Origin: Bacteroidota bacterium
Lineage (GTDB): Bacteria; Bacteroidota; Bacteroidia; Bacteroidales; JACABE01
Direction: 5' to 3'
DNA length: 64,000 nt
Assembly: GCA_026391675.1 (NCBI GenBank)
Contig: JAPLDQ010000035.1
Location: 1-64,000 of the forward strand
Below, piece after piece: positions 1-64,000 of the stretch (position 1 is the first letter of the stretch; every line of letters begins with the position of its first letter). Position numbers and translations under genes: made by a program. The notes beneath the pieces are model-generated. The model was not told the origin of the DNA and ran no database searches. It saw only the letters and a program-made list of their open reading frames with translations.

Positions 1-64
1 ACTGTCCTGTTAATAATAATGACAACTTAAGCAAAACTAAGCTGCGTAGCAGCGACCTGTTTAA
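1..64. repeat. Direct repeat copy 1, REP-like hairpin
   Basis: This 64-base segment recurs identically at 203-266. It contains the hairpin GCTGC-GTA-GCAGC (41-53), a short GC-richer stem with a three-base loop in AT-rich surroundings. The style matches the hairpins around the IS200-like transposase near 53 kb. The spacer 65-202 holds no credible gene, only a CCTACGGCG-like motif (82-90) and AT-rich sequence. The repeat may extend left of the window. Confidence 0.75.
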
Positions 65-202
65 AAGTATACATGACGAACCTACGGCGTTTAGTAATGG
101 TGAGTGTTTATTTTATTATTAACAGTATGCTAATACGTAGCAAAAGAAAAGAATTTAAATAAACAATTTTCAAATGATCTGGAGTTAGCTAAAGTCCATA
201 GG

Positions 203-266
203 ACTGTCCTGTTAATAATAATGACAACTTAAGCAAAACTAAGCTGCGTAGCAGCGACCTGTTTAA
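203..266. repeat. Direct repeat copy 2, REP-like hairpin
   Basis: This is an exact copy of 1-64 with the same GCTGC-GTA-GCAGC hairpin (243-255). Just before it lie overlapping dyads, GTCC-ATA-GGAC (194-204) and AGGAC-T-GTCCT (200-210). The block ends about 20 bases before the fbp terminator, so it sits in non-coding DNA downstream of fbp. Confidence 0.75.
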
Positions 267-286
267 TGATATTAATAAAATCAACA

Positions 287-323
287 AAAAGCCTGACAAT
301 GTATTATAACTTTGTCAGGCTTT
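287..323 (-). terminator. Rho-independent terminator of fbp
   Basis: A 13-base stem (287-299 with 311-323) has an 11-base loop. On the minus strand it is followed by a T-rich tract. It lies 17 bases past the fbp stop codon. Confidence 0.85.
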
Positions 324-340
324 GCTTTTTAAAAAGTCTT

Positions 341-1405
341 TTACTTTCCTAAATCAGGAGAATACTGTTGCATATATTCTTCAATTTTTTCAACCATAAA
401 AGTTGGACCGGCAAAGAATGGAGAACGCTGATGAATATCAGTAGGCTGTATTTCAAGTACACGGCCAAATCCATGAGATGCTTTGCCACCTGCTTGTTCT
501 GCTATGAAAGCCATAGGATTGCATTCGTACAGTAATCTTAATTTACCTGAAGGATTTTTCATGGTTCCCGGATACAGGAAAATACCGCCCTTAATAAGAT
601 TACGGTGGAAATCAGCCACCATAGAACCAATATAACGGGTAATATATGGACGGTTGGTTTCAGGGTCATCTGCATGGCAGTACTCAAGATATTTTTGAAT
701 AGCTTCAGGGAAATAGATGGAATTTGATTCGTTGATAGAATAAATAGTACCTGTTTCAGGATATTTCATATTTATATGGGAGCGGATAAACAAACCAACG
801 GAAGGATCCAGTGTAAAACCGTTAACACCTCTGCCTGTAGTATAAACAAGCATAGTTGAAGAGCCATAGATGATATAACCTGCTGCTATCAGTTCGGTTC
901 CTTTTTGCAACAAATCTTCAACTCTTCCTTTTCCAACCATTGAAAGCCTGCGGTAAACAGAAAAAACAGTACCTATGGAAACATTGGATTCAATATTGGA
1001 TGAGCCGTCCAGCGGATCAATGGCAACAACATATTTACCTGTTTGTGAAACTTCATTCTCAAAAGCGATGATTTTTTCATCTTCTTCCGAGGCAATGGCA
1101 CAGCATTCGCCACCGGAACGTAAAGCTGCAATAAACTGTTCATTGGCATATACATCCAGTTTTTTCTGTGCTTCACCCTGCACATTGATTTCATCGTTAA
1201 AACCCATGATGTTGGTGAGTCCTGCGCGGTTTATTTCGCGGTTTACAAATTTGGCAGCAATGCCAATATCATTCAATATACGGGTTAAATTGCCGCTGGC
1301 ACTTGGATAAGCCGCTTGTTCTTCAATAATAAATTCGGTAAGTGTTTTCAAGGGAACAGATTTTAAATTTCCTGCAAAATTAATATTAATCCTGTTAGTA
1401 TTCAA
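341..1405 (-). CDS. fbp: Fructose-1,6-bisphosphatase class 1
   Basis: The enzyme hydrolyses fructose-1,6-bisphosphate to fructose-6-phosphate plus phosphate, the committed step of gluconeogenesis, in the cytosol. At 354 residues it is slightly longer than the usual length of about 335. The metal-binding DPLDGSS motif is at residues 130-136, preceded by an acidic ASEEDE stretch near 105-110. The substrate-binding region follows ([12 protein letters not shown], then YPG and [10 protein letters not shown]). The chosen start is TTG at 1405: there is no ATG upstream before an in-frame stop, and the next internal Met (about residue 67) would delete conserved sequence. It is probably a single-gene unit with its own terminator at 287-323. 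Confidence 0.96.
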
Positions 1406-1498
1406 AAACTTTAGAAGTTTTTAAATGTATGAACATTAATTGAACGAAAAAGTTAGAATGATAACGAATCTTACAATAAGAAATTTAGGTTCTCAGAC

Positions 1499-2419
1499 TT
1501 AGAAACTGTTTTTAAATGCCTGCACCGCATTGCGCAACAGTATCGTCAACACAACCGACATCAGACCACCGGGTATAGGAAGTATGAATGCGGCAATATT
1601 CATAGCCGTTTCCACATTTATACCACCCCTGATTATCGGAATTAATTTACCTGGGTCTTCTTTACTTTGTATTTCTTTCACCAGATTGGAATAAATATCA
1701 ATAATGCCTACACCTGGTTTGAGCCATTCAGCCTGAATATATTCAGGTGATTTGGTAACAACAACCAAGATATCCGCTTTTTTAACATATTCAATTAAGT
1801 GGCTTGATTCTTTAGTTATGTATGACACAGAACAATCATGAGGTACCACTTTTGATGCAGCTGATCTGACGACCATATGGGTTAATGTATTTGAAATAAA
1901 TTCTTCATCCATAGCAAATACCCATTCCTGATCACTTTTAAGCTGCATCCCAGCATCCTTAAGCATTTCAAATAAAGCAGACGGTAAACACATGGGATAT
2001 TTCTCTGTTTGAATATCCGGAATAAGCGTACTCAGCATATTTTGGGGATGAAAACCTTCCACTTCTTTTTCAGGATTTACCCTGTTTATGATCCGGATTG
2101 GATTCAAATGAAGCGGTAAGGGTTGTAAAATAACAATGGCATGAATAGTATCATCATGATTTAATGTATCTATAAGATTAAACAGTTCTTCTTCTGTAGT
2201 ATTTTCGTCTTTGATTTCTTTAAAAACATTAAATCCTGCAGCCTGAGCCAACTGCACATGAAAAGGAATGTTGTATTTGGAAAGGGGTACATTGGAAAAT
2301 CCAATAAAAGCAATGCCGGGAAGTTTTTTATATTTTTCGTAAAGGCTTGCTATTTCAGTTTTCACTTCGATGAAGATTCTGTCCTTGACAAAATCTCCTT
2401 TAATTATTTTTGTATCCAT
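1499..2419 (-). CDS. FolD-like protein, catalytic motifs altered
   Basis: Length (306 aa) and layout match bifunctional methylenetetrahydrofolate dehydrogenase/cyclohydrolase. The GFHPQN motif follows the first domain, and PGG near residue 283 precedes the C-terminal helix. Key positions differ. In the YxxxK motif, Tyr49 is present but the Lys position is Phe53. The Gln of QLPLP is shifted (LQPLP). Both Asp of KDVDG are Glu (KEVEG). The NADP-binding GRSxxVGxP segment is absent around residues 170-190. It may be a folate-binding or regulatory paralog, or a neofunctionalised enzyme. A canonical folD may lie elsewhere in the genome. No other folD is in this window, so the symbol is withheld. Confidence 0.7.
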   Translation of the reverse strand: MDTKIIKGDFVKDRIFIEVKTEIASLYEKYKKLPGIAFIGFSNVPLSKYNIPFHVQLAQAAGFNVFKEIKDENTTEEELFNLIDTLNHDDTIHAIVILQPLPLHLNPIRIINRVNPEKEVEGFHPQNMLSTLIPDIQTEKYPMCLPSALFEMLKDAGMQLKSDQEWVFAMDEEFISNTLTHMVVRSAASKVVPHDCSVSYITKESSHLIEYVKKADILVVVTKSPEYIQAEWLKPGVGIIDIYSNLVKEIQSKEDPGKLIPIIRGGINVETAMNIAAFILPIPGGLMSVVLTILLRNAVQAFKNSF

Positions 2420-2455
2420 TGTATAATATTATAAATTGATATTATTTCAATATTA

Positions 2456-2463
2456 CAAATATA
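2456..2463 (-). promoter_or_regulatory. Candidate -7 element, FolD-like gene
   Basis: The minus strand reads TATATTTG, matching the Bacteroidota TAnnTTTG consensus, 37 bases upstream of the ATG. No clear -33 TTG was found at the expected distance. Confidence 0.4.
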
Positions 2464-2509
2464 CAATATACACCGTCTGATTCCTAATGTTTTAGAAAAT
2501 AGAAAAAAA

Positions 2510-3235
2510 TTAATCTATCTGATTCATTCTTTTAAAAGCCAGCTGCAGATTTTCATTTGCATTAAGCATTTTTTCGCTAAAGCCAAAACTCAGTTCATTT
2601 TTACCTTCTATTAATTGCAGAAAAATGGCTTCAATAAACTCACTTACCGGAGGAGCATAATCATGTTTTCCTTTGCCACCCAAATCGGTATTCAATGCAG
2701 GAGGTATTATTTCAATCACTTCTATTTGCTTATGCTTTAATATTTCACGGAATGAAATGGTAAAAGAATGAAGAAATGCTTTGGTAGCTGAATAAACAGG
2801 CGCTCTGAGTAAGGGTGCAAACGCTAATCCTGATGTTACATTCATTATGGTATTTAATGAAGCTAAATTTGTAAAAAGTGAAGTAAGATGAAGCGGTGCT
2901 TCTATATTTATTGTAATTTCTTCTTTTACTTTTTCGATAAAATCTGCATCTTCCAGGGTTTCCCATTGTTGAATCCCGGCATTGTTTATCAATACATTTA
3001 GATCCGGATGATTTACGGTTATCCACTGATATAATTTTTTTCGTTCACTTTCAATGGCTAAATCACATTGATAAGTGATAAGCGTTGGTAGTTTTTGTTT
3101 TGCTTCATCCAAAACTGCCTGACGTCTGCCGCAAATAATAACGGTATTGTTTTCCTTAATAAATCTTTCGGATAAACCGTATCCTATGCCGCTGCCACCA
3201 CCTGTAATCAATATTTTATTTCCTGATATTTTCAT
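2510..3235 (-). CDS. SDR family oxidoreductase (DltE-like)
   Basis: This 241-residue classical short-chain dehydrogenase has a Rossmann TGGGSGIG near residues 11-18, NNAGIQQ near 85-91, a SGLAF active-site Ser and the YSATK (YxxxK) catalytic pair. Overall it resembles the COG3967/DltE group of NAD(P)-dependent oxidoreductases. Substrate is unknown. It lies in the same direction as the FolD-like gene, 90 bases upstream of it. Its leader contains a repeat also found near 42.5 kb. Confidence 0.85.
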   Translation of the reverse strand: MKISGNKILITGGGSGIGYGLSERFIKENNTVIICGRRQAVLDEAKQKLPTLITYQCDLAIESERKKLYQWITVNHPDLNVLINNAGIQQWETLEDADFIEKVKEEITINIEAPLHLTSLFTNLASLNTIMNVTSGLAFAPLLRAPVYSATKAFLHSFTISFREILKHKQIEVIEIIPPALNTDLGGKGKHDYAPPVSEFIEAIFLQLIEGKNELSFGFSEKMLNANENLQLAFKRMNQID

Positions 3236-3345
3236 GTGTTATTAATTTTAATTTTTTATTTGTCACATAGCTTGTCCCGATTTATCGGGAGAATACGCCA
3301 TAATATCATTCTTGTTTTGTTTGAATATTATTCTAATGGCTATTT
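3236..3345. repeat. Dispersed intergenic repeat, copy 1
   Basis: About 110 bases are similar to 42488-42600. The core 3262-3296 is identical to 42512-42546 and contains the dyad TCCCGAT-TT-ATCGGGA (3275-3290). In both places the repeat abuts the ATG of a minus-strand gene, so it would be transcribed as that gene's 5' leader. Its right edge touches the stop codon of the DHFR-like gene. Confidence 0.75.
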
Positions 3346-3881
3346 CATTTTATTTTTTTATATGTTAAATTAACTACTCCTGTTTTAAAAGCTTCACTCC
3401 TTACGAATTCAAATTTAGTTTCTTTTGGTTGATTTGGGAATAATTGTATTCCTTTTCCTAAGATAATCGGAATCATACAAAGCGCCATATCATCAATTGC
3501 ATTTTCATTCAAAAATTGCGTAATTAAATCACCTCCGCCAACCAGCCAGATATTTTTCTGACTTTCTGATTCCAGGTTCTCAATTACTTCAATATTAATT
3601 GTATGAAGTAATAAAGTGTTTTCTGTTTTTACAGTATAGTTTTCATTTTTTGTGACAATATATGTTTTGCAATTGCTGTAAGGCCAGTCAATACCAAAAC
3701 CCAATACTTCATCATAGGTCTTACGGCCCATGATAACAATGTCAATTCCATTGATAAAATCATTATAACCATGGTCAATCTGATCAGGGTTTGGCAGTTC
3801 AAACAACCAATCCAGTGAACCATTTTCCCTGGCAATAAATCCATCTAATGTGCATGCAATAAATAGCTGAATCTTTGACAT
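3345..3881 (-). CDS. Dihydrofolate reductase family protein (RibD C-terminal-like)
   Basis: This 178-residue protein has the features of the DHFR/RibD-C superfamily. These are an N-terminal strand with SLDGFIA (here CTLDGFIARENG), the IVIMGRKTYDEV motif near residue 50, IWLVGGGDLI near 110 and a C-terminal PIILGKGIQLF segment. Such proteins bind NADPH. The substrate of this stand-alone group is generally unknown, and it is not assumed to be the housekeeping folA. ATG start. It is separated from etfA by a strong terminator, so it forms its own unit or one with the SDR gene. Confidence 0.85.
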   Translation of the reverse strand: MSKIQLFIACTLDGFIARENGSLDWLFELPNPDQIDHGYNDFINGIDIVIMGRKTYDEVLGFGIDWPYSNCKTYIVTKNENYTVKTENTLLLHTINIEVIENLESESQKNIWLVGGGDLITQFLNENAIDDMALCMIPIILGKGIQLFPNQPKETKFEFVRSEAFKTGVVNLTYKKIK

Positions 3882-3896
3882 TTAAATTTGTAAAAA

Positions 3897-3929
3897 AAAT
3901 CTGGCAGTTTTAAAAAACCTGCCAGATTT
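3897..3929 (-). terminator. Rho-independent terminator of the acyl-CoA operon
   Basis: The stem AAATCTGGCAG (3897-3907) pairs with CTGCCAGATTT (3919-3929). On the minus strand a run of T follows. It sits 33 bases after the etfA stop and closes the long operon that begins at 12267. Confidence 0.9.
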
Positions 3930-3962
3930 ATAATTAACAATTTATTCTTAGTTAAGTTGTAC

Positions 3963-4934
3963 TTATCCTGCTTTTAATTCTTTTACTGCAGTAATCATGT
4001 CGGGCAGCACTTTCAGTACATCGCCAACAATACCATAATCAGCTGCTTCAAAGATAGGTGCATCCGGGTCTTTATTGATAGCAACTATACATTTGGAACT
4101 GCTTATACCTCCCAAATGCTGTATGGCACCGGAAATACCACAGGCAATATATAAAGTAGGCGCAATAATTTTCCCGGTTTGACCGGTATGTTCATCATGA
4201 GGTCTCCAGCCTTCGTCAGAAACCGGACGGGAACAGGCTGTTCCTGCGCCGAGCAATGCTGCCAGTTCTTCGATAGCACCCCAGTTTTCCGGGCCTTTCA
4301 TACCTCTGCCACCTGAAACAACAATATCTGCATCGGTCAATAAAATTTTACCCGTTACTTTATTTACTTCTACAACTTCAGTTTTTAATTCAGTTTCATT
4401 TAAAGCTGGTTCAAACTGCTCTATAGCTGTATTTTCAATAGATTCATTAACACCAAATGCATTTTGCAACAACGTTAAAATCCTGATGGGCGTTTTTACT
4501 GTTACTTTGGCAAATGCTTTGGAAGTAAATATTTTTTTACTGATTACAAATGGTGATGTAGATTGTGGAATTCCAACAACACCGGTTACCAGACCAGCTT
4601 TTAACCTTACCGATAAACGCGGTGCAATGGCTTTACCTGTATTGTTATGAGCAAAAACAACAACTTCAGCATTTTCTCTGGCAACAAGCTGAGCTATTAC
4701 CGAAGTATAAGCCTGATTGTTTAATGCATTCAGTTTGCTGTTGTTGATACTAATAATTTTGTTTGCCCCATAATTACTTAATTTTTTAAGTTCAGTTTCA
4801 TCCACATTTCCAATGGATAAACTAACTACGGTGGTATTCATTTGTTTGGCTATCCCTTTTGCATAGGAAACCAACTCAAAGGACAGCTTTTTAAATTTAC
4901 CATCCCAATTTTCTGTATATACTAATACTGACAT
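3963..4934 (-). CDS. etfA: Electron transfer flavoprotein subunit alpha
   Basis: This is the FAD-carrying subunit of the ETF heterodimer, which takes electrons from acyl-CoA dehydrogenases and passes them to the quinone pool. It has 323 residues, usual for the family. The C-terminal FAD domain is clear: VVSGGRGM near residue 206, SRPVSDEGW near 236, QTGKIIAPTLYIACGISG near 253, and NKDPDAPIFEAADYGIVGD near the end. It is the last gene of the operon, after etfB, and is followed by a terminator. ATG start. Confidence 0.95.
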   Translation of the reverse strand: MSVLVYTENWDGKFKKLSFELVSYAKGIAKQMNTTVVSLSIGNVDETELKKLSNYGANKIISINNSKLNALNNQAYTSVIAQLVARENAEVVVFAHNNTGKAIAPRLSVRLKAGLVTGVVGIPQSTSPFVISKKIFTSKAFAKVTVKTPIRILTLLQNAFGVNESIENTAIEQFEPALNETELKTEVVEVNKVTGKILLTDADIVVSGGRGMKGPENWGAIEELAALLGAGTACSRPVSDEGWRPHDEHTGQTGKIIAPTLYIACGISGAIQHLGGISSSKCIVAINKDPDAPIFEAADYGIVGDVLKVLPDMITAVKELKAG

Positions 4935-4947
4935 ATTTTAGATTTTA

Positions 4948-5021
4948 AGTGCCTTGAGTGCCTATAGTACTTAAAGTGCCTGAAGTTAACGGTACTTTTT
5001 GTGTCTTAGTGCCTTCATGGC
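4948..5021. repeat. AGTGCCT-rich intergenic repeat
   Basis: The spacer between etfB and etfA carries AGTGCCT three times (4948, 4957, 4975) and then TTGTGTCTTAGTGCCTTCATGG (4999-5020), which closely resembles the right arm of the repeat at 8821-8844. It has no coding potential and is probably a degenerate copy of the same dispersed element. Confidence 0.6.
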
Positions 5022-5033
5022 TATTATTACTTA

Positions 5034-5780
5034 TTAAATTACTTTGGCCTCATTGTGAAGCAATTGAACTAATTCACGAACATTTTCCGGATCAATTTTC
5101 TTGCAGGCTGCCTTTGGTTTTGGTAATTCAAATTCAACAAAATCTGTTAAGTTTTCTGTTGAAACACCTTCAATTACCTGTAATTGCTTGGTACGGGCAG
5201 TCATAATACCACGCATAGAAGGAATTTTAGGTTCTTTGGCAATACCTTTCTGAACTATACCAACAAAAGGAAGTTGAGTAGCCACAGTTTCCTGTCCGCC
5301 ATCAATTTCTCTTTTCAACATTAATTTACCATCTTTAATATCTAAAAAAGAAACGGAAGAAACAGAAGGTAAATCAAGCATTTCACTTAACATACCACCA
5401 ACATTGGCGCCATTGTAGTCACTCGACTCAATACCGCATAATATTATTTCATAGTTCTCTTTTTTAATATATTCAGCCAACAGATAAGCTACTGTATAGG
5501 AATCTTTGGCATCATAATTAATTCGGACACCATTGTCAGCACCAATTGCTAAAGCCTTGCGGATAGTAGGTTCAGCTTCGGCCAAACCAACATTAACAAC
5601 AGTAATAGTTTCAACAGCTGCAGGCTGTGCTTCTTTAATTTCAATGGCTCTAGTTAAAGCCAGCTCGTCCCATGGGTTGATAATCCATTGAACACCCGCT
5701 GCATCAAAAGCTGTATTGTTTACAAACTTTATCTTAGTAGTGGTGTCGGGAACATTATTTATACAAACCAGTATTTTCAT
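5034..5780 (-). CDS. etfB: Electron transfer flavoprotein subunit beta
   Basis: This is the partner of EtfA. The subunit binds AMP or, in bifurcating forms, a second flavin. It has 248 residues. The N-terminal MKILVCINNVPD strand, the NPWDELALTRAIEIKE segment near residue 36, the IILCGIESSDYNGANVGG nucleotide-binding segment and the LKREIDGGQETV recognition-loop region are typical. ATG start. It lies between the acyl-CoA dehydrogenase gene and etfA, the usual arrangement for electron transfer from that dehydrogenase. Confidence 0.95.
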   Translation of the reverse strand: MKILVCINNVPDTTTKIKFVNNTAFDAAGVQWIINPWDELALTRAIEIKEAQPAAVETITVVNVGLAEAEPTIRKALAIGADNGVRINYDAKDSYTVAYLLAEYIKKENYEIILCGIESSDYNGANVGGMLSEMLDLPSVSSVSFLDIKDGKLMLKREIDGGQETVATQLPFVGIVQKGIAKEPKIPSMRGIMTARTKQLQVIEGVSTENLTDFVEFELPKPKAACKKIDPENVRELVQLLHNEAKVI

Positions 5781-5874
5781 ATTTTAAAATTTAGAATTTA
5801 GAAGTCAGAAGTCAGAATTAGGACTACATTTTTCTAAAACGTATTAATATTCATAATTTATAACTCATCATTCA

Positions 5875-7014
5875 TCATTTCAATAAGCTTCTTGAAATAA
5901 TGATTTTCTGTACTTCAGAAGTGCCTTCGTAAATCTGGGTAAGTTTGGCTTCGCGCATCAGTCTTTCAACATGATATTCTTTTACGTATCCATAACCACC
6001 ATGAATCTGAACAGCTTCAGTAGTAACTTCCATCGCAATATCAGCACAATATTGTTTAGCCATGGCACTTGCAGTTCCGTATGGCAAATGCTGGTCTTTT
6101 AACCATGCAGCTTTCAGACAAAGATTACGTGCATTTTCGATTTTTACTGCCATATCAGAAAGTTTAAATGCAACCGACTGATGATTGATGATTTCTGTTC
6201 CAAATGCTTTTCTTTCTCTTGAATATTTAAGGGCACGTTCAAAGGCACCTGAAGCTATACCCAATGCCTGTGAAGCAATTCCGATTCTGCCGCCATCCAG
6301 GGTTTTCATGGCAAATGTAAATCCAAAACCATCTTCGCCAATACGGTTTTCTTTAGGAACTTTTACATCATTAAACATAACAGAATGTGTGTCAGATGAG
6401 CGCATTCCCATTTTATTTTCGTGAGGTCCCAATGTAATGCCGGGACTTTCTTTTTCAACTATAAAAGCATTGATTCCCTTATGTTTCTTATCAGGATAAG
6501 TTTGTGCAATTACCAGATATGTGGACGCTGAATTGGCATTTGTAATCCAGTTTTTGGTTCCGTTCAGTAAATAATAATCGCCTTTATCTTCAGCTGTGGT
6601 TCTTTGTGAAGTTGCATCGGAACCTGCCTCAGGTTCTGATAACAGAAAAGCACCGATTTTTTCGCCTCTTGCCAGCGGTTTCAGGTATTTTTCTTTTTGT
6701 GCTTCACTTCCGAATGTTTCCAAGCCCCAGTTAACCAGCGAATTGCAAACAGACATCACAACAGAAGCAGATGCATCTATTTTTGAGATTTCTTCCATGG
6801 CCAGCACATAGGAAACAGTGTCCATTCCGCCACCATCATATTTTGTATCCGTCATCATACCCAGAAATCCGAGTTCAGCTAATTTTTTCATCTGAACTGT
6901 CGGAAATTCGGCTTTTTCGTCCCTTTCGATAACATCTACCAATAATTCTCTTTCAGCAAAATCTCTTGCTGCCTGCTGAATCATTTCTTGTTCTTCTGTA
7001 AATTTAAAATCCAT
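5875..7014 (-). CDS. Acyl-CoA dehydrogenase (short-chain/butyryl type)
   Basis: The enzyme oxidises acyl-CoA to trans-2-enoyl-CoA with FAD, passing electrons to ETF. At 379 residues it is the length of butyryl/short-chain dehydrogenases. Motifs are GAFLLSEPEAGSDA near residue 137, KNWITNAN near 169, RKAFG near 269, QIHGGYGY near 338 and QIYEGTSEVQK near the C-terminus. The Glu of YEGTSE is the expected catalytic base. It lies directly upstream of etfB/etfA with 94 bases of non-coding spacer containing an AGAAGTC tandem. Chain-length preference cannot be read by eye. Confidence 0.95.
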   Translation of the reverse strand: MDFKFTEEQEMIQQAARDFAERELLVDVIERDEKAEFPTVQMKKLAELGFLGMMTDTKYDGGGMDTVSYVLAMEEISKIDASASVVMSVCNSLVNWGLETFGSEAQKEKYLKPLARGEKIGAFLLSEPEAGSDATSQRTTAEDKGDYYLLNGTKNWITNANSASTYLVIAQTYPDKKHKGINAFIVEKESPGITLGPHENKMGMRSSDTHSVMFNDVKVPKENRIGEDGFGFTFAMKTLDGGRIGIASQALGIASGAFERALKYSRERKAFGTEIINHQSVAFKLSDMAVKIENARNLCLKAAWLKDQHLPYGTASAMAKQYCADIAMEVTTEAVQIHGGYGYVKEYHVERLMREAKLTQIYEGTSEVQKIIISRSLLK

Positions 7015-7033
7015 AATATTAATTGTTTAGTTG

Positions 7034-7816
7034 TTATTTTATTTTTAATGAATTGATAAAATTAATCATAATTGTTTTTATTTCTTCCTTTTTCTCCAGA
7101 TGCGGAACATGTCCGCAATCGGCTATGATATAAGTTGTAACTTCTGCATTTATTTTATTCTTAATAGCATTTAGTTGCTTAATGCTTCCATGTTCATCAT
7201 TTTCCCCCTGTATTGCTATAACCGGAACTCTTATATTTGTAAGTAATTTTTCAATATCCCAGTTTCTAAAATCAGCTGATAACCACATCCCTGACCAATC
7301 TTTAAAGATTTTATCTGTTTTTTCACGATGGTATTTTCTCAGTAATGCTGATAATTTCTCATTTGAATTATACTTTTTTACGAGTTCACCTACACTGCTT
7401 ATTGTTATATCTTCAACAAAAACATGGGCTGCAAGACTGATAACACCTGTCAGCATAGTTGGGAATGTGGCAGCAAATATCAGTGCAATGCTGGCTCCGT
7501 CACTATGACCTATTAAAAGAACGTTTTTTTGTATGCCTAGTTTAGATAAGAGTTCCGGAAGATAAATCAGCGCTTCATCATGCAAATACTCTGTAGTAAT
7601 ATTTTCTTCCCTAGCCGATGAATTTCCATAACCATAACGGTCATAAACAATCGCTGCAAGCCCGCAGGCATTGGAAATACTTTCAGGAATATCTTTCCAT
7701 TGTTTAATACTGCCCAGTCCTTCATGTAAAAAAATCAATACAGATGCATTATTATCAAGCAACTGTTCATTGATAATTTCATAATTGATTTGTTTTCCTT
7801 TTATTTCAATGAACAT
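7034..7816 (-). CDS. Alpha/beta hydrolase
   Basis: This 260-residue single-domain alpha/beta-hydrolase has an HEGLGS oxyanion segment near residue 31 and a GHSDGAS nucleophile elbow with Ser near residue 104. An Asp candidate lies in QGENDEHG and a His in CGHVPHLE near the end. There is no signal peptide, so it is cytosolic. It overlaps the upstream flavin oxidoreductase gene by one base and lies 19 bases before the acyl-CoA dehydrogenase gene, so it belongs to the operon. It could be an esterase, thioesterase or lactonase acting on a pathway intermediate. Confidence 0.88.
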   Translation of the reverse strand: MFIEIKGKQINYEIINEQLLDNNASVLIFLHEGLGSIKQWKDIPESISNACGLAAIVYDRYGYGNSSAREENITTEYLHDEALIYLPELLSKLGIQKNVLLIGHSDGASIALIFAATFPTMLTGVISLAAHVFVEDITISSVGELVKKYNSNEKLSALLRKYHREKTDKIFKDWSGMWLSADFRNWDIEKLLTNIRVPVIAIQGENDEHGSIKQLNAIKNKINAEVTTYIIADCGHVPHLEKKEEIKTIMINFINSLKIK

Positions 7817-8760
7817 CAGAAACTTATTTTTGCTAATTCCGACTTTGCCTGATTAAATTCTTTTATTATATCACTTACTACAGTTGCCACAGGCTTAATT
7901 TCCTTAAATAACCCGGCAATCTGACCTATTTCCAGTTCACCTTCATCCAAATCACCATCAAACATACCCAGTTTAGAGCGTCCTTTGCCTAATAAGGTCA
8001 TTAATTCCTCAGCCTGAGCACCTTTATTTTCCAGGTCTTCAACATCGAAATAGAATTTATTTTTTATCAGCCTAACAGGCATCAATTTTTTTAATGCCAG
8101 CATGGTATCACCATCCTTTATTTCGATGAGTTTATTTTTAAAATTTGTATGTGCTGAAGATTCTGTTGTAGCTGCAAAACGTGAACCAATCTGAACACCA
8201 TCGGCACCCAATGCCATAGCTGCCAGCATTCCCCTGCCACTACCTATTCCTCCTGCTGCAATTAATGGAAGTTTTACCTGTTCTCTAATCATCGGTACAA
8301 GCACCATGGTAGTCGTTTCTTCCCTGCCATTATGGCCGCCGGCTTCAAAACCTTCGGCAACAATAGCATCAACACCTGCTTCTTCGCATTTCAAAGCTGA
8401 TTTTACACTTGCGACTACATGCACCACTTTAACACCATGGCTTTTAAGAAATGAAGTAAACTTTGCAGGATTACCTGCTGATGTGAAGATAATATTTACA
8501 CCTTCGTCTATCATCATGCCAAACATTTCTTCATTGCCATGATAAAGCAAGGGTACATTAACACCAAAAGGCTTGTCAGTTGCTGCTTTGCACTTCCTGA
8601 TATGCTCTTTAAGCACATCAGGCTTCATAGAACCAGAACCAATCAAACCCAATCCACCGGCATTGCTCACGGCAGAAGCAAGCTCCCAGCCACTGCACCA
8701 GATCATACCACCCTGAATAAGCGGATACTGAATGTGGAATAAGTTAGTAATTCTGTTCAT
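7816..8760 (-). CDS. NAD(P)H-dependent flavin oxidoreductase / nitronate monooxygenase family
   Basis: This is a TIM-barrel FMN enzyme of the 2-nitropropane dioxygenase/FabK superfamily, 314 residues. Visible features are YPLIQGGMIW at the N-terminus, SNAGGLGLIGSG near residue 32, EGFEAGGHNG (candidate catalytic His) near 145 and the FMN phosphate region AAGGIGSGRG then GADGVQIGSRF near 168-195. In this operon it may act on an enoyl-CoA or another unsaturated intermediate rather than a nitronate, but that is inference from context. Confidence 0.88.
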   Translation of the reverse strand: MNRITNLFHIQYPLIQGGMIWCSGWELASAVSNAGGLGLIGSGSMKPDVLKEHIRKCKAATDKPFGVNVPLLYHGNEEMFGMMIDEGVNIIFTSAGNPAKFTSFLKSHGVKVVHVVASVKSALKCEEAGVDAIVAEGFEAGGHNGREETTTMVLVPMIREQVKLPLIAAGGIGSGRGMLAAMALGADGVQIGSRFAATTESSAHTNFKNKLIEIKDGDTMLALKKLMPVRLIKNKFYFDVEDLENKGAQAEELMTLLGKGRSKLGMFDGDLDEGELEIGQIAGLFKEIKPVATVVSDIIKEFNQAKSELAKISF

Positions 8761-8774
8761 TTTTATATTTAATT

Positions 8775-8845
8775 AGACACAAAGGCACAAAGACACAAAT
8801 TATACAGTAAAAAACAAAAACTTAGTGTCTTAGTGCCTTTGTGGC
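8775..8845. repeat. Inverted intergenic repeat (AAGACACAAA / TTAGTGTCTTAGTGCC)
   Basis: The left arm (8777-8799) and right arm (8821-8844) are near reverse complements, so the spacer between the thiolase and flavin oxidoreductase genes can fold into a long hairpin inside the operon transcript. The right arm resembles 4999-5020. It is probably a mobile-type intergenic element, possibly an attenuator or mRNA-stability hairpin. Confidence 0.7.
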
Positions 8846-8851
8846 ATTAAT

Positions 8852-10096
8852 TTATTCAGCGCGTTTGTATACGATAGAAACGAGGCTCTTATCATCTCCA
8901 CCCATATTAATGGTTAATCCGTAAGGTCTTTGCGGATCTATTTTAATCTGAGCTTCACCTGCATTGCCTGTTAATTGTTCCCAGATGGTAATCGCCTGAT
9001 GCACGCCGGTTGCACCGGTAGGATGTCCCCAACCAACCAATCCGCCTGTAGTATTAAATGGTATTTTACCTGTACGTGAAGTATGACCTTCCAGAACGAA
9101 ATCAGGACCTTTACCGTGTTCAGCAAAACCGATGGCTTCAGTGGCCATAATACCTGCAATGGTAAAGCAATCGTGACATTCAACCGTTGCCAGTTGTTCT
9201 TTGGTTATACCTGCATTTTCTAAAGCTTTTTTAACAGCATTTTCAGTGGTATTTAATTTTGTATGGTCATCAGGAGCTTTTGTAATGTCTTCTACTGCCT
9301 GTCCGAATCCCATTACTTCAACAGCCTGTGATTTAGGTATACCAATTCTTTTCAGTCCTTCTTCAGAAACAATAGCTATAGCAGAAGCACCATCAGAAAC
9401 TTTTGAACAGTCAAATACATTCAGACTTTCCAGAAATCCTCTTGGGTTGGGTTCTGTCATACCCAGTGCATTTAAATCCTTGACAGTATTATGGTATTCC
9501 TGGGCTGTAGGGCATAAACGGGCATTTTCAACCGCATTTACAAACCATTTTGCCATAGCCATACGTGTTTTTTCTTTACCAAATTTCTCATAGTAAACTT
9601 TTGCCCTGTCGCTGAATTTACCGGGGAAAAAATAGGCATGTCCGTCTTTTCTTTCTTTGGCCCATCCTGCAGCTGCCAGATAATCGGCACAATAAATGGC
9701 TTTAACGGTATTCTGAACTTCAACACCCATTACCAAAACTACATCAGCAGTTTCAGCCAGTATTGATCTTATCCCGGTAACTAATGCCAATGCACCGGTA
9801 GCGCAGGCACCTTCAACCCTGATAGAAGGTTTATAGCGTAATCCTTCATCAATGTATGGAAGAAAAGCTCCCATATTGGCCTGCCTGTTGAAACGAGAAG
9901 CAATAAAGTTTCCGATAACAGCTTCATCCACATTTTGCGGACCACCTATCTTTTTAAGAACAGCCTGTCCGGCTTCTCTCATATATTCTTCCAGGCCGGG
10001 ACGTTCTTTTTTAGGATTAAATTCTTTCCTGCCGGTTCCCATTGAAATGGTATTGTATCCGGCTACCATATATATTTTTCTTCTTAATTTTTGCAT
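8852..10096 (-). CDS. Thiolase family protein (SCP-x/lipid-transfer type acyltransferase)
   Basis: It is predicted to cleave 3-ketoacyl-CoA with CoA, or the reverse. At 414 residues it has VEGACATGALAL with nucleophile Cys98, VECHDCFTIAG near residue 305 and GHPTGATG near 365, where the His is catalytic. The sequence is closer to SCP-x-type thiolases than to classical FadA/PhaA. A purine-rich GGGGAGAAA tract nine bases upstream of the ATG at 10096 supports this start, though a Met at residue 10 is possible. It is third in the operon, after the hydratase and 3-hydroxyacyl-CoA dehydrogenase genes, as expected for the last step of a beta-oxidation turn. Confidence 0.9.
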   Translation of the reverse strand: MQKLRRKIYMVAGYNTISMGTGRKEFNPKKERPGLEEYMREAGQAVLKKIGGPQNVDEAVIGNFIASRFNRQANMGAFLPYIDEGLRYKPSIRVEGACATGALALVTGIRSILAETADVVLVMGVEVQNTVKAIYCADYLAAAGWAKERKDGHAYFFPGKFSDRAKVYYEKFGKEKTRMAMAKWFVNAVENARLCPTAQEYHNTVKDLNALGMTEPNPRGFLESLNVFDCSKVSDGASAIAIVSEEGLKRIGIPKSQAVEVMGFGQAVEDITKAPDDHTKLNTTENAVKKALENAGITKEQLATVECHDCFTIAGIMATEAIGFAEHGKGPDFVLEGHTSRTGKIPFNTTGGLVGWGHPTGATGVHQAITIWEQLTGNAGEAQIKIDPQRPYGLTINMGGDDKSLVSIVYKRAE

Positions 10097-10115
10097 GATA
10101 AATTTCTCCCCTTTG

Positions 10116-11453
10116 TTAGTTCATAAAATTATTGATGGGACCATAAGCGTGGAAAAACCCTGTTTTCAACACTGTATTAACATCTTCGGCAGTAAAGGCA
10201 ACCTTGTCGGCAACTAATTTTTCAGCTATTGCCTTGGAACGTAAGAAATAAGTCGTTGCAATTCCCGCGCCCATAGTTGATGCTGCTTTTACTTCATGAA
10301 AATAAGATGTAAAATAATCATCCATACCCGGTTTTCCAACTACGGTTTTCCATGGTTTTACTGTAGCAGGTGCATCACCCAATTTACTGTCGCAATTTTG
10401 CTGTAAACCTTCAATAGCGACATATTCTTTTTTATTAATATCATAAATGGCAACCACTTTACCTTTTTCGTATTTCAGAAAACCGTTTTTCTGCGAACCA
10501 TCAGCATTCTGACCGCCTTTAACACCTATTTCTATCATTTTGTCCAGTAAATTGCTGTGAAGATCTTCATCGGGTAAATAAGGATTCATAACACTCATAA
10601 TATAGGAACAAACATCTATTCCGACATAATCAATCAACTGGAAAATGCCCATAGGTCTGATTAAATAGTCCTGGGTAATTTTGTTAATCATATAAACAGA
10701 TTCAGCAAACGAATAATTGGCTGTAAGTTTTTCAGCTTCTTTTATACCATGTAGTGCATCGCGCATAAAATGGCCATTGCCAATAAATCCGGCAAAATCA
10801 TGAGAAGGAACCACAGTTTTTCTTAAATTCTTTGAGAACTGAAGTGCAAATTCATTTAATTCATCTTGTGTATTATCAGTTTTAATAATTTCAACCAGTT
10901 TCTGAACTGCAGGCGGGTTGTAGAAGTGAACACCCAAAACCCGGCCGTTTAATTTTGCATTTTTATCCAGTTCATTGATTGGTATGGAAGATGTATTGGT
11001 AAAAAACCAGGGTTGTTTGCTGCTATTTTCATTGATTTGTGAAAATATTCTGGTTTTTAAAGCAGGATCTTCTTTTATGGCTTCAAATATCAGGCCTGAA
11101 TGATAAGCCACTTCAATATGTATCGAAGGGCGGATTATCAACATCACATCGTCCACATACTGGTTGATGATTTCGCTGTTTTCTATCAAATCAGCTCTGT
11201 GATGATAAACGGCACGCAAAGCGATAATTTTTTTCTCAGCAGCTTTAAAAACCTGAGCTCTGATGTATTTCATCAGGCCAAATAATGCTTCACTTGAAAC
11301 ATCTATAGCATTGATAACAAAGTGTTTTCCTTTGTTTTCCGGTTTCAGACTTAAATCTGCCATTTCAATTGCTGTGAGCAGCAGTATTCCGCTCCCCATT
11401 TTCCCGGCAGCACCTAAAACCGATACGTTTTCTAATCTATCAGTATAATTCAT
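10116..11453 (-). CDS. 3-hydroxyacyl-CoA dehydrogenase family protein
   Basis: It is predicted to oxidise 3-hydroxyacyl-CoA to 3-ketoacyl-CoA with NAD. The protein is 445 residues, longer than single-domain HBD enzymes (about 280). The N-terminal Rossmann motif is GAAGKMGSG near residue 14. The catalytic His is probably in LGVHFYNPPAVQKLVEI near 190, and a C-terminal 3HCDH domain follows (DFAGFIGNGHFMRD, then RPMGIFQLIDYVGIDVC). Extra length lies between the Rossmann glycines and the substrate region and at the C-terminus. It lies between the hydratase and thiolase genes in the same direction. Confidence 0.9.
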   Translation of the reverse strand: MNYTDRLENVSVLGAAGKMGSGILLLTAIEMADLSLKPENKGKHFVINAIDVSSEALFGLMKYIRAQVFKAAEKKIIALRAVYHHRADLIENSEIINQYVDDVMLIIRPSIHIEVAYHSGLIFEAIKEDPALKTRIFSQINENSSKQPWFFTNTSSIPINELDKNAKLNGRVLGVHFYNPPAVQKLVEIIKTDNTQDELNEFALQFSKNLRKTVVPSHDFAGFIGNGHFMRDALHGIKEAEKLTANYSFAESVYMINKITQDYLIRPMGIFQLIDYVGIDVCSYIMSVMNPYLPDEDLHSNLLDKMIEIGVKGGQNADGSQKNGFLKYEKGKVVAIYDINKKEYVAIEGLQQNCDSKLGDAPATVKPWKTVVGKPGMDDYFTSYFHEVKAASTMGAGIATTYFLRSKAIAEKLVADKVAFTAEDVNTVLKTGFFHAYGPINNFMN

Positions 11454-11496
11454 AATTTTTCAGATTAATTGTTTTATTTATTTTTCTCCTTTTTTT

Positions 11497-12267
11497 TTAC
11501 CAGTTTGGTTTCCTTTTTTCCAGAAAGGCTTGCATGCCTTCGCCTGATTCACCATTACCGAATGATTTACCAAAATAATCAGCTTCCAGATTACAGCCAT
11601 CTTCAAATGCAATATTAAAACCCTTACGAGTAACCAGTTTTACATTTTCAACTGCCTTGCTGCCCTTGGAGGCAATTTTTTCGGCCATTTCCATAACAAC
11701 CTTCATCAGCTCTTCGGCTTCCACTACTTTTTGAACCAATCCCATGCGCAACGCTTCTTCTGCTGAAATAACATCAGCCGTCATCAATAAATACAAGGCA
11801 TCTCCCATGCCAACCAGTCTCGATAACCTTTGTGTTCCGGCATAACCAGGTATCAAACCAAGGTTAACCTCAGGTTGACCAAACTTAGCCTTATTGCTGG
11901 CAATCCTGAAATCGCACGACATGGCAAATTCGCAACCACCACCCAATGCAAAACCATTAACAGCAGCAATTACAGGAATTTTTAATGCTTCCAGCCGGTT
12001 GAATACTTTTTGTCCTTTGATTGAAAAAGCTTTTGCCTCTTCACTATTCATATTAGACATTTCAGCAATATCGGCACCGGCAACAAAAGCCTTACCTTCG
12101 CCGGTAATTACCATTACTTTTAGCTGTGATTGATTTTCAACCCAGTCCAGAAAAAGATTGAGTTCATCAAATACCAGTGAATTTAAGGCATTTAAAGCTT
12201 CAGGCCTTGCAATTGAAAGGCAAACAATAGCATTTGTTGTATTAACGTTTATTGTTTTATAATCCAT
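11497..12267 (-). CDS. Enoyl-CoA hydratase (crotonase family)
   Basis: The enzyme hydrates trans-2-enoyl-CoA to 3-hydroxyacyl-CoA. It is 256 residues, normal for short-chain crotonases. The oxyanion segment GKAFVAGADIAEM is near residue 58. The two glutamates of the family are visible in GGGCEFAMSCD (near 110) and FGQPEVNLGLIPG (near 133). It is the first gene of the operon running to etfA at 3963. Minus-strand TAnnTTTG matches lie upstream. Confidence 0.93.
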   Translation of the reverse strand: MDYKTINVNTTNAIVCLSIARPEALNALNSLVFDELNLFLDWVENQSQLKVMVITGEGKAFVAGADIAEMSNMNSEEAKAFSIKGQKVFNRLEALKIPVIAAVNGFALGGGCEFAMSCDFRIASNKAKFGQPEVNLGLIPGYAGTQRLSRLVGMGDALYLLMTADVISAEEALRMGLVQKVVEAEELMKVVMEMAEKIASKGSKAVENVKLVTRKGFNIAFEDGCNLEADYFGKSFGNGESGEGMQAFLEKRKPNW

Positions 12268-12436
12268 TGTTTATATATTTTTTTATAAAAAATTGTGTGC
12301 AGCGGTTTTCCTTATACTCAGAAAAAGAAGATAATTTTAATTCTTCTTTATTTCAGTTAATCTGTATAAAAATATTAAAATAAGTATGGAAAATCCCTCA
12401 AGTAAAAAACAAAAATAATAAAATTTTTAAAATAAA

Positions 12437-12444
12437 CAAATCTA
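12437..12444 (-). promoter_or_regulatory. Candidate -7 element of the acyl-CoA operon
   Basis: The minus strand reads TAGATTTG, a TAnnTTTG match about 170 bases upstream of the enoyl-CoA hydratase start. A second match, TATTTTTG, lies at 12410-12417. The long leader (12268-12436) shows no recognised riboswitch. Confidence 0.35.
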
Positions 12445-12484
12445 AAGCGGGGAAGTTCTGCATTTTAACAATTTGTTTAAATAA

Positions 12485-12516
12485 AAAACGTCAACTACTC
12501 TGGTAATTGACGTTTT
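12485..12516 (-). terminator. Terminator after tRNA-Arg
   Basis: The arms AAAACGTCAA (12485-12494) and TTGACGTTTT (12507-12516) form a perfect stem that ends in a T tract on the minus strand, five bases beyond the tRNA 3' end. Confidence 0.85.
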
Positions 12517-12520
12517 AAAG

Positions 12521-12594
12521 TGACCCCGACAGGATTCAAACCTGTAACCTTCTGATCCGTAGTCAGATACTCTATTCAGTTGAGCTACGGGGCC
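12521..12594 (-). tRNA. tRNA-Arg (anticodon ACG)
   Basis: This 74-base cloverleaf lies on the minus strand. The seven-pair acceptor stem has 5' arm GGCCCCG and 3' arm CGGGGTC, and the discriminator is A. The anticodon loop CTACGGA gives anticodon ACG (read as ICG). The T arm contains GGTTTGAATCC. CCA is not encoded. A promoter element and a terminator flank it. Confidence 0.95.
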
Positions 12595-12606
12595 TTTTTG
12601 AGGCTG

Positions 12607-12614
12607 CAAAGATA
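12607..12614 (-). promoter_or_regulatory. -7 element of tRNA-Arg
   Basis: The minus strand reads TATCTTTG, a full TAnnTTTG match, 12 bases before the mature tRNA 5' end. It is the same octamer as at tRNA-Leu (44345-44352). Confidence 0.75.
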
Positions 12615-12675
12615 CTAAAATAATTTTTTATTGTTTCAAATTTTAAAACTTTTTTGGATATAAATACGTTATACC

Positions 12676-12706
12676 TTGTGCATAAGCAAAATTTCTTGTA
12701 GGTTTG
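12676..12706 (+). promoter_or_regulatory. Bacteroidota-type promoter, porin-like gene
   Basis: A -33 TTG (12676-12678) is separated by 20 bases from TAGGTTTG (12699-12706), a full TAnnTTTG match. The ATG at 12734 lies 27 bases downstream. Confidence 0.7.
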
Positions 12707-12733
12707 TACAATAATTAAATAGCTGTATAACGA

Positions 12734-13654
12734 ATGATACTTCAAAAGAAAATTGTCTGGATTATCGCATTGTTAGTTCTACAAAACTTTGGTTTTGCAC
12801 AATTTTCTTTTACAAAAAAACCGCTGCTTCCTCCGCTTGATATTGAAAATAACAGCTTAAATTCAGAGAGCAAGAAATTTGGAGAGCCCGACCGCCGTGG
12901 ACTGGTATTTGGCTTTAATATGGGGATGTTCAAAGGAAATGGATTTTCTGCTTTATACTATAATGGTGCTCCTGCAAATGAGAACAATATCAATTTTATT
13001 ATCAATAACCCCTATTACCACGAAGAAATCAGGCACAAAGTGAATGAACATAATTTTTCACTTTATAGTTGGCCAACAACCATGTCATATGATATTACCA
13101 TTCTGGCAGGTTTTTATGCCCGTTATAATGTTACCAATACCCTGGGCTATTTTATGCAGTTTAATATTGCCCGGTTAAATACAACCGGACAATTTGCCCT
13201 TAGCATTGATTCGGTTAACTTTACTTCCGAACCATCATTGAGGTACTATTCTATATACGGTCAGGAACAGCGGACTTATATCGATATCGGAGTACAGAAA
13301 CAATGGTATTTAGGTGAAATAAGTAATATTTTTGCTGAAGGGGGAATAAATTTTACAAGCGTTTTGGTAAAAAAATCTGCTATTTCCATCGAAAATACCG
13401 AATACAGTCTGGTTAACGTATATGGAAGTCAGCAATACATACCCAATTCAGGCTTACAACCTTATGATGTAAGACAGGGTGGTGTTGGTATTGGATTTTT
13501 TTGTGGTGGTGGTATAAGTGTATACTTTAATAATAATGTTAGCGTTGAACCTGGGTTTAACCTTTATTACCAGAGTATCAACTTAACAGATTACGAAAAT
13601 TACCGCCTTAATTACAGCATTTTTGTAAGACTGGTATTGCGTAATTTCTTATAG
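12734..13654 (+). CDS. Secreted outer-membrane beta-barrel-like protein
   Basis: This 306-residue protein has a classical signal peptide (MILQKKIVWIIALLVLQ, cleavage after GFAQ). The mature part is rich in alternating aromatic/polar strands and Gly-rich turns (VFGFNMGMFKGNGF, GVGIGFFCGGGISVYF) and ends in a phenylalanine-rich strand (IFVRLVLRNFL), consistent with a small beta-barrel or porin-like fold. No family could be named. It lies ten bases upstream of a GNAT gene, so the two are probably cotranscribed. Confidence 0.8.
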   Translation: MILQKKIVWIIALLVLQNFGFAQFSFTKKPLLPPLDIENNSLNSESKKFGEPDRRGLVFGFNMGMFKGNGFSALYYNGAPANENNINFIINNPYYHEEIRHKVNEHNFSLYSWPTTMSYDITILAGFYARYNVTNTLGYFMQFNIARLNTTGQFALSIDSVNFTSEPSLRYYSIYGQEQRTYIDIGVQKQWYLGEISNIFAEGGINFTSVLVKKSAISIENTEYSLVNVYGSQQYIPNSGLQPYDVRQGGVGIGFFCGGGISVYFNNNVSVEPGFNLYYQSINLTDYENYRLNYSIFVRLVLRNFL

Positions 13655-13664
13655 TCTGTTAATT

Positions 13665-14201
13665 ATGATACAACTTCAAAAACTAAGCGTTGAAGATAAA
13701 AAACAACTTAAAGTAATAAAAAAAATCTACGAAACCTCTTTCCCACCCAACGAAAGAAGAGATTTTAAAAAAATACTCCTTTTGCTTTCAGATGACAGAT
13801 TTAATATATCTGCCATTTTATTTGAGGATGAAGTAGTCGGAATGCTGTCTGACTGGGATTTCAAGACATTTACTTATATTGAACATTTCGCTATTTCACC
13901 TGACATCAGGGGGAATGGTCTGGGAAGTTATGTTTTAAATAATTTTATTCTGATTAATGATAAGCTGGTTGTGTTAGAAGTTGAAATACCAGAGGATGAA
14001 AATTCATATAAAAGAATAATGTTTTATGAACGCTTCGGATTTAATGTTTGTAAGGAAACCTATATTCAACCGCCTTATGATGAAGGTAAAGAAGCCGTTC
14101 CCATGTTAATAATGATAAACCGTGAACCGGATACATCTTTGCCTTTCAAACAGATTGAAAAAACTTTACATCAGGAAGTTTATGGCTTTTCTAATGAATG
14201 A
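13665..14201 (+). CDS. GNAT family N-acetyltransferase
   Basis: This 178-residue cytosolic protein has the GNAT core. A strand DWDFKTFTYIEHFAISPDIR is followed by RGNGLGSYVL near residue 85, the R/QxxGxG/A acetyl-CoA pyrophosphate loop, and later by MFYERFGF. The acceptor is unknown. It is cotranscribed with the preceding membrane protein and followed by a terminator. Confidence 0.88.
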   Translation: MIQLQKLSVEDKKQLKVIKKIYETSFPPNERRDFKKILLLLSDDRFNISAILFEDEVVGMLSDWDFKTFTYIEHFAISPDIRGNGLGSYVLNNFILINDKLVVLEVEIPEDENSYKRIMFYERFGFNVCKETYIQPPYDEGKEAVPMLIMINREPDTSLPFKQIEKTLHQEVYGFSNE

Positions 14202-14211
14202 TTATAATTAA

Positions 14212-14241
14212 AAAAGGTACAATATTGCTACTGTACCTTTT
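14212..14241 (+). terminator. Terminator after the GNAT gene
   Basis: The arms AAAAGGTACA (14212-14221) and TGTACCTTTT (14232-14241) form a perfect ten-pair stem. It lies between convergent genes and could serve both strands. Confidence 0.8.
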
Positions 14242-14277
14242 CTAAAAAAACCAATCAATTCAAATTAACACAAAAAA

Positions 14278-14784
14278 TCAATTCTTAAACTCTTTTAAGT
14301 TGTCCATCAACTTTTTACGAGTAAAGAATATCCTGCTTTTAACCGTACCTATTGAAAGGTCGAGGTTTTCAGCAATTTCTTTATATTTATAACCAGCATT
14401 GTGCATTTCAAAAGGCACACGATGATCTTCTTCCAGTTTGTTTATACTTCTTTCAATTTCTTTGGTAAAAATTTCTGATTCAGGTGAACCCATGGTTGAT
14501 TTACGGGAAATATTCATAAAATATAAATCGTCTGTATTATCTATTATAGTATTAGCTTTAGCATTGCGACGATAATTATTAATAAAGGTATTTTTCATTA
14601 TCGTATAAGTCCATGCTTTTAAATTTGTATTTGTTTCAAATTTATCTTTATATGTAATTGCCTTAACGTAAGTATCTTGCACTAAATCCTTTGCATCTTC
14701 ACGGTTCATGGTTAAAGAATAAGCAAAATATTCAAGGCTGTCTTTTAAGCCTAATAAACTGTGGTTAAATTCTTTTGCTGTCAT
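14278..14784 (-). CDS. RNA polymerase sigma factor, ECF subfamily
   Basis: The 168-residue sigma-70 family protein has region 2 (EDAKDLVQDTYVKAI then NLKAWTYTIMKNTFINNYRR) and region 4 (VPFEMHNAGYKYKEIAENL then SIGTVKSRIFFTRKKL). The frame is open up to 14844, but the start at 14784 (MTAKEFNHS) is preferred. It fits ECF length, and a promoter-like element at 14820-14827 would lie downstream of the longer start. No anti-sigma gene is adjacent. A MerR/CarH-like regulator gene lies immediately upstream in the same direction, and a 12-base inverted repeat brackets the promoter. Confidence 0.88.
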   Translation of the reverse strand: MTAKEFNHSLLGLKDSLEYFAYSLTMNREDAKDLVQDTYVKAITYKDKFETNTNLKAWTYTIMKNTFINNYRRNAKANTIIDNTDDLYFMNISRKSTMGSPESEIFTKEIERSINKLEEDHRVPFEMHNAGYKYKEIAENLDLSIGTVKSRIFFTRKKLMDNLKEFKN

Positions 14785-14808
14785 ATCTGTATATATTATA
14801 ATTTCAAA

Positions 14809-14847
14809 TTTTTGTTTAACAAAAGTAGTACTATTGTTAAACAAAAA
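14809..14847 (-). promoter_or_regulatory. Inverted-repeat operator over the sigma factor promoter
   Basis: The arms TTTTTGTTTAAC (14809-14820) and GTTAAACAAAAA (14836-14847) are perfect reverse complements separated by 15 bases. The minus-strand -7 match TACTTTTG (14820-14827) lies in the spacer and left arm, and the right arm contains a TTTG that could act as -33. The neighbouring MerR-type protein is the obvious candidate ligand. Confidence 0.55.
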
Positions 14848-15001
14848 AAAATTATTTTTACTTTTTTTTGTTAAAATAATTTAAATATTTTAAGATATAA
14901 GCATTAAATACCTGATAATAATGGATTTCGGGTTAAAAAAATTTTTTTATATTTGTTTAAATATTTTAATAATAAGATAAACAAAAAAAAATGGAAAGAA
15001 A

Positions 15002-15883
15002 TTAAATTTTATCAATAATTGCCTTAAATTCAGCCAATGAAGTGATTTTATGCATTTTTCCGGGAAGGACATCCTGGTAATTATTTATTTGTTTACCGGC
15101 CAGAAAAAATTCCTGATTTGGAAATAAATTGGAAAGTTTAGTCAAATAAAGTTTTAATTCTGCTTCAGATTGTGGTATATTAATACAGCTAAACAAATAA
15201 TCAGGATTTTTTATACTGATTATTTCCTTTAAATCTAAAAAAGGTATGGATTGACCAAGGTATATAATTTTATGCCCGCTTTTGCGAATGATATACCTGA
15301 AAAATAATAACTCTATTTCATGGTATTCATCTTTTGGCAGGTACATTACAAAAAGCTTTGAATTATTATTCGGCTGAAAATACAAACTATCAATAGCAAC
15401 CAGTAATTTCTGGCGTAGGATATTCATCACAAAGCGCTCATGAGCAGTATTGATATTACCCATTTGCCATAATAATCCCAAACGTTCCATAAAGGGAAAT
15501 ATCACTTCTATGATGGTTTTTTCGAAACCTCTGTCTAATGTGGCATTTGATAGTATTGAATGAAATTTTTTATCATCCAGATCCGTCATTGCTACTATCA
15601 ACTGGTCAATCTGGGTATTCGATTCATTGGGTTTCCGGTACAGTTCGATTAACTTATCATTTAAATCCTCAAAAGTCAGATTGGAAAGTGATGAAATTTT
15701 AACTCCATTTTTCACCAATGATGCAACATTCATTAATTTTTTTAAATCCATATCAGTATAAAAGCGGATATTGGTAGAAGTTCTGTGAGGATTTACTATT
15801 TCATAGCGCTTCTCCCAGATTCTAATGGTATGTGCTTTTATACCGGTAAGTTTTTCGAGATCTTTAATTGAATATTGAATCAT
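15002..15883 (-). CDS. MerR family regulator, CarH/LitR-like
   Basis: The protein has 293 residues. The N-terminal MerR winged helix-turn-helix is clear (IKDLEKLTGIKAHTIRIWEKRY, then INRFYTD-like NIRFYTD). The C-terminal part has the layout of cobalamin-binding MerR light sensors, with a helical bundle (LGLLWQMGNINTAHER near residue 135) and a Rossmann-like domain (YLPKDEYHEIEL near 185). The B12 residues are only partly kept. The lower-ligand motif is EYHEIE instead of E/DxHxxG, so His stays and Gly is lost. The EH pair after the Trp is ER. It may bind another ligand or none. It probably controls the ECF sigma gene downstream. Confidence 0.85.
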   Translation of the reverse strand: MIQYSIKDLEKLTGIKAHTIRIWEKRYEIVNPHRTSTNIRFYTDMDLKKLMNVASLVKNGVKISSLSNLTFEDLNDKLIELYRKPNESNTQIDQLIVAMTDLDDKKFHSILSNATLDRGFEKTIIEVIFPFMERLGLLWQMGNINTAHERFVMNILRQKLLVAIDSLYFQPNNNSKLFVMYLPKDEYHEIELLFFRYIIRKSGHKIIYLGQSIPFLDLKEIISIKNPDYLFSCINIPQSEAELKLYLTKLSNLFPNQEFFLAGKQINNYQDVLPGKMHKITSLAEFKAIIDKI

Positions 15884-16003
15884 ATAATGCTATTGCACTT
15901 AAGGTATTATCAAAAACAATAAAAATTAAAAAAAGTTTTTACAAATCTGATTTATTCATAAAAATTAAATGCAAATGTATTAATTTCGCTTCAAACAATA
16001 CAA

Positions 16004-16705
16004 ATGGACACGCTGAACCAAAAAATAACTATAAAAAACTGGGCTGAAGATGACCGTCCGCGTGAAAAGCTCAAATTAAAAGGGCGTTCATCGTTAAGTG
16101 ATGCCGAATTAATCGCTATATTAATAGGTTCCGGAAACAACGAAGAATCTGCTGTTGATTTATCTAAACGGATTTTAAAATCAGCCAATGACAATCTTAT
16201 TGAGTTGTCAAAATTAAGCCTCAACGATCTTGTTAAGAATTTTAAAGGTATTGGCGAAGCCAAGGCAATTAGTATTATTGCTGCATTGGAACTTGGAAAA
16301 CGCAGAAGAAGTGCCGAAGTAATCGAAAAAAAGAAAATAAATTCGAGCAAAGATGCGTTTGAACTGTTATATTCTATGGTTTCCGACCAGTTTTACGAAG
16401 AATTCTGGATTATCATGCTCAATAAAGCCAATAAAGTAATTAAATATGAATGTATCAGCGAAGGCGGAACTGCAGGAACAGTAGCTGATCCAAAACGGAT
16501 ATTTAAACAGGCACTCGAAAATAATGCATCATCGCTGATATTGTGTCACAATCATCCTTCGGGGAATTTAAAACCAAGCCAGGCTGATATTATGCTGACA
16601 AGAAAACTGAAAACTTCGGGTGAATTGTTGGAAATTCTGGTTGTTGACCATATTATTATAGGTGACGATAATTATTATAGCTTTGCAGACGAAGGAATAC
16701 TTTAA
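16004..16705 (+). CDS. radC: RadC family protein, JAB/MPN domain
   Basis: At 233 residues it matches RadC. An N-terminal helix-hairpin-helix region (SDAELIAILIGSG then LVKNFKGIGEAKAISIIAALELG) precedes a C-terminal JAMM metalloprotease-like domain with CHNHPSGNLKPSQAD near residue 185, the HxHxnS/T-type zinc motif. The historical DNA-repair role is uncertain. It is first in a plus-strand run (16004-20927) with short spacers. Confidence 0.93.
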   Translation: MDTLNQKITIKNWAEDDRPREKLKLKGRSSLSDAELIAILIGSGNNEESAVDLSKRILKSANDNLIELSKLSLNDLVKNFKGIGEAKAISIIAALELGKRRRSAEVIEKKKINSSKDAFELLYSMVSDQFYEEFWIIMLNKANKVIKYECISEGGTAGTVADPKRIFKQALENNASSLILCHNHPSGNLKPSQADIMLTRKLKTSGELLEILVVDHIIIGDDNYYSFADEGIL

Positions 16706-16769
16706 GTTTGTAAAATTTGTAAAGTTCATTAAGTAAAAAGTATTAGAATATTAATAAACAATACACTAA

Positions 16770-18074
16770 ATGCTTATATATACACCCAACATAACAAACC
16801 GTATAAAATACACCTTTAATTTATATTTTAAGGTGATATTGGGTGTTGACATTGATTTTACTGCCAGTTCCGAAGAATTCATTGCATATCAGGGTATTAA
16901 ACTCAATTATTCTGAACAACTTATTGATAATGAACTATTTTTTGCTGCTGATGGTTTATTAACAGAGACCAATATACAAACTCAGGAGTTGAAATTTATT
17001 GATTTTGAAGACAATGCTGCTTTTTTCCCGGTATCAAATAAAAAATCAGTTTTACCTTTTGACGCATTTGCAGCAGGTTTTTTTCTGGTAAGCCGTTACG
17101 AAGAATATTTACCCTACATAAAAGACCTGCATGGCAGATTCAGCGCTGAACAGAGCATTGCACACAAACATTATTTCCTGAAAAAGCCAATGCTGAATAT
17201 ATGGGCTTTAAAAATTGCAGCCATTATAAAAAGCAAATATCCTGATTTTAAGATTGCTGAAAGAAAGTTTGAATTTATTCCAACCATTGATATTGACAGT
17301 GCTTATGCTTATAAGCTAAAAGGTATCATCCGCAGTATCGGAGGATATTTAAAATCCTTACGAAACCTCGATTTTAAAGAAATTATTGAACGTACAAAAG
17401 TGCTGAGCGGCATCAGCAGGGATCATTTTGACACCTTTGACTTTCAGTTCAGCTTGCAGGAAAAACACAAATTGCATCCTGTTTACTTTATCCTTTTTGC
17501 TGAATACGGCGATTTTGATAAGAATATACCTGTAAATAACCGGAAATTTCATTCATTGATAAAAATGCTGGGCGACGAAGCTGAAGTAGGCATACATCCT
17601 TCATTTGCTTCCAATAAAAGCATTAAAATCTTAAAACAGGAAATTGACCGGCTTTCGCTGGTTTTAAACCGGCAGATAACAAAAAGCAGACAGCATTTTC
17701 TAAAACTGGAAATGCCCCATACCTACCGTAACCTTATAGATTTGGATATTACTGATGATTACACCATGGGTTATGCTTCCGAAGTGGGGTTCAGAGCCAG
17801 TATTTGCACAGCCTATAATTTTTATGACCTTGAATCAGATACTGAAACCAATCTGCTTATACATCCCTTTGCCTTTATGGAAGGAACCCTCAGGGATTAC
17901 CTGAATATTCATGCGGACAGAGCATTAAACTACATAAAACCTTTGATTGATGAGGTAAAAGCAGTAAACGGATGCTTTATCTGCCTCTGGCATAACGAAT
18001 CACTGAGTAATCAGCGCCGTTGGGTGGGCTGGCAGGAAGTATATGAGGAAACTATAAAATATGCCCTGAAATAA
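16770..18074 (+). CDS. Polysaccharide deacetylase family protein (DUF7033-like N-terminus)
   Basis: This 434-residue cytosolic protein has no signal peptide. The N-terminal half resembles the DUF7033-type domain, and the NodB-like half has PTIDIDSAYAY near residue 170 (the metal-binding Asp region), EVGIHPSFAS near 271 and a C-terminal ICLWHNESLSN. It is probably a glycan deacetylase or a related hydrolase. The stop is separated by one base from the next gene, so the two are translationally coupled. The pair suggests surface-polysaccharide or peptidoglycan modification. Confidence 0.82.
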   Translation: MLIYTPNITNRIKYTFNLYFKVILGVDIDFTASSEEFIAYQGIKLNYSEQLIDNELFFAADGLLTETNIQTQELKFIDFEDNAAFFPVSNKKSVLPFDAFAAGFFLVSRYEEYLPYIKDLHGRFSAEQSIAHKHYFLKKPMLNIWALKIAAIIKSKYPDFKIAERKFEFIPTIDIDSAYAYKLKGIIRSIGGYLKSLRNLDFKEIIERTKVLSGISRDHFDTFDFQFSLQEKHKLHPVYFILFAEYGDFDKNIPVNNRKFHSLIKMLGDEAEVGIHPSFASNKSIKILKQEIDRLSLVLNRQITKSRQHFLKLEMPHTYRNLIDLDITDDYTMGYASEVGFRASICTAYNFYDLESDTETNLLIHPFAFMEGTLRDYLNIHADRALNYIKPLIDEVKAVNGCFICLWHNESLSNQRRWVGWQEVYEETIKYALK

Positions 18075-18075
18075 T

Positions 18076-18993
18076 ATGATACAATTTCTGCAACATAATG
18101 AAATAAACAAGGCAAAATGGGATGAATGCATTGATAATGCTGTAAATGGTATTGCCTATGTATACAGTTGGTATTTAGATGTTGTCTGCAGTAATTGGTG
18201 CGCCCTGGTTTTAGATGATTATCAGGCTGTTTTTCCAATGGCCATTAATAAAAAAATGAATATCAGCTACATATACCAGCCTTTTTTTACACGATATTAT
18301 GGTTTATACTCAAAAAATGAAATTGATACTGTGATTGTTAATCAATTCTTTGATGCAATTCCTAAACAATTTAAATATATTGAGTTTAATATTCACGAAA
18401 GTAATGTCCCCGGAAACACAGATTTACAATTAAAAGAACGCAGTTATCAGGCGCTGGACATTAATAAGCCATATGAAGATATTTTTAATAATTTTAAATA
18501 CGATGCCAGACGCACAATAAAAAATGCTGAAAAAAAACTCAGGATAATTGAAAATATTGAAGCTGAAAATATTGTTAATTTATTCAGAACTAACAAAGGC
18601 AAGCAATTAAAAGATATTAAGGATAAGGATTATGATTCATTACTCAATATTATTAAGACAGTCAACAGCAGAAATTGTGGTATTTCAGTTGGTGTTTTAA
18701 ATGAAAAAGATGAATTAATTTCAGCAGCTTTCTTTATTAAATCAAACCGGCGTATTATTTTCCTCAAAGGAAGTGCCAATGCAGAAGGAAAAGAAAACGG
18801 AGCAATGTATCTAACTATAAATCATATTGTTAAAAATAATGCAGGATTGGCAGATCTGTTTGATTTTGGAGGTTCATCTTTAGAAGGAATTGCAAGTTTT
18901 AATCATAAATTCAGACCAAAAAATTATGTATATTTGCAAGTGAAAAAAAACAACTTACCATTCATTATAAAGCTTATTAGTAATAAAACCTAA
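18076..18993 (+). CDS. FemAB/GNAT-like transferase
   Basis: This 305-residue protein is probably a double-GNAT protein of the FemAB/CelD type. It has YSWYLDVVCSNW near residue 35, the ARRTIKNAEK basic helix near 150, ISAAFFIKSNRRIIFLKGSA near 215 and FDFGGSSLEGIASFNHKFRP near 260, a pattern typical of the second lobe. Such enzymes transfer aminoacyl or acyl groups to cell-wall or lipid-linked sugars. It is coupled to the deacetylase gene, which supports a role in envelope glycan decoration. Confidence 0.78.
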   Translation: MIQFLQHNEINKAKWDECIDNAVNGIAYVYSWYLDVVCSNWCALVLDDYQAVFPMAINKKMNISYIYQPFFTRYYGLYSKNEIDTVIVNQFFDAIPKQFKYIEFNIHESNVPGNTDLQLKERSYQALDINKPYEDIFNNFKYDARRTIKNAEKKLRIIENIEAENIVNLFRTNKGKQLKDIKDKDYDSLLNIIKTVNSRNCGISVGVLNEKDELISAAFFIKSNRRIIFLKGSANAEGKENGAMYLTINHIVKNNAGLADLFDFGGSSLEGIASFNHKFRPKNYVYLQVKKNNLPFIIKLISNKT

Positions 18994-19005
18994 AAAATCA
19001 TTATT

Positions 19006-19662
19006 ATGGTAAACATATTAGGAAGTCATAATTCGCTTTTCAACCAATTTATCGCAGAAGTCAGGGACGAAAAAATTCAGGCCGACAGCATGCGTTTTCG
19101 CAGGAATATGGAAAGATTGGGTGAAATTTTTGCTTATGAAATAAGCAAAAAGCTGCAATACGAAACCAAAGAAGTAGTAACTTCACTTGGAATTGCCGAG
19201 ATTCAGCTACTTAAACATCAACCTGTTATTGCTTCCATCTTAAGAGCAGGCTTACCTTTTCATAATGGTTTGTTGAATTTTTTCGATCAGGCTGAAAATG
19301 CTTTTATTTCGGCTTACCGCAAACATGATAAAAAAGGAAATTTCAATATTGAGATTGAATATTTATCATGCCCTGATTTAACAGATAAAATACTGATACT
19401 TGCTGATCCAATGCTGGCAACAGGAGCTTCTCTGGTTAAAACCTACAAAGAATTACTTTTGCACGGCAAACCCAGTCATACCTATTTTGTATCGGTACTT
19501 GCAAGTGCCGAAGGTATTGATTATGTTCATAAAAATCTATCCAGCACTGCTGTATCTGTTTGGGTTGGTGCTGTTGATGATGAACTGACGGCACAAGCCT
19601 ATATTGTTCCTGGTTTGGGTGATGCCGGCGATCTGGCTTTCGGTAAAAAAGTACAGTATTAA
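19006..19662 (+). CDS. upp: Uracil phosphoribosyltransferase
   Basis: The enzyme converts uracil and PRPP to UMP in pyrimidine salvage. It has 218 residues. The PRPP loop is [14 protein letters not shown] near residue 130. RAGLPFHNG near 81 is the usual substrate-side segment, and [12 protein letters not shown] at the C-terminus is the uracil-binding signature. ATG start, 12 bases after the previous stop. Confidence 0.95.
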
Positions 19663-19688
19663 ATTTTCAATATCTAAATTCTTATGCA

Positions 19689-20927
19689 ATGAAAATGCTG
19701 GTTATTGAAAATGTTAAGATTTCACTAGAATCAATTCGCAGCCACCTTACCCGTACAATAATTACAGTAATGATTATTGCAGTGGGCATTATGGCATTGG
19801 TTGGCATACTTACCGCTATTGAATCATTAAAATCGAGCATTACTCATAGTTTTTCACAAATGGGAGCCAATACCTTTACTATCCGCAACAGGGTTATGCA
19901 GATACAAATGGGTGATGGCAGAAGAATTAAGCCCTATAAAGAAATCAGCATAGAAGAAGCCCAGCGTTTTAAAGATAATTATATTTTCCCTGCATACACT
20001 TCCATTACAACATTTGCAACTCATACAGCAACCGTTAAATTTGCGAGCCAAAAAACCAACCCCAATATTGGAGTTATTGGTGCTGATGAAAATTATCTGT
20101 TAACCTCAGGAAATGAAATTGGAAAAGGCAGAAATTTTACACCGGCAGAAGTAAATTATGGATCCAGTGTTGCTATAATTGGGGAAGAACTTTCAAAGTC
20201 GATTTTTAAAAATGGGGAAAATCCTGTGGAACAGCTGATTTCAATTGGTTCGGGAAAATATATTGTAATCGGGGTAATGAAATCGAAAGGAAGTAGTATG
20301 GGCTTCAGCGGCGACAAAAACTGTATTTTACCAATAAACAATGTACGACAGTACTTCCCGCGACCAAATATGTCGTTCAGTATAAGTGTTTTGGTAAAAG
20401 ATCCGGAACAAATGGAAGTTGCTATGGACGAAGCTGTAGGTTTATTCAGAATTATCCGAAATGTTAACGTGGGAGATGATAATAATTTTGATGCCTCCAA
20501 AAGTGATAATATGGCTCAAAAATTTATCGAAAATATGAAGTTCGTTTCCTATGCAGCTTCCATCATTGGCATTATAACTTTATTAGGTGCAGCCATTGGT
20601 TTGATGAATATAATGCTGGTTTCGGTAAGTGAGCGTACCCGTGAAATAGGCATACGTAAATCTATGGGTGCAACCAAAAATGTCATTAAAAATCAATTCC
20701 TGGTAGAAGCAGTTGTAATCGGACAAATAGGCGGCTTGCTGGGCGTAATACTGGGTATTTTAGCCGGCAATCTGGTTTCACTTCTTATCGGTGGTAGTTT
20801 TATTATTCCCTGGGTTTGGATATTCGGTGGAATATTGCTGTGCTTTGGAGTTGGCCTTGTTTCAGGTATTTATCCTGCCGTAAAAGCAGCCAACCTTGAT
20901 CCTATTGATGCTTTGAGATACGAATAA
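19689..20927 (+). CDS. ABC transporter permease, MacB/FtsX type
   Basis: This 412-residue inner-membrane protein has the MacB-PCD plus FtsX layout. TM1 ([18 protein letters not shown]) lies near residues 24-41 and is followed by a large periplasmic domain. Three C-terminal TM segments (about 285-310, 340-365, 375-400) come after it, with the coupling segment [16 protein letters not shown] between TM2 and TM3. No ATPase gene is adjacent, so its MacB-like ATP-binding partner is encoded elsewhere. It is the last gene of the plus-strand run. Confidence 0.9.
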
Positions 20928-20937
20928 AGTTGTTCTA

Positions 20938-22683
20938 CTAATCCTTTACAAATTTACTAATCATTATATTTTTTTCATTACTTAGTTTTACTAAATACAT
21001 GCCTTTGGTAAAACTACTAAGATCAATTATACTTTGAGTACTTTTTTTATTAAGTGATACATTATAAACCATTTGCCCCATAATATTATAAATCTGGAGA
21101 AGTCCTCCGGTATTTAACATAGTATAGTTTAATGTAATTAATGTAGTTGCCGGATTTGGGATACAGATTAATAAGTCATTTGAACTAATATCAGATTCAT
21201 TAATACCCTGATAACAATACAAATATACGTTTGGGTTAAAGTATAATCGAATCATTAAGGCTGCTGCATTACCATGTTCCCAAAAACTCCATTCATTATA
21301 CCGGGGATCAAAATATTTTACGGCTTCTTCTTCCAAAGGAATCCCTGTATTATCTGTAGCAATTTTTACTGTATCTGATCCTCCATAAACCACTATTCCT
21401 GCATAATAAATACTGTCCTTTTGCATTAAATATCCTGTATTAAAACAAAGTTTGATAGAAGGCGGATTTACGAGGAACTTAGATGGAGGAATCTCAGATG
21501 CTATAATATAATAATTTGAGGATTGATTAACTATGATTTTTTGACCATTTGAACTGAATTTATACAATACGGCTTTAATTTTGGAATAAAGTTTTGTATC
21601 GCTGCTAACAACACAATTAATTCCATAAACCATTCTGTCCTGATTTACCTGATATAAAACAGCAGCTGTATAAGGATTTGAATAAGAATACCCTTTCCCA
21701 CTAAATGAACTTCCATTCCAAACTGAACCGGTATATGTATTATTATCTCTTGAATATAAGCAAGTGTCACAAACTACTTTAATATTAAAACTGTCATTTG
21801 CTTCGTAAGGAATAGAATCACTGGATAAATATGAAGTAACGCTATAAATCCCCAATACCAAAGGCGGAGTAAAAAAATAATTCTCTGTTTTCAATTTCTT
21901 TACATTCTTACCAGATAGTATCGTTGTGTCAGAACTTGCACTCTCAGTATTAGCGCTAAGGTTTACAGCATGTATTTTTACATGAGTTTGCGCTTGCAAA
22001 CCAAAGTTTGAAATATCGGCATCATAATACATTGGCCTTCCTAAACCCGAAGGAATTTTTGTATATGCTTCATGTAATGTAAGTCTGTTTGTTGTCAGAT
22101 TATTTAAAACCATACTTTCTATAGCAATATCATCAATATACAATGGTCCGTTTCCAAGACCCTGATATTGAAAAGCAATTTTTACATTGGTATCTGATGC
22201 ATAATTGTTTAAATTAATAAATACTTGTGAATAAAGCCAGTCGTCAAAAATACCTAAACTATCTTCTTTCCAGATTACCTGCCAGTTAGTTCCTCCATCT
22301 ATGCTAATTTTTACTCTAAAATCGAAGGTATTATTAGGTGAAACAGCCCAAAAACAGGATGTTTTAAACCAGAATTTCAGACATGGATTTGTTAATGAGG
22401 TTAAATTAATACCAGGTGTAATTAAACATTCATTCCGAAAAAGATTCGATTGCCCCGAATCTATTATTGCTGATTTATTCCCATAATGAGCATTAGAACT
22501 TAATCTCCATTGTAACATTGTATCACTTATATTATTCTGTATATTCCATCCTGAAGGAGGGAAAACACTGTTCTCAAAACTTTCATTAAGAAGAATTGAT
22601 TTATTCTTAATGTTTGTTTTTTGTCCTAAACAAATTGATGCTAAAAATCCTATATATACAACAGAAAGAAATATTCTCTTCAT
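20938..22683 (-). CDS. T9SS cargo, choice-of-anchor J-like domain
   Basis: This 581-residue secreted protein has a signal peptide at residues 1-20 (cleavage near CLGQ). Then comes a cleaved-adhesin/choice-of-anchor J type jelly-roll (LNESFENSVFPPSGW, ending GPLYIDDIAIES) to about residue 190, and a middle Ig-like region. The T9SS type A sorting tail begins at IPNPATTLITLNYT and ends SNEKNIMISKFVKD. It probably sits on the cell surface or is released. It is last of four consecutive minus-strand cargo genes and converges on the permease gene with ten bases between. Confidence 0.88.
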   Translation of the reverse strand: MKRIFLSVVYIGFLASICLGQKTNIKNKSILLNESFENSVFPPSGWNIQNNISDTMLQWRLSSNAHYGNKSAIIDSGQSNLFRNECLITPGINLTSLTNPCLKFWFKTSCFWAVSPNNTFDFRVKISIDGGTNWQVIWKEDSLGIFDDWLYSQVFINLNNYASDTNVKIAFQYQGLGNGPLYIDDIAIESMVLNNLTTNRLTLHEAYTKIPSGLGRPMYYDADISNFGLQAQTHVKIHAVNLSANTESASSDTTILSGKNVKKLKTENYFFTPPLVLGIYSVTSYLSSDSIPYEANDSFNIKVVCDTCLYSRDNNTYTGSVWNGSSFSGKGYSYSNPYTAAVLYQVNQDRMVYGINCVVSSDTKLYSKIKAVLYKFSSNGQKIIVNQSSNYYIIASEIPPSKFLVNPPSIKLCFNTGYLMQKDSIYYAGIVVYGGSDTVKIATDNTGIPLEEEAVKYFDPRYNEWSFWEHGNAAALMIRLYFNPNVYLYCYQGINESDISSNDLLICIPNPATTLITLNYTMLNTGGLLQIYNIMGQMVYNVSLNKKSTQSIIDLSSFTKGMYLVKLSNEKNIMISKFVKD

Positions 22684-22724
22684 ATCCTTATGATTTTAAA
22701 TTTCTATTCATTTATTTAAGCAAA

Positions 22725-24332
22725 TTATTCTTTTACAAACTTATTCAGCATTAAGTTACTATCATTATCTATTTTTATAAAATACATGCCTTTGGCAAGA
22801 TGTGAAATATCAATTTCTGTTACAGCTTGATTTACAATTTTTTGCAGTATTAATTGCCCTTGTATGTTATAAATGGATAAAGTTGTTTTTCTAAAATCGC
22901 TGAATTTTTCAAGATTTATGTTTAGTTTATCTTTAGCAGGATTGGGATAAATTTGAATATCATTCTTTTTATTTATATCACTTACTGTTAATATTACATC
23001 AGAAAGTAGTTGAGTTGTCCAGTCGTATTTTGAGTTAAAACTACTTAAACCTGTTAAAACAACATTTCCATTATTAAAAACTTTAAGGGAAGAAACAACG
23101 TCATCACCGTTTTCGATACCATTATACCTGTAAATACCTTTTGTAGTGCCTGAATCAGCATCAATTTTAAGTACAACATAATCATAATCAGAAGGAACTC
23201 CATTCCTTTCACTTTGACCTCCAACATATATATTTCCATTTTTCAATGTTATGCAGTTACCAATATCAGCATTATCAATACCATATTTATATCTGTTTTG
23301 CCAGATTAAATTACCGTTACTATTGTATTTTAAAGTTAAGATGTCAGCATTAGTATAAGCTGAAGTCCCATAGTTCTCACCATAATGCCTGCCAGTAAGG
23401 TAAATATCTCCATTAACATCCTGTATGGTTGAAACCACTTCATCACCTGTAACATTTGCGGGAAGATTGGTACCGTAATATTGAGTCCAGATAACAGTAC
23501 CGTTTAAATTTATTTTTGTTATTCTGTATTGTGTAAAGCCAGAAATTAACAAATTATTGTCAGCAGTCATCTGTACATTATTTATTCCATTCTGTATACC
23601 GGTATTATTATTTATGATTACATTATTGTAAATATCAACCTTTTCCAGGCAATTGGCTGATGAATTAATATTTCCAAAAAGAAATGCAGTATTATTGTAT
23701 GCAAAAATATCACTTGAAAACCAACTGATATCAGCATTTGGAAGAAATCGTCTTTCCCAAAGTTGAATACCATTGGTATTAAACGCATAGAGATAGGGAG
23801 ATGTTTTTGTAAAAATAACATCATCTCCCGGATTAGGATAATCATATTCTTTGTATGCTGTAATAAATAGGCAGCTGTCATTAATCAATGCAAATGAATG
23901 AGGACTAAACGATGTATCAGCAAAACTCTGGATTTGCTTAACCCAAATTAAATTAGCGTTTAAATCATATTTCTGTAACACTATTTTTGATTTATAAAAG
24001 CCAAGTTTTTCATTATTGAGAATATAAACATGAGCTAAATTGTCAAATTTATAATCAATGATAATATTGTTATTTACTGAATCTTTTCCGTAAGTAATTG
24101 CTGAAACTGTATCACCGCTCAGCATATATTTTACAATCAAAAGTCTTTGCCCGTTTATGGTAGATTTTCGACCCGTTACGATTATTGTATCATTATTGTA
24201 TGTTATTGAAGGATGGTTAGTGTAATAGTATGATAAGCCAGTTTGATAATCATTAGACCAAATAAGTGTAGATTGGGTATGTGCACTAAAAACAATGGTT
24301 ATTAGTGACAGAATTAAAATTAATCTTTTCAT
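22725..24332 (-). CDS. T9SS cargo, beta-propeller-like repeats
   Basis: This 535-residue protein has a signal peptide (MKRLILILSLITIVFSAHTQ). The body is a repeated motif of the SBBP/delta-60 type (LKYNSNGNLIWQNRY, NGNIYVGGQS, GDIYLTGRHYG), suggesting a beta-propeller. The C-terminal sorting tail begins IYPNPAKDKLNINL and ends DSNLMLNKFVKE. The binding target is unknown. It lies 16 bases downstream of the next cargo gene, consistent with cotranscription. Confidence 0.87.
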   Translation of the reverse strand: MKRLILILSLITIVFSAHTQSTLIWSNDYQTGLSYYYTNHPSITYNNDTIIVTGRKSTINGQRLLIVKYMLSGDTVSAITYGKDSVNNNIIIDYKFDNLAHVYILNNEKLGFYKSKIVLQKYDLNANLIWVKQIQSFADTSFSPHSFALINDSCLFITAYKEYDYPNPGDDVIFTKTSPYLYAFNTNGIQLWERRFLPNADISWFSSDIFAYNNTAFLFGNINSSANCLEKVDIYNNVIINNNTGIQNGINNVQMTADNNLLISGFTQYRITKINLNGTVIWTQYYGTNLPANVTGDEVVSTIQDVNGDIYLTGRHYGENYGTSAYTNADILTLKYNSNGNLIWQNRYKYGIDNADIGNCITLKNGNIYVGGQSERNGVPSDYDYVVLKIDADSGTTKGIYRYNGIENGDDVVSSLKVFNNGNVVLTGLSSFNSKYDWTTQLLSDVILTVSDINKKNDIQIYPNPAKDKLNINLEKFSDFRKTTLSIYNIQGQLILQKIVNQAVTEIDISHLAKGMYFIKIDNDSNLMLNKFVKE

Positions 24333-24348
24333 TTTATGGCTTTTAAAA

Positions 24349-26415
24349 TTATTCCTTTACAAATTTACTAATCATTACATTTTTTTCATTACTAAGCTTA
24401 ACTAAATAAATCCCTTTGGCAAAACTGCTTATATCAATTTCTGTTTCAGCTTGATTAATAATTTTTTGCAGTATTAATTGTCCTTGTATACTGTACACAG
24501 ATATACTTGTATTTTTAAAATCGCTTAATTTTTTAAGGTTTATATTTAATTGATCTGAAGCCGGATTGGGATATAGTTTAAGGCCATTTTCTGAAATGCT
24601 GATTTCAGGATTTACAGAAGTTCCACCTGTATTAATTTTATACATACTACCAGAACCACCAACTATATAACCGGTATTTGCATCACTGAAATAAACAGAA
24701 TTAAGCCAATGAAAGGTTGGTACACTTTGATTAACCCAATTGCCACCTCCGTTATAAGTTTTAAATATGATACCACTATCACCTACAGCATAACCTGTAT
24801 TGTCATCTGTAAAAAACACTGAATTAAGGGATTTGTAATAAGGCAAAGGCTGTTGAAACCAATAAGCACCGCCATTGCTTGTTTTTATGAAAATATTATC
24901 ATTTTCGCTCAATCCACCAACCGCATATGCTAAATTTGAATTCCTTGCGAATACAGAAAATAGATAAAATGAAGAAGCATTTGTTTGCTTTGACCAGCTC
25001 AAACCACCATCAGTAGTATGAACAATTAAACCCCCTTCGCCAACCGCAAAACCATTATTTGCATCAGAAAAATGAAGGGATATTAAGTTTAATCCAAAAT
25101 TATTATAATAACTTGACCATGTCAGGCCTCCATCAGTTGTTTTGATAATAGTGCCTAAATCGCCAACCACAAAACCAATGTTATTATTAACAAAAAAGAC
25201 TGATGATAAATAACCATAGCCACCTGTAACAGGAAGTGCTATCCAGGAATTTCCACCATTGGTAGTTTTAAGAATAGTAGTATAATCACCAACAGCATAA
25301 CCTGTTAAACTATCGCTGAAAAAAACTGAGGAAATAAAATTTGTTGTTCCGGTTTGCAGTTTTGTCCAGCTATTACCCCCATTGGTAGTTTTAATAATTT
25401 CACCATTAATTTCTGAGGCATAACCGGTATTGTTATTTGTAAAAAATACTGAAGTCATTGGATTGGAAAGGGTTTGATTCTCCCAGCTTAATCCCCCGTT
25501 GGTAGTTTTTAATACTGCTCCTGAATTACCAACAATATAGCCAATATTTGAATTTATAAAATGAATAGCTGTGAGATAATTTACATTAATACTATTTTGT
25601 AGCGTCCATGTATTCCCTCCATTGGTAGTTTTTATAATTGCGCCATTATCACCTACGGCATAACCAATATTTAAGCTGGTAAAACATATAGAAGAAAGAA
25701 CAACGTAACTTGGAACCATAGTGGTTGTCCAGCTACTTCCTCCGTTAGTTGTTTTTAAAATTGAGCCCTGATTGTTAACAATATATCCTGTCATTGAATT
25801 GGTAAAATGAAGCGATAAAAGTTTATATGTACTTGAAATACTGTCAATAATCCAATTCGTACCTCCGTTATAGGTTTTCAATAATCTCCCGTTATCAGTC
25901 ACAGCATATCCGGTATCAATATCAGTAAAACAGACATCATTTAAGTCGTAATTTGTATTTGTATTTAATAAATTCCAGCTACTTCCTCCATTGGTTGTTT
26001 TTATAATTTTACCTCCGCTTCCTGCAGCATAGCCAATATTTACTGTCGGAAAAACAACAGATTTCAGAAAACTTGAGGTTACTGAAGTTTGAATTGACCA
26101 ATTAATACCGCAATCAGATGTTTTATATATTTTACCGTTATAACCCACAGCAAAGCCGGTATTGGCAGAAGTGAAAACTATTGATTCCAAATGATATGAG
26201 GCAGTAAGTTGAGTTATCCAGTTTTGTCCGCCATTGGTTGTTTTTAAAATTATACAAGGTGCATTATTATTAAGACCAATTGCATAACCAGTATCTGCAT
26301 CTACAAAAAAAACAGATCTAAGAAAATTAGAACACATGGGGTTAAGGTCTACCCATTGGGCATTTGTTATAGTTGCAAATAGCATAAATAGTAGTAAAAA
26401 TTTAATCTTTTTCAT
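24349..26415 (-). CDS. T9SS cargo with about 14 YCF48-like repeats
   Basis: The protein has 688 residues, with a signal peptide ending near ITNAQ. The body consists of about 14 repeats of 42-45 residues with consensus GYAVGxxGxIxKTTNGGxxW followed by LxSVxFxxxNT. This is the YCF48/BNR type expected to form one or two large beta-propellers. A sorting tail (LYPNPASDQLNINL to SNEKNVMISKFVKE) follows. In other bacteria YCF48-like folds are associated with photosystem assembly; here it is simply a surface propeller. Thirteen bases separate it from the upstream cargo gene. Confidence 0.88.
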   Translation of the reverse strand: MKKIKFLLLFMLFATITNAQWVDLNPMCSNFLRSVFFVDADTGYAIGLNNNAPCIILKTTNGGQNWITQLTASYHLESIVFTSANTGFAVGYNGKIYKTSDCGINWSIQTSVTSSFLKSVVFPTVNIGYAAGSGGKIIKTTNGGSSWNLLNTNTNYDLNDVCFTDIDTGYAVTDNGRLLKTYNGGTNWIIDSISSTYKLLSLHFTNSMTGYIVNNQGSILKTTNGGSSWTTTMVPSYVVLSSICFTSLNIGYAVGDNGAIIKTTNGGNTWTLQNSINVNYLTAIHFINSNIGYIVGNSGAVLKTTNGGLSWENQTLSNPMTSVFFTNNNTGYASEINGEIIKTTNGGNSWTKLQTGTTNFISSVFFSDSLTGYAVGDYTTILKTTNGGNSWIALPVTGGYGYLSSVFFVNNNIGFVVGDLGTIIKTTDGGLTWSSYYNNFGLNLISLHFSDANNGFAVGEGGLIVHTTDGGLSWSKQTNASSFYLFSVFARNSNLAYAVGGLSENDNIFIKTSNGGAYWFQQPLPYYKSLNSVFFTDDNTGYAVGDSGIIFKTYNGGGNWVNQSVPTFHWLNSVYFSDANTGYIVGGSGSMYKINTGGTSVNPEISISENGLKLYPNPASDQLNINLKKLSDFKNTSISVYSIQGQLILQKIINQAETEIDISSFAKGIYLVKLSNEKNVMISKFVKE

Positions 26416-26428
26416 AGCATTTGGTTTT

Positions 26429-27868
26429 TTATTTTTTCACAAATTTGGTTAGTAAAACATTCTTTCCATTATATATTTTCACAAAATACAATCCATTGCT
26501 GAGATCAGCAATATCTATTGTTGTAATGGATTGATTTAATAATTTTTGCAATAGTAATTCACCCTGAATGTTATAAATGGACATTATTGAATTTTTTACA
26601 TTACCAGCTTGTTGTAAATTGATATTTAGCTTATCTGAAGCAGGATTTGGATAAATAAAAACTAAAGAATTCTCTTTGTTTTCGTTTATTCCTGTGCCCA
26701 AAGTGATAAAATGAGCGTAATATTGTGATGTATACTGAAAATTTTGTATCATTTGCCCTGAAGTAAAAAGCAATAATTCATCATTTTCATTCGGTTTCCA
26801 GCTGTTATTTTCCCATTTTTCTATTTTTCCCTTTATAGAGTTATTATTGTTGTCATATGTATAGGATCTTTTTAATTGATTAGTCCATGTATTGTTCTGC
26901 CATAATTCAACTAAAGATATCAGCAGATTATTATTTACATCATAGGTAGAACTGTATTTATTATACAATTCCCAGTTATTGTTCTGCCATTGCCTGATCA
27001 ACACATTAATTTCATTATTATTGGCATCATAAGTAAATTTGGCAATATAATCATTAACCCAGTTACTATTCACCCAGTCTTCTCTTAACTGGCTCAGTAA
27101 ATTATTATTATCATCATAGGTGAAACTGTATTTTGTCCAGTTTTCCCAGTCATTATTAAACCATAACTGGAATAAATAGCTCAAACAATTTCCATACTGA
27201 TCGTAAGTAAAAACCAATCTTATGCTTGATTCCCAGTTATTATTATACCAGTCTTCATTGGTTTCTGTCAGTATATTACCATTGGTATCATAGGTATAAG
27301 TCATTATTCCTTTACTTATGCAAATATTATTCTGCCAATATGTATTCTTTTCTAATACCATATTTCCAAAGGCATCATAGGTATTTGTATCTTCCCAGCA
27401 TCTTATCCAATTGTTGTTTAACCATTCTTCCTGTAATGATGTTAATTGCTTCCCGCCAGCGTTAAAAGTATAAAAGCTCCTGTAATTGTTAACCCAGCTA
27501 TTGTTCTGCCAGTTTTGGAATAAATCAGAAGTTTTATTACCGAAACTATCATAATAATTGTTATATAAGCTATTGTTCTCCCAATTGTTATTTTGTCTGG
27601 TTTCTGTTTTTTCTGATAGCACCAGACCATTATTGCTATAAACTCTTGTTAATCGTTGTAATAATCCGATGGTATCATAAGTGATGAGACTATCCCAATT
27701 CCAGCTGATAGTTGAAGGTGTTTTTGATTCAAAAATTTTTCGAGGAAAAGATTTTTGAGAAGAATGCTTATTTTTCTCAAATTTATCTGGCAATGATATG
27801 GTCATTTTCTGTGCATTAGCAGTATAAATGATACATAATGCAACTAAAAAAATATAGATTTTTTTCAT
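26429..27868 (-). CDS. T9SS cargo with 34-residue TYDxNGN/W repeats
   Basis: This 479-residue protein has a signal peptide ending near YTANAQ. About ten tandem units of 34 residues follow, of the form WxNNxWxNxxxxxxTYDxNGNxLxxLxE, rich in Trp, Asn and Tyr. A type A sorting tail ends the protein (IYPNPASDKLNINL to NVLLTKFVKK). The unit resembles Rhs YD repeats at TYDxNGN but lacks any Rhs core or toxin domain. A paralog with the same N-terminal region and repeats lies at 42756-44132. It is the first gene of the four-gene cargo run. Confidence 0.88.
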   Translation of the reverse strand: MKKIYIFLVALCIIYTANAQKMTISLPDKFEKNKHSSQKSFPRKIFESKTPSTISWNWDSLITYDTIGLLQRLTRVYSNNGLVLSEKTETRQNNNWENNSLYNNYYDSFGNKTSDLFQNWQNNSWVNNYRSFYTFNAGGKQLTSLQEEWLNNNWIRCWEDTNTYDAFGNMVLEKNTYWQNNICISKGIMTYTYDTNGNILTETNEDWYNNNWESSIRLVFTYDQYGNCLSYLFQLWFNNDWENWTKYSFTYDDNNNLLSQLREDWVNSNWVNDYIAKFTYDANNNEINVLIRQWQNNNWELYNKYSSTYDVNNNLLISLVELWQNNTWTNQLKRSYTYDNNNNSIKGKIEKWENNSWKPNENDELLLFTSGQMIQNFQYTSQYYAHFITLGTGINENKENSLVFIYPNPASDKLNINLQQAGNVKNSIMSIYNIQGELLLQKLLNQSITTIDIADLSNGLYFVKIYNGKNVLLTKFVKK

Positions 27869-27907
27869 GCCTATGATATTAGAAAATCTGTAATGTTATT
27901 TTCTTAA

Positions 27908-27915
27908 CAAATATA
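27908..27915 (-). promoter_or_regulatory. -7 element of the T9SS cargo run
   Basis: The minus strand reads TATATTTG 40 bases upstream of the first cargo gene. The identical octamer precedes the paralog at 44223-44230. Confidence 0.55.
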
Positions 27916-28010
27916 GGTTTATTTTTTTTAATTTGTTAATTAATCAGTTAACGGTAGATAAAAAAAAGAAAACGGTAAGTTTTACTATATTTTCAATTGA
28001 TGTTTTATAA

Positions 28011-28050
28011 AAAAGGGAATACAAAAACTTTCAATTTTGTATTCCCTTTT
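28011..28050 (-). terminator. Terminator after the Usp gene
   Basis: A perfect 16-base stem (28011-28026 with 28035-28050) has an 8-base loop. It ends in T residues on the minus strand, 30 bases past the stop codon. Confidence 0.88.
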
Positions 28051-28079
28051 AATTCTATGTAATATATCTGATTAAGTTT

Positions 28080-28919
28080 CTAATACCAGTGATAAGTTAA
28101 GAGTTCTCTGGGATTAATTAACATGGTAGGAATATGGTTATCATTAAACATGATTTGTTCATCGTAAGATGAAAACATATAATTTAATTTATCAGGACTT
28201 GACATTATCATAATCAATTCAGAATGAATGGTTTTTGAAAACAGCAACACCTGATTTCCGTAGTTTCCACCTTTTTCAGCATTTTGAATTTCATAGTCAA
28301 CATCGTTTCTGTCAAACTCATCAATAATCTGATTCACGACTACATTCAATTTCAGTCTGGTTTCTTCAAGCGTTTCGTAGAATTTAAAAAGATAGATTTT
28401 AGCATTAAATATCTTTGCAATCTGAACGGCCCAACCTACTTTTTGTCTGACATTTGCAGTAGAACTGATTGGGAAAACAATTTTCTGTATTCCATCTTTA
28501 AAATCAACACCTTCGGGCAGAATAATTACAGGAACATCAGAACTGCTGACTACCTTATGGGCAAAACTACCGGTTAACTGCTGTTTAACACCCACTTTTC
28601 CATGGGTTCCCAACACAATCAGCTTTGCACCAATCTCAACGGAGATTTCGTTTATTGTTGTATATATACTTCCTTTACGGAATATAGTCTGAACTTCGAT
28701 GTTATATTTATTTTTAACCTGATTTGCTAGTTCTTCAAGATTTTTTTGAATCTGTTCATCGGGATTATTTTTATTTTCAAGCTTTGAAACAGATTCTTTA
28801 TTTACGATATGAACTATAGCTATAGATGTATTTTCTCTTTTAGCCAATTGTGCCCCATAATGAACAGCTTCAGTACAAACTTTTGAAAAATCAGTAGGTA
28901 TGAGAATAATATTTTTCAT
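28080..28919 (-). CDS. Universal stress protein, tandem UspA domains
   Basis: This 279-residue protein has two UspA-like domains. The first (IILIPTDFSKVCTEA at the N-terminus, LIVLGTHGKVG near residue 103, GSFAHKVV near 117) keeps the ATP-binding GxxGxxGS(S/T)-type pattern only partly. The second (KIVFPISSTANVRQK near 145) is degenerate. Its likely role is stress-linked nucleotide binding in the cytosol. A similar two-domain protein is encoded at 55451-56296. Confidence 0.88.
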   Translation of the reverse strand: MKNIILIPTDFSKVCTEAVHYGAQLAKRENTSIAIVHIVNKESVSKLENKNNPDEQIQKNLEELANQVKNKYNIEVQTIFRKGSIYTTINEISVEIGAKLIVLGTHGKVGVKQQLTGSFAHKVVSSSDVPVIILPEGVDFKDGIQKIVFPISSTANVRQKVGWAVQIAKIFNAKIYLFKFYETLEETRLKLNVVVNQIIDEFDRNDVDYEIQNAEKGGNYGNQVLLFSKTIHSELIMIMSSPDKLNYMFSSYDEQIMFNDNHIPTMLINPRELLTYHWY

Positions 28920-29070
28920 AAATTTTATTATTTAATTAATACTAACAAAGACAAATATACAAAATAATTGACCGAATTTTATAAAATTTAAATAAAAATA
29001 GAAAATTTTGTTTATTAACTACAGGTGTTATATTATAACAAATTGATAAATAAATTGGTTCATTTTTAAA

Positions 29071-29661
29071 TTACATCAAAGTATCGATTAAAGATTGAAC
29101 TTTTAAAATATTTTGCATCTTCATTTCATTTCTGATTTTACGTGAAGAAGCCGTAAGGTATGTATGGTTACTGAGAAAAGCTTTCTGACTCTTATACCAT
29201 TCTAAATCCAGTAAATCCATCTTAAATAAACACAACCATTCTTTCCTTAAAAATGATGATATCTTAAAATAATCATCTCTGCCTAAATAATCCAGATCGG
29301 CATCACAAATAATTTCCTGTAGTTTATTATCTGCATGCTGAGGCATTTGGGTTGCAAGTATTAACCCATTGATTACTTCAATATCTCCGGCTTCATATCC
29401 ATACTGAGGTAGTATTTCTTTGGCAATATTAACCGAAAATTTCTCATGTTCTTTAAATTGGATGATAATTCCGATATCGTGAAAATAAGCGGCTGTTTTT
29501 AAAATTGCTAAATCATGCTCAGAAACCCCTTCAAGCTTTGCAATGATTTCCGATGATTTTACAACATCCAGGGTATGCATAAGATTATGATAAACATAAC
29601 ATGGATTTAATTCTTTTTTGATACGTTGAATGATATATTCTTCAACTTTAAGTAATTCCAT
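29071..29661 (-). CDS. HD domain phosphohydrolase
   Basis: This 196-residue metal-dependent phosphohydrolase has a first His in YHNLMHTLDVV near residue 23, the HD pair in AAYFHDIGI near 57, a distal His in EHEKFS near 70 and the Asp in CDADLDYLGRDD near 118. It is predicted to act on a nucleotide or cyclic nucleotide, substrate unknown. It lies 62 bases downstream of two adenylate cyclase genes in the same direction, which makes cAMP-linked turnover a possibility, but not more than that. Confidence 0.85.
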   Translation of the reverse strand: MELLKVEEYIIQRIKKELNPCYVYHNLMHTLDVVKSSEIIAKLEGVSEHDLAILKTAAYFHDIGIIIQFKEHEKFSVNIAKEILPQYGYEAGDIEVINGLILATQMPQHADNKLQEIICDADLDYLGRDDYFKISSFLRKEWLCLFKMDLLDLEWYKSQKAFLSNHTYLTASSRKIRNEMKMQNILKVQSLIDTLM

Positions 29662-29723
29662 CTGATGTATATTTTATTATTTTTAAATTTTTAAACTGAT
29701 TATTCATTTTTTATTTATAAATA

Positions 29724-31541
29724 TTATTGAATATTATTTACAAAGTACATATCAACTTCCCCCTTGTTCTTTGCTTCTACTTTTCCACGATAAGTACAGT
29801 TGAATTTATCCTTAACCAATTCGTAAGTACTGCCACTGATATTTACTTTCCCAACTACGCCGCTACTCTCCATGCGCGAAGCCAGATTTACAGTATCACC
29901 CCAGATATCGTAGGCAAATTTCTTGACACCAACAATTCCTGCTACTACCGGACCTGTGTGTATGCCAATTCTTATTTCAAAATAAGGTGCACCAATTTTA
30001 ATTTTGTTTGCTTTTCCAGCTTCAATAAAATGGAGTATTTCCAGCGCGGCATTAATTGCATCAGTTGCATGTGTGGTGTTAGGATTAGGTAAGCCACCTG
30101 CAGCCATATATGAATCACCTATAGTTTTTATTTTCTCTAACCCAAATTTTTCCATAATTTGATCGAAAGCTGAGAAACATTCATGTATATCTTTTACCAG
30201 TTCCCTTGGAGTCAATTGCTCTGACATTAAAGTAAATCCTTTAAAATCAGTAAATAAAACCGTTACCTCATCTATTAATTTTGCATCGGCACTTCCTTTT
30301 GCTTTAAGTTCTTCTGCGACTTCATAAGGAAGAATATTAAGCAATAATTTTTCGGAACGCTCTTTTTCTTTTTGTATTAAGGCTGTTGTTTTACGTATAA
30401 ATCTCAGTCTGGCCCATAATCCAAACGCTAGTAATATTAAACCCAATACACTTATCATAAAAATAATGCGTTGATTCCGCTGATGAATCCTTTTCTTTTC
30501 TAATTCTTTCTGTTGAATAATCTTCTGATCATTGATCTTTTTCTTGAAATCGAACATGCTTTGCATATCGGCAACTTTTTGTTTGGTACTGCCTTTAAAG
30601 TTAATGTCCTTGGTTGTATTTAATAAATCAAGATAATGAAATGCCTTTCTGAAATTACCCTGAAGCGCATATGCTTTACTTAAAGTGTTGGTAGCTTCTG
30701 ACAAACTGATTTCATCGGATGAATTGATAGCCATTTTATAACTGATTTCAGCATAATATACTGCTTTTTTAAGGTCATTAATTTTTAAGTAAACCGCTGA
30801 TAAAAAAGCATAGGGTCTGCCAAGGTAAATTGTATCATTTTTAGCTTTGAGTCTGTCAATAGATTTGTTCAGGTAAAAAAATGCAGAATCGGTATTTCCG
30901 GTCTTGAAAAATAACTTACCCAGATACATATAGCATTCATCCAGTCTGAACTGATTATTGCTTTTCTCATAATCCTTAATGGCCAATGAAAAATATTTTC
31001 TGGCTTCAGAATAATTATCCAGTTCGGAAAAAGATATTGCCATCAGGTACTTTGACGTGGACATATCTGCATAAGCCAGAGAAAGTTTGAAATTCTTTAT
31101 AGCATCCTCATAATACTGAAGTATATAGCTTATTAATCCCAATTGCAGATAGCATTTTGAAATTCCTGCTTTATCTTTAAGTGTTTCAAAAAGTGAAAGG
31201 CATTCCAGAAAGCAGGGGGTTGCCAATGAGTATCTGTGTGTAGATGCTATATAGTATCTGCCCTGATTATAAAGAGCTTCGGCAAGTCCTTTTGAATATA
31301 CTAGTTTTCGTGAAAGTTGAATGGCCTGAGTTGCAAAGAGATTAATACTGTCTTTTCTTTTTTCAGTTTCAGCTTCCCAGTATTTTGAAGCTATCTGGTT
31401 CAGAATATCAACTTTTATAGTTGTCTCATTAGTTTTATTTAATAATTTCAATAAAGAATCAGGGTTATTATGGGTTTTGGGTTGAGAAATCCCATATAAC
31501 GGAAGTCCTAGTAATAATATTAAAAAATATTTTTTTCTCAT
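29724..31541 (-). CDS. TPR-containing class III adenylate cyclase
   Basis: This 605-residue protein has a signal sequence at 1-20 and TPR-like helical repeats from about 30 to 330. A single TM helix lies near 353-375, so the TPR part is outside the cytoplasm. A class III cyclase domain occupies about 400-605. Metal-binding Asp lies in VTVLFTDFKGFT. The adenine-selecting residues look like Lys in KIKTIGDSY and Asp in YDIWGDTVN, predicting ATP rather than GTP as substrate. The transition-state Asn/Arg are in NLASRM. It overlaps the upstream paralog by four bases. Confidence 0.9.
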   Translation of the reverse strand: MRKKYFLILLLGLPLYGISQPKTHNNPDSLLKLLNKTNETTIKVDILNQIASKYWEAETEKRKDSINLFATQAIQLSRKLVYSKGLAEALYNQGRYYIASTHRYSLATPCFLECLSLFETLKDKAGISKCYLQLGLISYILQYYEDAIKNFKLSLAYADMSTSKYLMAISFSELDNYSEARKYFSLAIKDYEKSNNQFRLDECYMYLGKLFFKTGNTDSAFFYLNKSIDRLKAKNDTIYLGRPYAFLSAVYLKINDLKKAVYYAEISYKMAINSSDEISLSEATNTLSKAYALQGNFRKAFHYLDLLNTTKDINFKGSTKQKVADMQSMFDFKKKINDQKIIQQKELEKKRIHQRNQRIIFMISVLGLILLAFGLWARLRFIRKTTALIQKEKERSEKLLLNILPYEVAEELKAKGSADAKLIDEVTVLFTDFKGFTLMSEQLTPRELVKDIHECFSAFDQIMEKFGLEKIKTIGDSYMAAGGLPNPNTTHATDAINAALEILHFIEAGKANKIKIGAPYFEIRIGIHTGPVVAGIVGVKKFAYDIWGDTVNLASRMESSGVVGKVNISGSTYELVKDKFNCTYRGKVEAKNKGEVDMYFVNNIQ

Positions 31542-33463
31542 TTTTTGATCATCTCATCCACAAAATACATATCAATTTCACCTTTCCCCTTAGCCATAAC
31601 CTTACCACGATGTGTGCAATTAAATTTATCCTTCACTTTTTCGTAAGTGCTACCACTTATATTTACTCTTCCTGCTTCACCGCTGCTCTCCATTCGACTT
31701 GCAGTATTAACGGTATCACCCCAAATATCGTAAGCAAATTTCTTAACACCCACAATACCTGCAACAACAGGACCTGTATTTATACCAATTCTTATTTCGA
31801 AATAAGGTAATCCCATTGCAATTTTCCTGGCTTTGCCTTCTTCAATAAACTGGCTGACTTCAATCGCTGCGTTAACTGCATCTTCTGGATGGGTATTATT
31901 TGGTGTAGGTATTCCTCCTGCTGCCATATACGAATCGCCTATGGTTTTAATTTTCTCCATTCTGTATTTCTCCATTATCCGGTCAAAAGCAGAAAAACAT
32001 TCGTGAATATCCTTTACCAGTTCTTTAGGTGTCATTTTTTCAGAGTATGCTGTAAACCCTTTAAAATCAGTGAATAAAACGGTTACTTCATCTATCAGCT
32101 TTGCATCAGCACTTCCTTTTGCTTTCAGTTCTTCGGCAACTTCTTCAGGCAAAATGTTTAGCAGTAATTCATCGCTGCGTTTTTTCTCTTTACTTATTCT
32201 GTTGCGTTGGGCTAAAAACACACCTGCAAATAAAAGCACTATGGCAAAACCTCCCATAAAACCATTGCGGATGAGTTTCTGCTTTTCGGTTATCTGTTGT
32301 TGAATTTCAAAGTCTTTTGTTAAAAGATTTATCTGGTTTTGTTTCTTTTCCAGATCAAAAGCGAAAGATAGTCCTTGCAGTTTTTTATCAGTATCAATGT
32401 TATAAAGTGTATCCTTAATATCGAGTAATAATTGCTGATAAGTATAAGCATTTGCAAATTCTTTTAAAGAAGCAAAGTTTTTAGCTAATCCTTCATACAC
32501 CTGTTTAAGTTCTGAAAAAGCATGTAAATTATAGGCAATTTCTTTTGCCTGCAAATAATATGATTCTGCTATTTTCAGATCTCCTTTTTGCTGATAGGTT
32601 GAAGCGAGGCCCAAAAGAGAAATCGTCATATCCAGTTTAGCATCCAGCTTTTTTGAAATCTCATAAGCCTGCTGATGCTTAATTATTGCTTTCTGAAAAT
32701 CTTTCCTTTTTTCGTATACCTGTCCTATACAGTTTAATGAATAAGGAATATTCTCAGAACCCTCATAAGCTTTCAGGGATTCCTCAAAATAATTCAGTGC
32801 AGTAGTATAATCTTTTTCTTTAAAATAGATATCTCCAAGATTTACGGTTACGGTTCCGATAGAATAATCATCCTTAATTTTAATGGCAAGTGGAAGAGCT
32901 CTGAGGTAATACTCTTTAGCTTTGTTAAACGTAGCAGTCTTGTTGGAATAAACCGCACCTATATTATACAATGCGGTTACTACCCTTAACGTATCATGGA
33001 TATCTTCAGCTATTTTAAGCGATTTCAGGTAAAGTTCCAATGCCTTGGCATCATCTCCCTGATTAAAATAAACAGAACCTTCATTATTCAGCATATTTGA
33101 AACGCCTACCTTATCTCCAAGTGAATCCCAGACGGCCATTGCCTGGTCCCAGTTGCTGATGGCACTGGTATAAATTCCTTGCTGGTAATATCCAATACCT
33201 ATATTCTTGTATGAAAGCGCAAGTCCTCTTTTGTATTTAAGTTTTTCTGAAAGATTTTTAGCTTCATTCCCATATCTAACAGATTCTGATGGTTTTGTAC
33301 TGAAATATGCTTTACTCAAGGCATTAATTGAATTTACCCTTAATGTATCTTCTTTGGACTTTGCAATAACTTTTCCTAAACTATCAATTAGTTTTTGCTG
33401 TGAATTACAAATTATTGGCAGAAGAAATATAAGAAAAAAGAAAATATATTTTAATTTATTCAT
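31538..33463 (-). CDS. TPR-containing class III adenylate cyclase, tandem paralog
   Basis: This 641-residue protein has the same architecture as the downstream neighbour. It has a signal sequence, about seven TPR units with typical spacing (YYQQGIYTSAISNWDQA, YFNQGDDAKALELYLKS, IYFKEKDYTTALNYFEES), a coiled-coil-like stretch, one TM helix near 400-420 and a catalytic domain with FTDFKGFTAYSE, KIKTIGDSY and YDIWGDTVN. The cyclase domains of the pair are nearly identical while the TPR parts diverge, suggesting duplication with sensor divergence. ATGA overlap couples translation. Confidence 0.9.
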   Translation of the reverse strand: MNKLKYIFFFLIFLLPIICNSQQKLIDSLGKVIAKSKEDTLRVNSINALSKAYFSTKPSESVRYGNEAKNLSEKLKYKRGLALSYKNIGIGYYQQGIYTSAISNWDQAMAVWDSLGDKVGVSNMLNNEGSVYFNQGDDAKALELYLKSLKIAEDIHDTLRVVTALYNIGAVYSNKTATFNKAKEYYLRALPLAIKIKDDYSIGTVTVNLGDIYFKEKDYTTALNYFEESLKAYEGSENIPYSLNCIGQVYEKRKDFQKAIIKHQQAYEISKKLDAKLDMTISLLGLASTYQQKGDLKIAESYYLQAKEIAYNLHAFSELKQVYEGLAKNFASLKEFANAYTYQQLLLDIKDTLYNIDTDKKLQGLSFAFDLEKKQNQINLLTKDFEIQQQITEKQKLIRNGFMGGFAIVLLFAGVFLAQRNRISKEKKRSDELLLNILPEEVAEELKAKGSADAKLIDEVTVLFTDFKGFTAYSEKMTPKELVKDIHECFSAFDRIMEKYRMEKIKTIGDSYMAAGGIPTPNNTHPEDAVNAAIEVSQFIEEGKARKIAMGLPYFEIRIGINTGPVVAGIVGVKKFAYDIWGDTVNTASRMESSGEAGRVNISGSTYEKVKDKFNCTHRGKVMAKGKGEIDMYFVDEMIKK

Positions 33464-33540
33464 ACTTCTGAATTTTAGTTTATTTATGATTTATAAAATT
33501 AGTACAAAATTTTTCTATTTTTTAAAAATGTAATTAATAA

Positions 33541-33580
33541 AATGGGAAAACCCAGGATTTAAGCCTTAGGTTTTCCCATT
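33541..33580 (-). terminator. Terminator of the giant surface-protein gene
   Basis: The stem AATGGGAAAACC (33541-33552) pairs with GGTTTTCCCATT (33569-33580). On the minus strand it ends in TTTATT. It lies 45 bases past the stop codon at 33626. Confidence 0.75.
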
Positions 33581-33625
33581 TTAAATAAGTATTAATTAAG
33601 TACTTCTATTAAAAAATAAAGAATA

Positions 33626-36600
33626 TTATTTCCAGTTTAATTTATAGTTTTGTGTAGCAATAGATGTCTTAATTCTTACAAGATAAATACCAGCAGTTAA
33701 ATCCAGTTTGGTAATAAACATATTGGAATTAACTGATGATGTTTTGAAAACACAACTACCATTAATCGTAAACACTTCAATCTGTTGTATTTCTTCTCCG
33801 GTTTGAGCAACAATGTTTAGTTCTTCATTGTTTTTAAAAACCTTTACATCAGAATTAGTTAAAGGAGTATTTATTTTACTGAAACGGATGAAGAATCTAC
33901 CCGTAATTTCATTACCTGGAAATTCAAAATTATAAGTAGAATTTTCTGATAAACTAATCATTTTACTTTTCAGTCGATCTTCAAGAAATACCTGTTCACC
34001 ACTTTCCAAAGCAAATGCTGTTAATTTAGCTTTTTTACCTGCAATGCCCTTAATACCCAATGGAATTACAGTATTGCAGGTGTTGATAGTATTTATAACC
34101 AATTTTTCGCCTCCAGCAGCTTGTGAATAAATTTCAACAGCTAAATCACCGAAAAGTTTTTCTGAATCATACGTTTCAAAATCAAGGCTTGCATTTTCAT
34201 TTTTACATATAGCTAATTCGTCCGATCCTTCGTCATTATCTATTCTCAAACGAACAAGAATTTCAGTAGCAGAATTTTCTTTATAATAGGTTGATGTAGT
34301 ATGTGTCCTGGCTGATAACGGGAAGGTTATTTTCGGATTCGTATAATTTGCTTTTACAAAGAATCCCTGCATTGGCGCAATATATGGTGTTGAATTAGCA
34401 GGAACTCCAATATTGGATGAAGAATTGTAGGTTCTCATAAATGAGCCATTAGGAACAGGTGTACATCCCGGACATAAATTATTATCCCACAAATACAATG
34501 TCGTATTTAAACTCGTTTTACCTAATAAATTCCAATTCAGGTATGAAGTAAAAGGGTTAGCAACTAAATTCCAGCTTTGTAAGGATGAGGTTCCATTGTA
34601 AACCAGTGAAACATAGTAATCAAATGCAGGCGAAAGTGTATTACAGAATAAGGTTCCTGTTAACGATGCCGTAAAAGAAATACTTGGTTTAACAGCAAAC
34701 CCAACTGTTGGTGTAAACTGGAATAGAGAGGAAGTTGTCGTTGTCCCCCAGCCGATTCCATTGTTATAAGGCATCATAAGTGTAATTCCGCCTGCAGGTG
34801 TAAGGTTAGCCAGCATTGCTCCTGAGTTTTTTACAAACGGAGAACCAAACAAATGCCAAACATTACTAAGATACCTTTTAGCTGTAACAGGCAGATTACA
34901 TGAATTGTATATAAATGATGATCCGGAATTAAGGACAAACCCGCTTACACCTGCATTATTCTGAATATTGCCTATTACAGTAATCTTAGTACTATCACAT
35001 AAAGTAAGGACTTTGCCGGAATTAATCATAAAAATATTGCCATTACTACTGATTGTTAATCCATTAGTATGGTTTTTGTTATTTAAAGTAATATTTTTAT
35101 CAATCGTTACTGATCCGGAAGTTAAACTTATGGTTTGATTATTAAGATTATCAGCAAAAGTAATTATTCCATTATTACATGTATTTGCAACTGCATTACG
35201 CAAAGAACCTGTACCTGCATCGTTAGTATTAGTTACAACATAATTGCATGAATTAACCTTTAAAATTCCATTTATAAAATTAATAATATAATTTGAAGGA
35301 TGTTTTAATGTTAATCCACTTGGTATTATTGTATGAATTCCAACACTGATCTGACTATTGCTTGGAGGAGAATGAGTGATAATTCCAGAAAATACAGAAT
35401 CAAAATTATCATCATATTTATAACAATAAATGGAATCATTATATACTGGAGGTACTCCAAATTGGACCTCTTTATCATTCGCTTTAACATTAATAATTGC
35501 AGGCAATATTGTAATATGGCCTAAGCCAAACGTAATATTAAAATTATTGGAAAGCAGAGGTCCGGGTACAATAGCCCATGTACCCACTGTATATCCGGTA
35601 ATCATATTAACCGAATAATAAGTTTGCAAAGTATCATCTCCGTTAAGTGCTGCCAGATAATCTGTGCTGTCAATAATAATTGCTACATTTCCATTACTGT
35701 TGCCTGAAGTATCAGTACTGTTGATAAGGCCGGAACCACCTATATTTAATTCCACACCATTTACTCCAACACGGGCGTTTACTCCGGCACGGGCATTTAC
35801 TCCGGCGCGGGCGTTTACTCCGGCACGGGCATTTACTCCGGCACGGGCACGCTCAAGTTTCGTATCATTTGGATCTTCCTTGTAATCAAAAACAGATTCA
35901 ACTGCAAAGTCAACAATCAAAGTTGTTTCATATACAATTCCGTTAACACCTACACGGGCATTTACACCGGCACGGGCATTTACACCTGCACGGGCACTTA
36001 CGAGAAAACTCAGGTCTACCAGATCACTATCATTCAGATATCTAACCGGATTGCCTAAAGAGTTAACACCAACCCGTGCATCAACCAATGCAACAGCATT
36101 CGTCATTTGTGACTGATGTTCAGCACTCAATGAATTAAGAAATGCCGTTTTTTCGCCAGGTAAAATATTGGAATCATCATATATGTAATTAAAATGAAAC
36201 GCTTTGCCATCAATTTTGTCACCATAATAAATCGTATCATTAAGAGGAATTATCTGAAGTGGCATTTTATCAATAGTTAGTAAGCTGGGAGAAGGACGTG
36301 CATAATCACTATAATTTGAATGGGTTATAAAAATATAAACATAAAGTTCTGTTAATCCAACACTAAAAGGTCCGGCACCTGGATCAATGAAGTATTTACC
36401 TGTATTACTCAAACTATTAACACCAGTGGGTAATGTATAATGAATACTGTCAAGACCCAAATCAGTTAATGTAAGTCCTGCTTCTGCAAGTGAATGTCCG
36501 TTCACTGTAACAGTAGAATTAAATACAGGCAGTTTTTCTCCGTAATGCTTTGTTTTATTGTCAGCAACAATCAATACAGTGTCTTTAACAGTTGACGATG

Positions 36601-39600
36601 AAAAGAAATTGATTACATTGGAACATCCCCCGTCAAGATAGTTTGGAGCCGCTTTTCCCGGAGTGCAAATCCCAATAGGTGGATTGCCAAAGAATGAATT
36701 AGGAATAACAGCTGATAAATGATTTTGGTCAATTAAGGTTGTTATCAAGGTATCTTCTCTGAAAGTAATTTTTGATTGAGAAGTAATATAGTTAGCTGTC
36801 ACGTGTAATGTAAATGCTGGAACAGTATCCCCTAATGTTAAGCCTGTTGGAATATTATCAATTGAAATAAGTTCAGGAAATGGAGCTGCAAGCGTTCTGA
36901 TTGCTGAATCAGCATTTACCAATCCGTAACCGGACAAATAATCAAAACCTGAAGTGTACATATCGGTTGCTGAACTGGTGAGTATATTCCGTAGCTGTGT
37001 TGGACTTAAATTTGTACCGTAATATTTTTGTTTAGCCTGAAGAAGTAATGCTGCAATGCCGGCAGCATGAGGAGCTGCAGCAGATGTTCCATAGAAATTA
37101 GGATTGCCATCTCCGCCAGGGAATAGCGGAAGATCTAAATCCGGTCCACCAAGCTGAACGGATGTATTGCCACCATTAGGTGCGCATAAATCAGGTTTCT
37201 GACGTGCAACACCATATGTAAGGGTACCACCTATTGATGAGAAAGATGCTTTGGTTGGAGGATTTACACCAAATGCAGGTGTATTTGAATAAAGTACAGC
37301 TCCTGTAGTTATAGCTCCAAGTGCATTGGCCTGACCAACAATGGTAGAATTTCCCTGATTATATTCATTTATTACAAAACTATTGGCAGCAGATGGAGTC
37401 CTGAAAACTATATATTTGAAGTGAACATTGCTTCCGTTTCCTGAAGTACGACATATTAAAATATTTGCTGATGTTGGTTGAGTTACATTAAACGGCATAA
37501 CTTCTATAGGATCTCCTCCAATATTATTTCGGTTGAATCCGAAAAGTGTAACACCATTATTATAAGTAAGATAAATATCAAGATCATTTGCTGTGCCGGA
37601 AGAAGTAGAGCCTAAGGAATAAAAATCATCCTCCCATTGAAGTACAATCAGATAATTGCCCGGGAGAAGTGAGATACTCTGGAAACAATCAATAACAGCA
37701 GGATTAGTATTAAAATCATGTGCAGTACCAACTATTGTTCCCGGCGCCGGAACAGGATTATAAATTCCTTCATAAGATAAATTCCCATAATTACCGGCAG
37801 AAGTAAAATAGGTAACACCTGAGTCAGCTACAGCGTTCACAGCCTGTGCAATGATTCCATCACTAAAAAACGGTTCAGTAATATAAGTAATATCATCCAC
37901 AATAACATTGCATCCCCTTTCATGCTGAAGTTTCCTGATGTTTTGTGCCATATTACCAGCACTGATAAATCCGGTTGCAAATGCAAGTTTCGCCTTTGGA
38001 GCTACATCATGAACTATCTGCAGCATGGCCCTTCCTTCATCCGATTGTATTCCATATGGATATTCTTTCAAAATATCTACAGGAATATGATACACTGCAT
38101 CAGTATCAGGATATTCAATTCCGGGCAGATTCCCATTTTGTACATCATTCAAAGCAGGATTACCCATTATTGTATTATAACTATTGGATATAACACCCAC
38201 TTTAATTCCTGATCCGTCAAGATGAAATCCATTGCGTGCTAAATTCGATTTCTGAGCAACATCACCCAATGAATAAATGCTACCAGCAGGAATAGGACGG
38301 AAAACCGGCCGGACATGATTGATTAAATTAAGACCTGTAGTAATATTCAAATTATTTAAGGCCGGTAGATTATTTATGTTAACAAACACTGTAATAATTC
38401 TACTGCCTGATCCATTGTCAATAGTATCAGTAAGATTGATATTAAAAGGAGGCAGTACTAATTTATTCAATAACTGCTGACGCATACCTTCCACGTAAAC
38501 AATATCAACCAATACCTGACAATTATTATTGATAATAAACATTTCGAAACCAGCAGTTGAACAACTATCAGGGGTAGAGTTTTGATAAATCGAAGTAAGT
38601 TCAGATCCGATAATGCTATCAGCTTTCCCACTGACAGGTGGATTATATCCAGGCTGAATACATGGAATAAATGTTACTAATGCAGTATCAGAAGCTGAAC
38701 ACAATGTTGAAGGATTAGTAACTTTAAGAATAAAACTTCCTTGAATATTAATAGTTGGAGTAGCGGTATTAGAATCTGCTGAAATATTCCCTCCATTGCC
38801 TGCTGTCCAATGGAATAATGCTCCATTAGTGGAAGATGATCCGCTAAGCTGAATGCTTGGAGTAGAACAATCCAGCTGACCATCCAATCCAGCATTTACA
38901 TTGGGCAATGGATTTACAGTAACAATAACCTGATCAGTGTTGACACAGGATCCATTCGTTACTGTAAGTGTATAGGTTGTTGTTCCCGGACTTGAAGAAG
39001 TAACTATAGGATTAGAAATAGTACTGTTGTTTAATCCTGTTGTTGGTAACCAACTATAGGTATTTACTGATACAGGCGTTGAACCTATTACCGCACTGCC
39101 ACCTGAACAGAAATTTACATCAGAACCTGCATTTGCAACAGGAGGAGTGCATTCTGAAAATGCAGAATAAATAATCTTAACATCACTTTTAAGTTTAACA
39201 CGAGTACGGCTGTAAAAACTCCCAATATATTGGTTTGAACCTGATCCCCAACCTAAAAGAATGGCAGCATTATACGCCATAACTGTCCCATAAAATTTAA
39301 TATTATTGCTTGAACTGTTACCATCATCAATAGTAAATGCATCCGTTTCACTATGTGATGTTGAACCTGAACCATGTACTTCCCAATAAATCCTAGAAGC
39401 ACTTCCTCCATTAATCATTGAAGTACTCAGTTTCTCCATTATTGCATCTCCATAAACATAAATTTTAAATACGGCAGTTGTTTGATTCTGGAAATTATAT
39501 ATAATATTATTATAATCATTTAAATTAAATGAATTAAAAACATATATTCCCGGCCCATTTAATGTAATTGTTTTATTTCCACTAAGGATAACATTATTAT

Positions 39601-40219
39601 AAATGCCAGGATTTATTGATTGTGAGGAAGTTATGTTTGATGTTCCCTGAGGTATAGCAGGAAAAGTAGTTGCTACAGGAAAAGATGGCAGTACAGGAAA
39701 AGATGGTATACCAATGATTTCACCTAAAGAAGGAACAGGACCTGAGTAAGTTGTTCCTGAAGGATGAGTCAGGGGACCATGCACAGATCCGTTATGTATA
39801 TTAATGTTTCCATTTACATCAATTATACCACCCAAAACTGCACTATTGCCAACAGAAAGAATTGTACCACTTAAAACTTGTGAATTTGCAGCAGTGATTC
39901 TGCCACTTACTGAATTTGAATTATCAAGTATAACTTTTCCTCCACTATAAATGGGAGTAGAAAGATTGTTATTATCATTTGCTTGTATAAGAGAGTAACT
40001 ACCTATAATTCCACCACTGATTGTAGTTGAAGAACCCATAATAACGCCATAACCGTATGAACCCGGAGTTGTCGTACCTGTACCTCCGTTGCCGGAGAAT
40101 ATTACATAATCTTTCAACTGCGTTTGTTGTGCAGTTGATATTTGTGAACACAGCATCAGCATGATAAATGCAAATGCATTAATCACAAAAGAACGTGATA
40201 AAAGTGATAGCTGTTTCAT
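33626..40219 (-). CDS. Giant T9SS surface protein: ice-binding-like, subtilase-like, MBG domains
   Basis: This 2197-residue secreted protein begins with a signal peptide (1-30). Residues 31-355 resemble the DUF3494 ice-binding fold (SGGIIGSYSLIQAND, YGTVMAYNAAILLG). Two PKD/Ig-like domains follow (about 356-520). A subtilisin-like domain (670-1110) has SAGN (Asn810) and GTSAAAPHAAGIAALL (Ser1046), but Asn679 where catalytic Asp is expected and Glu728 (DEGRAM) where His is expected. MBG-type domains (about 1211-1656) carry ARAGVN hexapeptide repeats. A beta-helix-like part (1658-1775, NTNDAGTGSLRNAV) and a T9SS sorting tail complete it. It is probably an adhesin or matrix protein rather than a standard protease. 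It is monocistronic with a terminator. Confidence 0.88.
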   Translation of the reverse strand: MKQLSLLSRSFVINAFAFIMLMLCSQISTAQQTQLKDYVIFSGNGGTGTTTPGSYGYGVIMGSSTTISGGIIGSYSLIQANDNNNLSTPIYSGGKVILDNSNSVSGRITAANSQVLSGTILSVGNSAVLGGIIDVNGNINIHNGSVHGPLTHPSGTTYSGPVPSLGEIIGIPSFPVLPSFPVATTFPAIPQGTSNITSSQSINPGIYNNVILSGNKTITLNGPGIYVFNSFNLNDYNNIIYNFQNQTTAVFKIYVYGDAIMEKLSTSMINGGSASRIYWEVHGSGSTSHSETDAFTIDDGNSSSNNIKFYGTVMAYNAAILLGWGSGSNQYIGSFYSRTRVKLKSDVKIIYSAFSECTPPVANAGSDVNFCSGGSAVIGSTPVSVNTYSWLPTTGLNNSTISNPIVTSSSPGTTTYTLTVTNGSCVNTDQVIVTVNPLPNVNAGLDGQLDCSTPSIQLSGSSSTNGALFHWTAGNGGNISADSNTATPTINIQGSFILKVTNPSTLCSASDTALVTFIPCIQPGYNPPVSGKADSIIGSELTSIYQNSTPDSCSTAGFEMFIINNNCQVLVDIVYVEGMRQQLLNKLVLPPFNINLTDTIDNGSGSRIITVFVNINNLPALNNLNITTGLNLINHVRPVFRPIPAGSIYSLGDVAQKSNLARNGFHLDGSGIKVGVISNSYNTIMGNPALNDVQNGNLPGIEYPDTDAVYHIPVDILKEYPYGIQSDEGRAMLQIVHDVAPKAKLAFATGFISAGNMAQNIRKLQHERGCNVIVDDITYITEPFFSDGIIAQAVNAVADSGVTYFTSAGNYGNLSYEGIYNPVPAPGTIVGTAHDFNTNPAVIDCFQSISLLPGNYLIVLQWEDDFYSLGSTSSGTANDLDIYLTYNNGVTLFGFNRNNIGGDPIEVMPFNVTQPTSANILICRTSGNGSNVHFKYIVFRTPSAANSFVINEYNQGNSTIVGQANALGAITTGAVLYSNTPAFGVNPPTKASFSSIGGTLTYGVARQKPDLCAPNGGNTSVQLGGPDLDLPLFPGGDGNPNFYGTSAAAPHAAGIAALLLQAKQKYYGTNLSPTQLRNILTSSATDMYTSGFDYLSGYGLVNADSAIRTLAAPFPELISIDNIPTGLTLGDTVPAFTLHVTANYITSQSKITFREDTLITTLIDQNHLSAVIPNSFFGNPPIGICTPGKAAPNYLDGGCSNVINFFSSSTVKDTVLIVADNKTKHYGEKLPVFNSTVTVNGHSLAEAGLTLTDLGLDSIHYTLPTGVNSLSNTGKYFIDPGAGPFSVGLTELYVYIFITHSNYSDYARPSPSLLTIDKMPLQIIPLNDTIYYGDKIDGKAFHFNYIYDDSNILPGEKTAFLNSLSAEHQSQMTNAVALVDARVGVNSLGNPVRYLNDSDLVDLSFLVSARAGVNARAGVNARVGVNGIVYETTLIVDFAVESVFDYKEDPNDTKLERARAGVNARAGVNARAGVNARAGVNARVGVNGVELNIGGSGLINSTDTSGNSNGNVAIIIDSTDYLAALNGDDTLQTYYSVNMITGYTVGTWAIVPGPLLSNNFNITFGLGHITILPAIINVKANDKEVQFGVPPVYNDSIYCYKYDDNFDSVFSGIITHSPPSNSQISVGIHTIIPSGLTLKHPSNYIINFINGILKVNSCNYVVTNTNDAGTGSLRNAVANTCNNGIITFADNLNNQTISLTSGSVTIDKNITLNNKNHTNGLTISSNGNIFMINSGKVLTLCDSTKITVIGNIQNNAGVSGFVLNSGSSFIYNSCNLPVTAKRYLSNVWHLFGSPFVKNSGAMLANLTPAGGITLMMPYNNGIGWGTTTTSSLFQFTPTVGFAVKPSISFTASLTGTLFCNTLSPAFDYYVSLVYNGTSSLQSWNLVANPFTSYLNWNLLGKTSLNTTLYLWDNNLCPGCTPVPNGSFMRTYNSSSNIGVPANSTPYIAPMQGFFVKANYTNPKITFPLSARTHTTSTYYKENSATEILVRLRIDNDEGSDELAICKNENASLDFETYDSEKLFGDLAVEIYSQAAGGEKLVINTINTCNTVIPLGIKGIAGKKAKLTAFALESGEQVFLEDRLKSKMISLSENSTYNFEFPGNEITGRFFIRFSKINTPLTNSDVKVFKNNEELNIVAQTGEEIQQIEVFTINGSCVFKTSSVNSNMFITKLDLTAGIYLVRIKTSIATQNYKLNWK
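35756..35848. repeat. 18-base tandem repeat encoding ARAGVN, array 1
   Basis: Five tandem 18-base units (the plus strand reads as ACTCCGGCACGGGCATTT-like units) lie inside the giant gene at residues 1458-1488. They encode ARAGVN four times and then ARVGVNG. Units differ by silent changes, and the array is markedly more GC-rich than its surroundings. Confidence 0.9.
35939..35995. repeat. 18-base tandem repeat encoding ARAGVN, array 2
   Basis: Three units encode residues 1409-1427 (ARAGVN twice, then ARVGVNG). A single related unit, ARVGVN, lies at 36062-36079. Arrays 1 and 2 are separated by about 30 unrelated residues. Confidence 0.88.
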
Positions 40220-40484
40220 GTTAATTAATTGTTAATATTAATTTATAAAAAAAACATATAAAGTTACTAAAAATTTAATAAAAATAAAAGTATTTTTAGT
40301 TAAATTAACTGGAAATCAAATGTTAATATTTATATTATTTTGATAATTAATATTTTATAAAATATTATCTCGCTAATAAATTATGATAATTTTTAGTTAA
40401 ATTAATTATTTTTAAAGCTAATAAAATCATATTAAAACTTATATTTAAGTTTTTATTGTATTATTCAGGAAAGAAGAAAATGGG

Positions 40485-41504
40485 TTAATCTTTATTTTTT
40501 GCATTTACAGCACCAAAACGCAGGCAAATTAATATTCCTCCAAAAGAATATTTCTGATTGATATTACCAAAGATATTTAAACCTAAATCAAAATTATGTC
40601 TTGCACCAAACAATATTTCTGCTTGTATTGGTAACCCAATTGTATTAAAATCAGTTCCATAAGGACCACTGCCTGACCAGGTCATTGTAATTGGGTCGTA
40701 TATAACTTCTTCCCTTATTACACCCATGGTTAAAGAAAGACCAAGTGATGCAGATAAAATAATACCATTAAAATGAAGTATCCGACCATATAAAAGTCCA
40801 AAATCTCTCAAGGATTCAAGTGGTTCTTCTCCAAATGCTATTAAAGGAGGTATCTCGATTATCCCAAAACTACGAAATGAAAGAAGATTTTTTTTAGTAA
40901 TAATTCCTATCTCAATACCAAGAGAATAATAGCTTGAACTATTTTTGGAAGATCTTTTACTGTCAATACCAAGCCCTAATCCGCCATTAATATAAAAAAA
41001 GACATTTCTTTTTGAATATGGTTTTGAAAAGCCGTCATTGTTTTCATTTTTCAGAAAGTCAGGAAATCGTAGCCTATTATAATCTATATATTTAATTGCC
41101 ATAGTATCTCCTGACAGTTTTTTCAGCCATTCTTTTTCTTTAGTTGAATCATTTGTAGAAATTGGTTTAATGATAGTCGTGGCTGATAAATGGAGTTTTT
41201 CAACATCATGCTCAATTAAATGAATCGTACGAAAATCAGGACTATTAATAAGTTTTATTTTAAGCACAATACTGCTATCCGGTAGTTGAATCAGAGCAGC
41301 ATAACTAAAGTTTTTCATATCAACATAAGGTATACAATTACATTGCTCATTTTCAGTTGCATCGATTATATAGCCAATGTTCTCAGCCAATTTTATAAGT
41401 GTTATTTCACGGGGTGATAATTGAGCAAGAGATATGTTTGATAGCAGATAATAAAATATAGCAGATAATATGCACAAGAGATAAGTGTTTGATTTCTTTT
41501 TCAT
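40485..41504 (-). CDS. Secreted protein of unknown function, membrane-barrel-like C-terminus
   Basis: This 339-residue protein has a long signal peptide (cleavage near ISLAQ). Residues 30-150 form a soluble domain with a CNC pair (ENEQCNCIPYVD), and the C-terminal half has amphipathic strands (GGLGLGID, YYSLGIEIGIIT, FGLLYGRILHF, LGLNIFGNI). No family is recognised. Its intact sequence defines the reading frame of the broken paralog immediately upstream (41523-42487), so the pair is a tandem duplication. Confidence 0.8.
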   Translation of the reverse strand: MKKKSNTYLLCILSAIFYYLLSNISLAQLSPREITLIKLAENIGYIIDATENEQCNCIPYVDMKNFSYAALIQLPDSSIVLKIKLINSPDFRTIHLIEHDVEKLHLSATTIIKPISTNDSTKEKEWLKKLSGDTMAIKYIDYNRLRFPDFLKNENNDGFSKPYSKRNVFFYINGGLGLGIDSKRSSKNSSSYYSLGIEIGIITKKNLLSFRSFGIIEIPPLIAFGEEPLESLRDFGLLYGRILHFNGIILSASLGLSLTMGVIREEVIYDPITMTWSGSGPYGTDFNTIGLPIQAEILFGARHNFDLGLNIFGNINQKYSFGGILICLRFGAVNAKNKD

Positions 41505-41522
41505 ATTATTAATATTTAATAA

Positions 41523-42487
41523 TTATTTTTTTGCTTTTACAGCACCTAACCGAAGACAAACTAAAAAGCCTCCAAAAGAATTTTTTGGATTGATATTACC
41601 AAAGATATTAAAACTAAAGTTTAAGTTGTGACTGGCACCAAGCATTATTTCAGTTTGTACAGGGATTCCAAATGTCTGGATAAAGTTTTCTTTATAATTA
41701 CTTGTACTAATTAACCAGCCTCCGGAAGATGAAAGGTATTCACCTCTTCTAACACCATATATGTAAGAAATACCAGCCGCAGCAGAAAATGTAATTTCTC
41801 CTGAATTTAATACCTTTCCGAAAAGGAAACCAAAATCGTTTAAAGATTCAAGTGGAATCACAAACATATTAAATTCCTGTAACCTAAATATACGAATTAA
41901 GTAGACATTTTTTAATCTGCCAAGCCAATTTCTAAACCAAGTGAATAATAGGATTGATGTTGGGAAGCCGCTATTCCAAAGCCTAAATTAACAAAATTAA
42001 AATTATGCTGTAATGATGTTTTTTTAACGGATTCAATATGATATTCTTCACTAAGCTCTTCAAAATCAATAAGTTTATAAGCCTGAGCTTCTCCTGTCAT
42101 CATTTTTAATAAATCTTCTTCTAATTTATCATCAATTAAAGCTATATTGTTTTTAATAGTTGATGCTGAGTAGAATAGCTGTAAAACATCATTTTTCTCA
42201 ATGTTAATATCCCTGAAACCCAGACTGTCGACAAGCATTACCCTGAGCAAAAACTTATTATCAGACAAAAGAATGAGAGCGGCACAACTAAAGTTTTTCT
42301 TATCAACATAAGGAATACAATTACATTCATTATTTTCAGCTGTATCTATTATATAACCTATATTTTCAGTTAGTTTTACAAAACATATTTCTTGTGAAGA
42401 TACCTGAGCCAGAGATTTGTCAGAAAGAAAAATCAAAAATAAAGTATGTATCAATAGTATTGAAAATATATACGATTTAATTTTCAT
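41523..42487 (-). pseudogene. Frameshifted paralog of the 40485-41504 gene
   Basis: The N-terminal part (41912-42487) matches the neighbour from signal peptide through CNCIPYVD to SLGLEIGL. The C-terminal part (41523-41867) matches it from PLESLNDFGFLFGK to CLRLGAV. Between them the match continues out of frame (RLKNVYLIRIF against TKKNLLSFRSF), so one base is missing near 41918-41925. The break is either a real loss of function or a sequencing error. With it repaired the protein would be about 321 residues, close to the paralog. The leader carries the dispersed repeat also seen at 3236-3345. Confidence 0.8.
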
Positions 42488-42600
42488 GTGTTATTAATTA
42501 TATTTTAAATGGTCACATAGCTTGTCCCGATTTATCGGGAGAATACACCATATAATATTATTTTCGGTTTGTTTAAATATTATTCTTATGGCTATTTCAT
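42488..42600. repeat. Dispersed intergenic repeat, copy 2
   Basis: It is similar over about 110 bases to 3236-3345, with the identical core 42512-42546 including the TCCCGAT-TT-ATCGGGA dyad. It abuts the ATG of the frameshifted gene in the same orientation as copy 1 relative to the SDR gene. Confidence 0.75.
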
Positions 42601-42626
42601 ATCATATTAACTTTGAAAATCATTAT

Positions 42627-42738
42627 TTAATCATTAATATTCCCATTGCTAAGACTAAGCATTAGATTGTTTGGCTGCCACTGTGCATTTGCAATATTAA
42701 AAGATTGCAATAATTAATAAAATGATAAATTTTCTCAT
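42627..42738 (-). pseudogene. Remnant of a secreted-protein gene (signal peptide only)
   Basis: From ATG at 42738 the minus strand encodes a signal-peptide start (MRKFIILLIIAIF) and a stop. One frame over it continues IANAQWQPNNLMLSLSNG to a stop at 42627. This resembles the first residues of the local secreted proteins (for example TITNAQW in the YCF48-type gene). It is too short to be functional and probably the trace of a deleted gene. Confidence 0.45.
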
Positions 42739-42755
42739 GATTTTAATTCTTTATT

Positions 42756-44132
42756 TTAATCTTTCACAAATTTTGAAAAATATGAAGCATTACCATTAGA
42801 AACTTTTATAAAATAAGCCCCTATTGCTAAGCTACTGATGTTAATTTCTGTTTTTGCTTGTATTATAGCTTCTTGCATTAATAGCTTTCCCTGCAGATTA
42901 TAAATGGAAACAGTTATATTTTGCTGGGTTTTTATATGCTGAAGATTAATAATAAGTTTATCGGATGCAGGATTGGGAAAGATTTTTAACTGTGAATTTT
43001 CTTTATTTTCTGCTATTCCAGAAGAAAAGGAAACGAAATGTGCTTCGTAGCGAGCAGCAGTATATATATTATAGATTAATTTTTTAAAGGAATAAACATT
43101 AAAAGAACCAGATGCCGATAGAAACCAGTTGTTGTTTTCCCATCTTTCATTCTTCCCTGTAATTGAGTTTCCGTTTCCATCGTATGTATATGTGTATCTG
43201 TCATTATAAACCCAAGTACTGCCATACCAACCTCCATTTAAAGAAGTTATTAAATTCTGATTTGCATCAAAAATATTAGTATCCCTGCCAATAATAAACC
43301 AGGCATTGTTTATCCATTGTTCTGACAATAGTAGTGAATTATTTCCATTATTATCAAAAGTAAAGGTGCTTTTGTAAGTATTAATCCAGCTATTGGCATT
43401 CCAGTATTGGCTTATGCTTGTTAATCTATTTCCATTTGCATCAAAAGTACAAGTGTATCTATCAGTACTATACCAATAATAAGATAGCCATTTTTCTTTT
43501 AAGTAATTTATCATATTCCAATTAATATCATAACTATAAGTTTCCCTATAACCAGTATTCCAAGTGCTATTGAAATATTCTTCTTCTATTGCAGTTAAAA
43601 TATTCCCGTTGACATTATACGTATATGTAAACCTTGTAGAATTTTCCCAAGCATTGTTTTGCCAATATTCATTTAATGAGGTTAATACATTTCCATTAAC
43701 ATCGTAAGTATAAGTGTACTTACCAGAATTAATCCAGGCATTATTCAGCCATGTTTCACTTAATGAAGTTAATTCATTGCCATTGGCGTCATAAGTATTT
43801 GTTATCCTATAATAATTATCCCAGTTATTTATTAGCCATTTTTCTGCTTTTTCAATTAGAATTAATCCTATTGAATTATAACTCCTTGAATATCTTATAA
43901 ATAGATCTGTTGTGTCGTAAGTAATAATGGTATCCCATTCCCAGATAACTGATTTGGTATTTTGGAGATAGTGTTCCTTTTGAGGAATAATGTGCTCCTG
44001 ATAAGGAAAATTCTTGTATTTAGATTCTTCAATTTTTTCCATACCCGATTTGGGTAAAGAAAGATTTCTTTGCTGTGCATTTGCAATAATAAATAAGCAT
44101 AAAGCCGATAATAAAGTGAGAATTTTTTTCAT
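42756..44132 (-). CDS. T9SS cargo with TYDxNGN/W repeats, paralog
   Basis: The protein has 458 residues, with a signal peptide ending near IANAQ. About nine 34-residue units of the form WxNNxWxNxxxxTYTYDxNGNxLTSLNE follow, with a C-terminal type A sorting tail (IFPNPASDKLIINL to NASYFSKFVKD). The region before the repeats (WEWDTIITYDTTDL) matches WNWDSLITYDTIGL in 26429-27868. The same TATATTTG element lies upstream of both. The function of the repeats is unknown; a surface binding or filament role is inferred only from secretion and repetitiveness. Confidence 0.87.
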   Translation of the reverse strand: MKKILTLLSALCLFIIANAQQRNLSLPKSGMEKIEESKYKNFPYQEHIIPQKEHYLQNTKSVIWEWDTIITYDTTDLFIRYSRSYNSIGLILIEKAEKWLINNWDNYYRITNTYDANGNELTSLSETWLNNAWINSGKYTYTYDVNGNVLTSLNEYWQNNAWENSTRFTYTYNVNGNILTAIEEEYFNSTWNTGYRETYSYDINWNMINYLKEKWLSYYWYSTDRYTCTFDANGNRLTSISQYWNANSWINTYKSTFTFDNNGNNSLLLSEQWINNAWFIIGRDTNIFDANQNLITSLNGGWYGSTWVYNDRYTYTYDGNGNSITGKNERWENNNWFLSASGSFNVYSFKKLIYNIYTAARYEAHFVSFSSGIAENKENSQLKIFPNPASDKLIINLQHIKTQQNITVSIYNLQGKLLMQEAIIQAKTEINISSLAIGAYFIKVSNGNASYFSKFVKD

Positions 44133-44222
44133 ATTTTCAGGTTTTATGGTTTGTTAAAACGTCAAAAAAATATGTAAAGGGAAGTAGTGTTGTATAAGAG
44201 TTGTTAAATTTTAGTTAAAAGA

Positions 44223-44230
44223 CAAATATA
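44223..44230 (-). promoter_or_regulatory. -7 element of the TYDxNGN paralog
   Basis: The minus strand reads TATATTTG about 90 bases upstream of the ATG at 44132. The sequence context ACAAATATA is the same as at 27907-27915. Confidence 0.5.
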
Positions 44231-44344
44231 CATAATAAAGAATGCAATTCCTAATAAATAATTAAATTTCAGCTTACTGTAAGCTCAGGAAAAACAAATT
44301 TTACTATTTTTTGCTATCAATTTTCCAGATTAATAAAAATGTAG

Positions 44345-44352
44345 TATCTTTG
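44345..44352 (+). promoter_or_regulatory. -7 element of tRNA-Leu
   Basis: TATCTTTG, a full TAnnTTTG match, lies 12 bases before the mature tRNA 5' end. The spacing and octamer are the same as for tRNA-Arg. Confidence 0.75.
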
Positions 44353-44364
44353 CACTCCAATTTT

Positions 44365-44446
44365 GCGGATGTGGCGTAATTGGTAGCCGCGCCAGACTTA
44401 GGATCTGGTGTCTTGCGACGTGGGGGTTCGAGTCCCTTCATCCGCA
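44365..44446 (+). tRNA. tRNA-Leu (anticodon TAG)
   Basis: This is an 82-base class II tRNA. The acceptor stem GCGGATG pairs with CATCCGC, and the discriminator is A. The anticodon loop CTTAGGA gives TAG. It has a long variable arm (TGTCTTGCGACG region) and T arm GGGGTTCGAGTCCC. CCA is not encoded. Confidence 0.95.
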
Positions 44447-44452
44447 CATCTT

Positions 44453-44491
44453 AAATCCATAAAATATTTATTTATACTATTTTATGGATTT
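44453..44491 (+). terminator. Terminator after tRNA-Leu
   Basis: The arms 44453-44466 and 44478-44491 form a perfect 14-base stem around AATCCATAAAAT, and further T residues follow. Confidence 0.85.
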
Positions 44492-44570
44492 TTTATTTGT
44501 AATAATGCTTTTAGTTCCCTCTTTATTCAATATGTTTTGGATTCAGATAATGGTTTCATTCAGATTTATT

Positions 44571-44578
44571 TAAATTTG
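44571..44578 (+). promoter_or_regulatory. -7 element of the TIGR02757 gene
   Basis: TAAATTTG lies only seven bases upstream of the ATG at 44586. If transcription starts at the usual distance, the mRNA would be leaderless or nearly so. Confidence 0.5.
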
Positions 44579-44585
44579 TACAATA

Positions 44586-45368
44586 ATGGAATGGAGGAAA
44601 AATAGTATAGATTCAGAGCTGAAGGCTTTTTTAGACGAAAAGGTAACTCAATATAATACCCCAAATTTCATCGAAAATGATCCGATAAGCATTCCTCACC
44701 GCTATTCGTTAAAAGAAGATATCGAAATCGCAGGTTTTTTAGCTGCCAGCATTTCATGGGGAAACCGTAAAGTAATTGTTCAGAACGGACACCGTATGCT
44801 GGATTTACTTGGTGAAAGTCCTTTTGACTATGTAATGTCTGCAAATACTACTGATTTAAAAAGACTGGAAAATTTCGTTCACCGTACCTTCAATGGTGAA
44901 GATTTTAGTTTTTTTATTAAAGGTTTAAAAAATATTTATTCCAATCATAACGGGATAGAAAGCATTTTTTATAAAAATTCAACGACTGATAGTTTACAAC
45001 CAGCAATCAGCGAGTTTAAGAAGAAGTTTTTCGAAATTTCGCATCCTGAAAGGACTTGCAAGCACATTTCAGATCCTGAAAGGGGTTCTGCTGCAAAAAG
45101 AATTAATATGATGTTAAGATGGTTTGTGCGTTATGATAAAAATGGTGTGGACCTTGGTATCTGGAAAACATTAAAACCGTCACAGCTGTCTTGTCCATTA
45201 GATATACATTCGGGAAATATTGCCAGAAAATTTGGCTTATTATACCGGAAACAGAATGATGCAATGGCACTTAAGGAACTTGACTACGCCCTCCGTATAC
45301 TCGACATAAATGATCCGGTTAAATATGATTTTGCTTTGTTTGGCTTAGGGATTTTTGAAAAATTCTGA
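44586..45368 (+). CDS. TIGR02757/DUF2400 family protein
   Basis: This 260-residue cytosolic protein has strong family signatures: NDPISIPHRYS near residue 32, DIEIAGFLAASISWGNRK near 46, LDLLGESPFDYV near 73, RINMMLRWFVRYD near 170, CPLDIHSGNIARKFGL near 200. The family is widespread in Bacteroidota and some other phyla, and its biochemical function is not established to my knowledge. ATG start. It converges on the DUF4159 gene with a 17-base gap. Confidence 0.92.
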   Translation: MEWRKNSIDSELKAFLDEKVTQYNTPNFIENDPISIPHRYSLKEDIEIAGFLAASISWGNRKVIVQNGHRMLDLLGESPFDYVMSANTTDLKRLENFVHRTFNGEDFSFFIKGLKNIYSNHNGIESIFYKNSTTDSLQPAISEFKKKFFEISHPERTCKHISDPERGSAAKRINMMLRWFVRYDKNGVDLGIWKTLKPSQLSCPLDIHSGNIARKFGLLYRKQNDAMALKELDYALRILDINDPVKYDFALFGLGIFEKF

Positions 45369-45385
45369 TTTCAGCAATATTAAAC

Positions 45386-46039
45386 TTATTGGTTGAAAAC
45401 AAATTGCAAAATATTTGTTCCCATTTGCAATGCCTTGGTACGAATGGCGTCAGAATCCTTGTGTACATCCTGATCTTCCCAGCCATCGCCTAAATCGCAC
45501 TCATAAGTATATAAACAAACCAAACGTCCGTTGTAAATCAATGCAAACCCCTGTGGCCGCTTACCGTCATGTTCATGTATTTTAGGCAAGCCATTGGGAA
45601 ACTGATATTTCTGATGATAAATGGGATGGCTGAATGGCAGTTCAATAAAATCAAGTTCAGGAAACACCCTTTTCATTTGTGGCCGTATAAATTTATCCAG
45701 TCCATAGTTATCGTCAATATGTAAAAAGCCACCGCCTTTGAGGTAAATTCTGAGGTTTTCAATATCTCTGTCAGAAAAAACAACATTGCCGTGGCCTGTC
45801 ATATGAATAAAAGGATAATTGAAAAGCTCAGTGCTGCCTACGTCTACAGTAGCATACTCAGGATTTATATTGGTAGTAATATTCTGATTTGCAAATTTTA
45901 TCAAATTTGTTAAAGAAGTAGGATTAGCATACCAGTCGCCACCGCCATTGTACTTTAACAACGCAATTTGATAAGTCGGAGGCTTAAATGAGCCTAATAA
46001 CAGGAGTAATATCAGGTATGTAAAAATTCTTTTTATCAT
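45386..46039 (-). CDS. DUF4159 domain protein
   Basis: This 217-residue protein has an N-terminal signal or anchor (MIKRIFTYLILLLLLGSF) and the DUF4159 body. KYNGGGDWYANPTSL near residue 29, PFIHMTGHGNV near 75, GGFLHIDDNYGLD near 107 and YEYCDLGDGWED-like YECDLGDGWED near 178 are visible. The fold is probably a glutamine-amidotransferase-like Rossmann domain. The family is common in Bacteroidota, function unknown. The ATG shares one base with the rsmE stop, so the two are coupled. Confidence 0.9.
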   Translation of the reverse strand: MIKRIFTYLILLLLLGSFKPPTYQIALLKYNGGGDWYANPTSLTNLIKFANQNITTNINPEYATVDVGSTELFNYPFIHMTGHGNVVFSDRDIENLRIYLKGGGFLHIDDNYGLDKFIRPQMKRVFPELDFIELPFSHPIYHQKYQFPNGLPKIHEHDGKRPQGFALIYNGRLVCLYTYECDLGDGWEDQDVHKDSDAIRTKALQMGTNILQFVFNQ

Positions 46040-46740
46040 TATTCATTCAGTAAATTAATGGTATGACAAGCAACAACACCAGCAGTTTCGGTACGTAAAC
46101 GCGAATTTCCCAGACTGACTGGCTGATAATTTCTTTCTATGGCATTTTTAATTTCAGTTGTACTAAAATCACCTTCAGGACCTATCAGTATCAAGGCATT
46201 TTTCCCTTTAGGATAAGCTGATTGCAGGCTTATTTTTTCATCTTCTTCGCAATGTGCAATACATTTAAAAGCCTGATAGTCTTTTTTAAGAAAACTTTGC
46301 AGTTTTACAGCATCATTTAATACCGGATGATAAGCTTTTAAAGATTGTTTCATGGCAGAAGTAATAATTTTATGCAATCGTTCTGGTTTAACAATATTAC
46401 GTTCGGAATGTTCGCAAAAAACAGGAGTAATTTCATCAATCCCAATTTCTGTGGCTTTTTCGAGAAACCACTCAAAACGATCAATATTTTTGGTTGGTGC
46501 TATGGCAATATGCAGCTGAAAATTTCTTTTACCAAAATTGGGTATAGTTTCGATTATTTCGGCAACACAAGCTTTTGGATCAGCAGTAATTAAATGTGCT
46601 TTAAATAAATTTCCCTTGCCATCCGTTAAATGCAGCTGGCTGCCTTCTTTCAATCGCAATACCCTTATACAATGCATGGATTCTTCTTTGTCCAGTGTAT
46701 AGGTGGCAGAAGTAATATCCGGTGTATAAAATAATTGCAT
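46039..46740 (-). CDS. rsmE: 16S rRNA (uracil-1498-N3)-methyltransferase
   Basis: This SPOUT-class SAM methyltransferase modifies U1498 of 16S rRNA. The 233-residue protein has an N-terminal PUA-like domain (HCIRVLRLKEGSQLHLTDG) and the C-terminal knot with IALIGPEGDFS-type LILIGPEGDFSTTE near residue 181 and VSLGNSRLRTETAGV near 208. ATG start with a TATCTTTG promoter element 31 bases upstream. It is translationally coupled to the DUF4159 gene. Confidence 0.95.
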   Translation of the reverse strand: MQLFYTPDITSATYTLDKEESMHCIRVLRLKEGSQLHLTDGKGNLFKAHLITADPKACVAEIIETIPNFGKRNFQLHIAIAPTKNIDRFEWFLEKATEIGIDEITPVFCEHSERNIVKPERLHKIITSAMKQSLKAYHPVLNDAVKLQSFLKKDYQAFKCIAHCEEDEKISLQSAYPKGKNALILIGPEGDFSTTEIKNAIERNYQPVSLGNSRLRTETAGVVACHTINLLNE

Positions 46741-46770
46741 ATAAAACTATATTGGTTTTAAAATTATCAG

Positions 46771-46778
46771 CAAAGATA
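46771..46778 (-). promoter_or_regulatory. -7 element of rsmE
   Basis: The minus strand reads TATCTTTG, the same octamer as at the two tRNA genes, 31 bases upstream of the rsmE ATG. Confidence 0.6.
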
Positions 46779-46873
46779 ATTAGATTTTTTAAGTTCCCTT
46801 TGGTGAAAAAATAATATAATGTAAGATTAAAATTTTGCTGGATGTTAGCAGTAAAATACTTATTGTTTTAAAA

Positions 46874-49800
46874 TTACATTGAACGTGCAGGTGCGCCAAT
46901 ATAAGTCGTATTTGTTGTCAATGTTTCTCCTTTCATCAGGACTGACAAGTTATCAAGTTTTGCTCCATCTTCCATCACAGAATCATATAATACCACAGAC
47001 ATGCCACCAACGCTGCATTCTTTCCCTATATCAACATAAGACATTTTCATAACCCTGTCTTCAAAAAGATGCGTTTGTATAGTGCAGTTATCGTTCAGGG
47101 CAGAGTAATCACCAACTTTCACAAGATCAAATTCTGTAATTTGAGTAGTATAAATACAAGTACGTTTTCCAATTTTACATCCCAGTAACCAAAGCGGGAA
47201 TTTAATAAAAGGAGTTCCTGTTAGAACATTGATTGAAAACAAAACACCAAAATTCTCATACAAACCGGTTACCAATTCACTTCTCCACACAAAACCACTC
47301 CATAAAGGCTTATTAGACGGCCGGTAACGGCCGATAACAATCCATTTAAATATTGCCATGATAAAAAACCCGATAAAACTGGCAGCTATGTATAGAAGTG
47401 GAAATACGAAAAGTAAGGGAAACAAATCTAAATCAACCTGTAAATAACTGGTAATGTTGGTAATCATGGATGCCATAGTAATAAACATGGTTGCTGGCAG
47501 GCATACCCTGAAAAACTCTATAAAATAGCGTAATGCAAAAAGTTTACGGCTTGGCTTGTACGTTCTTTTTTCGGAAAATTCTGTATTAATATCTCTTTTC
47601 GGCAGATAAACGGCTGGAGAGCCAAACCAGGAAGAACCATCAGTTGCAGGAAGATCTTCGGTTTTCATTTTAGATAAAACCCCTACCAGCACTTCATTTC
47701 CCAATTTAGTTCCCGGGCTTAAAACTGCACTGTTGCCTACAAAAGTTCTGTTTCCAATATAGGTTTTTTCAATAGTTATATATCCGTATCTTACATGCGA
47801 AGCTCCCACAGATACAGAATCTGCGAGAAAACATTCATCACCGGCAACCAATAAATCAGGTGAAATAAATTCAACGGTTGAAATCTCAGAACGTTTACCT
47901 ATTTTCACCCCCAGCATTTTAAACCAATACTGAAGATAAAGTGTGGTGTAAAGTGTCCCTATGACCTGTAAACTTAACCTCATCAGTTGATCAAAAAACC
48001 ATTTTCTAAAATAAAAAAGACTGCCAATCGGATACTTTCCTTCTTTAATACTTCCCAACAACACCCATTTTAGTATGGCAATAATTAAAGAAAGTATTAT
48101 TACAAAAGACATTGCTACAAAAAGGGTTAATGCCAGAAATCGATAATCTTCATTGGAATAATCAATATGAGTAATAAGCATCATACCGGGAAAATATGCT
48201 ATCATGGTAATCAATGGAAACAGAAAAACACCAATCATATAAAGTGTAAAATGATTTTCTTTCCATAATTTTAATGTTTTAACTTTTGGGTTTATTCCAT
48301 GTTTCTGGGCAGGAGAACCTTGCCAGTTTTCGTTTTTAGGAATACATCCACCATCAGGAAGCAAAGAAAGATCTTCCAGTGAGGAATTTCTTTCCATCTT
48401 AGTATTTTCAGAGATGCAGCAACGGGTACCGACAAAACAATTATTTCCGATTTCAATACTTCCGATATGAAGATAACCATCTTTAATTGTAAAGCCTTTT
48501 ATATGGGTATCGGTACAAATACTTACATTATTGCCAATGCTGAGCAAATCAAAAGCTGCTGCTGTATGTGAATTGATATAAGTATTTACCCCGATTTTAG
48601 CACCGAGTAATCTATAGAAATTAGTAATGATAGGTGTTCCTGCAAAATAACTTGCCGGAGATATGCCAATAACTTTATCCACTATCCAGAATCGGAAATA
48701 ATACAAACTCCATAACTTATATTTACCTGCTTTTATCTTTCCGATTACCATCCATTTAAAAGCTATTGCAAATAATGTAAGTGTTGGTAATAAAAGGAAG
48801 TAAGTTAAAAGCATGATTAACAATGAATCAATTACACCATAATCAGCATGATAATAATAAGCATAAACAAAAAACGGCCCTAACCATTCAATACCAAATA
48901 AAAAGGATAGAAAAATCAAAGATACGCCCTGAAAAAACCAACAACTGTAATAACTCAATCTTGATGGCTTGTAAAAATCATGAATTTCTTTTTTCTTATT
49001 GCTCTGATTTGTATATTCAGTTTCTAAATGCGTTGCAAGATCTTTTAAAATTGGGAAATTATAAATATCAATAACTGATAAATTATTAAACATCGGATGT
49101 TTTCTCAAATCAGAAGCCACATGAGCAGCCAGTAATGAATGTCCTCCCAAATCATTGAAAAAATTATCATCCATCGAAATATCCTCGCGCTTAAAATGCT
49201 TTTTAAGAATTTCATGCAATTCTTTTTCAAGCGGTGTCTCAGGCAAAATACATTCTCTTTGCTGGTCAGCAGCAAGAGGTGTTTGTGGTTGTGGGAGTCT
49301 GGAACGATCTATCTTTGAGCTGGAAGTCATAGGTAATGCATCCACCTCATCAAGTGTGGAAGGTATCATATAATAAGGCAATTTAGCACGGAGTAATTCT
49401 GCAAGTTCTTCCCTGTTTAAAATTTCTCCCGACTTAACTACCAAGTAAGCAGCTAATTGCTGAGTATTTTTATCCAGTGTAACCGCTGTAGCTTTAACAG
49501 CTTTATATGATAAAATAAGACCTTCTATTTCGGAAAGCTCAACCCTGAATCCCCTAACTTTTACCTGTGCATCTATTCTTCCGACATATTCTATTTCTCC
49601 TGCTGCAGTATATTTTGCAATATCTCCTGTTTTATAAAACCTTAGAGGAAATTCTGTAAATTTTGAAGTTTCAATAAATTTTTCTTGGTTCATTTCCGGA
49701 CGGTTGAGATAACCTCTGGCAACACATTCACCACCAATATATATTTCACCTTCCTGTCCAACATCCACAGCATTCATCTGTTCATCAAGTATCATCACAA

Positions 49801-50842
49801 TATACTGTGGCATAGGAAAACCAATTGTAACAGACTGATGAGGTTCTAACACCTTATATGTTGCAATAACGGCAGCTTCTGTAGGACCGTAAGTATTGTA
49901 AACTTTTCTTCCGTTTTTACACCAGCGATGGGCTAAATCAGGAGGACAAACTTCTCCGCCAAAAATTAAGATTTTTAAACCTGGAATATCTTCCTCAACC
50001 ATTGATAACAAAGTAGGTGCACAGGATAAAAAACTAATTTCAAGTTCATGTAAAATGCCTGAAAATTGCTCCCCTGAACGCATAATTTCAAATGTACCTA
50101 CAACTACTGTTGCTCCTACTGAAAAAGGTAACCAGATTTCTTCAACAGAGGCATCAAAAGATACTGAAAAACCCTGAAGTGCTCTGTAAGTATGATTTAT
50201 AGGATATATTTCCTGGGCTGAACAGATATATGTGACTACATTTCTGTGTTCCAGCAGAACACCTTTAGGTTTACCGGTTGTTCCGGATGTATATATGATA
50301 TAACAAAGGTTAGCTGATGTTAATGCAGGATTTCCAATTTTGGTGACAGGAAAATTAGTGAGTAGCGGAAAATCTTTATCTGTATTAAAAATTTTACGGT
50401 TAACCAGCTTATCATTTATTCTGTTTAAAATAGTATCAGATGAAATAAGCAATAATGCAGCAGAATCTTCCATGATAAAATCGACTCTTTCGCCCGGTAT
50501 TTCAGGGTCAAGAGGAATATATGCACCACCTGCCTTTAATACACCTAACATTGCAATATAAACAAAAGCGGATCTGTTTAACATTATTGCAACTTTTTGC
50601 TCAGCACCTACTCCACTTTCAGTTAAATAATGAGCTAATTGATTGGCTTGATGCTCAACTTCAGCATAGCTTAGTCGCCTGCCATTTTCCTCAATTGCAA
50701 TATGATCAGGATATAGGTTTGCTGTTTGTTCAAAAAGTTCATGTAATAATGTATTTTTTGATATATTCTTATAAACCGAGATACCAGTCCATTCTTCAAA
50801 ATTTATTTGAACAGCTGTTTTATCGATTGGCTGAGATTGCAT
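46874..50842 (-). CDS. Pls/PosA-type membrane NRPS, poly-lysine synthetase-like
   Basis: This 1322-residue protein has a complete adenylation domain (about 35-520: YTSGTTGKPKG at 184-194, YNTYGPTE, YKTGD, Lys510). A carrier domain follows, with LGGHSLL (phosphopantetheine Ser569). There is no condensation or thioesterase domain. Instead, three modules each have a TM pair (about 633-700, 864-930 and a third pair near 1130-1210) followed by a left-handed beta-helix hexapeptide domain. This order and length match epsilon-poly-L-lysine synthetase Pls of Streptomyces. The pocket residues, aligned by eye to GrsA, read D-A-E-S-I-G-T-V-I-K, close to the lysine code. It is predicted to make an isopeptide-linked cationic oligomer at the inner membrane. 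Product unproven. Confidence 0.88.
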   Translation of the reverse strand: MQSQPIDKTAVQINFEEWTGISVYKNISKNTLLHELFEQTANLYPDHIAIEENGRRLSYAEVEHQANQLAHYLTESGVGAEQKVAIMLNRSAFVYIAMLGVLKAGGAYIPLDPEIPGERVDFIMEDSAALLLISSDTILNRINDKLVNRKIFNTDKDFPLLTNFPVTKIGNPALTSANLCYIIYTSGTTGKPKGVLLEHRNVVTYICSAQEIYPINHTYRALQGFSVSFDASVEEIWLPFSVGATVVVGTFEIMRSGEQFSGILHELEISFLSCAPTLLSMVEEDIPGLKILIFGGEVCPPDLAHRWCKNGRKVYNTYGPTEAAVIATYKVLEPHQSVTIGFPMPQYIVMILDEQMNAVDVGQEGEIYIGGECVARGYLNRPEMNQEKFIETSKFTEFPLRFYKTGDIAKYTAAGEIEYVGRIDAQVKVRGFRVELSEIEGLILSYKAVKATAVTLDKNTQQLAAYLVVKSGEILNREELAELLRAKLPYYMIPSTLDEVDALPMTSSSKIDRSRLPQPQTPLAADQQRECILPETPLEKELHEILKKHFKREDISMDDNFFNDLGGHSLLAAHVASDLRKHPMFNNLSVIDIYNFPILKDLATHLETEYTNQSNKKKEIHDFYKPSRLSYYSCWFFQGVSLIFLSFLFGIEWLGPFFVYAYYYHADYGVIDSLLIMLLTYFLLLPTLTLFAIAFKWMVIGKIKAGKYKLWSLYYFRFWIVDKVIGISPASYFAGTPIITNFYRLLGAKIGVNTYINSHTAAAFDLLSIGNNVSICTDTHIKGFTIKDGYLHIGSIEIGNNCFVGTRCCISENTKMERNSSLEDLSLLPDGGCIPKNENWQGSPAQKHGINPKVKTLKLWKENHFTLYMIGVFLFPLITMIAYFPGMMLITHIDYSNEDYRFLALTLFVAMSFVIILSLIIAILKWVLLGSIKEGKYPIGSLFYFRKWFFDQLMRLSLQVIGTLYTTLYLQYWFKMLGVKIGKRSEISTVEFISPDLLVAGDECFLADSVSVGASHVRYGYITIEKTYIGNRTFVGNSAVLSPGTKLGNEVLVGVLSKMKTEDLPATDGSSWFGSPAVYLPKRDINTEFSEKRTYKPSRKLFALRYFIEFFRVCLPATMFITMASMITNITSYLQVDLDLFPLLFVFPLLYIAASFIGFFIMAIFKWIVIGRYRPSNKPLWSGFVWRSELVTGLYENFGVLFSINVLTGTPFIKFPLWLLGCKIGKRTCIYTTQITEFDLVKVGDYSALNDNCTIQTHLFEDRVMKMSYVDIGKECSVGGMSVVLYDSVMEDGAKLDNLSVLMKGETLTTNTTYIGAPARSM

Positions 50843-50915
50843 GATAGTATTGTAAAGATAGATTATTGATGTATTTAAACGTAAATTGTAATGTTTTATG
50901 ATAAGTGCAGATTAA

Positions 50916-50923
50916 CAAAGGTA
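50916..50923 (-). promoter_or_regulatory. -7 element of the Pls-like gene
   Basis: The minus strand reads TACCTTTG 74 bases upstream of the ATG. It is back-to-back with the radical SAM promoter at 50980-50987. Confidence 0.55.
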
Positions 50924-50979
50924 ATAAAAATTCGGTTAAAATTCTGTGCCTTTAAATTTTTATCTCTTCATAAAAACTT

Positions 50980-50987
50980 TAACTTTG
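50980..50987 (+). promoter_or_regulatory. -7 element of the radical SAM gene
   Basis: TAACTTTG lies 21 bases before the GTG start at 51009. Only 56 bases separate it from the divergent element, so one regulator could control both genes. Confidence 0.55.
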
Positions 50988-51008
50988 TAAAACCAATTAT
51001 CAAGTATC

Positions 51009-52874
51009 GTGCCGAAAACAGATATATTACTCATTACACCTCCTTTTATACAGCTGAATACGGCTTATCCTGCTACTGCATGCCTGAAAGCTTATCTGCA
51101 AAATAAAGGATTTAAAGCAGCACAACTTGATCTGAGTATTTTGTGCATACTCGAACTGCTTTCTTCAAAGGGTTTACAATCAATATTTGAAACAGCAGAA
51201 ACTAATAAATGTACTGCCAATGCAAAAAAGATATTCTCTCAAAAAGATGAGTATATCCGGCATATTGAAGCTGTAATTGCTTTTTTACAAGGGAAAGACA
51301 GCAGTTTTGCATATTCAGTAAATAATGGAATATTACCCAAAGCAGGAAGATTCAATATTCAGCAGGATCTGGAATGGCATTTCGGAACCGATAGCGTAAA
51401 TGACAAAGCAAGATTTTTAGCAACTTTATTCATTGAAGATATTGGTGATTTTATTACTGAATGTGTTGATCATCGCTTTGGATTCAGCCGCTATGCGGAG
51501 CAAATCGGATTAGAAGCCATAAATTATCAGACGATAGTTGATGAATTAAAAGCAGATACGCTTATTTCGACAATTATGTGTAAATTGCTGAATAACGCAA
51601 TTCAGGAATTTCAGCCTAAAGTTATTGGCTTTACCATTCCTTTTCCCGGAAATTTATTAATGGCATTAAAATCAGCAGAATTTATCAGGAAAAATTATCC
51701 GCAAATTAAAATTGTTATTGGCGGAGGATTTGTCAGTACTGAATTAAGGGAACTTAATGAGCCAAAGCTGTTTGATTTGGTCGATTTTGTTTGCCTGGAC
51801 GATGGCGAACTTTGTCTGGAATTAGTATTGGAACATATCATTAATGCAAATCCGGAACTTGCAAGAACCTTTACTTTGGAAAATGGCAACGTTGTATACA
51901 ATAACAACACAAAAAGAAAAGATATTGCTCATAAAGATTGCGGAACACCTGATTTTGAAGGATTACCACTGCAGGATTACATTTCGGTAACAGAAACTAC
52001 CAATCCTATGCATAATTTGTGGAGCAACGGGCGTTGGAATAAAATGGCATTGGCCCATGGTTGTTACTGGCATCGCTGTTCGTTTTGTGATGTTTCACTG
52101 GATTATATCAAACGTTACAGCGCAGCAGATGCAGGTATTTTGTGCGACAGAATTGAAGCAATTATTAAACAAACGGCACATCATGGATTTCACTTTGTTG
52201 ATGAAGCTGCATCTCCTGTTTTATTGAGAAAATTAGCAGAAGAAATCCTGCATCGTAAGCTCAGCCTGAGTTGGTGGACAAATATCCGTTTTGAATCCGG
52301 TTTTACTGCAGAATTATGTGAATTACTGGCAAAATCAGGATGTATAGCAGTTTCCGGAGGACTCGAGGTAGCTTCTGACAGATTACTGGACAAAATGGAA
52401 AAGGGTGTAAGTATTGAACAGGTATCAAAGGTAACAGCATCATTCCAACAAGCAGGAATAATGATACATGCATATCTGATGTATGGCTTTCCTACCCAGA
52501 CAGCGCAGGAAACGATAGATTCACTGGAGATTGTACGTCAGTTGTTCAGTTTAAAGTTATTACAAAGTGCTTTCTGGCATCGTTTTGCCATGACAATACA
52601 TAGTCCGGTTGGCATGCATCCTGAGAAATATGGCGTTGAACGGATTCCATATCCTGAAAATGTTTTTGCTCAAAATGGATGTTTTCATATTGATAAAACC
52701 GGATGTGATCATGAAAAATTCGGAGCAGGTTTAAATAAAGCATTGTATAATTATATGCATGATAATGGATTGGAAAATAATTTTAAGGATTGGTTTGACT
52801 TTAAAGTTCCTCAAACTCAGATTCCACCCAATTATATATTTAAAATAATCAGAAAAAAAAATAGAAAAAATTGA
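51009..52874 (+). CDS. B12-binding-type radical SAM protein
   Basis: The protein has 621 residues. The N-terminal Rossmann-like region (DILLITPPFIQLNTAYPA, then VIGFTIPFPGN and IVIGGGFVS near residue 240) resembles cobalamin-binding domains but lacks an obvious DxHxxG. The radical SAM barrel follows. Its cluster motif is Cys352-x4-Cys357-x2-Cys360 (GCYWHRCSFCD), one residue longer than the canonical Cx3Cx2C. GGLEVASDRLLDKMEKG and LMYGFPTQT near 455-500 are typical SAM-barrel segments. The start is GTG at 51009, directly before KTDILLITPP. It is divergently transcribed from the Pls-like NRPS gene and may modify its monomer or product. The reaction is unknown. Confidence 0.87.
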   Translation: MPKTDILLITPPFIQLNTAYPATACLKAYLQNKGFKAAQLDLSILCILELLSSKGLQSIFETAETNKCTANAKKIFSQKDEYIRHIEAVIAFLQGKDSSFAYSVNNGILPKAGRFNIQQDLEWHFGTDSVNDKARFLATLFIEDIGDFITECVDHRFGFSRYAEQIGLEAINYQTIVDELKADTLISTIMCKLLNNAIQEFQPKVIGFTIPFPGNLLMALKSAEFIRKNYPQIKIVIGGGFVSTELRELNEPKLFDLVDFVCLDDGELCLELVLEHIINANPELARTFTLENGNVVYNNNTKRKDIAHKDCGTPDFEGLPLQDYISVTETTNPMHNLWSNGRWNKMALAHGCYWHRCSFCDVSLDYIKRYSAADAGILCDRIEAIIKQTAHHGFHFVDEAASPVLLRKLAEEILHRKLSLSWWTNIRFESGFTAELCELLAKSGCIAVSGGLEVASDRLLDKMEKGVSIEQVSKVTASFQQAGIMIHAYLMYGFPTQTAQETIDSLEIVRQLFSLKLLQSAFWHRFAMTIHSPVGMHPEKYGVERIPYPENVFAQNGCFHIDKTGCDHEKFGAGLNKALYNYMHDNGLENNFKDWFDFKVPQTQIPPNYIFKIIRKKNRKN

Positions 52875-52941
52875 TTCTTGATTTTATTAACATCAGAAAG
52901 CTAAAATTTGTATATTAAATTTATAAACAAATTATTATTTA

Positions 52942-53002
52942 GCCCGTAGTGCTTTAATATCAATAATTAGAACACATAATAATAAGTATTTGCCCTAGGG
53001 CA
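52942..53002. repeat. REP-like hairpins upstream of the transposase
   Basis: A GCCCGTAGTGC motif (52942-52952) and the perfect palindrome TGCCCTAGGGCA (52991-53002) lie just before the transposase ATG. They are related in composition to TGCCC-GTTA-GGGCA in the blocks downstream. Confidence 0.65.
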
Positions 53003-53020
53003 TTAACTAAACTACGCACC

Positions 53021-53482
53021 ATGCCAAACACTTACACACAACTCTACACTCATTATGTATTTGCAGTACAAAACAGACAATCACTAATAAATGAAAAATG
53101 GCAGACTGAGCTATATAAATATATGAATGGTATTATTGAACAACAAGGACATAAACTATATGTAATAAATGGAATGCCCGACCATGTTCATGTTCTTGTT
53201 AGTATTCATCCTAATCAGTCACCATCAGATTTGATGTATAATATAAAAAGAAGTACTTCATTATGGATAAATGGACAGAGATTAGTAAAAGGTAAATTTT
53301 CATGGCAAGAGGGTTTTGGAGGTTTTTCTTATGGTAAGTCTCAAATTCCAACTATTTTGAAATATATTAAAAATCAGCAACAGCATCATGAAAAGAAAAC
53401 ATTTTATGAAGAATATCTGGAATTTTTAAAGGCGTTTGAAATTGAATTTGACGAAAAATATGTTTTTAAATCAATTTATTAA
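53021..53482 (+). CDS. tnpA: IS200-like HUH transposase, RAYT-type
   Basis: This 153-residue Y1 transposase of the IS200/IS605 type has the HUH motif PDHVHVLV near residue 54 and the catalytic Tyr probably in GGFSYGKSQ near 107. The tail KAFEIEFDEKYVF is family-typical. There is no TnpB. Hairpins with three- or four-base loops flank it on both sides, the arrangement of REP-associated tyrosine transposases, so it is better seen as a domesticated RAYT than as an intact insertion sequence. It appears intact (ATG start, no frameshift). Confidence 0.88.
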   Translation: MPNTYTQLYTHYVFAVQNRQSLINEKWQTELYKYMNGIIEQQGHKLYVINGMPDHVHVLVSIHPNQSPSDLMYNIKRSTSLWINGQRLVKGKFSWQEGFGGFSYGKSQIPTILKYIKNQQQHHEKKTFYEEYLEFLKAFEIEFDEKYVFKSIY

Positions 53483-53662
53483 ATGTTAATTCCCTACGGG
53501 AAATACAGATGATGATGGAATTATTTTCTATTAATATTAATCTCCTACGGAGAAATCGTTAAAAAAAGAAATAACATTTTCTTTTGCCCGTTAGGGCATA
53601 AATATTAATAAAAACAAGATGTAAGTTTTTTATTTTTGTTCGTAGGACATTAACAAAAAAAA
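53483..53662. repeat. REP-like block A
   Basis: This non-coding block follows the transposase stop. It holds four dyads: TCCC-TAC-GGGA (53491-53501), TCTCC-TAC-GGAGA (53541-53553), TGCCC-GTTA-GGGCA (53585-53598) and GTTC-GTA-GGAC (53638-53648). The same series recurs in block B. Confidence 0.85.
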
Positions 53663-53719
53663 TTTAAGGTTTTTGAATTTGAATTTGATGAAAAATATTT
53701 ATTTAAACCAATTGATTAA
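53663..53719 (+). pseudogene. Duplicated 3' end of the transposase gene
   Basis: These 57 bases encode FKVFEFEFDEKYLFKPID and a stop, clearly homologous to the C-terminus of the intact transposase (LKAFEIEFDEKYVFKSIY). Together with block B it is a duplicate of the unit tnpA-tail plus block A. Confidence 0.85.
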
Positions 53720-53890
53720 TTATTAATTCCCTACGGTAAATTATGCACAGGATAGAATTATTTTCTATTAATATTATTCTCCTACGGAGAAATCGTTAAA
53801 AAATGAAATAACGTTTTTTTTGCCCGTTAGGGCATAAATATTAATAAAAACAAGATGTATGTTTTTATTATTGTCCGTAGGACATTAACA
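53720..53890. repeat. REP-like block B
   Basis: This is a copy of block A. It has a degenerate CCCTACGG motif (53729-53736), TCTCC-TAC-GGAGA (53778-53790), TGCCC-GTTA-GGGCA (53821-53834) and GTCC-GTA-GGAC (53873-53883). The last dyad is a better palindrome than its partner in block A. Together with 53483-53719 this explains the gene-free stretch before the DUF2185 gene. Confidence 0.85.
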
Positions 53891-53908
53891 TAAAATAAAT
53901 TTAAAATT

Positions 53909-54238
53909 ATGAAAAAGAACAATATGATTCATAAAGAAGAACAGGAAAAGGAATCCATGGGTTTTTGTCTGGTTTCGAACTTAATTGGCTTCGAAGGCAA
54001 AAAAGTTGGCTATATGTATCGCGAAGAAATCAGTGAAGATGCTGAAAACGACAGTGGCTGGCGTTTTTTAGCCGGTACTGAAAGTCAGGAATATGTTGAT
54101 GATGAAAAAAACTCTAAGGTTTTTGAAGTGGAAACCATAATAGATTTTGACCCCACTGTCAAAAAATATCTTCATTTGCCGGAAGGTACAGAATTAGAAA
54201 GAGTTGAAGGCAGTGATGATTTTAAAATTATTGAATAG
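53909..54238 (+). CDS. DUF2185 domain protein
   Basis: This 109-residue cytosolic acidic protein has LVSNLIGFEGKKVGYMYREE, the family-typical segment DSGWRFLAGTESQEYVDD near residue 50, and DPTVKKYLHLPEGTELERV at the end. DUF2185 proteins are small and sometimes annotated as immunity-like (Imm33-type), and function is unproven. No toxin gene is adjacent, so an immunity role has no support here. The start is ATG at 53909, right after REP-like block B. Confidence 0.85.
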   Translation: MKKNNMIHKEEQEKESMGFCLVSNLIGFEGKKVGYMYREEISEDAENDSGWRFLAGTESQEYVDDEKNSKVFEVETIIDFDPTVKKYLHLPEGTELERVEGSDDFKIIE

Positions 54239-54270
54239 TAAAAGTCAATGGGATACTTCAAGTCGACACG

Positions 54271-54308
54271 AGTCATCAGATGACTAATTGTAAGTCAGCC
54301 GCTGACTT
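54271..54308. repeat. Pair of REP-like hairpins after ruvB
   Basis: AGTCAT-CAG-ATGACT (54271-54285) and AAGTCAG-CCG-CTGACTT (54292-54308) are two short stems with three-base loops. The second touches the ruvB stop codon. They lie between convergent genes and may act as a bidirectional transcript end. Confidence 0.7.
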
Positions 54309-55333
54309 TATTCAAATAAATCCTTTTGCTTATTCACTTTAATTTTACCCAGATGCTTGTATGCCATTTCGGTTACTTCCCTTCCTCTTGGTGTGCGCAT
54401 CATATAGCCTTCCATAATTAAAAAAGGTTCGTATACTTCTTCAATTGTTCCTGCATCTTCACCCACAGCGGTTGCTATTGTTGTTAAACCAACAGGTCCT
54501 CCTTTAAATTTATCAATAATGGTAGATAATATCTTATTATCCATTTCATCCAGACCATATTTATCAACATTCAGTGCATCAAGCGCATATTGAACTATCG
54601 GCAGGTCAATACTTCCACTGCCTTTAATCTGAGCAAAATCCCTGACCCTTCTTAAGAGCAAATTGGCTATACGTGGTGTTCCGCGACTACGACGGGCAAT
54701 TTCACCGGCTGCTTCTTTTACGATTCCAATTTTTAATATATCTGCTGAACGGATAATAATTTTTTCCAATACCTGAGCATCGTAATACGATAAACGCGAA
54801 TTAATACCAAATCTGGAACGCAAAGGAGCTGTTAAAAGTCCCGAACGGGTAGTTGCACCTATTAAGGTGAAAGGATTTAAAGCAATCTGGACACTTCTGG
54901 CGTTAGGGCCAGTTTCTATCATAATATCAATCTTGTAATCTTCCATTGCTGAATAAAGATATTCCTCCACAACAGGTGATAAACGATGAATTTCATCAAT
55001 AAAAAGAACATCGTTTTCTTCCAGATTGGTTAATAATCCTGCCAGCTCACCGGGTTTATCCAGTACCGGACCTGATGTTATTTTTATATTGACATTTAAT
55101 TCGTTGGCGATAATATATGAAAGTGTAGTTTTGCCAAGCCCCGGAGGACCATGCAATAATACATGATCGAGTGCTTCGCCTCTTTGTTTGGCAGCCTGAA
55201 CAAAAATCTTTAAATTCTCTACAACCTGAAATTGTCCTGCAAAACTGTCAAAATATGAAGGACGTAAAGCTTTTTCATATTCTTTTTCGACAGGATTTAG
55301 CTGTTCACCACTGGCATTTAAATTCTCGTTCAT
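54308..55333 (-). CDS. ruvB: Holliday junction branch migration helicase RuvB
   Basis: This is the AAA+ motor of RuvAB, which drives branch migration in recombination. It has 341 residues. Walker A is [10 protein letters not shown] (61-70), Walker B is FIDEIHRL (111-118), sensor 1 is in LIGATTRSG near residue 158 and the arginine finger lies near APLRSRFG. The C-terminal winged helix has [13 protein letters not shown] and [20 protein letters not shown] start. ruvA and ruvC are not in the window. Confidence 0.97.
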
Positions 55334-55450
55334 ATTAATTGTTAAAAAAAAATCAGTTTTTGAAACATTTTTTTTAAAAAAATGTATTTTTAGGTTAAAA
55401 AATATATAATTTAGCTAAATTAAATAAATAATCTATTAAAACGGAAAGTT

Positions 55451-56296
55451 ATGAAAGAAATTATTGTAGCAATTGATTTCTCTAAAGGATCTTTATATGC
55501 TCTAGAGCTTGCAATAGACATTGCTAATAAAACCAGTGCTAATATAATGATGGTATGGGTAGATAATGAAACAGATACTGATACTGAATTCCTGGCATTA
55601 GGTAGTGAAGCAAGAAATGATGCAAAATTACATATAGAAAAGATTCAGAAGGAATATCAACCGAAATTAGTGAACAGCACACTAAGCTATAAACTCAGAA
55701 AAGGAAAAGTTTACAGCGAAATTGCTAATCAGGCTAAATATAATGATGCCGATTTAATAATTGCCGGTACTCATGGTGCTTCAGGGTTTGAAAAAATGTG
55801 GATGGGTAGCAATGCATTCAGAATTGTTACTTATGCTCCTTGTCCTGTAATTACAATAAGATATGGCTTCAACTTTAAGAAAAAATTAGAAAAAATTATA
55901 GTTCCTATCGACAGTTCAGCTGATACCCGTCAGAAAGTTCCTTTTGCCTGCAGAATGGCAAACTATTTTGGTGCTGAAATTCATATTTTAGGATTATACA
56001 CTACTACATTAAAAGCAATAAGACGTAAAGTTGATACTTATGTTGAACAAGTTGAAAAATACCTGGGAGATAATAAGGCAAAATATGTTACGAGTTTTCT
56101 GGACGCTGATAACACGACTACAACAACTATCGAGTATGCACAACAAATTAATGCTGACCTCATTGTTATTATGACAGAACAGGAAAAAACAGCCGCCAAT
56201 TTCTGGCTTGGACCTTATGCACAGCAAATGGTAAACAACAGTCCTATTCCTGTTTTAAGCATACAACCTGTCGAAATTAATAATGCTGCCAGATAA
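55451..56296 (+). CDS. Universal stress protein, tandem UspA domains
   Basis: This 281-residue protein has two UspA-like domains. The first has IIVAIDFSKGSLYALELA at the N-terminus, DLIIAGTHGASGFEKMWMGSNAFRIV near residue 103 and CPVITIRYG near 136. The glycine-rich loop is better kept than in the 28080-28919 protein. The second has IIVPIDSSADTRQKV near 153. It is probably a cytosolic nucleotide-binding stress protein. It lies five bases upstream of the SPOR gene and likely shares its transcript. Confidence 0.9.
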   Translation: MKEIIVAIDFSKGSLYALELAIDIANKTSANIMMVWVDNETDTDTEFLALGSEARNDAKLHIEKIQKEYQPKLVNSTLSYKLRKGKVYSEIANQAKYNDADLIIAGTHGASGFEKMWMGSNAFRIVTYAPCPVITIRYGFNFKKKLEKIIVPIDSSADTRQKVPFACRMANYFGAEIHILGLYTTTLKAIRRKVDTYVEQVEKYLGDNKAKYVTSFLDADNTTTTTIEYAQQINADLIVIMTEQEKTAANFWLGPYAQQMVNNSPIPVLSIQPVEINNAAR

Positions 56297-56301
56297 TTGG
56301 G

Positions 56302-56715
56302 ATGAAGAGAATTTGCTGCATATTGATTTTTATTTTGTTTCTAATAATTCCCGGACTTCATGCCCAGACTGTAGGAAATGTTGAAATAATACAGGATGAA
56401 AAAGTTGATGAATTACTAAAAAAACACGTTAAAGTTAATGAAGTAGCCAATACTATTCCCGGATTCAGAATCAATATTTTCTTTCAATCGGGAAATAATT
56501 CAAAAGCAGGTGCTATGCAATGTAAATCCAATTTTATTGCAAAATATCCTGATATTGAAGCATATGTTGTTTACGAAGAGCCTAATTTTAAAGTTAAAGT
56601 AGGCGATTTCAGAACAAGAATGGAAGCCAGAGGTTTTGTGCAACAAATTAAAATGGATTTTCCCGATGCTTTTGTCATAAAAGATCTGATTAACTTTCCG
56701 AAAATAACTGAATAA
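56302..56715 (+). CDS. SPOR domain-containing exported protein
   Basis: This 137-residue protein has a signal peptide (MKRICCILIFILFLIIPGL, cleavage near HAQ) and a C-terminal SPOR-like domain (GFRINIFFQSG near residue 54, then YEEPNFKVKVGDFRTRMEARGFVQQI near 93). SPOR domains bind glycan strands of peptidoglycan stripped of stem peptides, so a periplasmic cell-wall role is expected. A strong terminator follows. Confidence 0.9.
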   Translation: MKRICCILIFILFLIIPGLHAQTVGNVEIIQDEKVDELLKKHVKVNEVANTIPGFRINIFFQSGNNSKAGAMQCKSNFIAKYPDIEAYVVYEEPNFKVKVGDFRTRMEARGFVQQIKMDFPDAFVIKDLINFPKITE

Positions 56716-56723
56716 ATTTCCAG

Positions 56724-56751
56724 AGCCCTTATTTTAAAACAAATAAGGGCT
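56724..56751 (+). terminator. Terminator of the Usp-SPOR unit
   Basis: The arms AGCCCTTATTT (56724-56734) and AAATAAGGGCT (56741-56751) are followed by eight T residues. Confidence 0.93.
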
Positions 56752-56902
56752 TTTTTTTATAAAATAATTTGCGCTCTCCATAATGAATTTTAAAATAGAA
56801 GTTATATACATAAAGATTGTCCTTTATTTTTATACAAATCTTCATTTTTTAAAATACTCATATTCTGTAATTTAAAAAATATATTTATAAATTTAATAAA
56901 AT

Positions 56903-56938
56903 AACTAGATAAATAGTTGTATAACTATGTTTTTAGTT
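56903..56938. promoter_or_regulatory. Double-dyad operator for the BlaI-type repressor
   Basis: AACTA-N6-TAGTT occurs twice (56903-56918 and 56923-56938), four bases apart, which also creates a central TAGTT-GTAT-AACTA dyad (56914-56927). The array covers the region from -33 to just upstream of the -7 element, fitting repression and autoregulation by the protein encoded downstream. Confidence 0.65.
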
Positions 56939-56947
56939 GTACATTTG
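56915..56947 (+). promoter_or_regulatory. Promoter of the BlaI-M56 operon
   Basis: A -33 AGTTG (56915-56919) is followed, after 20 bases, by TACATTTG (56940-56947). The ATG at 56974 is 26 bases downstream. Operator dyads overlap it. Confidence 0.65.
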
Positions 56948-56973
56948 TGCCATAATTTTATTATTAAATAATT

Positions 56974-57348
56974 ATGAAAGAATTAACAAGAGCAGAAGAA
57001 CAGATCATGCAACTGATGTGGGAAATAAAACAGGGATTTGTAAAAGATATTCTTGAACGGATTGAAGAACCTAAACCAGCATACAATACTGTTTCAACCA
57101 TTGTCAGAATTTTAGAAAAAAAAGGATTTGTAGGATATATAGCTTATGGAAAGACCCATCAATATTATCCTTTAATTTCCAAGGAAGATTATCGTAAAGA
57201 ACTTATGGGTGGAGTAGTGAAGAATTATTTTAGTAATTCTTTCCGTCAACTGGCATCTTTTTTTGCAGAAGAAGAGCAATTGTCGCTTAAAGAACTTGAA
57301 GAGTTAAAACTCATTGTTGATCAAGAAATTATAAAATATAAAAAATGA
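56974..57348 (+). CDS. BlaI/MecI/CopY family repressor
   Basis: This 124-residue protein has an N-terminal winged helix (LTRAEEQIMQLMWEIKQGFVKDI, then PAYNTVSTIVRILEKKGFVG near residue 37) and a C-terminal dimerisation helix region. In BlaR/BlaI-type systems the sensor protease triggers cleavage or release of the repressor. The potential cleavage site cannot be assigned by eye. It is seven bases upstream of the M56 gene with the same promoter. Confidence 0.92.
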   Translation: MKELTRAEEQIMQLMWEIKQGFVKDILERIEEPKPAYNTVSTIVRILEKKGFVGYIAYGKTHQYYPLISKEDYRKELMGGVVKNYFSNSFRQLASFFAEEEQLSLKELEELKLIVDQEIIKYKK

Positions 57349-57355
57349 TGAAACC

Positions 57356-58663
57356 ATGGAAGCTTATATTCTTTATCTTTTAAAATCAAGTTTACTCCTA
57401 AGCATTTTGATAATTTTTTACCGATTTATCTTTACTAAGGAAACTTATTTTTCATTCAATAGAATAATTTTACTTATTTCTCTTATCAGTTCAGTATTTA
57501 TTTTCCCATTTCTTTACAGAATCACAGATTTATCAGTCAATAACATTCCTCAAGTTGCAGTTTTTGAGAAAATTGTTTTAAATCCTATTGTTATTTATGG
57601 CAATGAATCTGCATCAACAAACTGGTTATTAGTTATTTTTAATACTTACCTCGCTATTGCCGGATTTTTATTTCTAAGATTGATCTTTCAAATCTATCAA
57701 ATCTATCGTTTGTATTTAAAATCATATTCAAATCAATCAACTTCAAACTATATATATACGGATGATCATCCCCCATTTTCATTTTTTAATTTAATTTTTA
57801 TCAACCCCAAAACAAATGTAAACGACATCGATAAAATTATTGCACATGAACAGATTCATGTAAAACAATTTCACACGATAGATATTTTGCTAGTTGAAAC
57901 AGTCTGTATCCTGCATTGGTTTAACCCGTTTGTATGGTGGTATCGCTCTTTAATACGTGAAGTTCATGAGTATATTGCCGACGAGGGTGTAATTAATTCC
58001 GGATACGAAAAACAGGGTTATCAGGAGCTTTTACTTTCAGTTGCAACAAGTGAAAAATTGCTGAAACCAGAAAATAATTTTAATTCATTAATCAAAAAAC
58101 GTATTATTATGATGACTAAATCAAAATCAAAGGGTATTTCGAGGGCAAAATATTTGCTTTTAATACCCGTTTTTATTTTTATAAGTTTATTTTCCGCTTT
58201 AAAAACAGAACAGGTTTATGCTGTTGCAAAAGAAAAATTCAATCCGGGCAAGGATATAGCCTTATTTACATCAATTACCACTCCAAATGCAAAACCATCT
58301 GCTGAGCAATCACAACAAAAGCCAAAAAAGCAAAAAGCAGACACTAAGGTTTATACAGAAGTGGATCAAATTCCCGAATTTAAAGGTGGTTCCTCTGCAA
58401 TGCAGAATTTTATCAAAGAAAACATCGTTTATCCTAAGGCTGCCAGAGAAAAGGGTATAATGGGAACAGTTTACGTTACATTTATTGTAGAAATTAATGG
58501 TGCAGTATCTGAAGTTAAAATAATCAAAGGAGTTGATTCATTACTTGATAGCGAAGCTGTAAGAGTAGTTAAACTGATGACAAAAAAGTGGAAAGCCGGT
58601 ATGTTAAAAGGGAAAGCTGTAAGAGTTCAATTTAATTTACCTATTAAGTTTGCTTTGAATTAA
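57356..58663 (+). CDS. M56 family (BlaR1-like) metallopeptidase with TonB C-terminal domain
   Basis: This 435-residue membrane protein has four N-terminal TM segments around the M56 zinc motif HEQIH (164-168), with the third ligand likely Glu in VHEYIADEG near residue 207. A further TM helix lies near 262-280. The C-terminal periplasmic part has a linker and a TonB-C domain (PEFKGGSSAMQNFI near 345, IVYPKAAREKG near 362, FNLPIKF at the end). A beta-lactam-binding penicillin-binding domain is absent, so the stimulus differs from BlaR1. It is probably a sensor or regulatory protease. Confidence 0.9.
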   Translation: MEAYILYLLKSSLLLSILIIFYRFIFTKETYFSFNRIILLISLISSVFIFPFLYRITDLSVNNIPQVAVFEKIVLNPIVIYGNESASTNWLLVIFNTYLAIAGFLFLRLIFQIYQIYRLYLKSYSNQSTSNYIYTDDHPPFSFFNLIFINPKTNVNDIDKIIAHEQIHVKQFHTIDILLVETVCILHWFNPFVWWYRSLIREVHEYIADEGVINSGYEKQGYQELLLSVATSEKLLKPENNFNSLIKKRIIMMTKSKSKGISRAKYLLLIPVFIFISLFSALKTEQVYAVAKEKFNPGKDIALFTSITTPNAKPSAEQSQQKPKKQKADTKVYTEVDQIPEFKGGSSAMQNFIKENIVYPKAAREKGIMGTVYVTFIVEINGAVSEVKIIKGVDSLLDSEAVRVVKLMTKKWKAGMLKGKAVRVQFNLPIKFALN

Positions 58664-58685
58664 TATGATGGAAAACCTTAAAAAG

Positions 58686-58711
58686 ACCCTTATTTGAAAT
58701 CAAATAGGGGT
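58686..58711 (+). terminator. Terminator of the BlaI-M56 operon
   Basis: The arms 58686-58697 and 58700-58711 form a 12-pair stem with one G-T pair and a two-base loop. Further T residues run to 58716. It overlaps the 3' end of the convergent phosphoesterase gene. Confidence 0.75.
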
Positions 58712-58714
58712 TTT

Positions 58715-59557
58715 TTACTTTCTGGAATTTATATCAAAATTATAGATGAGATTATTATTATCATCATATACATTAAGCTGTATTTTATCTTTCAATATAT
58801 TCAATATGCAATAATGATATCCGCAATAATACTTTTTACTTATTGAAGATTTGTATTTCTGAGGATGCAATGTAGCGCCTCCACCACCGGTTATTACATA
58901 ATGTATAGATTTTGCCACAGAATGTTCAAACGCATGCACATGCCCGCTAAAAACAGCAGAAACATGGTATTTTTCGAATAATGGAACCAATGTCTTCTGC
59001 AATTCAGCAGCTTTGCCTTTATGTGGTCCGGTTGAATATGGAGGATGATGTGTAATAGCAATAATATATGATGCTGTTTTAGATTTCTCTTCTAAAATTT
59101 TTGAAAAATACGCATATTGTTGGGAGTTGACGTCAAAATCAAGGTTAGTATTGATAAACAGCAGCAATAAACCATCCTTTTCATAGAAATACCATTTCTT
59201 TGGTTCAGGTAGATTAAAATTATCATAATATTCTTTGGCTTCCATTTCATGATTGCCGGGTACAGGAAAGTACAAGGCTGTTTTTCTGATTTCAGCAGTT
59301 ATCTTATTAAATGTTTTCCATTGCTTTTTCAGAAATCCAACATATACTTCATCACCGGTATGAATAACAATTTGTGGATGATAAGGAATAAAATCGTTTA
59401 TTATTTTTTGATGTGTTATGTAATTAGAACGGGTGTCACCGTATATTGCGATGGTCCTTATTTTTGATGTATCCTGAGCAGAAAGATATGAAAAGCTTAA
59501 TAAAACCGAGCTTATTATCAGTAAAGTGATTTTATATTTTATTATAAATAAATTCAT
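58715..59557 (-). CDS. Exported metallophosphoesterase
   Basis: This protein is of the calcineurin-like type. Motifs in order are AIYGDTRSN, IHTGDEVYVG, VPGNHEMEA, ITHHPPYSTG and FSGHVHAFEH, giving a complete dimetal site. The preferred start is 59557 (280 residues), which begins a signal peptide (MNLFIIKYKITLLIISSV, cleavage after LSAQ). The frame stays open to an upstream ATG at 59584. It is predicted to hydrolyse a phosphoester in the periplasm or outside. Substrate unknown. Confidence 0.9.
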   Translation of the reverse strand: MNLFIIKYKITLLIISSVLLSFSYLSAQDTSKIRTIAIYGDTRSNYITHQKIINDFIPYHPQIVIHTGDEVYVGFLKKQWKTFNKITAEIRKTALYFPVPGNHEMEAKEYYDNFNLPEPKKWYFYEKDGLLLLFINTNLDFDVNSQQYAYFSKILEEKSKTASYIIAITHHPPYSTGPHKGKAAELQKTLVPLFEKYHVSAVFSGHVHAFEHSVAKSIHYVITGGGGATLHPQKYKSSISKKYYCGYHYCILNILKDKIQLNVYDDNNNLIYNFDINSRK

Positions 59558-59673
59558 CAGCAATGTTTTTGCTAAAATAAACAATAATATAAATATCCTT
59601 ACCAGATCAATATTAGTTTTTTATAGCTTTTAAAATTTAAGCTTGTTTTTAACGTTAAATAAAAAAAATCATG

Positions 59674-59681
59674 TAGGTTTG
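59674..59681 (+). promoter_or_regulatory. -7 element of the flippase gene
   Basis: TAGGTTTG, identical to the porin-like gene's element, lies 22 bases before the TTG start. No -33 TTG at the ideal distance. Confidence 0.55.
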
Positions 59682-59703
59682 CATTTATAAATCAATTGTA
59701 AAT

Positions 59704-61191
59704 TTGAATCCATTAAAGAAACTTGCCGGACAAACGGCTATATACGGTTTACCTACTATCGTTGGTCGTTTACTGAATTATTTCCTTGTGCCACTTTATA
59801 CACGGGTATTTATGCCTGGTGAGTATGGTGTAGTAACAGAATTATATGCCTATATCGCATTTTTAATGGTAATTCTAACCTATGGCATGGAAACTACATT
59901 TTTCCGTTTCTCAAAGAAAGAAAATCTGGGTGAGAATGTTTACAATACGTCAATTATTTCTTTATTATTCAGCTCATTTGGGTTTATTATCATCGCCTGG
60001 ATTTTTTCTTCCTCCATAGCCGGTGCATTGGGTTATGCCAACCATACAGAATATATAGTCTGGTTTGCCTGGGTGCTGGGACTGGATGCCCTGAGTGCTG
60101 TTCCTTTTGCACGATTAAGAGAACTCAACAAAGCACGTAGGTTTGCGGTATTAAAATCTGTGAATGTAGCTTTACAAATAGGTTTCAATTTATTTTTTAT
60201 TGTATTGTGCCCATGGTTACTAAAAAACAGCAGCAGCAGTTTTATTCAGAATATTCTTGCATTATTTTATAAGCCTTCTATCGGTGTGGGTTATATTTTT
60301 ATTTCCAATCTTATTGCCAGTGTAATAACGCTTATAATGCTGCTCCCTGAAATTACAGGTATTAAACTGCATTTTGATAAAAAGTTGTGGAAAGAAATGA
60401 TTAAATATGCTTTACCTATTATGGTTTGGGGAATGGCAGGTATAGTAAACGAAACTTTCGACAGGATTTTACTTAAGCATTTGGTTCCTGCTGCAGATCA
60501 TCCTATGGTACAACTGGGCATCTACGGTGCATGCTATAAAGTAGCGATATTGATGACTTTGTTTATTCAAACTTTTAAATTTGCTGCCGAACCTTTCTTC
60601 TTTTCTAATGCAGGTCGTGAGGATGCGCGTAAAATTTATGCAGATGTGATGAAATATTTCATCATGGTTTGTGCTTTTATCTTTTTAGGTGTAATGATGT
60701 ATATTGATATCATTATAAAGTTTGTTGGTGCTGATTACAGAGTTGGAGCTCCTGTAATACCAATTTTGTTAATGGCAAATCTTTGTCTGGGTGTTTTTTA
60801 CAACCTTTCTATCTGGTATAAAATCACGGATAAAACAATGTATGGCGCCTATATTTCAGTATTTGGTGCAATAGTAACACTGATACTTAATTTTTGGCTT
60901 GTTCCGGTAATGGGTTATATGGGTGCTGCATGGGCAACACTGATATGCTATTTCAGTATTATGCTCGTATCATACATCCTCGGGCAAAAGTATTATTATA
61001 TCAAATACGATTTAAAGAAGATAGGCATATATGTAGGTTTAGCCTTATTACTTTACTTTATAAGCCTTGCCATGAATATTGACAGCAAAATGCTGAAATT
61101 CAGTATAAACTCAATATTTGTTTTATTCTATCTCAGTATTGCTGTTTATCTTGAAAAAGATAAGATAAAAACAGCCATGAAGTTATCATAA
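59704..61191 (+). CDS. Polysaccharide flippase (MOP superfamily, Wzx-like)
   Basis: This 495-residue polytopic membrane protein has about 14 hydrophobic segments. The N-terminal LKKLAGQTAIYGLPTIVGR and LVPLYTRVFMPGEYGV (about residues 3-40) are typical of oligosaccharide flippases. It moves lipid-linked glycan units across the inner membrane. The start is TTG at 59704: the family-typical N-terminus begins there and no ATG fits. There are no glycosyltransferase genes beside it, so it may be a stand-alone copy. The deacetylase/FemAB-like pair near 17 kb may work on the same surface glycans, but that is speculative. Confidence 0.9.
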   Translation: MNPLKKLAGQTAIYGLPTIVGRLLNYFLVPLYTRVFMPGEYGVVTELYAYIAFLMVILTYGMETTFFRFSKKENLGENVYNTSIISLLFSSFGFIIIAWIFSSSIAGALGYANHTEYIVWFAWVLGLDALSAVPFARLRELNKARRFAVLKSVNVALQIGFNLFFIVLCPWLLKNSSSSFIQNILALFYKPSIGVGYIFISNLIASVITLIMLLPEITGIKLHFDKKLWKEMIKYALPIMVWGMAGIVNETFDRILLKHLVPAADHPMVQLGIYGACYKVAILMTLFIQTFKFAAEPFFFSNAGREDARKIYADVMKYFIMVCAFIFLGVMMYIDIIIKFVGADYRVGAPVIPILLMANLCLGVFYNLSIWYKITDKTMYGAYISVFGAIVTLILNFWLVPVMGYMGAAWATLICYFSIMLVSYILGQKYYYIKYDLKKIGIYVGLALLLYFISLAMNIDSKMLKFSINSIFVLFYLSIAVYLEKDKIKTAMKLS

Positions 61192-61229
61192 AAATAACTA
61201 TTTCCCGAGTAAATCAATTAATATTTGTG

Positions 61230-61290
61230 TTAAAGCCCATGTTAAGTTTGGGGCTAATGAATGTAACTGTATGAAGGACTTTAGTCCAAA
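61230..61290. repeat. REP-like element between the flippase and citF genes
   Basis: This gene-free spacer contains AAAGCCC with GGGGCTAA (61232-61257) and the dyad GGACT-TT-AGTCC (61276-61287). The GTCC/GGAC core recurs at 194-204 and 53873-53883. It is probably another member of the same dispersed hairpin class. Confidence 0.55.
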
Positions 61291-61324
61291 TAGTTTAGTC
61301 GTTAAATAGTGATAAATTAATAAT

Positions 61325-62887
61325 CTACTTTTCTATTTTCCTTACTGCGTCAATAACGGTTCCATCAACCCATTTTATAATCGCAACAATTTCATCAGTC
61401 AGTTTTGGCTTTTCCGGTTTTCCACAAATTCTTTCTGCTTCTTCCTTAAGCTCCTCAATGGTTTTGATTGGTAATTTTGAATCTTTCATTAATTCTATTA
61501 AGTCTTTTCTTCTTGGATTAATAGCAATACCTCTTTCGGTAACAATTACATCAATCAACTCACCGGGACCACAAATAGTAGTTACTTCATCAACAATGAT
61601 CGGGATTCTGTCTCTGAACAAAGGTACAGGAAGAATGGTGCATTTGGCAAACAAACAATTTTGCCAGCCACCGATTCCATGAAGCAGATAGCCATCGGAA
61701 TGTGAAACCACATTGGCATTGAAGTTTACATCCACTTCAGTAGCACCCAAAATAACAACATCAACCATAGATGCAAAATTGCCCTTGCCATGATAATTAT
61801 AACTTGTAAACGGACTTGTATTTACATGACCTTCATTTTCGCGCATGGAACGCACACCTTCCAGATCAAAGGTTTGTCCATCGAGAATATATTCCAGCAG
61901 ACCATCTTCCAGCATTTTAACCAGATACTTATTACTTCCGCCACGGGCCCAACGCGATTTCATGCCACGGGCTTTAAGAATTTCAGCAAAATAGATTCCT
62001 ATGGATAATGCAGTGCCACCGGCACCAGCCTGAAATGAGAAACCATCCTTGATAATTCCTGCTTCATCGCAGAATTGAGCTGTCCATTCAGCCAATAACA
62101 AACGGTCAGGACTTTTAGTAATTTCAGTGGTTCCGGAAACAATTTTTTCAGGAATGCCGATTTTTTCCAATTGAACGACATAATCAACATAATTTCCCTG
62201 AATCTGCCATGGAATACAGGGAAACGGAATTAAATTATCAGTTACAATAATAACTTTATCGGCATATTGGGAATCACCCAGTGCAAAGCCCAGTAATCCG
62301 CATGCGGCAGGACCTCTGTCACCGGTTGCATTTCCGAATGGGTCAGCAGTTGGCGCTGCAATTACAGCAATATCAATATGTACTTCGCCATCCTGAATAG
62401 CCTGATAACGGCCACCATGAGAACGTAGCACGCCAATACCGGCCATTTTGCCTTCGGTAGTAAATCTGCCCAAAGCACCGTTCATACTTCCCTCGATATG
62501 ATGAATAGTACCATCTTCAAGGTATTTTATTAAGGTTGAATGGCATTCGAAGGATGCAGATGGGAACCAAACAAGGTTTTTAATACCCATTTCCTTAGCA
62601 ATGTCAAAAATCTGGTCAGCTACTAAATCTCCATTTCTGAAATGATGGTGGGTTGAAATTGTCATTCCATCCTTCAATCCTGATTTTATCAACGCTTCTT
62701 TTAAGTTTGGAATCAGTTTATTGCCATCAGCAGGAAAATCAGCACTGCTGACAATAGGTGTTGCATATTTTCTTCCACTGGGACGGTGTTTTCCAATTCC
62801 CATATAAGGATAAACCTTTTGACCATTCACTTCTCCAGGAACAATGCGCCCTAAAGCATTTTTTTGTAGTTTATCATATTTTTTCAT
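61325..62887 (-). CDS. citF: Citrate lyase alpha subunit
   Basis: This is the CoA-transferase-like subunit that moves acetyl/citryl groups onto the gamma acyl carrier protein. It has 520 residues. TISTHHHFRNGD near residue 77, PTADPFGNATGDRG near 181, QAGAGGTALSIGIYF near 288, DRIPIIVDEVTTICGPGE near 422 and the C-terminal WVDGTVIDAVRKI are typical. ATG start. It overlaps the beta-subunit gene by four bases (ATGA). The citC/citX/citG maturation genes are not in the window and might lie to the right. Confidence 0.93.
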   Translation of the reverse strand: MKKYDKLQKNALGRIVPGEVNGQKVYPYMGIGKHRPSGRKYATPIVSSADFPADGNKLIPNLKEALIKSGLKDGMTISTHHHFRNGDLVADQIFDIAKEMGIKNLVWFPSASFECHSTLIKYLEDGTIHHIEGSMNGALGRFTTEGKMAGIGVLRSHGGRYQAIQDGEVHIDIAVIAAPTADPFGNATGDRGPAACGLLGFALGDSQYADKVIIVTDNLIPFPCIPWQIQGNYVDYVVQLEKIGIPEKIVSGTTEITKSPDRLLLAEWTAQFCDEAGIIKDGFSFQAGAGGTALSIGIYFAEILKARGMKSRWARGGSNKYLVKMLEDGLLEYILDGQTFDLEGVRSMRENEGHVNTSPFTSYNYHGKGNFASMVDVVILGATEVDVNFNANVVSHSDGYLLHGIGGWQNCLFAKCTILPVPLFRDRIPIIVDEVTTICGPGELIDVIVTERGIAINPRRKDLIELMKDSKLPIKTIEELKEEAERICGKPEKPKLTDEIVAIIKWVDGTVIDAVRKIEK

Positions 62888-64000
62888 GCTTCCATCCTCC
62901 AGTCTTTAGCTAATTTTCCCATATTTATTGCAAGATCTATTGTTTTAATTGCTCTTTTCACTACAGGAGGGTCAATCATCTTTGTTCCTAATGAAACAAC
63001 ACCCAATCCCTTAGCAGTGGCATCATCAAAAGCCAGTACAATTTTCTTTGCTTTTTCTATTTCAGCAATATCCGGTGAAAAATATTCGTGTATCACTTTT
63101 ATTTGACGTGGATGAATACAGCCCATACCGTCAAAACCCAGTACTTTTGATTTTAATACATTTTCTTTTAAAGCATCCATATCAGCTATATCCGAAAAAA
63201 CTGAGTCGATTGGCTGAATTCCTGCAGCTCGACAGGCATTTACCACTACCGAACGGGCAAAGAATGATTCTGTTGCTTCGTTGGTACGTCTGCAGCCTAA
63301 ATCAGCAGTATAATCTTCCAGTCCGATTGCCATTGATACGATATTTGAAGCTGATAAAGCTATCTGGTAAGCATTCATAACGCCTTTGGCACTTTCAATA
63401 ATTGGCATCAGCCAGATTTCATTGCTGATGTTGTGCAATTTCTTCAGTTCGTTGATACGATTGTTTAAAACCAGAATCTGTCCGGTTTCTTCACATTTAG
63501 GGACTAAAATTAAATTCACATTATGGGGAACAATATAATCAAGGTCTTCAATTCCTTTAGGAATCTGATTTATGCGGACCATGCGTTCAGCTCCGTAAAA
63601 ATCAATAGCTCTAAGGGCATTTCTTACCAGAAATCTTGCTTCAAATTTTTTATCAACAGCCACAGCATCTTCTAAATCCAGTATAATTCCATTTGGTTGA
63701 TGAATTCCAGCATTTAACATTAAACTTGGTGAATTACCGGGTAAATAAAGTCTGGAAAATCTGTTTCTTTCTTTAGTTGTTGTGTAATTATTAGCTGCAA
63801 GCATGGCAGGTAAATAAGATTTATCTGAATTTACAAGCATTTTTATTGCAGCTTCTATACGGGCAGCCAGTACGCTTTCGATAGCACCTGTATCTTCAAT
63901 TAATAGTTTAGCATTTTTTATTTCAAAAAATTGCAAAATATGCAAAGCCAGACTTCTGTTAGCATTACCATAAAAAACATTTACTTTGCTCTGAATTTCA
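62884..64000 (-). CDS. citE: Citrate lyase gamma-beta fusion (CitD-CitE), 5' end off window
   Basis: The CitE part (HpcH/HpaI aldolase superfamily) begins near LYLPGNSP. It has GIILDLEDAV, RINQIPKG, LVPKCEETGQI, MPIIESAKGV, IGLEDYTADLG and GCIHPRQIKVIHEYF, and cleaves citryl groups to acetyl and oxaloacetate. Upstream about 80 residues read as a CitD C-terminus (IKNAKLLIEDTGAIESVLAA). The frame stays open to 64000 (EIQSKVNVFYGN and so on) with no stop, so a TTG at 63945 is not a convincing start. The gene therefore seems to fuse the acyl-carrier and lyase subunits. The prosthetic-group Ser of CitD would lie beyond the edge. Confidence 0.85.
   Translation of the reverse strand, partial: EIQSKVNVFYGNANRSLALHILQFFEIKNAKLLIEDTGAIESVLAARIEAAIKMLVNSDKSYLPAMLAANNYTTTKERNRFSRLYLPGNSPSLMLNAGIHQPNGIILDLEDAVAVDKKFEARFLVRNALRAIDFYGAERMVRINQIPKGIEDLDYIVPHNVNLILVPKCEETGQILVLNNRINELKKLHNISNEIWLMPIIESAKGVMNAYQIALSASNIVSMAIGLEDYTADLGCRRTNEATESFFARSVVVNACRAAGIQPIDSVFSDIADMDALKENVLKSKVLGFDGMGCIHPRQIKVIHEYFSPDIAEIEKAKKIVLAFDDATAKGLGVVSLGTKMIDPPVVKRAIKTIDLAINMGKLAKDWRMEA

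What the first reader, a model, noticed from the sequence alone, without database searches (positions are those of the whole stretch)
46874..50842. Poly-lysine-synthetase-like NRPS in a Bacteroidota genome
One protein carries adenylation, carrier, and three TM-pair plus beta-helix modules, with no condensation or thioesterase domain. Established knowledge: this is the architecture of epsilon-poly-L-lysine synthetase (Pls) from Streptomyces, and 1322 residues is almost the same length. Such enzymes make homo-oligomers of basic amino acids with antimicrobial activity. In this phylum the product is, as far as I know, undescribed. Inference: the locus makes an isopeptide-linked cationic polymer at the inner membrane.
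Basis: partly seen in the sequence, partly recalled or inferred. Interest (0 to 1): 0.82.

Follow-up and report, generated by a model that had tools for sequence, protein, structure and literature searches.

The report
Lysine-polymer synthetase gene in Bacteroidota
This gene very probably encodes an enzyme that links lysine into a positively charged, side-chain-bonded polymer; it belongs to a known enzyme family, but I found no description of such a product from this bacterial phylum.

Summary
Window 46874-50842 (-) encodes a 1322-aa protein with adenylation, carrier and TIGR02353 (Pls/PosA) terminal domains (599.5 bits; cut-off 423.1). No condensation or thioesterase domain was found. The modelled C-terminal half (pLDDT 89.6) shows three helix pairs, each followed by a beta-helix. 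The reading is supported and sharpened. The A-domain pocket is DAESIGTVIK: 9 of 10 positions match a Streptomyces Pls whose A domain aligns end to end with the solved epsilon-poly-L-lysine synthase 7wew. PosA's ornithine pocket (DMEHNGTVSK) and a diaminobutyrate-cluster pocket (DFECLSAVTK) differ clearly. Predicted monomer: L-lysine; likely product: epsilon-linked poly/oligo-L-lysine. No product has been shown. The gene stands alone: in a congener its two neighbours are 149 bp apart without it. It sits in a fully supported clade (25 of 82 tree rows), all Bacteroidota by label or kinship, including Bacteroides neonati and Segatella paludivivens. NCBIfam already names the family, so this is a new member of a known kind; no Bacteroidota product turned up in the literature searches.

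The parts
46874..50842 (-). Pls/PosA-type NRPS-like synthetase, 1322 aa
   Evidence: ORF; TIGR02353 599.5 bits, cut-off 423.1
49313..50734 (-). Adenylation domain (residues 37-510), pocket DAESIGTVIK, predicted L-lysine
   Evidence: Pfam; pocket, mapping checked on the A. baumannii PosA-type enzyme
49025..49216 (-). Peptidyl carrier domain (residues 543-606) with LGGHSLL phosphopantetheine site
   Evidence: PF00550 25 bits, cut-off 20.8; motif
46886..48931 (-). TIGR02353 membrane-bound terminal (polymerisation) domain
   Evidence: AlphaFold2 model
48746..48952 (-). Helix pair 1 (about residues 631-699), predicted membrane-spanning
   Evidence: model; hydropathy
48059..48259 (-). Helix pair 2 (about residues 862-928), predicted membrane-spanning
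   Evidence: model; hydropathy
47336..47548 (-). Helix pair 3 (about residues 1099-1169), predicted membrane-spanning
   Evidence: model; hydropathy one search shows only the second of its two helices
47042..47077 (-). QTHLFEDRVMKM motif in the third module; His1258 invariant, candidate catalytic residue (inference)
   Evidence: 32 of 32 compared sequences keep Q1256 and H1258 (the broken reference L150 was left out)

Best explanation
A single-gene, membrane-bound homopolymer synthetase. The A domain activates L-lysine with ATP and loads it on the phosphopantetheine arm of the adjacent carrier domain. The arm presents lysyl thioester to the membrane-embedded C-terminal domain, three beta-helix modules in one chain. 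There the side-chain amine of a free or growing chain attacks the thioester, so an epsilon-linked oligo/poly-L-lysine grows without a classical condensation or thioesterase domain and is released at the inner membrane. Shown here: domain order, family membership, lysine-type pocket, carrier site, predicted fold, purifying selection, a phosphopantetheinyl transferase gene in the same genome. Inferred from Pls and PosA: the chemistry, epsilon linkage, polymer rather than single transfer. Unknown: chain length, export across the outer membrane, biological role (competition or biofilm behaviour are the leading guesses).
For: TIGR02353 over cut-off. Pocket DAESIGTVIK in the window. Streptomyces NBC_01454 Pls has DAESIGTVVK; its A domain matches the solved epsilon-poly-L-lysine synthase 7wew over residues 2-508 at 875 bits, and the printed alignment shows the same pocket letters in 7wew; its gene is followed by an M1 metallopeptidase gene, in keeping with the degrading aminopeptidase coupled to pls in S. 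albulus (PMC9223678, passages). The mapping returns DMEHNGTVSK for the A. baumannii enzyme, as published for PosA (PMC10522769, passages). That paper ties Asp at position 1 and Glu at position 3 to diamino substrates and Ala at position 2 to lysine. Q1256 and His1258 kept in 32 of 32. AlphaFold2 model pLDDT 89.6, agreeing with the published description of the PosA model. Own genome has one PF01648 phosphopantetheinyl transferase match over cut-off, in a 228-aa frame. dN well below dS.
Against: No product has been measured from any member of this clade that I know of. The terminal domain is only 27% identical to that of the Streptomyces lysine-type enzyme, so chain length and even linkage are extrapolated. 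Taken as a whole, the window's A domain scores better against gramicidin- and tyrocidine-type A domains (GrsA 1amu 323.5 bits) than against the Pls A domain 7wew (231 bits, best stretch 165-520); the case for lysine rests on the ten pocket residues. Pocket position 9 is Ile where Pls has Val and PosA has a substrate-contacting Ser. No degrading peptidase, exporter or regulator is conserved next to the gene. The hydropathy scan missed one helix of pair 3.
Confidence: 0.77

Rival explanations
1. Same enzyme class but the monomer is another basic amino acid (ornithine, 2,4-diaminobutyrate, 2,3-diaminopropionate, beta-lysine or arginine).
For: Pocket codes predict imperfectly; other family members use these monomers (PMC10522769). 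Four synthetases from other genomes of the window's class carry the ornithine-type pocket, three DMEHNGSVTK and one DMEHNGSVSK.
Against: The window pocket has Ala at position 2 (lysine type), not Met, Phe, Ser or Gly; 71 of 75 complete pockets among the aligned rows differ from it by at most two conservative changes.
Confidence: 0.09
2. The enzyme transfers a single lysine, or a very short chain, to a non-lysine acceptor (lipid, polyol or surface glycan) rather than making a homopolymer.
For: A module of the model resembles hexapeptide O- and N-acetyltransferases such as maltose O-acetyltransferase (best Z 8.2); recombinant Pls makes glycerol and PEG esters of its chain in vitro (PMC9606270, passages).
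Against: The terminal domain scores as the Pls/PosA equivalog domain over cut-off and keeps residues shared with the PosA-type and lysine-type references. Likeness to hexapeptide acyltransferases is described for PosA too, which does polymerise.
Confidence: 0.1
3. An inactive or recently acquired, unused gene.
For: Patchy presence: 4 of 59 relatives and 6 of 395 genomes of the phylum pass the cut-off; an empty site in a congener.
Against: Intact frame, dN about 0.14 to dS about 1.2-1.9 between congeners, host-like base composition.
Confidence: 0.03

Closest known systems
Epsilon-poly-L-lysine synthetase Pls of Streptomyces (solved A domain PDB 7wew; full-length relative L145 of Streptomyces sp. 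NBC_01454)
   Same: Domain order A-PCP-terminal domain, length (1320 aa for L145), pocket identical at 9 of 10 positions, QTHLF.DR motif
   Different: L145 has 31.5% A-domain and 27% terminal-domain identity to the window; no coupled degrading peptidase gene beside the window gene; not in the same branch of the tree, though that branch is long
Delta-poly-L-ornithine synthetase PosA of Acinetobacter baumannii (PMC10522769)
   Same: Architecture, Gram-negative host, Asp1/Glu3 pocket residues, terminal-domain identity 34%
   Different: Pocket is ornithine type (Met at position 2)
Pls/PosA family NRPS as annotated by NCBI (TIGR02353)
   Same: Window is a clear member; plasmid records carry the same product name
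   Different: No characterised member from Bacteroidota was found in the searches made
Diaminobutyrate-cluster synthetase of Streptomyces sp. NBC_01527
   Same: Same family, terminal domain 35%
   Different: Pocket DFECLSAVTK; neighbouring genes would make the monomer (transaminase, aspartate kinase)

Membership tests
Pls/PosA family (TIGR02353) | Terminal domain over the curated cut-off | tested here: met
   599.5 against 423.1 bits
Pls/PosA family (TIGR02353) | A domain plus carrier domain, no condensation or thioesterase domain | tested here: met
   Pfam listing of 7 families
Pls/PosA family (TIGR02353) | Six membrane helices in three pairs, each followed by a soluble beta-helix module | tested here: met
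   AlphaFold2 model, pLDDT 89.6; hydropathy found five of six
Pls/PosA family (TIGR02353) | Asp at pocket position 1 and Glu at position 3 | tested here: met
   D230 and E234
Epsilon-poly-L-lysine synthetase (Pls) | Lysine pocket with Ala at position 2 | tested here: met
   DAESIGTVIK against DAESIGTVVK
Epsilon-poly-L-lysine synthetase (Pls) | Phosphopantetheinyl transferase available | tested here: met
   One PF01648 match over cut-off, 228-aa frame, own genome
Epsilon-poly-L-lysine synthetase (Pls) | Phylogenetic placement with Streptomyces Pls | tested here: inconclusive
   Window lies in a Bacteroidota clade (100 SH-aLRT) away from L145, but L145 is flagged as a long branch and the tree is a quick one
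Epsilon-poly-L-lysine synthetase (Pls) | Coupled polymer-degrading peptidase gene (accessory feature of S. albulus) | tested here: not met
   The eight flanking genes tested (44586-46740 and 51009-56293) are DUF2400, DUF4159, rsmE-type, B12 radical-SAM, transposase, Imm33, RuvB and Usp proteins
Epsilon-poly-L-lysine synthetase (Pls) | Makes epsilon-linked lysine homopolymer | not testable with these tools
   needs enzyme assay and mass spectrometry

The most novel reading that the evidence does not exclude
A lineage of Gram-negative, mostly anaerobic Bacteroidota (lifestyle recalled), including cultured species, makes epsilon-poly-L-lysine with a synthetase clade of its own, carried as a one-gene unit that comes and goes between conserved neighbours, in a phylum that also holds ornithine-type synthetases.
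Probability: 0.55. Interest if true: 0.6.

Novelty: new member of a known kind. Interest (0 to 1): 0.42.

Why it matters
Epsilon-poly-lysine is approved as a food preservative in a growing number of countries (PMC8117764, abstract in the listing) and is known from actinomycetes and an Epichloe endophyte (PMC7179176, abstract in the listing). The PosA abstract says that no polymer of this class had been reported from bacteria other than actinomycetes before PosA, although a 2023 title claims it from Stenotrophomonas and Paenibacillus (PMC10433424, listing only). A lysine-type clade with an almost unvarying pocket in Bacteroidota, with named-strain members, makes two things directly testable: whether these Gram-negatives make such polymers, and what they use them for. 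The clade also gives a diverse alignment of the poorly understood polymerisation domain, with a short list of invariant residues to mutate.

Tried and rejected
A dedicated biosynthetic cluster: rejected. Neighbour clustering over 88 loci and the window gave, besides the synthetase itself, clusters reaching at most 13 and 8 loci; by the start of their members these look like two-component and transporter paralogues, and none is shared by the close clade as a whole. rsmE and DUF4159 recur only in the same genus. Many loci have short flanks, so a distant partner gene could be missed.

The divergent B12 radical-SAM gene (51009-52874) as a tailoring partner: rejected as obligatory. It occurs in 14 of 59 relatives at E 1e-20 and Pls in 4 of 59; only G000 and G003 hold both, G001 and G002 have the radical-SAM gene without Pls, G004 and G010 the reverse. 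A 51% homologue does lie 3.5 kb from a 41%-identical Pls in L127, which I leave unexplained.

Printing the window's own alignment with chain 7wew failed, as other chains ranked higher; it was reached through the Streptomyces relative L145.

A solved structure of the terminal domain: none found by sequence (best hits are gamma-carbonic anhydrases and hexapeptide transferases, E from 5e-8 upward). Fold comparison listed only single-module hexapeptide proteins; that is no evidence that nothing closer exists.

Recent plasmid transfer: no near DNA match in the plasmid collection; base composition is host-like.

Literature searches gave no Bacteroidota product; a Bacteroidetes natural-product survey (PMC9248904, term search only) does not contain lysine, homopoly, isopeptide, TIGR02353, polycation or NRPS-like. 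This library lacks most subscription journals.
Full report
Observation. The window holds a 1322-codon frame at 46874-50842 on the minus strand. NCBIfam places residues 638-1319 in TIGR02353, 'Pls/PosA family non-ribosomal peptide synthetase', at 599.5 bits against a cut-off of 423.1, and residues 58-454 in the amino-acid adenylation domain. Pfam adds a carrier domain at 543-606 and hexapeptide repeats, and lists no condensation or thioesterase domain.

Fold. AlphaFold2 on the window's C-terminal 693 residues, with 39 relatives as alignment, gave pLDDT 89.6 and pTM 0.89: three helix pairs, each followed by short helices and a beta-helix. This agrees with the description of the PosA model in PMC10522769 (section 13 read). 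Foldseek and VIA-align list hexapeptide acetyltransferases for a single module (best Z 8.2, 145 residues, rmsd 2.9), a modest and expected likeness. By sequence alone, no solved terminal domain was found.

Monomer. Pocket positions were set on the window by eye from recalled GrsA motif positions and read in the aligned relatives. The window reads DAESIGTVIK. The mapping was checked on an A. baumannii synthetase, which reads DMEHNGTVSK, exactly the code printed for PosA. A Streptomyces plasmid enzyme followed by an M1 metallopeptidase gene (L145) reads DAESIGTVVK, and its A domain aligns over residues 2-508 with the solved epsilon-poly-L-lysine synthase chain 7wew at 875 bits, with the same pocket letters visible in the alignment. 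In S. albulus a degrading aminopeptidase is translationally coupled to pls (PMC9223678, passages). An enzyme beside diaminobutyrate transaminase and aspartate kinase genes reads DFECLSAVTK. The PosA paper assigns lysine to Ala at position 2, and diamino substrates to Asp 1 and Glu 3. Among 89 aligned rows, 75 had a complete pocket: 62 DAESIGTVIK, 7 DAESIGTVVK, one each DAESVGTVVK and DAESIGSVIK, 3 DMEHNGSVTK and 1 DMEHNGSVSK. The last four come from other genomes of the window's class (L031, L032, L033, L035) and are ornithine-like. The 89 rows include two pairs that look like the same genomes held twice (L002/L061, L003/L129), and the 80 loci are the best of 352 found with patterns taken from the window, so the counts describe relatives of the window and not the whole family. 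Against this reading: as a whole, the window's A domain scores higher against gramicidin- and tyrocidine-type A domains than against 7wew, so the lysine call rests on the pocket residues.

Catalysis. In an alignment of 32 proteins (window, 21 relatives, 10 reference enzymes; the broken reference L150 left out), Q1256 and H1258 of the motif QTHLFEDR in the third module are invariant. That the His is catalytic is inference. The carrier site LGGHSLL is present, and the genome has one PF01648 phosphopantetheinyl transferase match over cut-off, in a 228-aa frame. Some relatives carry such a transferase directly downstream (L004; references L149 and L151) or fused at the C terminus (L110).

Genomic setting. 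The gene lies between an rsmE-type gene with DUF4159 (downstream, same strand) and a divergent B12 radical-SAM gene. The same order occurs in G003 of the same genus at 80% protein identity. In G001, also of the genus, rsmE and one of its two radical-SAM copies are 149 bp apart with no pls between them; the surroundings of the other copy were not fetched. The two ends of this gap match the flanks of the gene in G003: about 40 bases before the radical-SAM start and about 30 bases beside rsmE, by eye; the window's own flanks match only weakly. G001 shows no TIGR02353 match at E 1e-50, though it is a draft at 94% completeness. So one gene was gained or lost here; the direction is not settled. In G002 the radical-SAM gene is present without rsmE in the 1.5 kb upstream, where another frame lies. 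Elsewhere in the close clade the neighbours differ from genome to genome, except for pairs of near relatives. Between the window and G003 dN is about 0.14 and dS 1.2 to 1.9, and G+C at third positions (0.26) lies within the range of seven other genes of the window (0.22 to 0.36).

Distribution. TIGR02353 over cut-off: 4 of 59 relatives and 6 of 395 genomes drawn from the phylum; the weaker matches in 325 of 395 (E 1e-3) are mostly short hexapeptide stretches and do not count. Of 14 control genomes, Corynebacterium glutamicum alone rings at E 1e-50. In a quick tree of 82 rows the window falls in a clade of 25 rows with full SH-aLRT support, sister to two Elusimicrobia sequences: 22 rows labelled Bacteroidota, plus the window, a congener and a same-order genome. 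It includes Bacteroides neonati MS4, Segatella paludivivens DSM 17968, and Paludibacter, Prevotella and Muribaculaceae bins. The same-family genome G004 and the same-order G010 carry members from another part of the tree (41-42% identity). The actinobacterial references sit on long branches, so their order is unsure.

Literature. PMC10522769 (abstract, sections 10, 11, 13, 14 and passages seen) reports homologues in a wide variety of phyla and names ornithine, lysine and other pockets; its main text has no word beginning 'bacteroid'. Its supplementary table could not be read. PMC8117764 (passages) finds Pls homologues only in coryneform actinobacteria within its cheese and skin collections at a 40% identity cut-off. 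PMC9606270 (passages) says that the biological significance of these polymers is unclear. No Bacteroidota product turned up.

Verdict. A genuine, intact, lysine-type Pls/PosA family synthetase. What it works like: epsilon-poly-L-lysine synthetase. What it is a member of: the TIGR02353 family, in a Bacteroidota clade distinct from Streptomyces Pls. The polymer itself remains to be shown.

Noticed in passing
L031, L032, L033, L035 (genomes of the window's class): Four Pls/PosA-type synthetases with the ornithine-type pocket DMEHNGSV[T/S]K, inside the eight-row branch that also holds A. baumannii PosA: a likely second, poly-ornithine, type in the phylum.
   Followed up: partly
window 51009-52874: Divergent B12-binding radical-SAM protein, 621 aa, best but sub-cut-off matches to RiPP C-methyltransferase and PhpK P-methyltransferase models; present in 14 of 59 relatives, independent of Pls.
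   Followed up: partly
L110 6709-11718: Geothrix limicola synthetase of 1670 aa with a phosphopantetheinyl transferase domain fused at its C terminus (residues 1551-1643); other Holophagaceae forms of 1536-1678 aa were not scanned.
   Followed up: partly
L004, L127, L133, L136, L138 N termini: Forms of about 1480-1530 aa carry a roughly 200-residue N-terminal extension that reads like the C-terminal part of a condensation domain (by eye); Pfam gave no hit there in the four of these five that were scanned, L136 not among them.
   Followed up: no
L146 1947-5966: Streptomyces sp. NBC_00060 plasmid enzyme has pocket DSECYGGVTK, the code of the Bdellovibrionales enzyme reported to activate arginine.
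   Followed up: no
L128: Contig labelled Klebsiella pneumoniae carries a synthetase that groups with Verrucomicrobiota and an unclassified proteobacterial bin; probably a mislabelled bin.
   Followed up: no
L082: Partial synthetase at 71% terminal-domain identity on a contig labelled Chitinophagaceae: either the close clade reaches beyond its usual taxa or the bin is mislabelled.
   Followed up: no
window 53021-53482 and 53909-54238: IS200-like Y1 transposase gene and a stand-alone Imm33 immunity-type protein next to the radical-SAM gene; Imm33 also follows it in L061/L154 (one genome) and L156.
   Followed up: no
window 33626-40219: A 2197-aa frame on the minus strand, not analysed beyond its base composition.
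   Followed up: no
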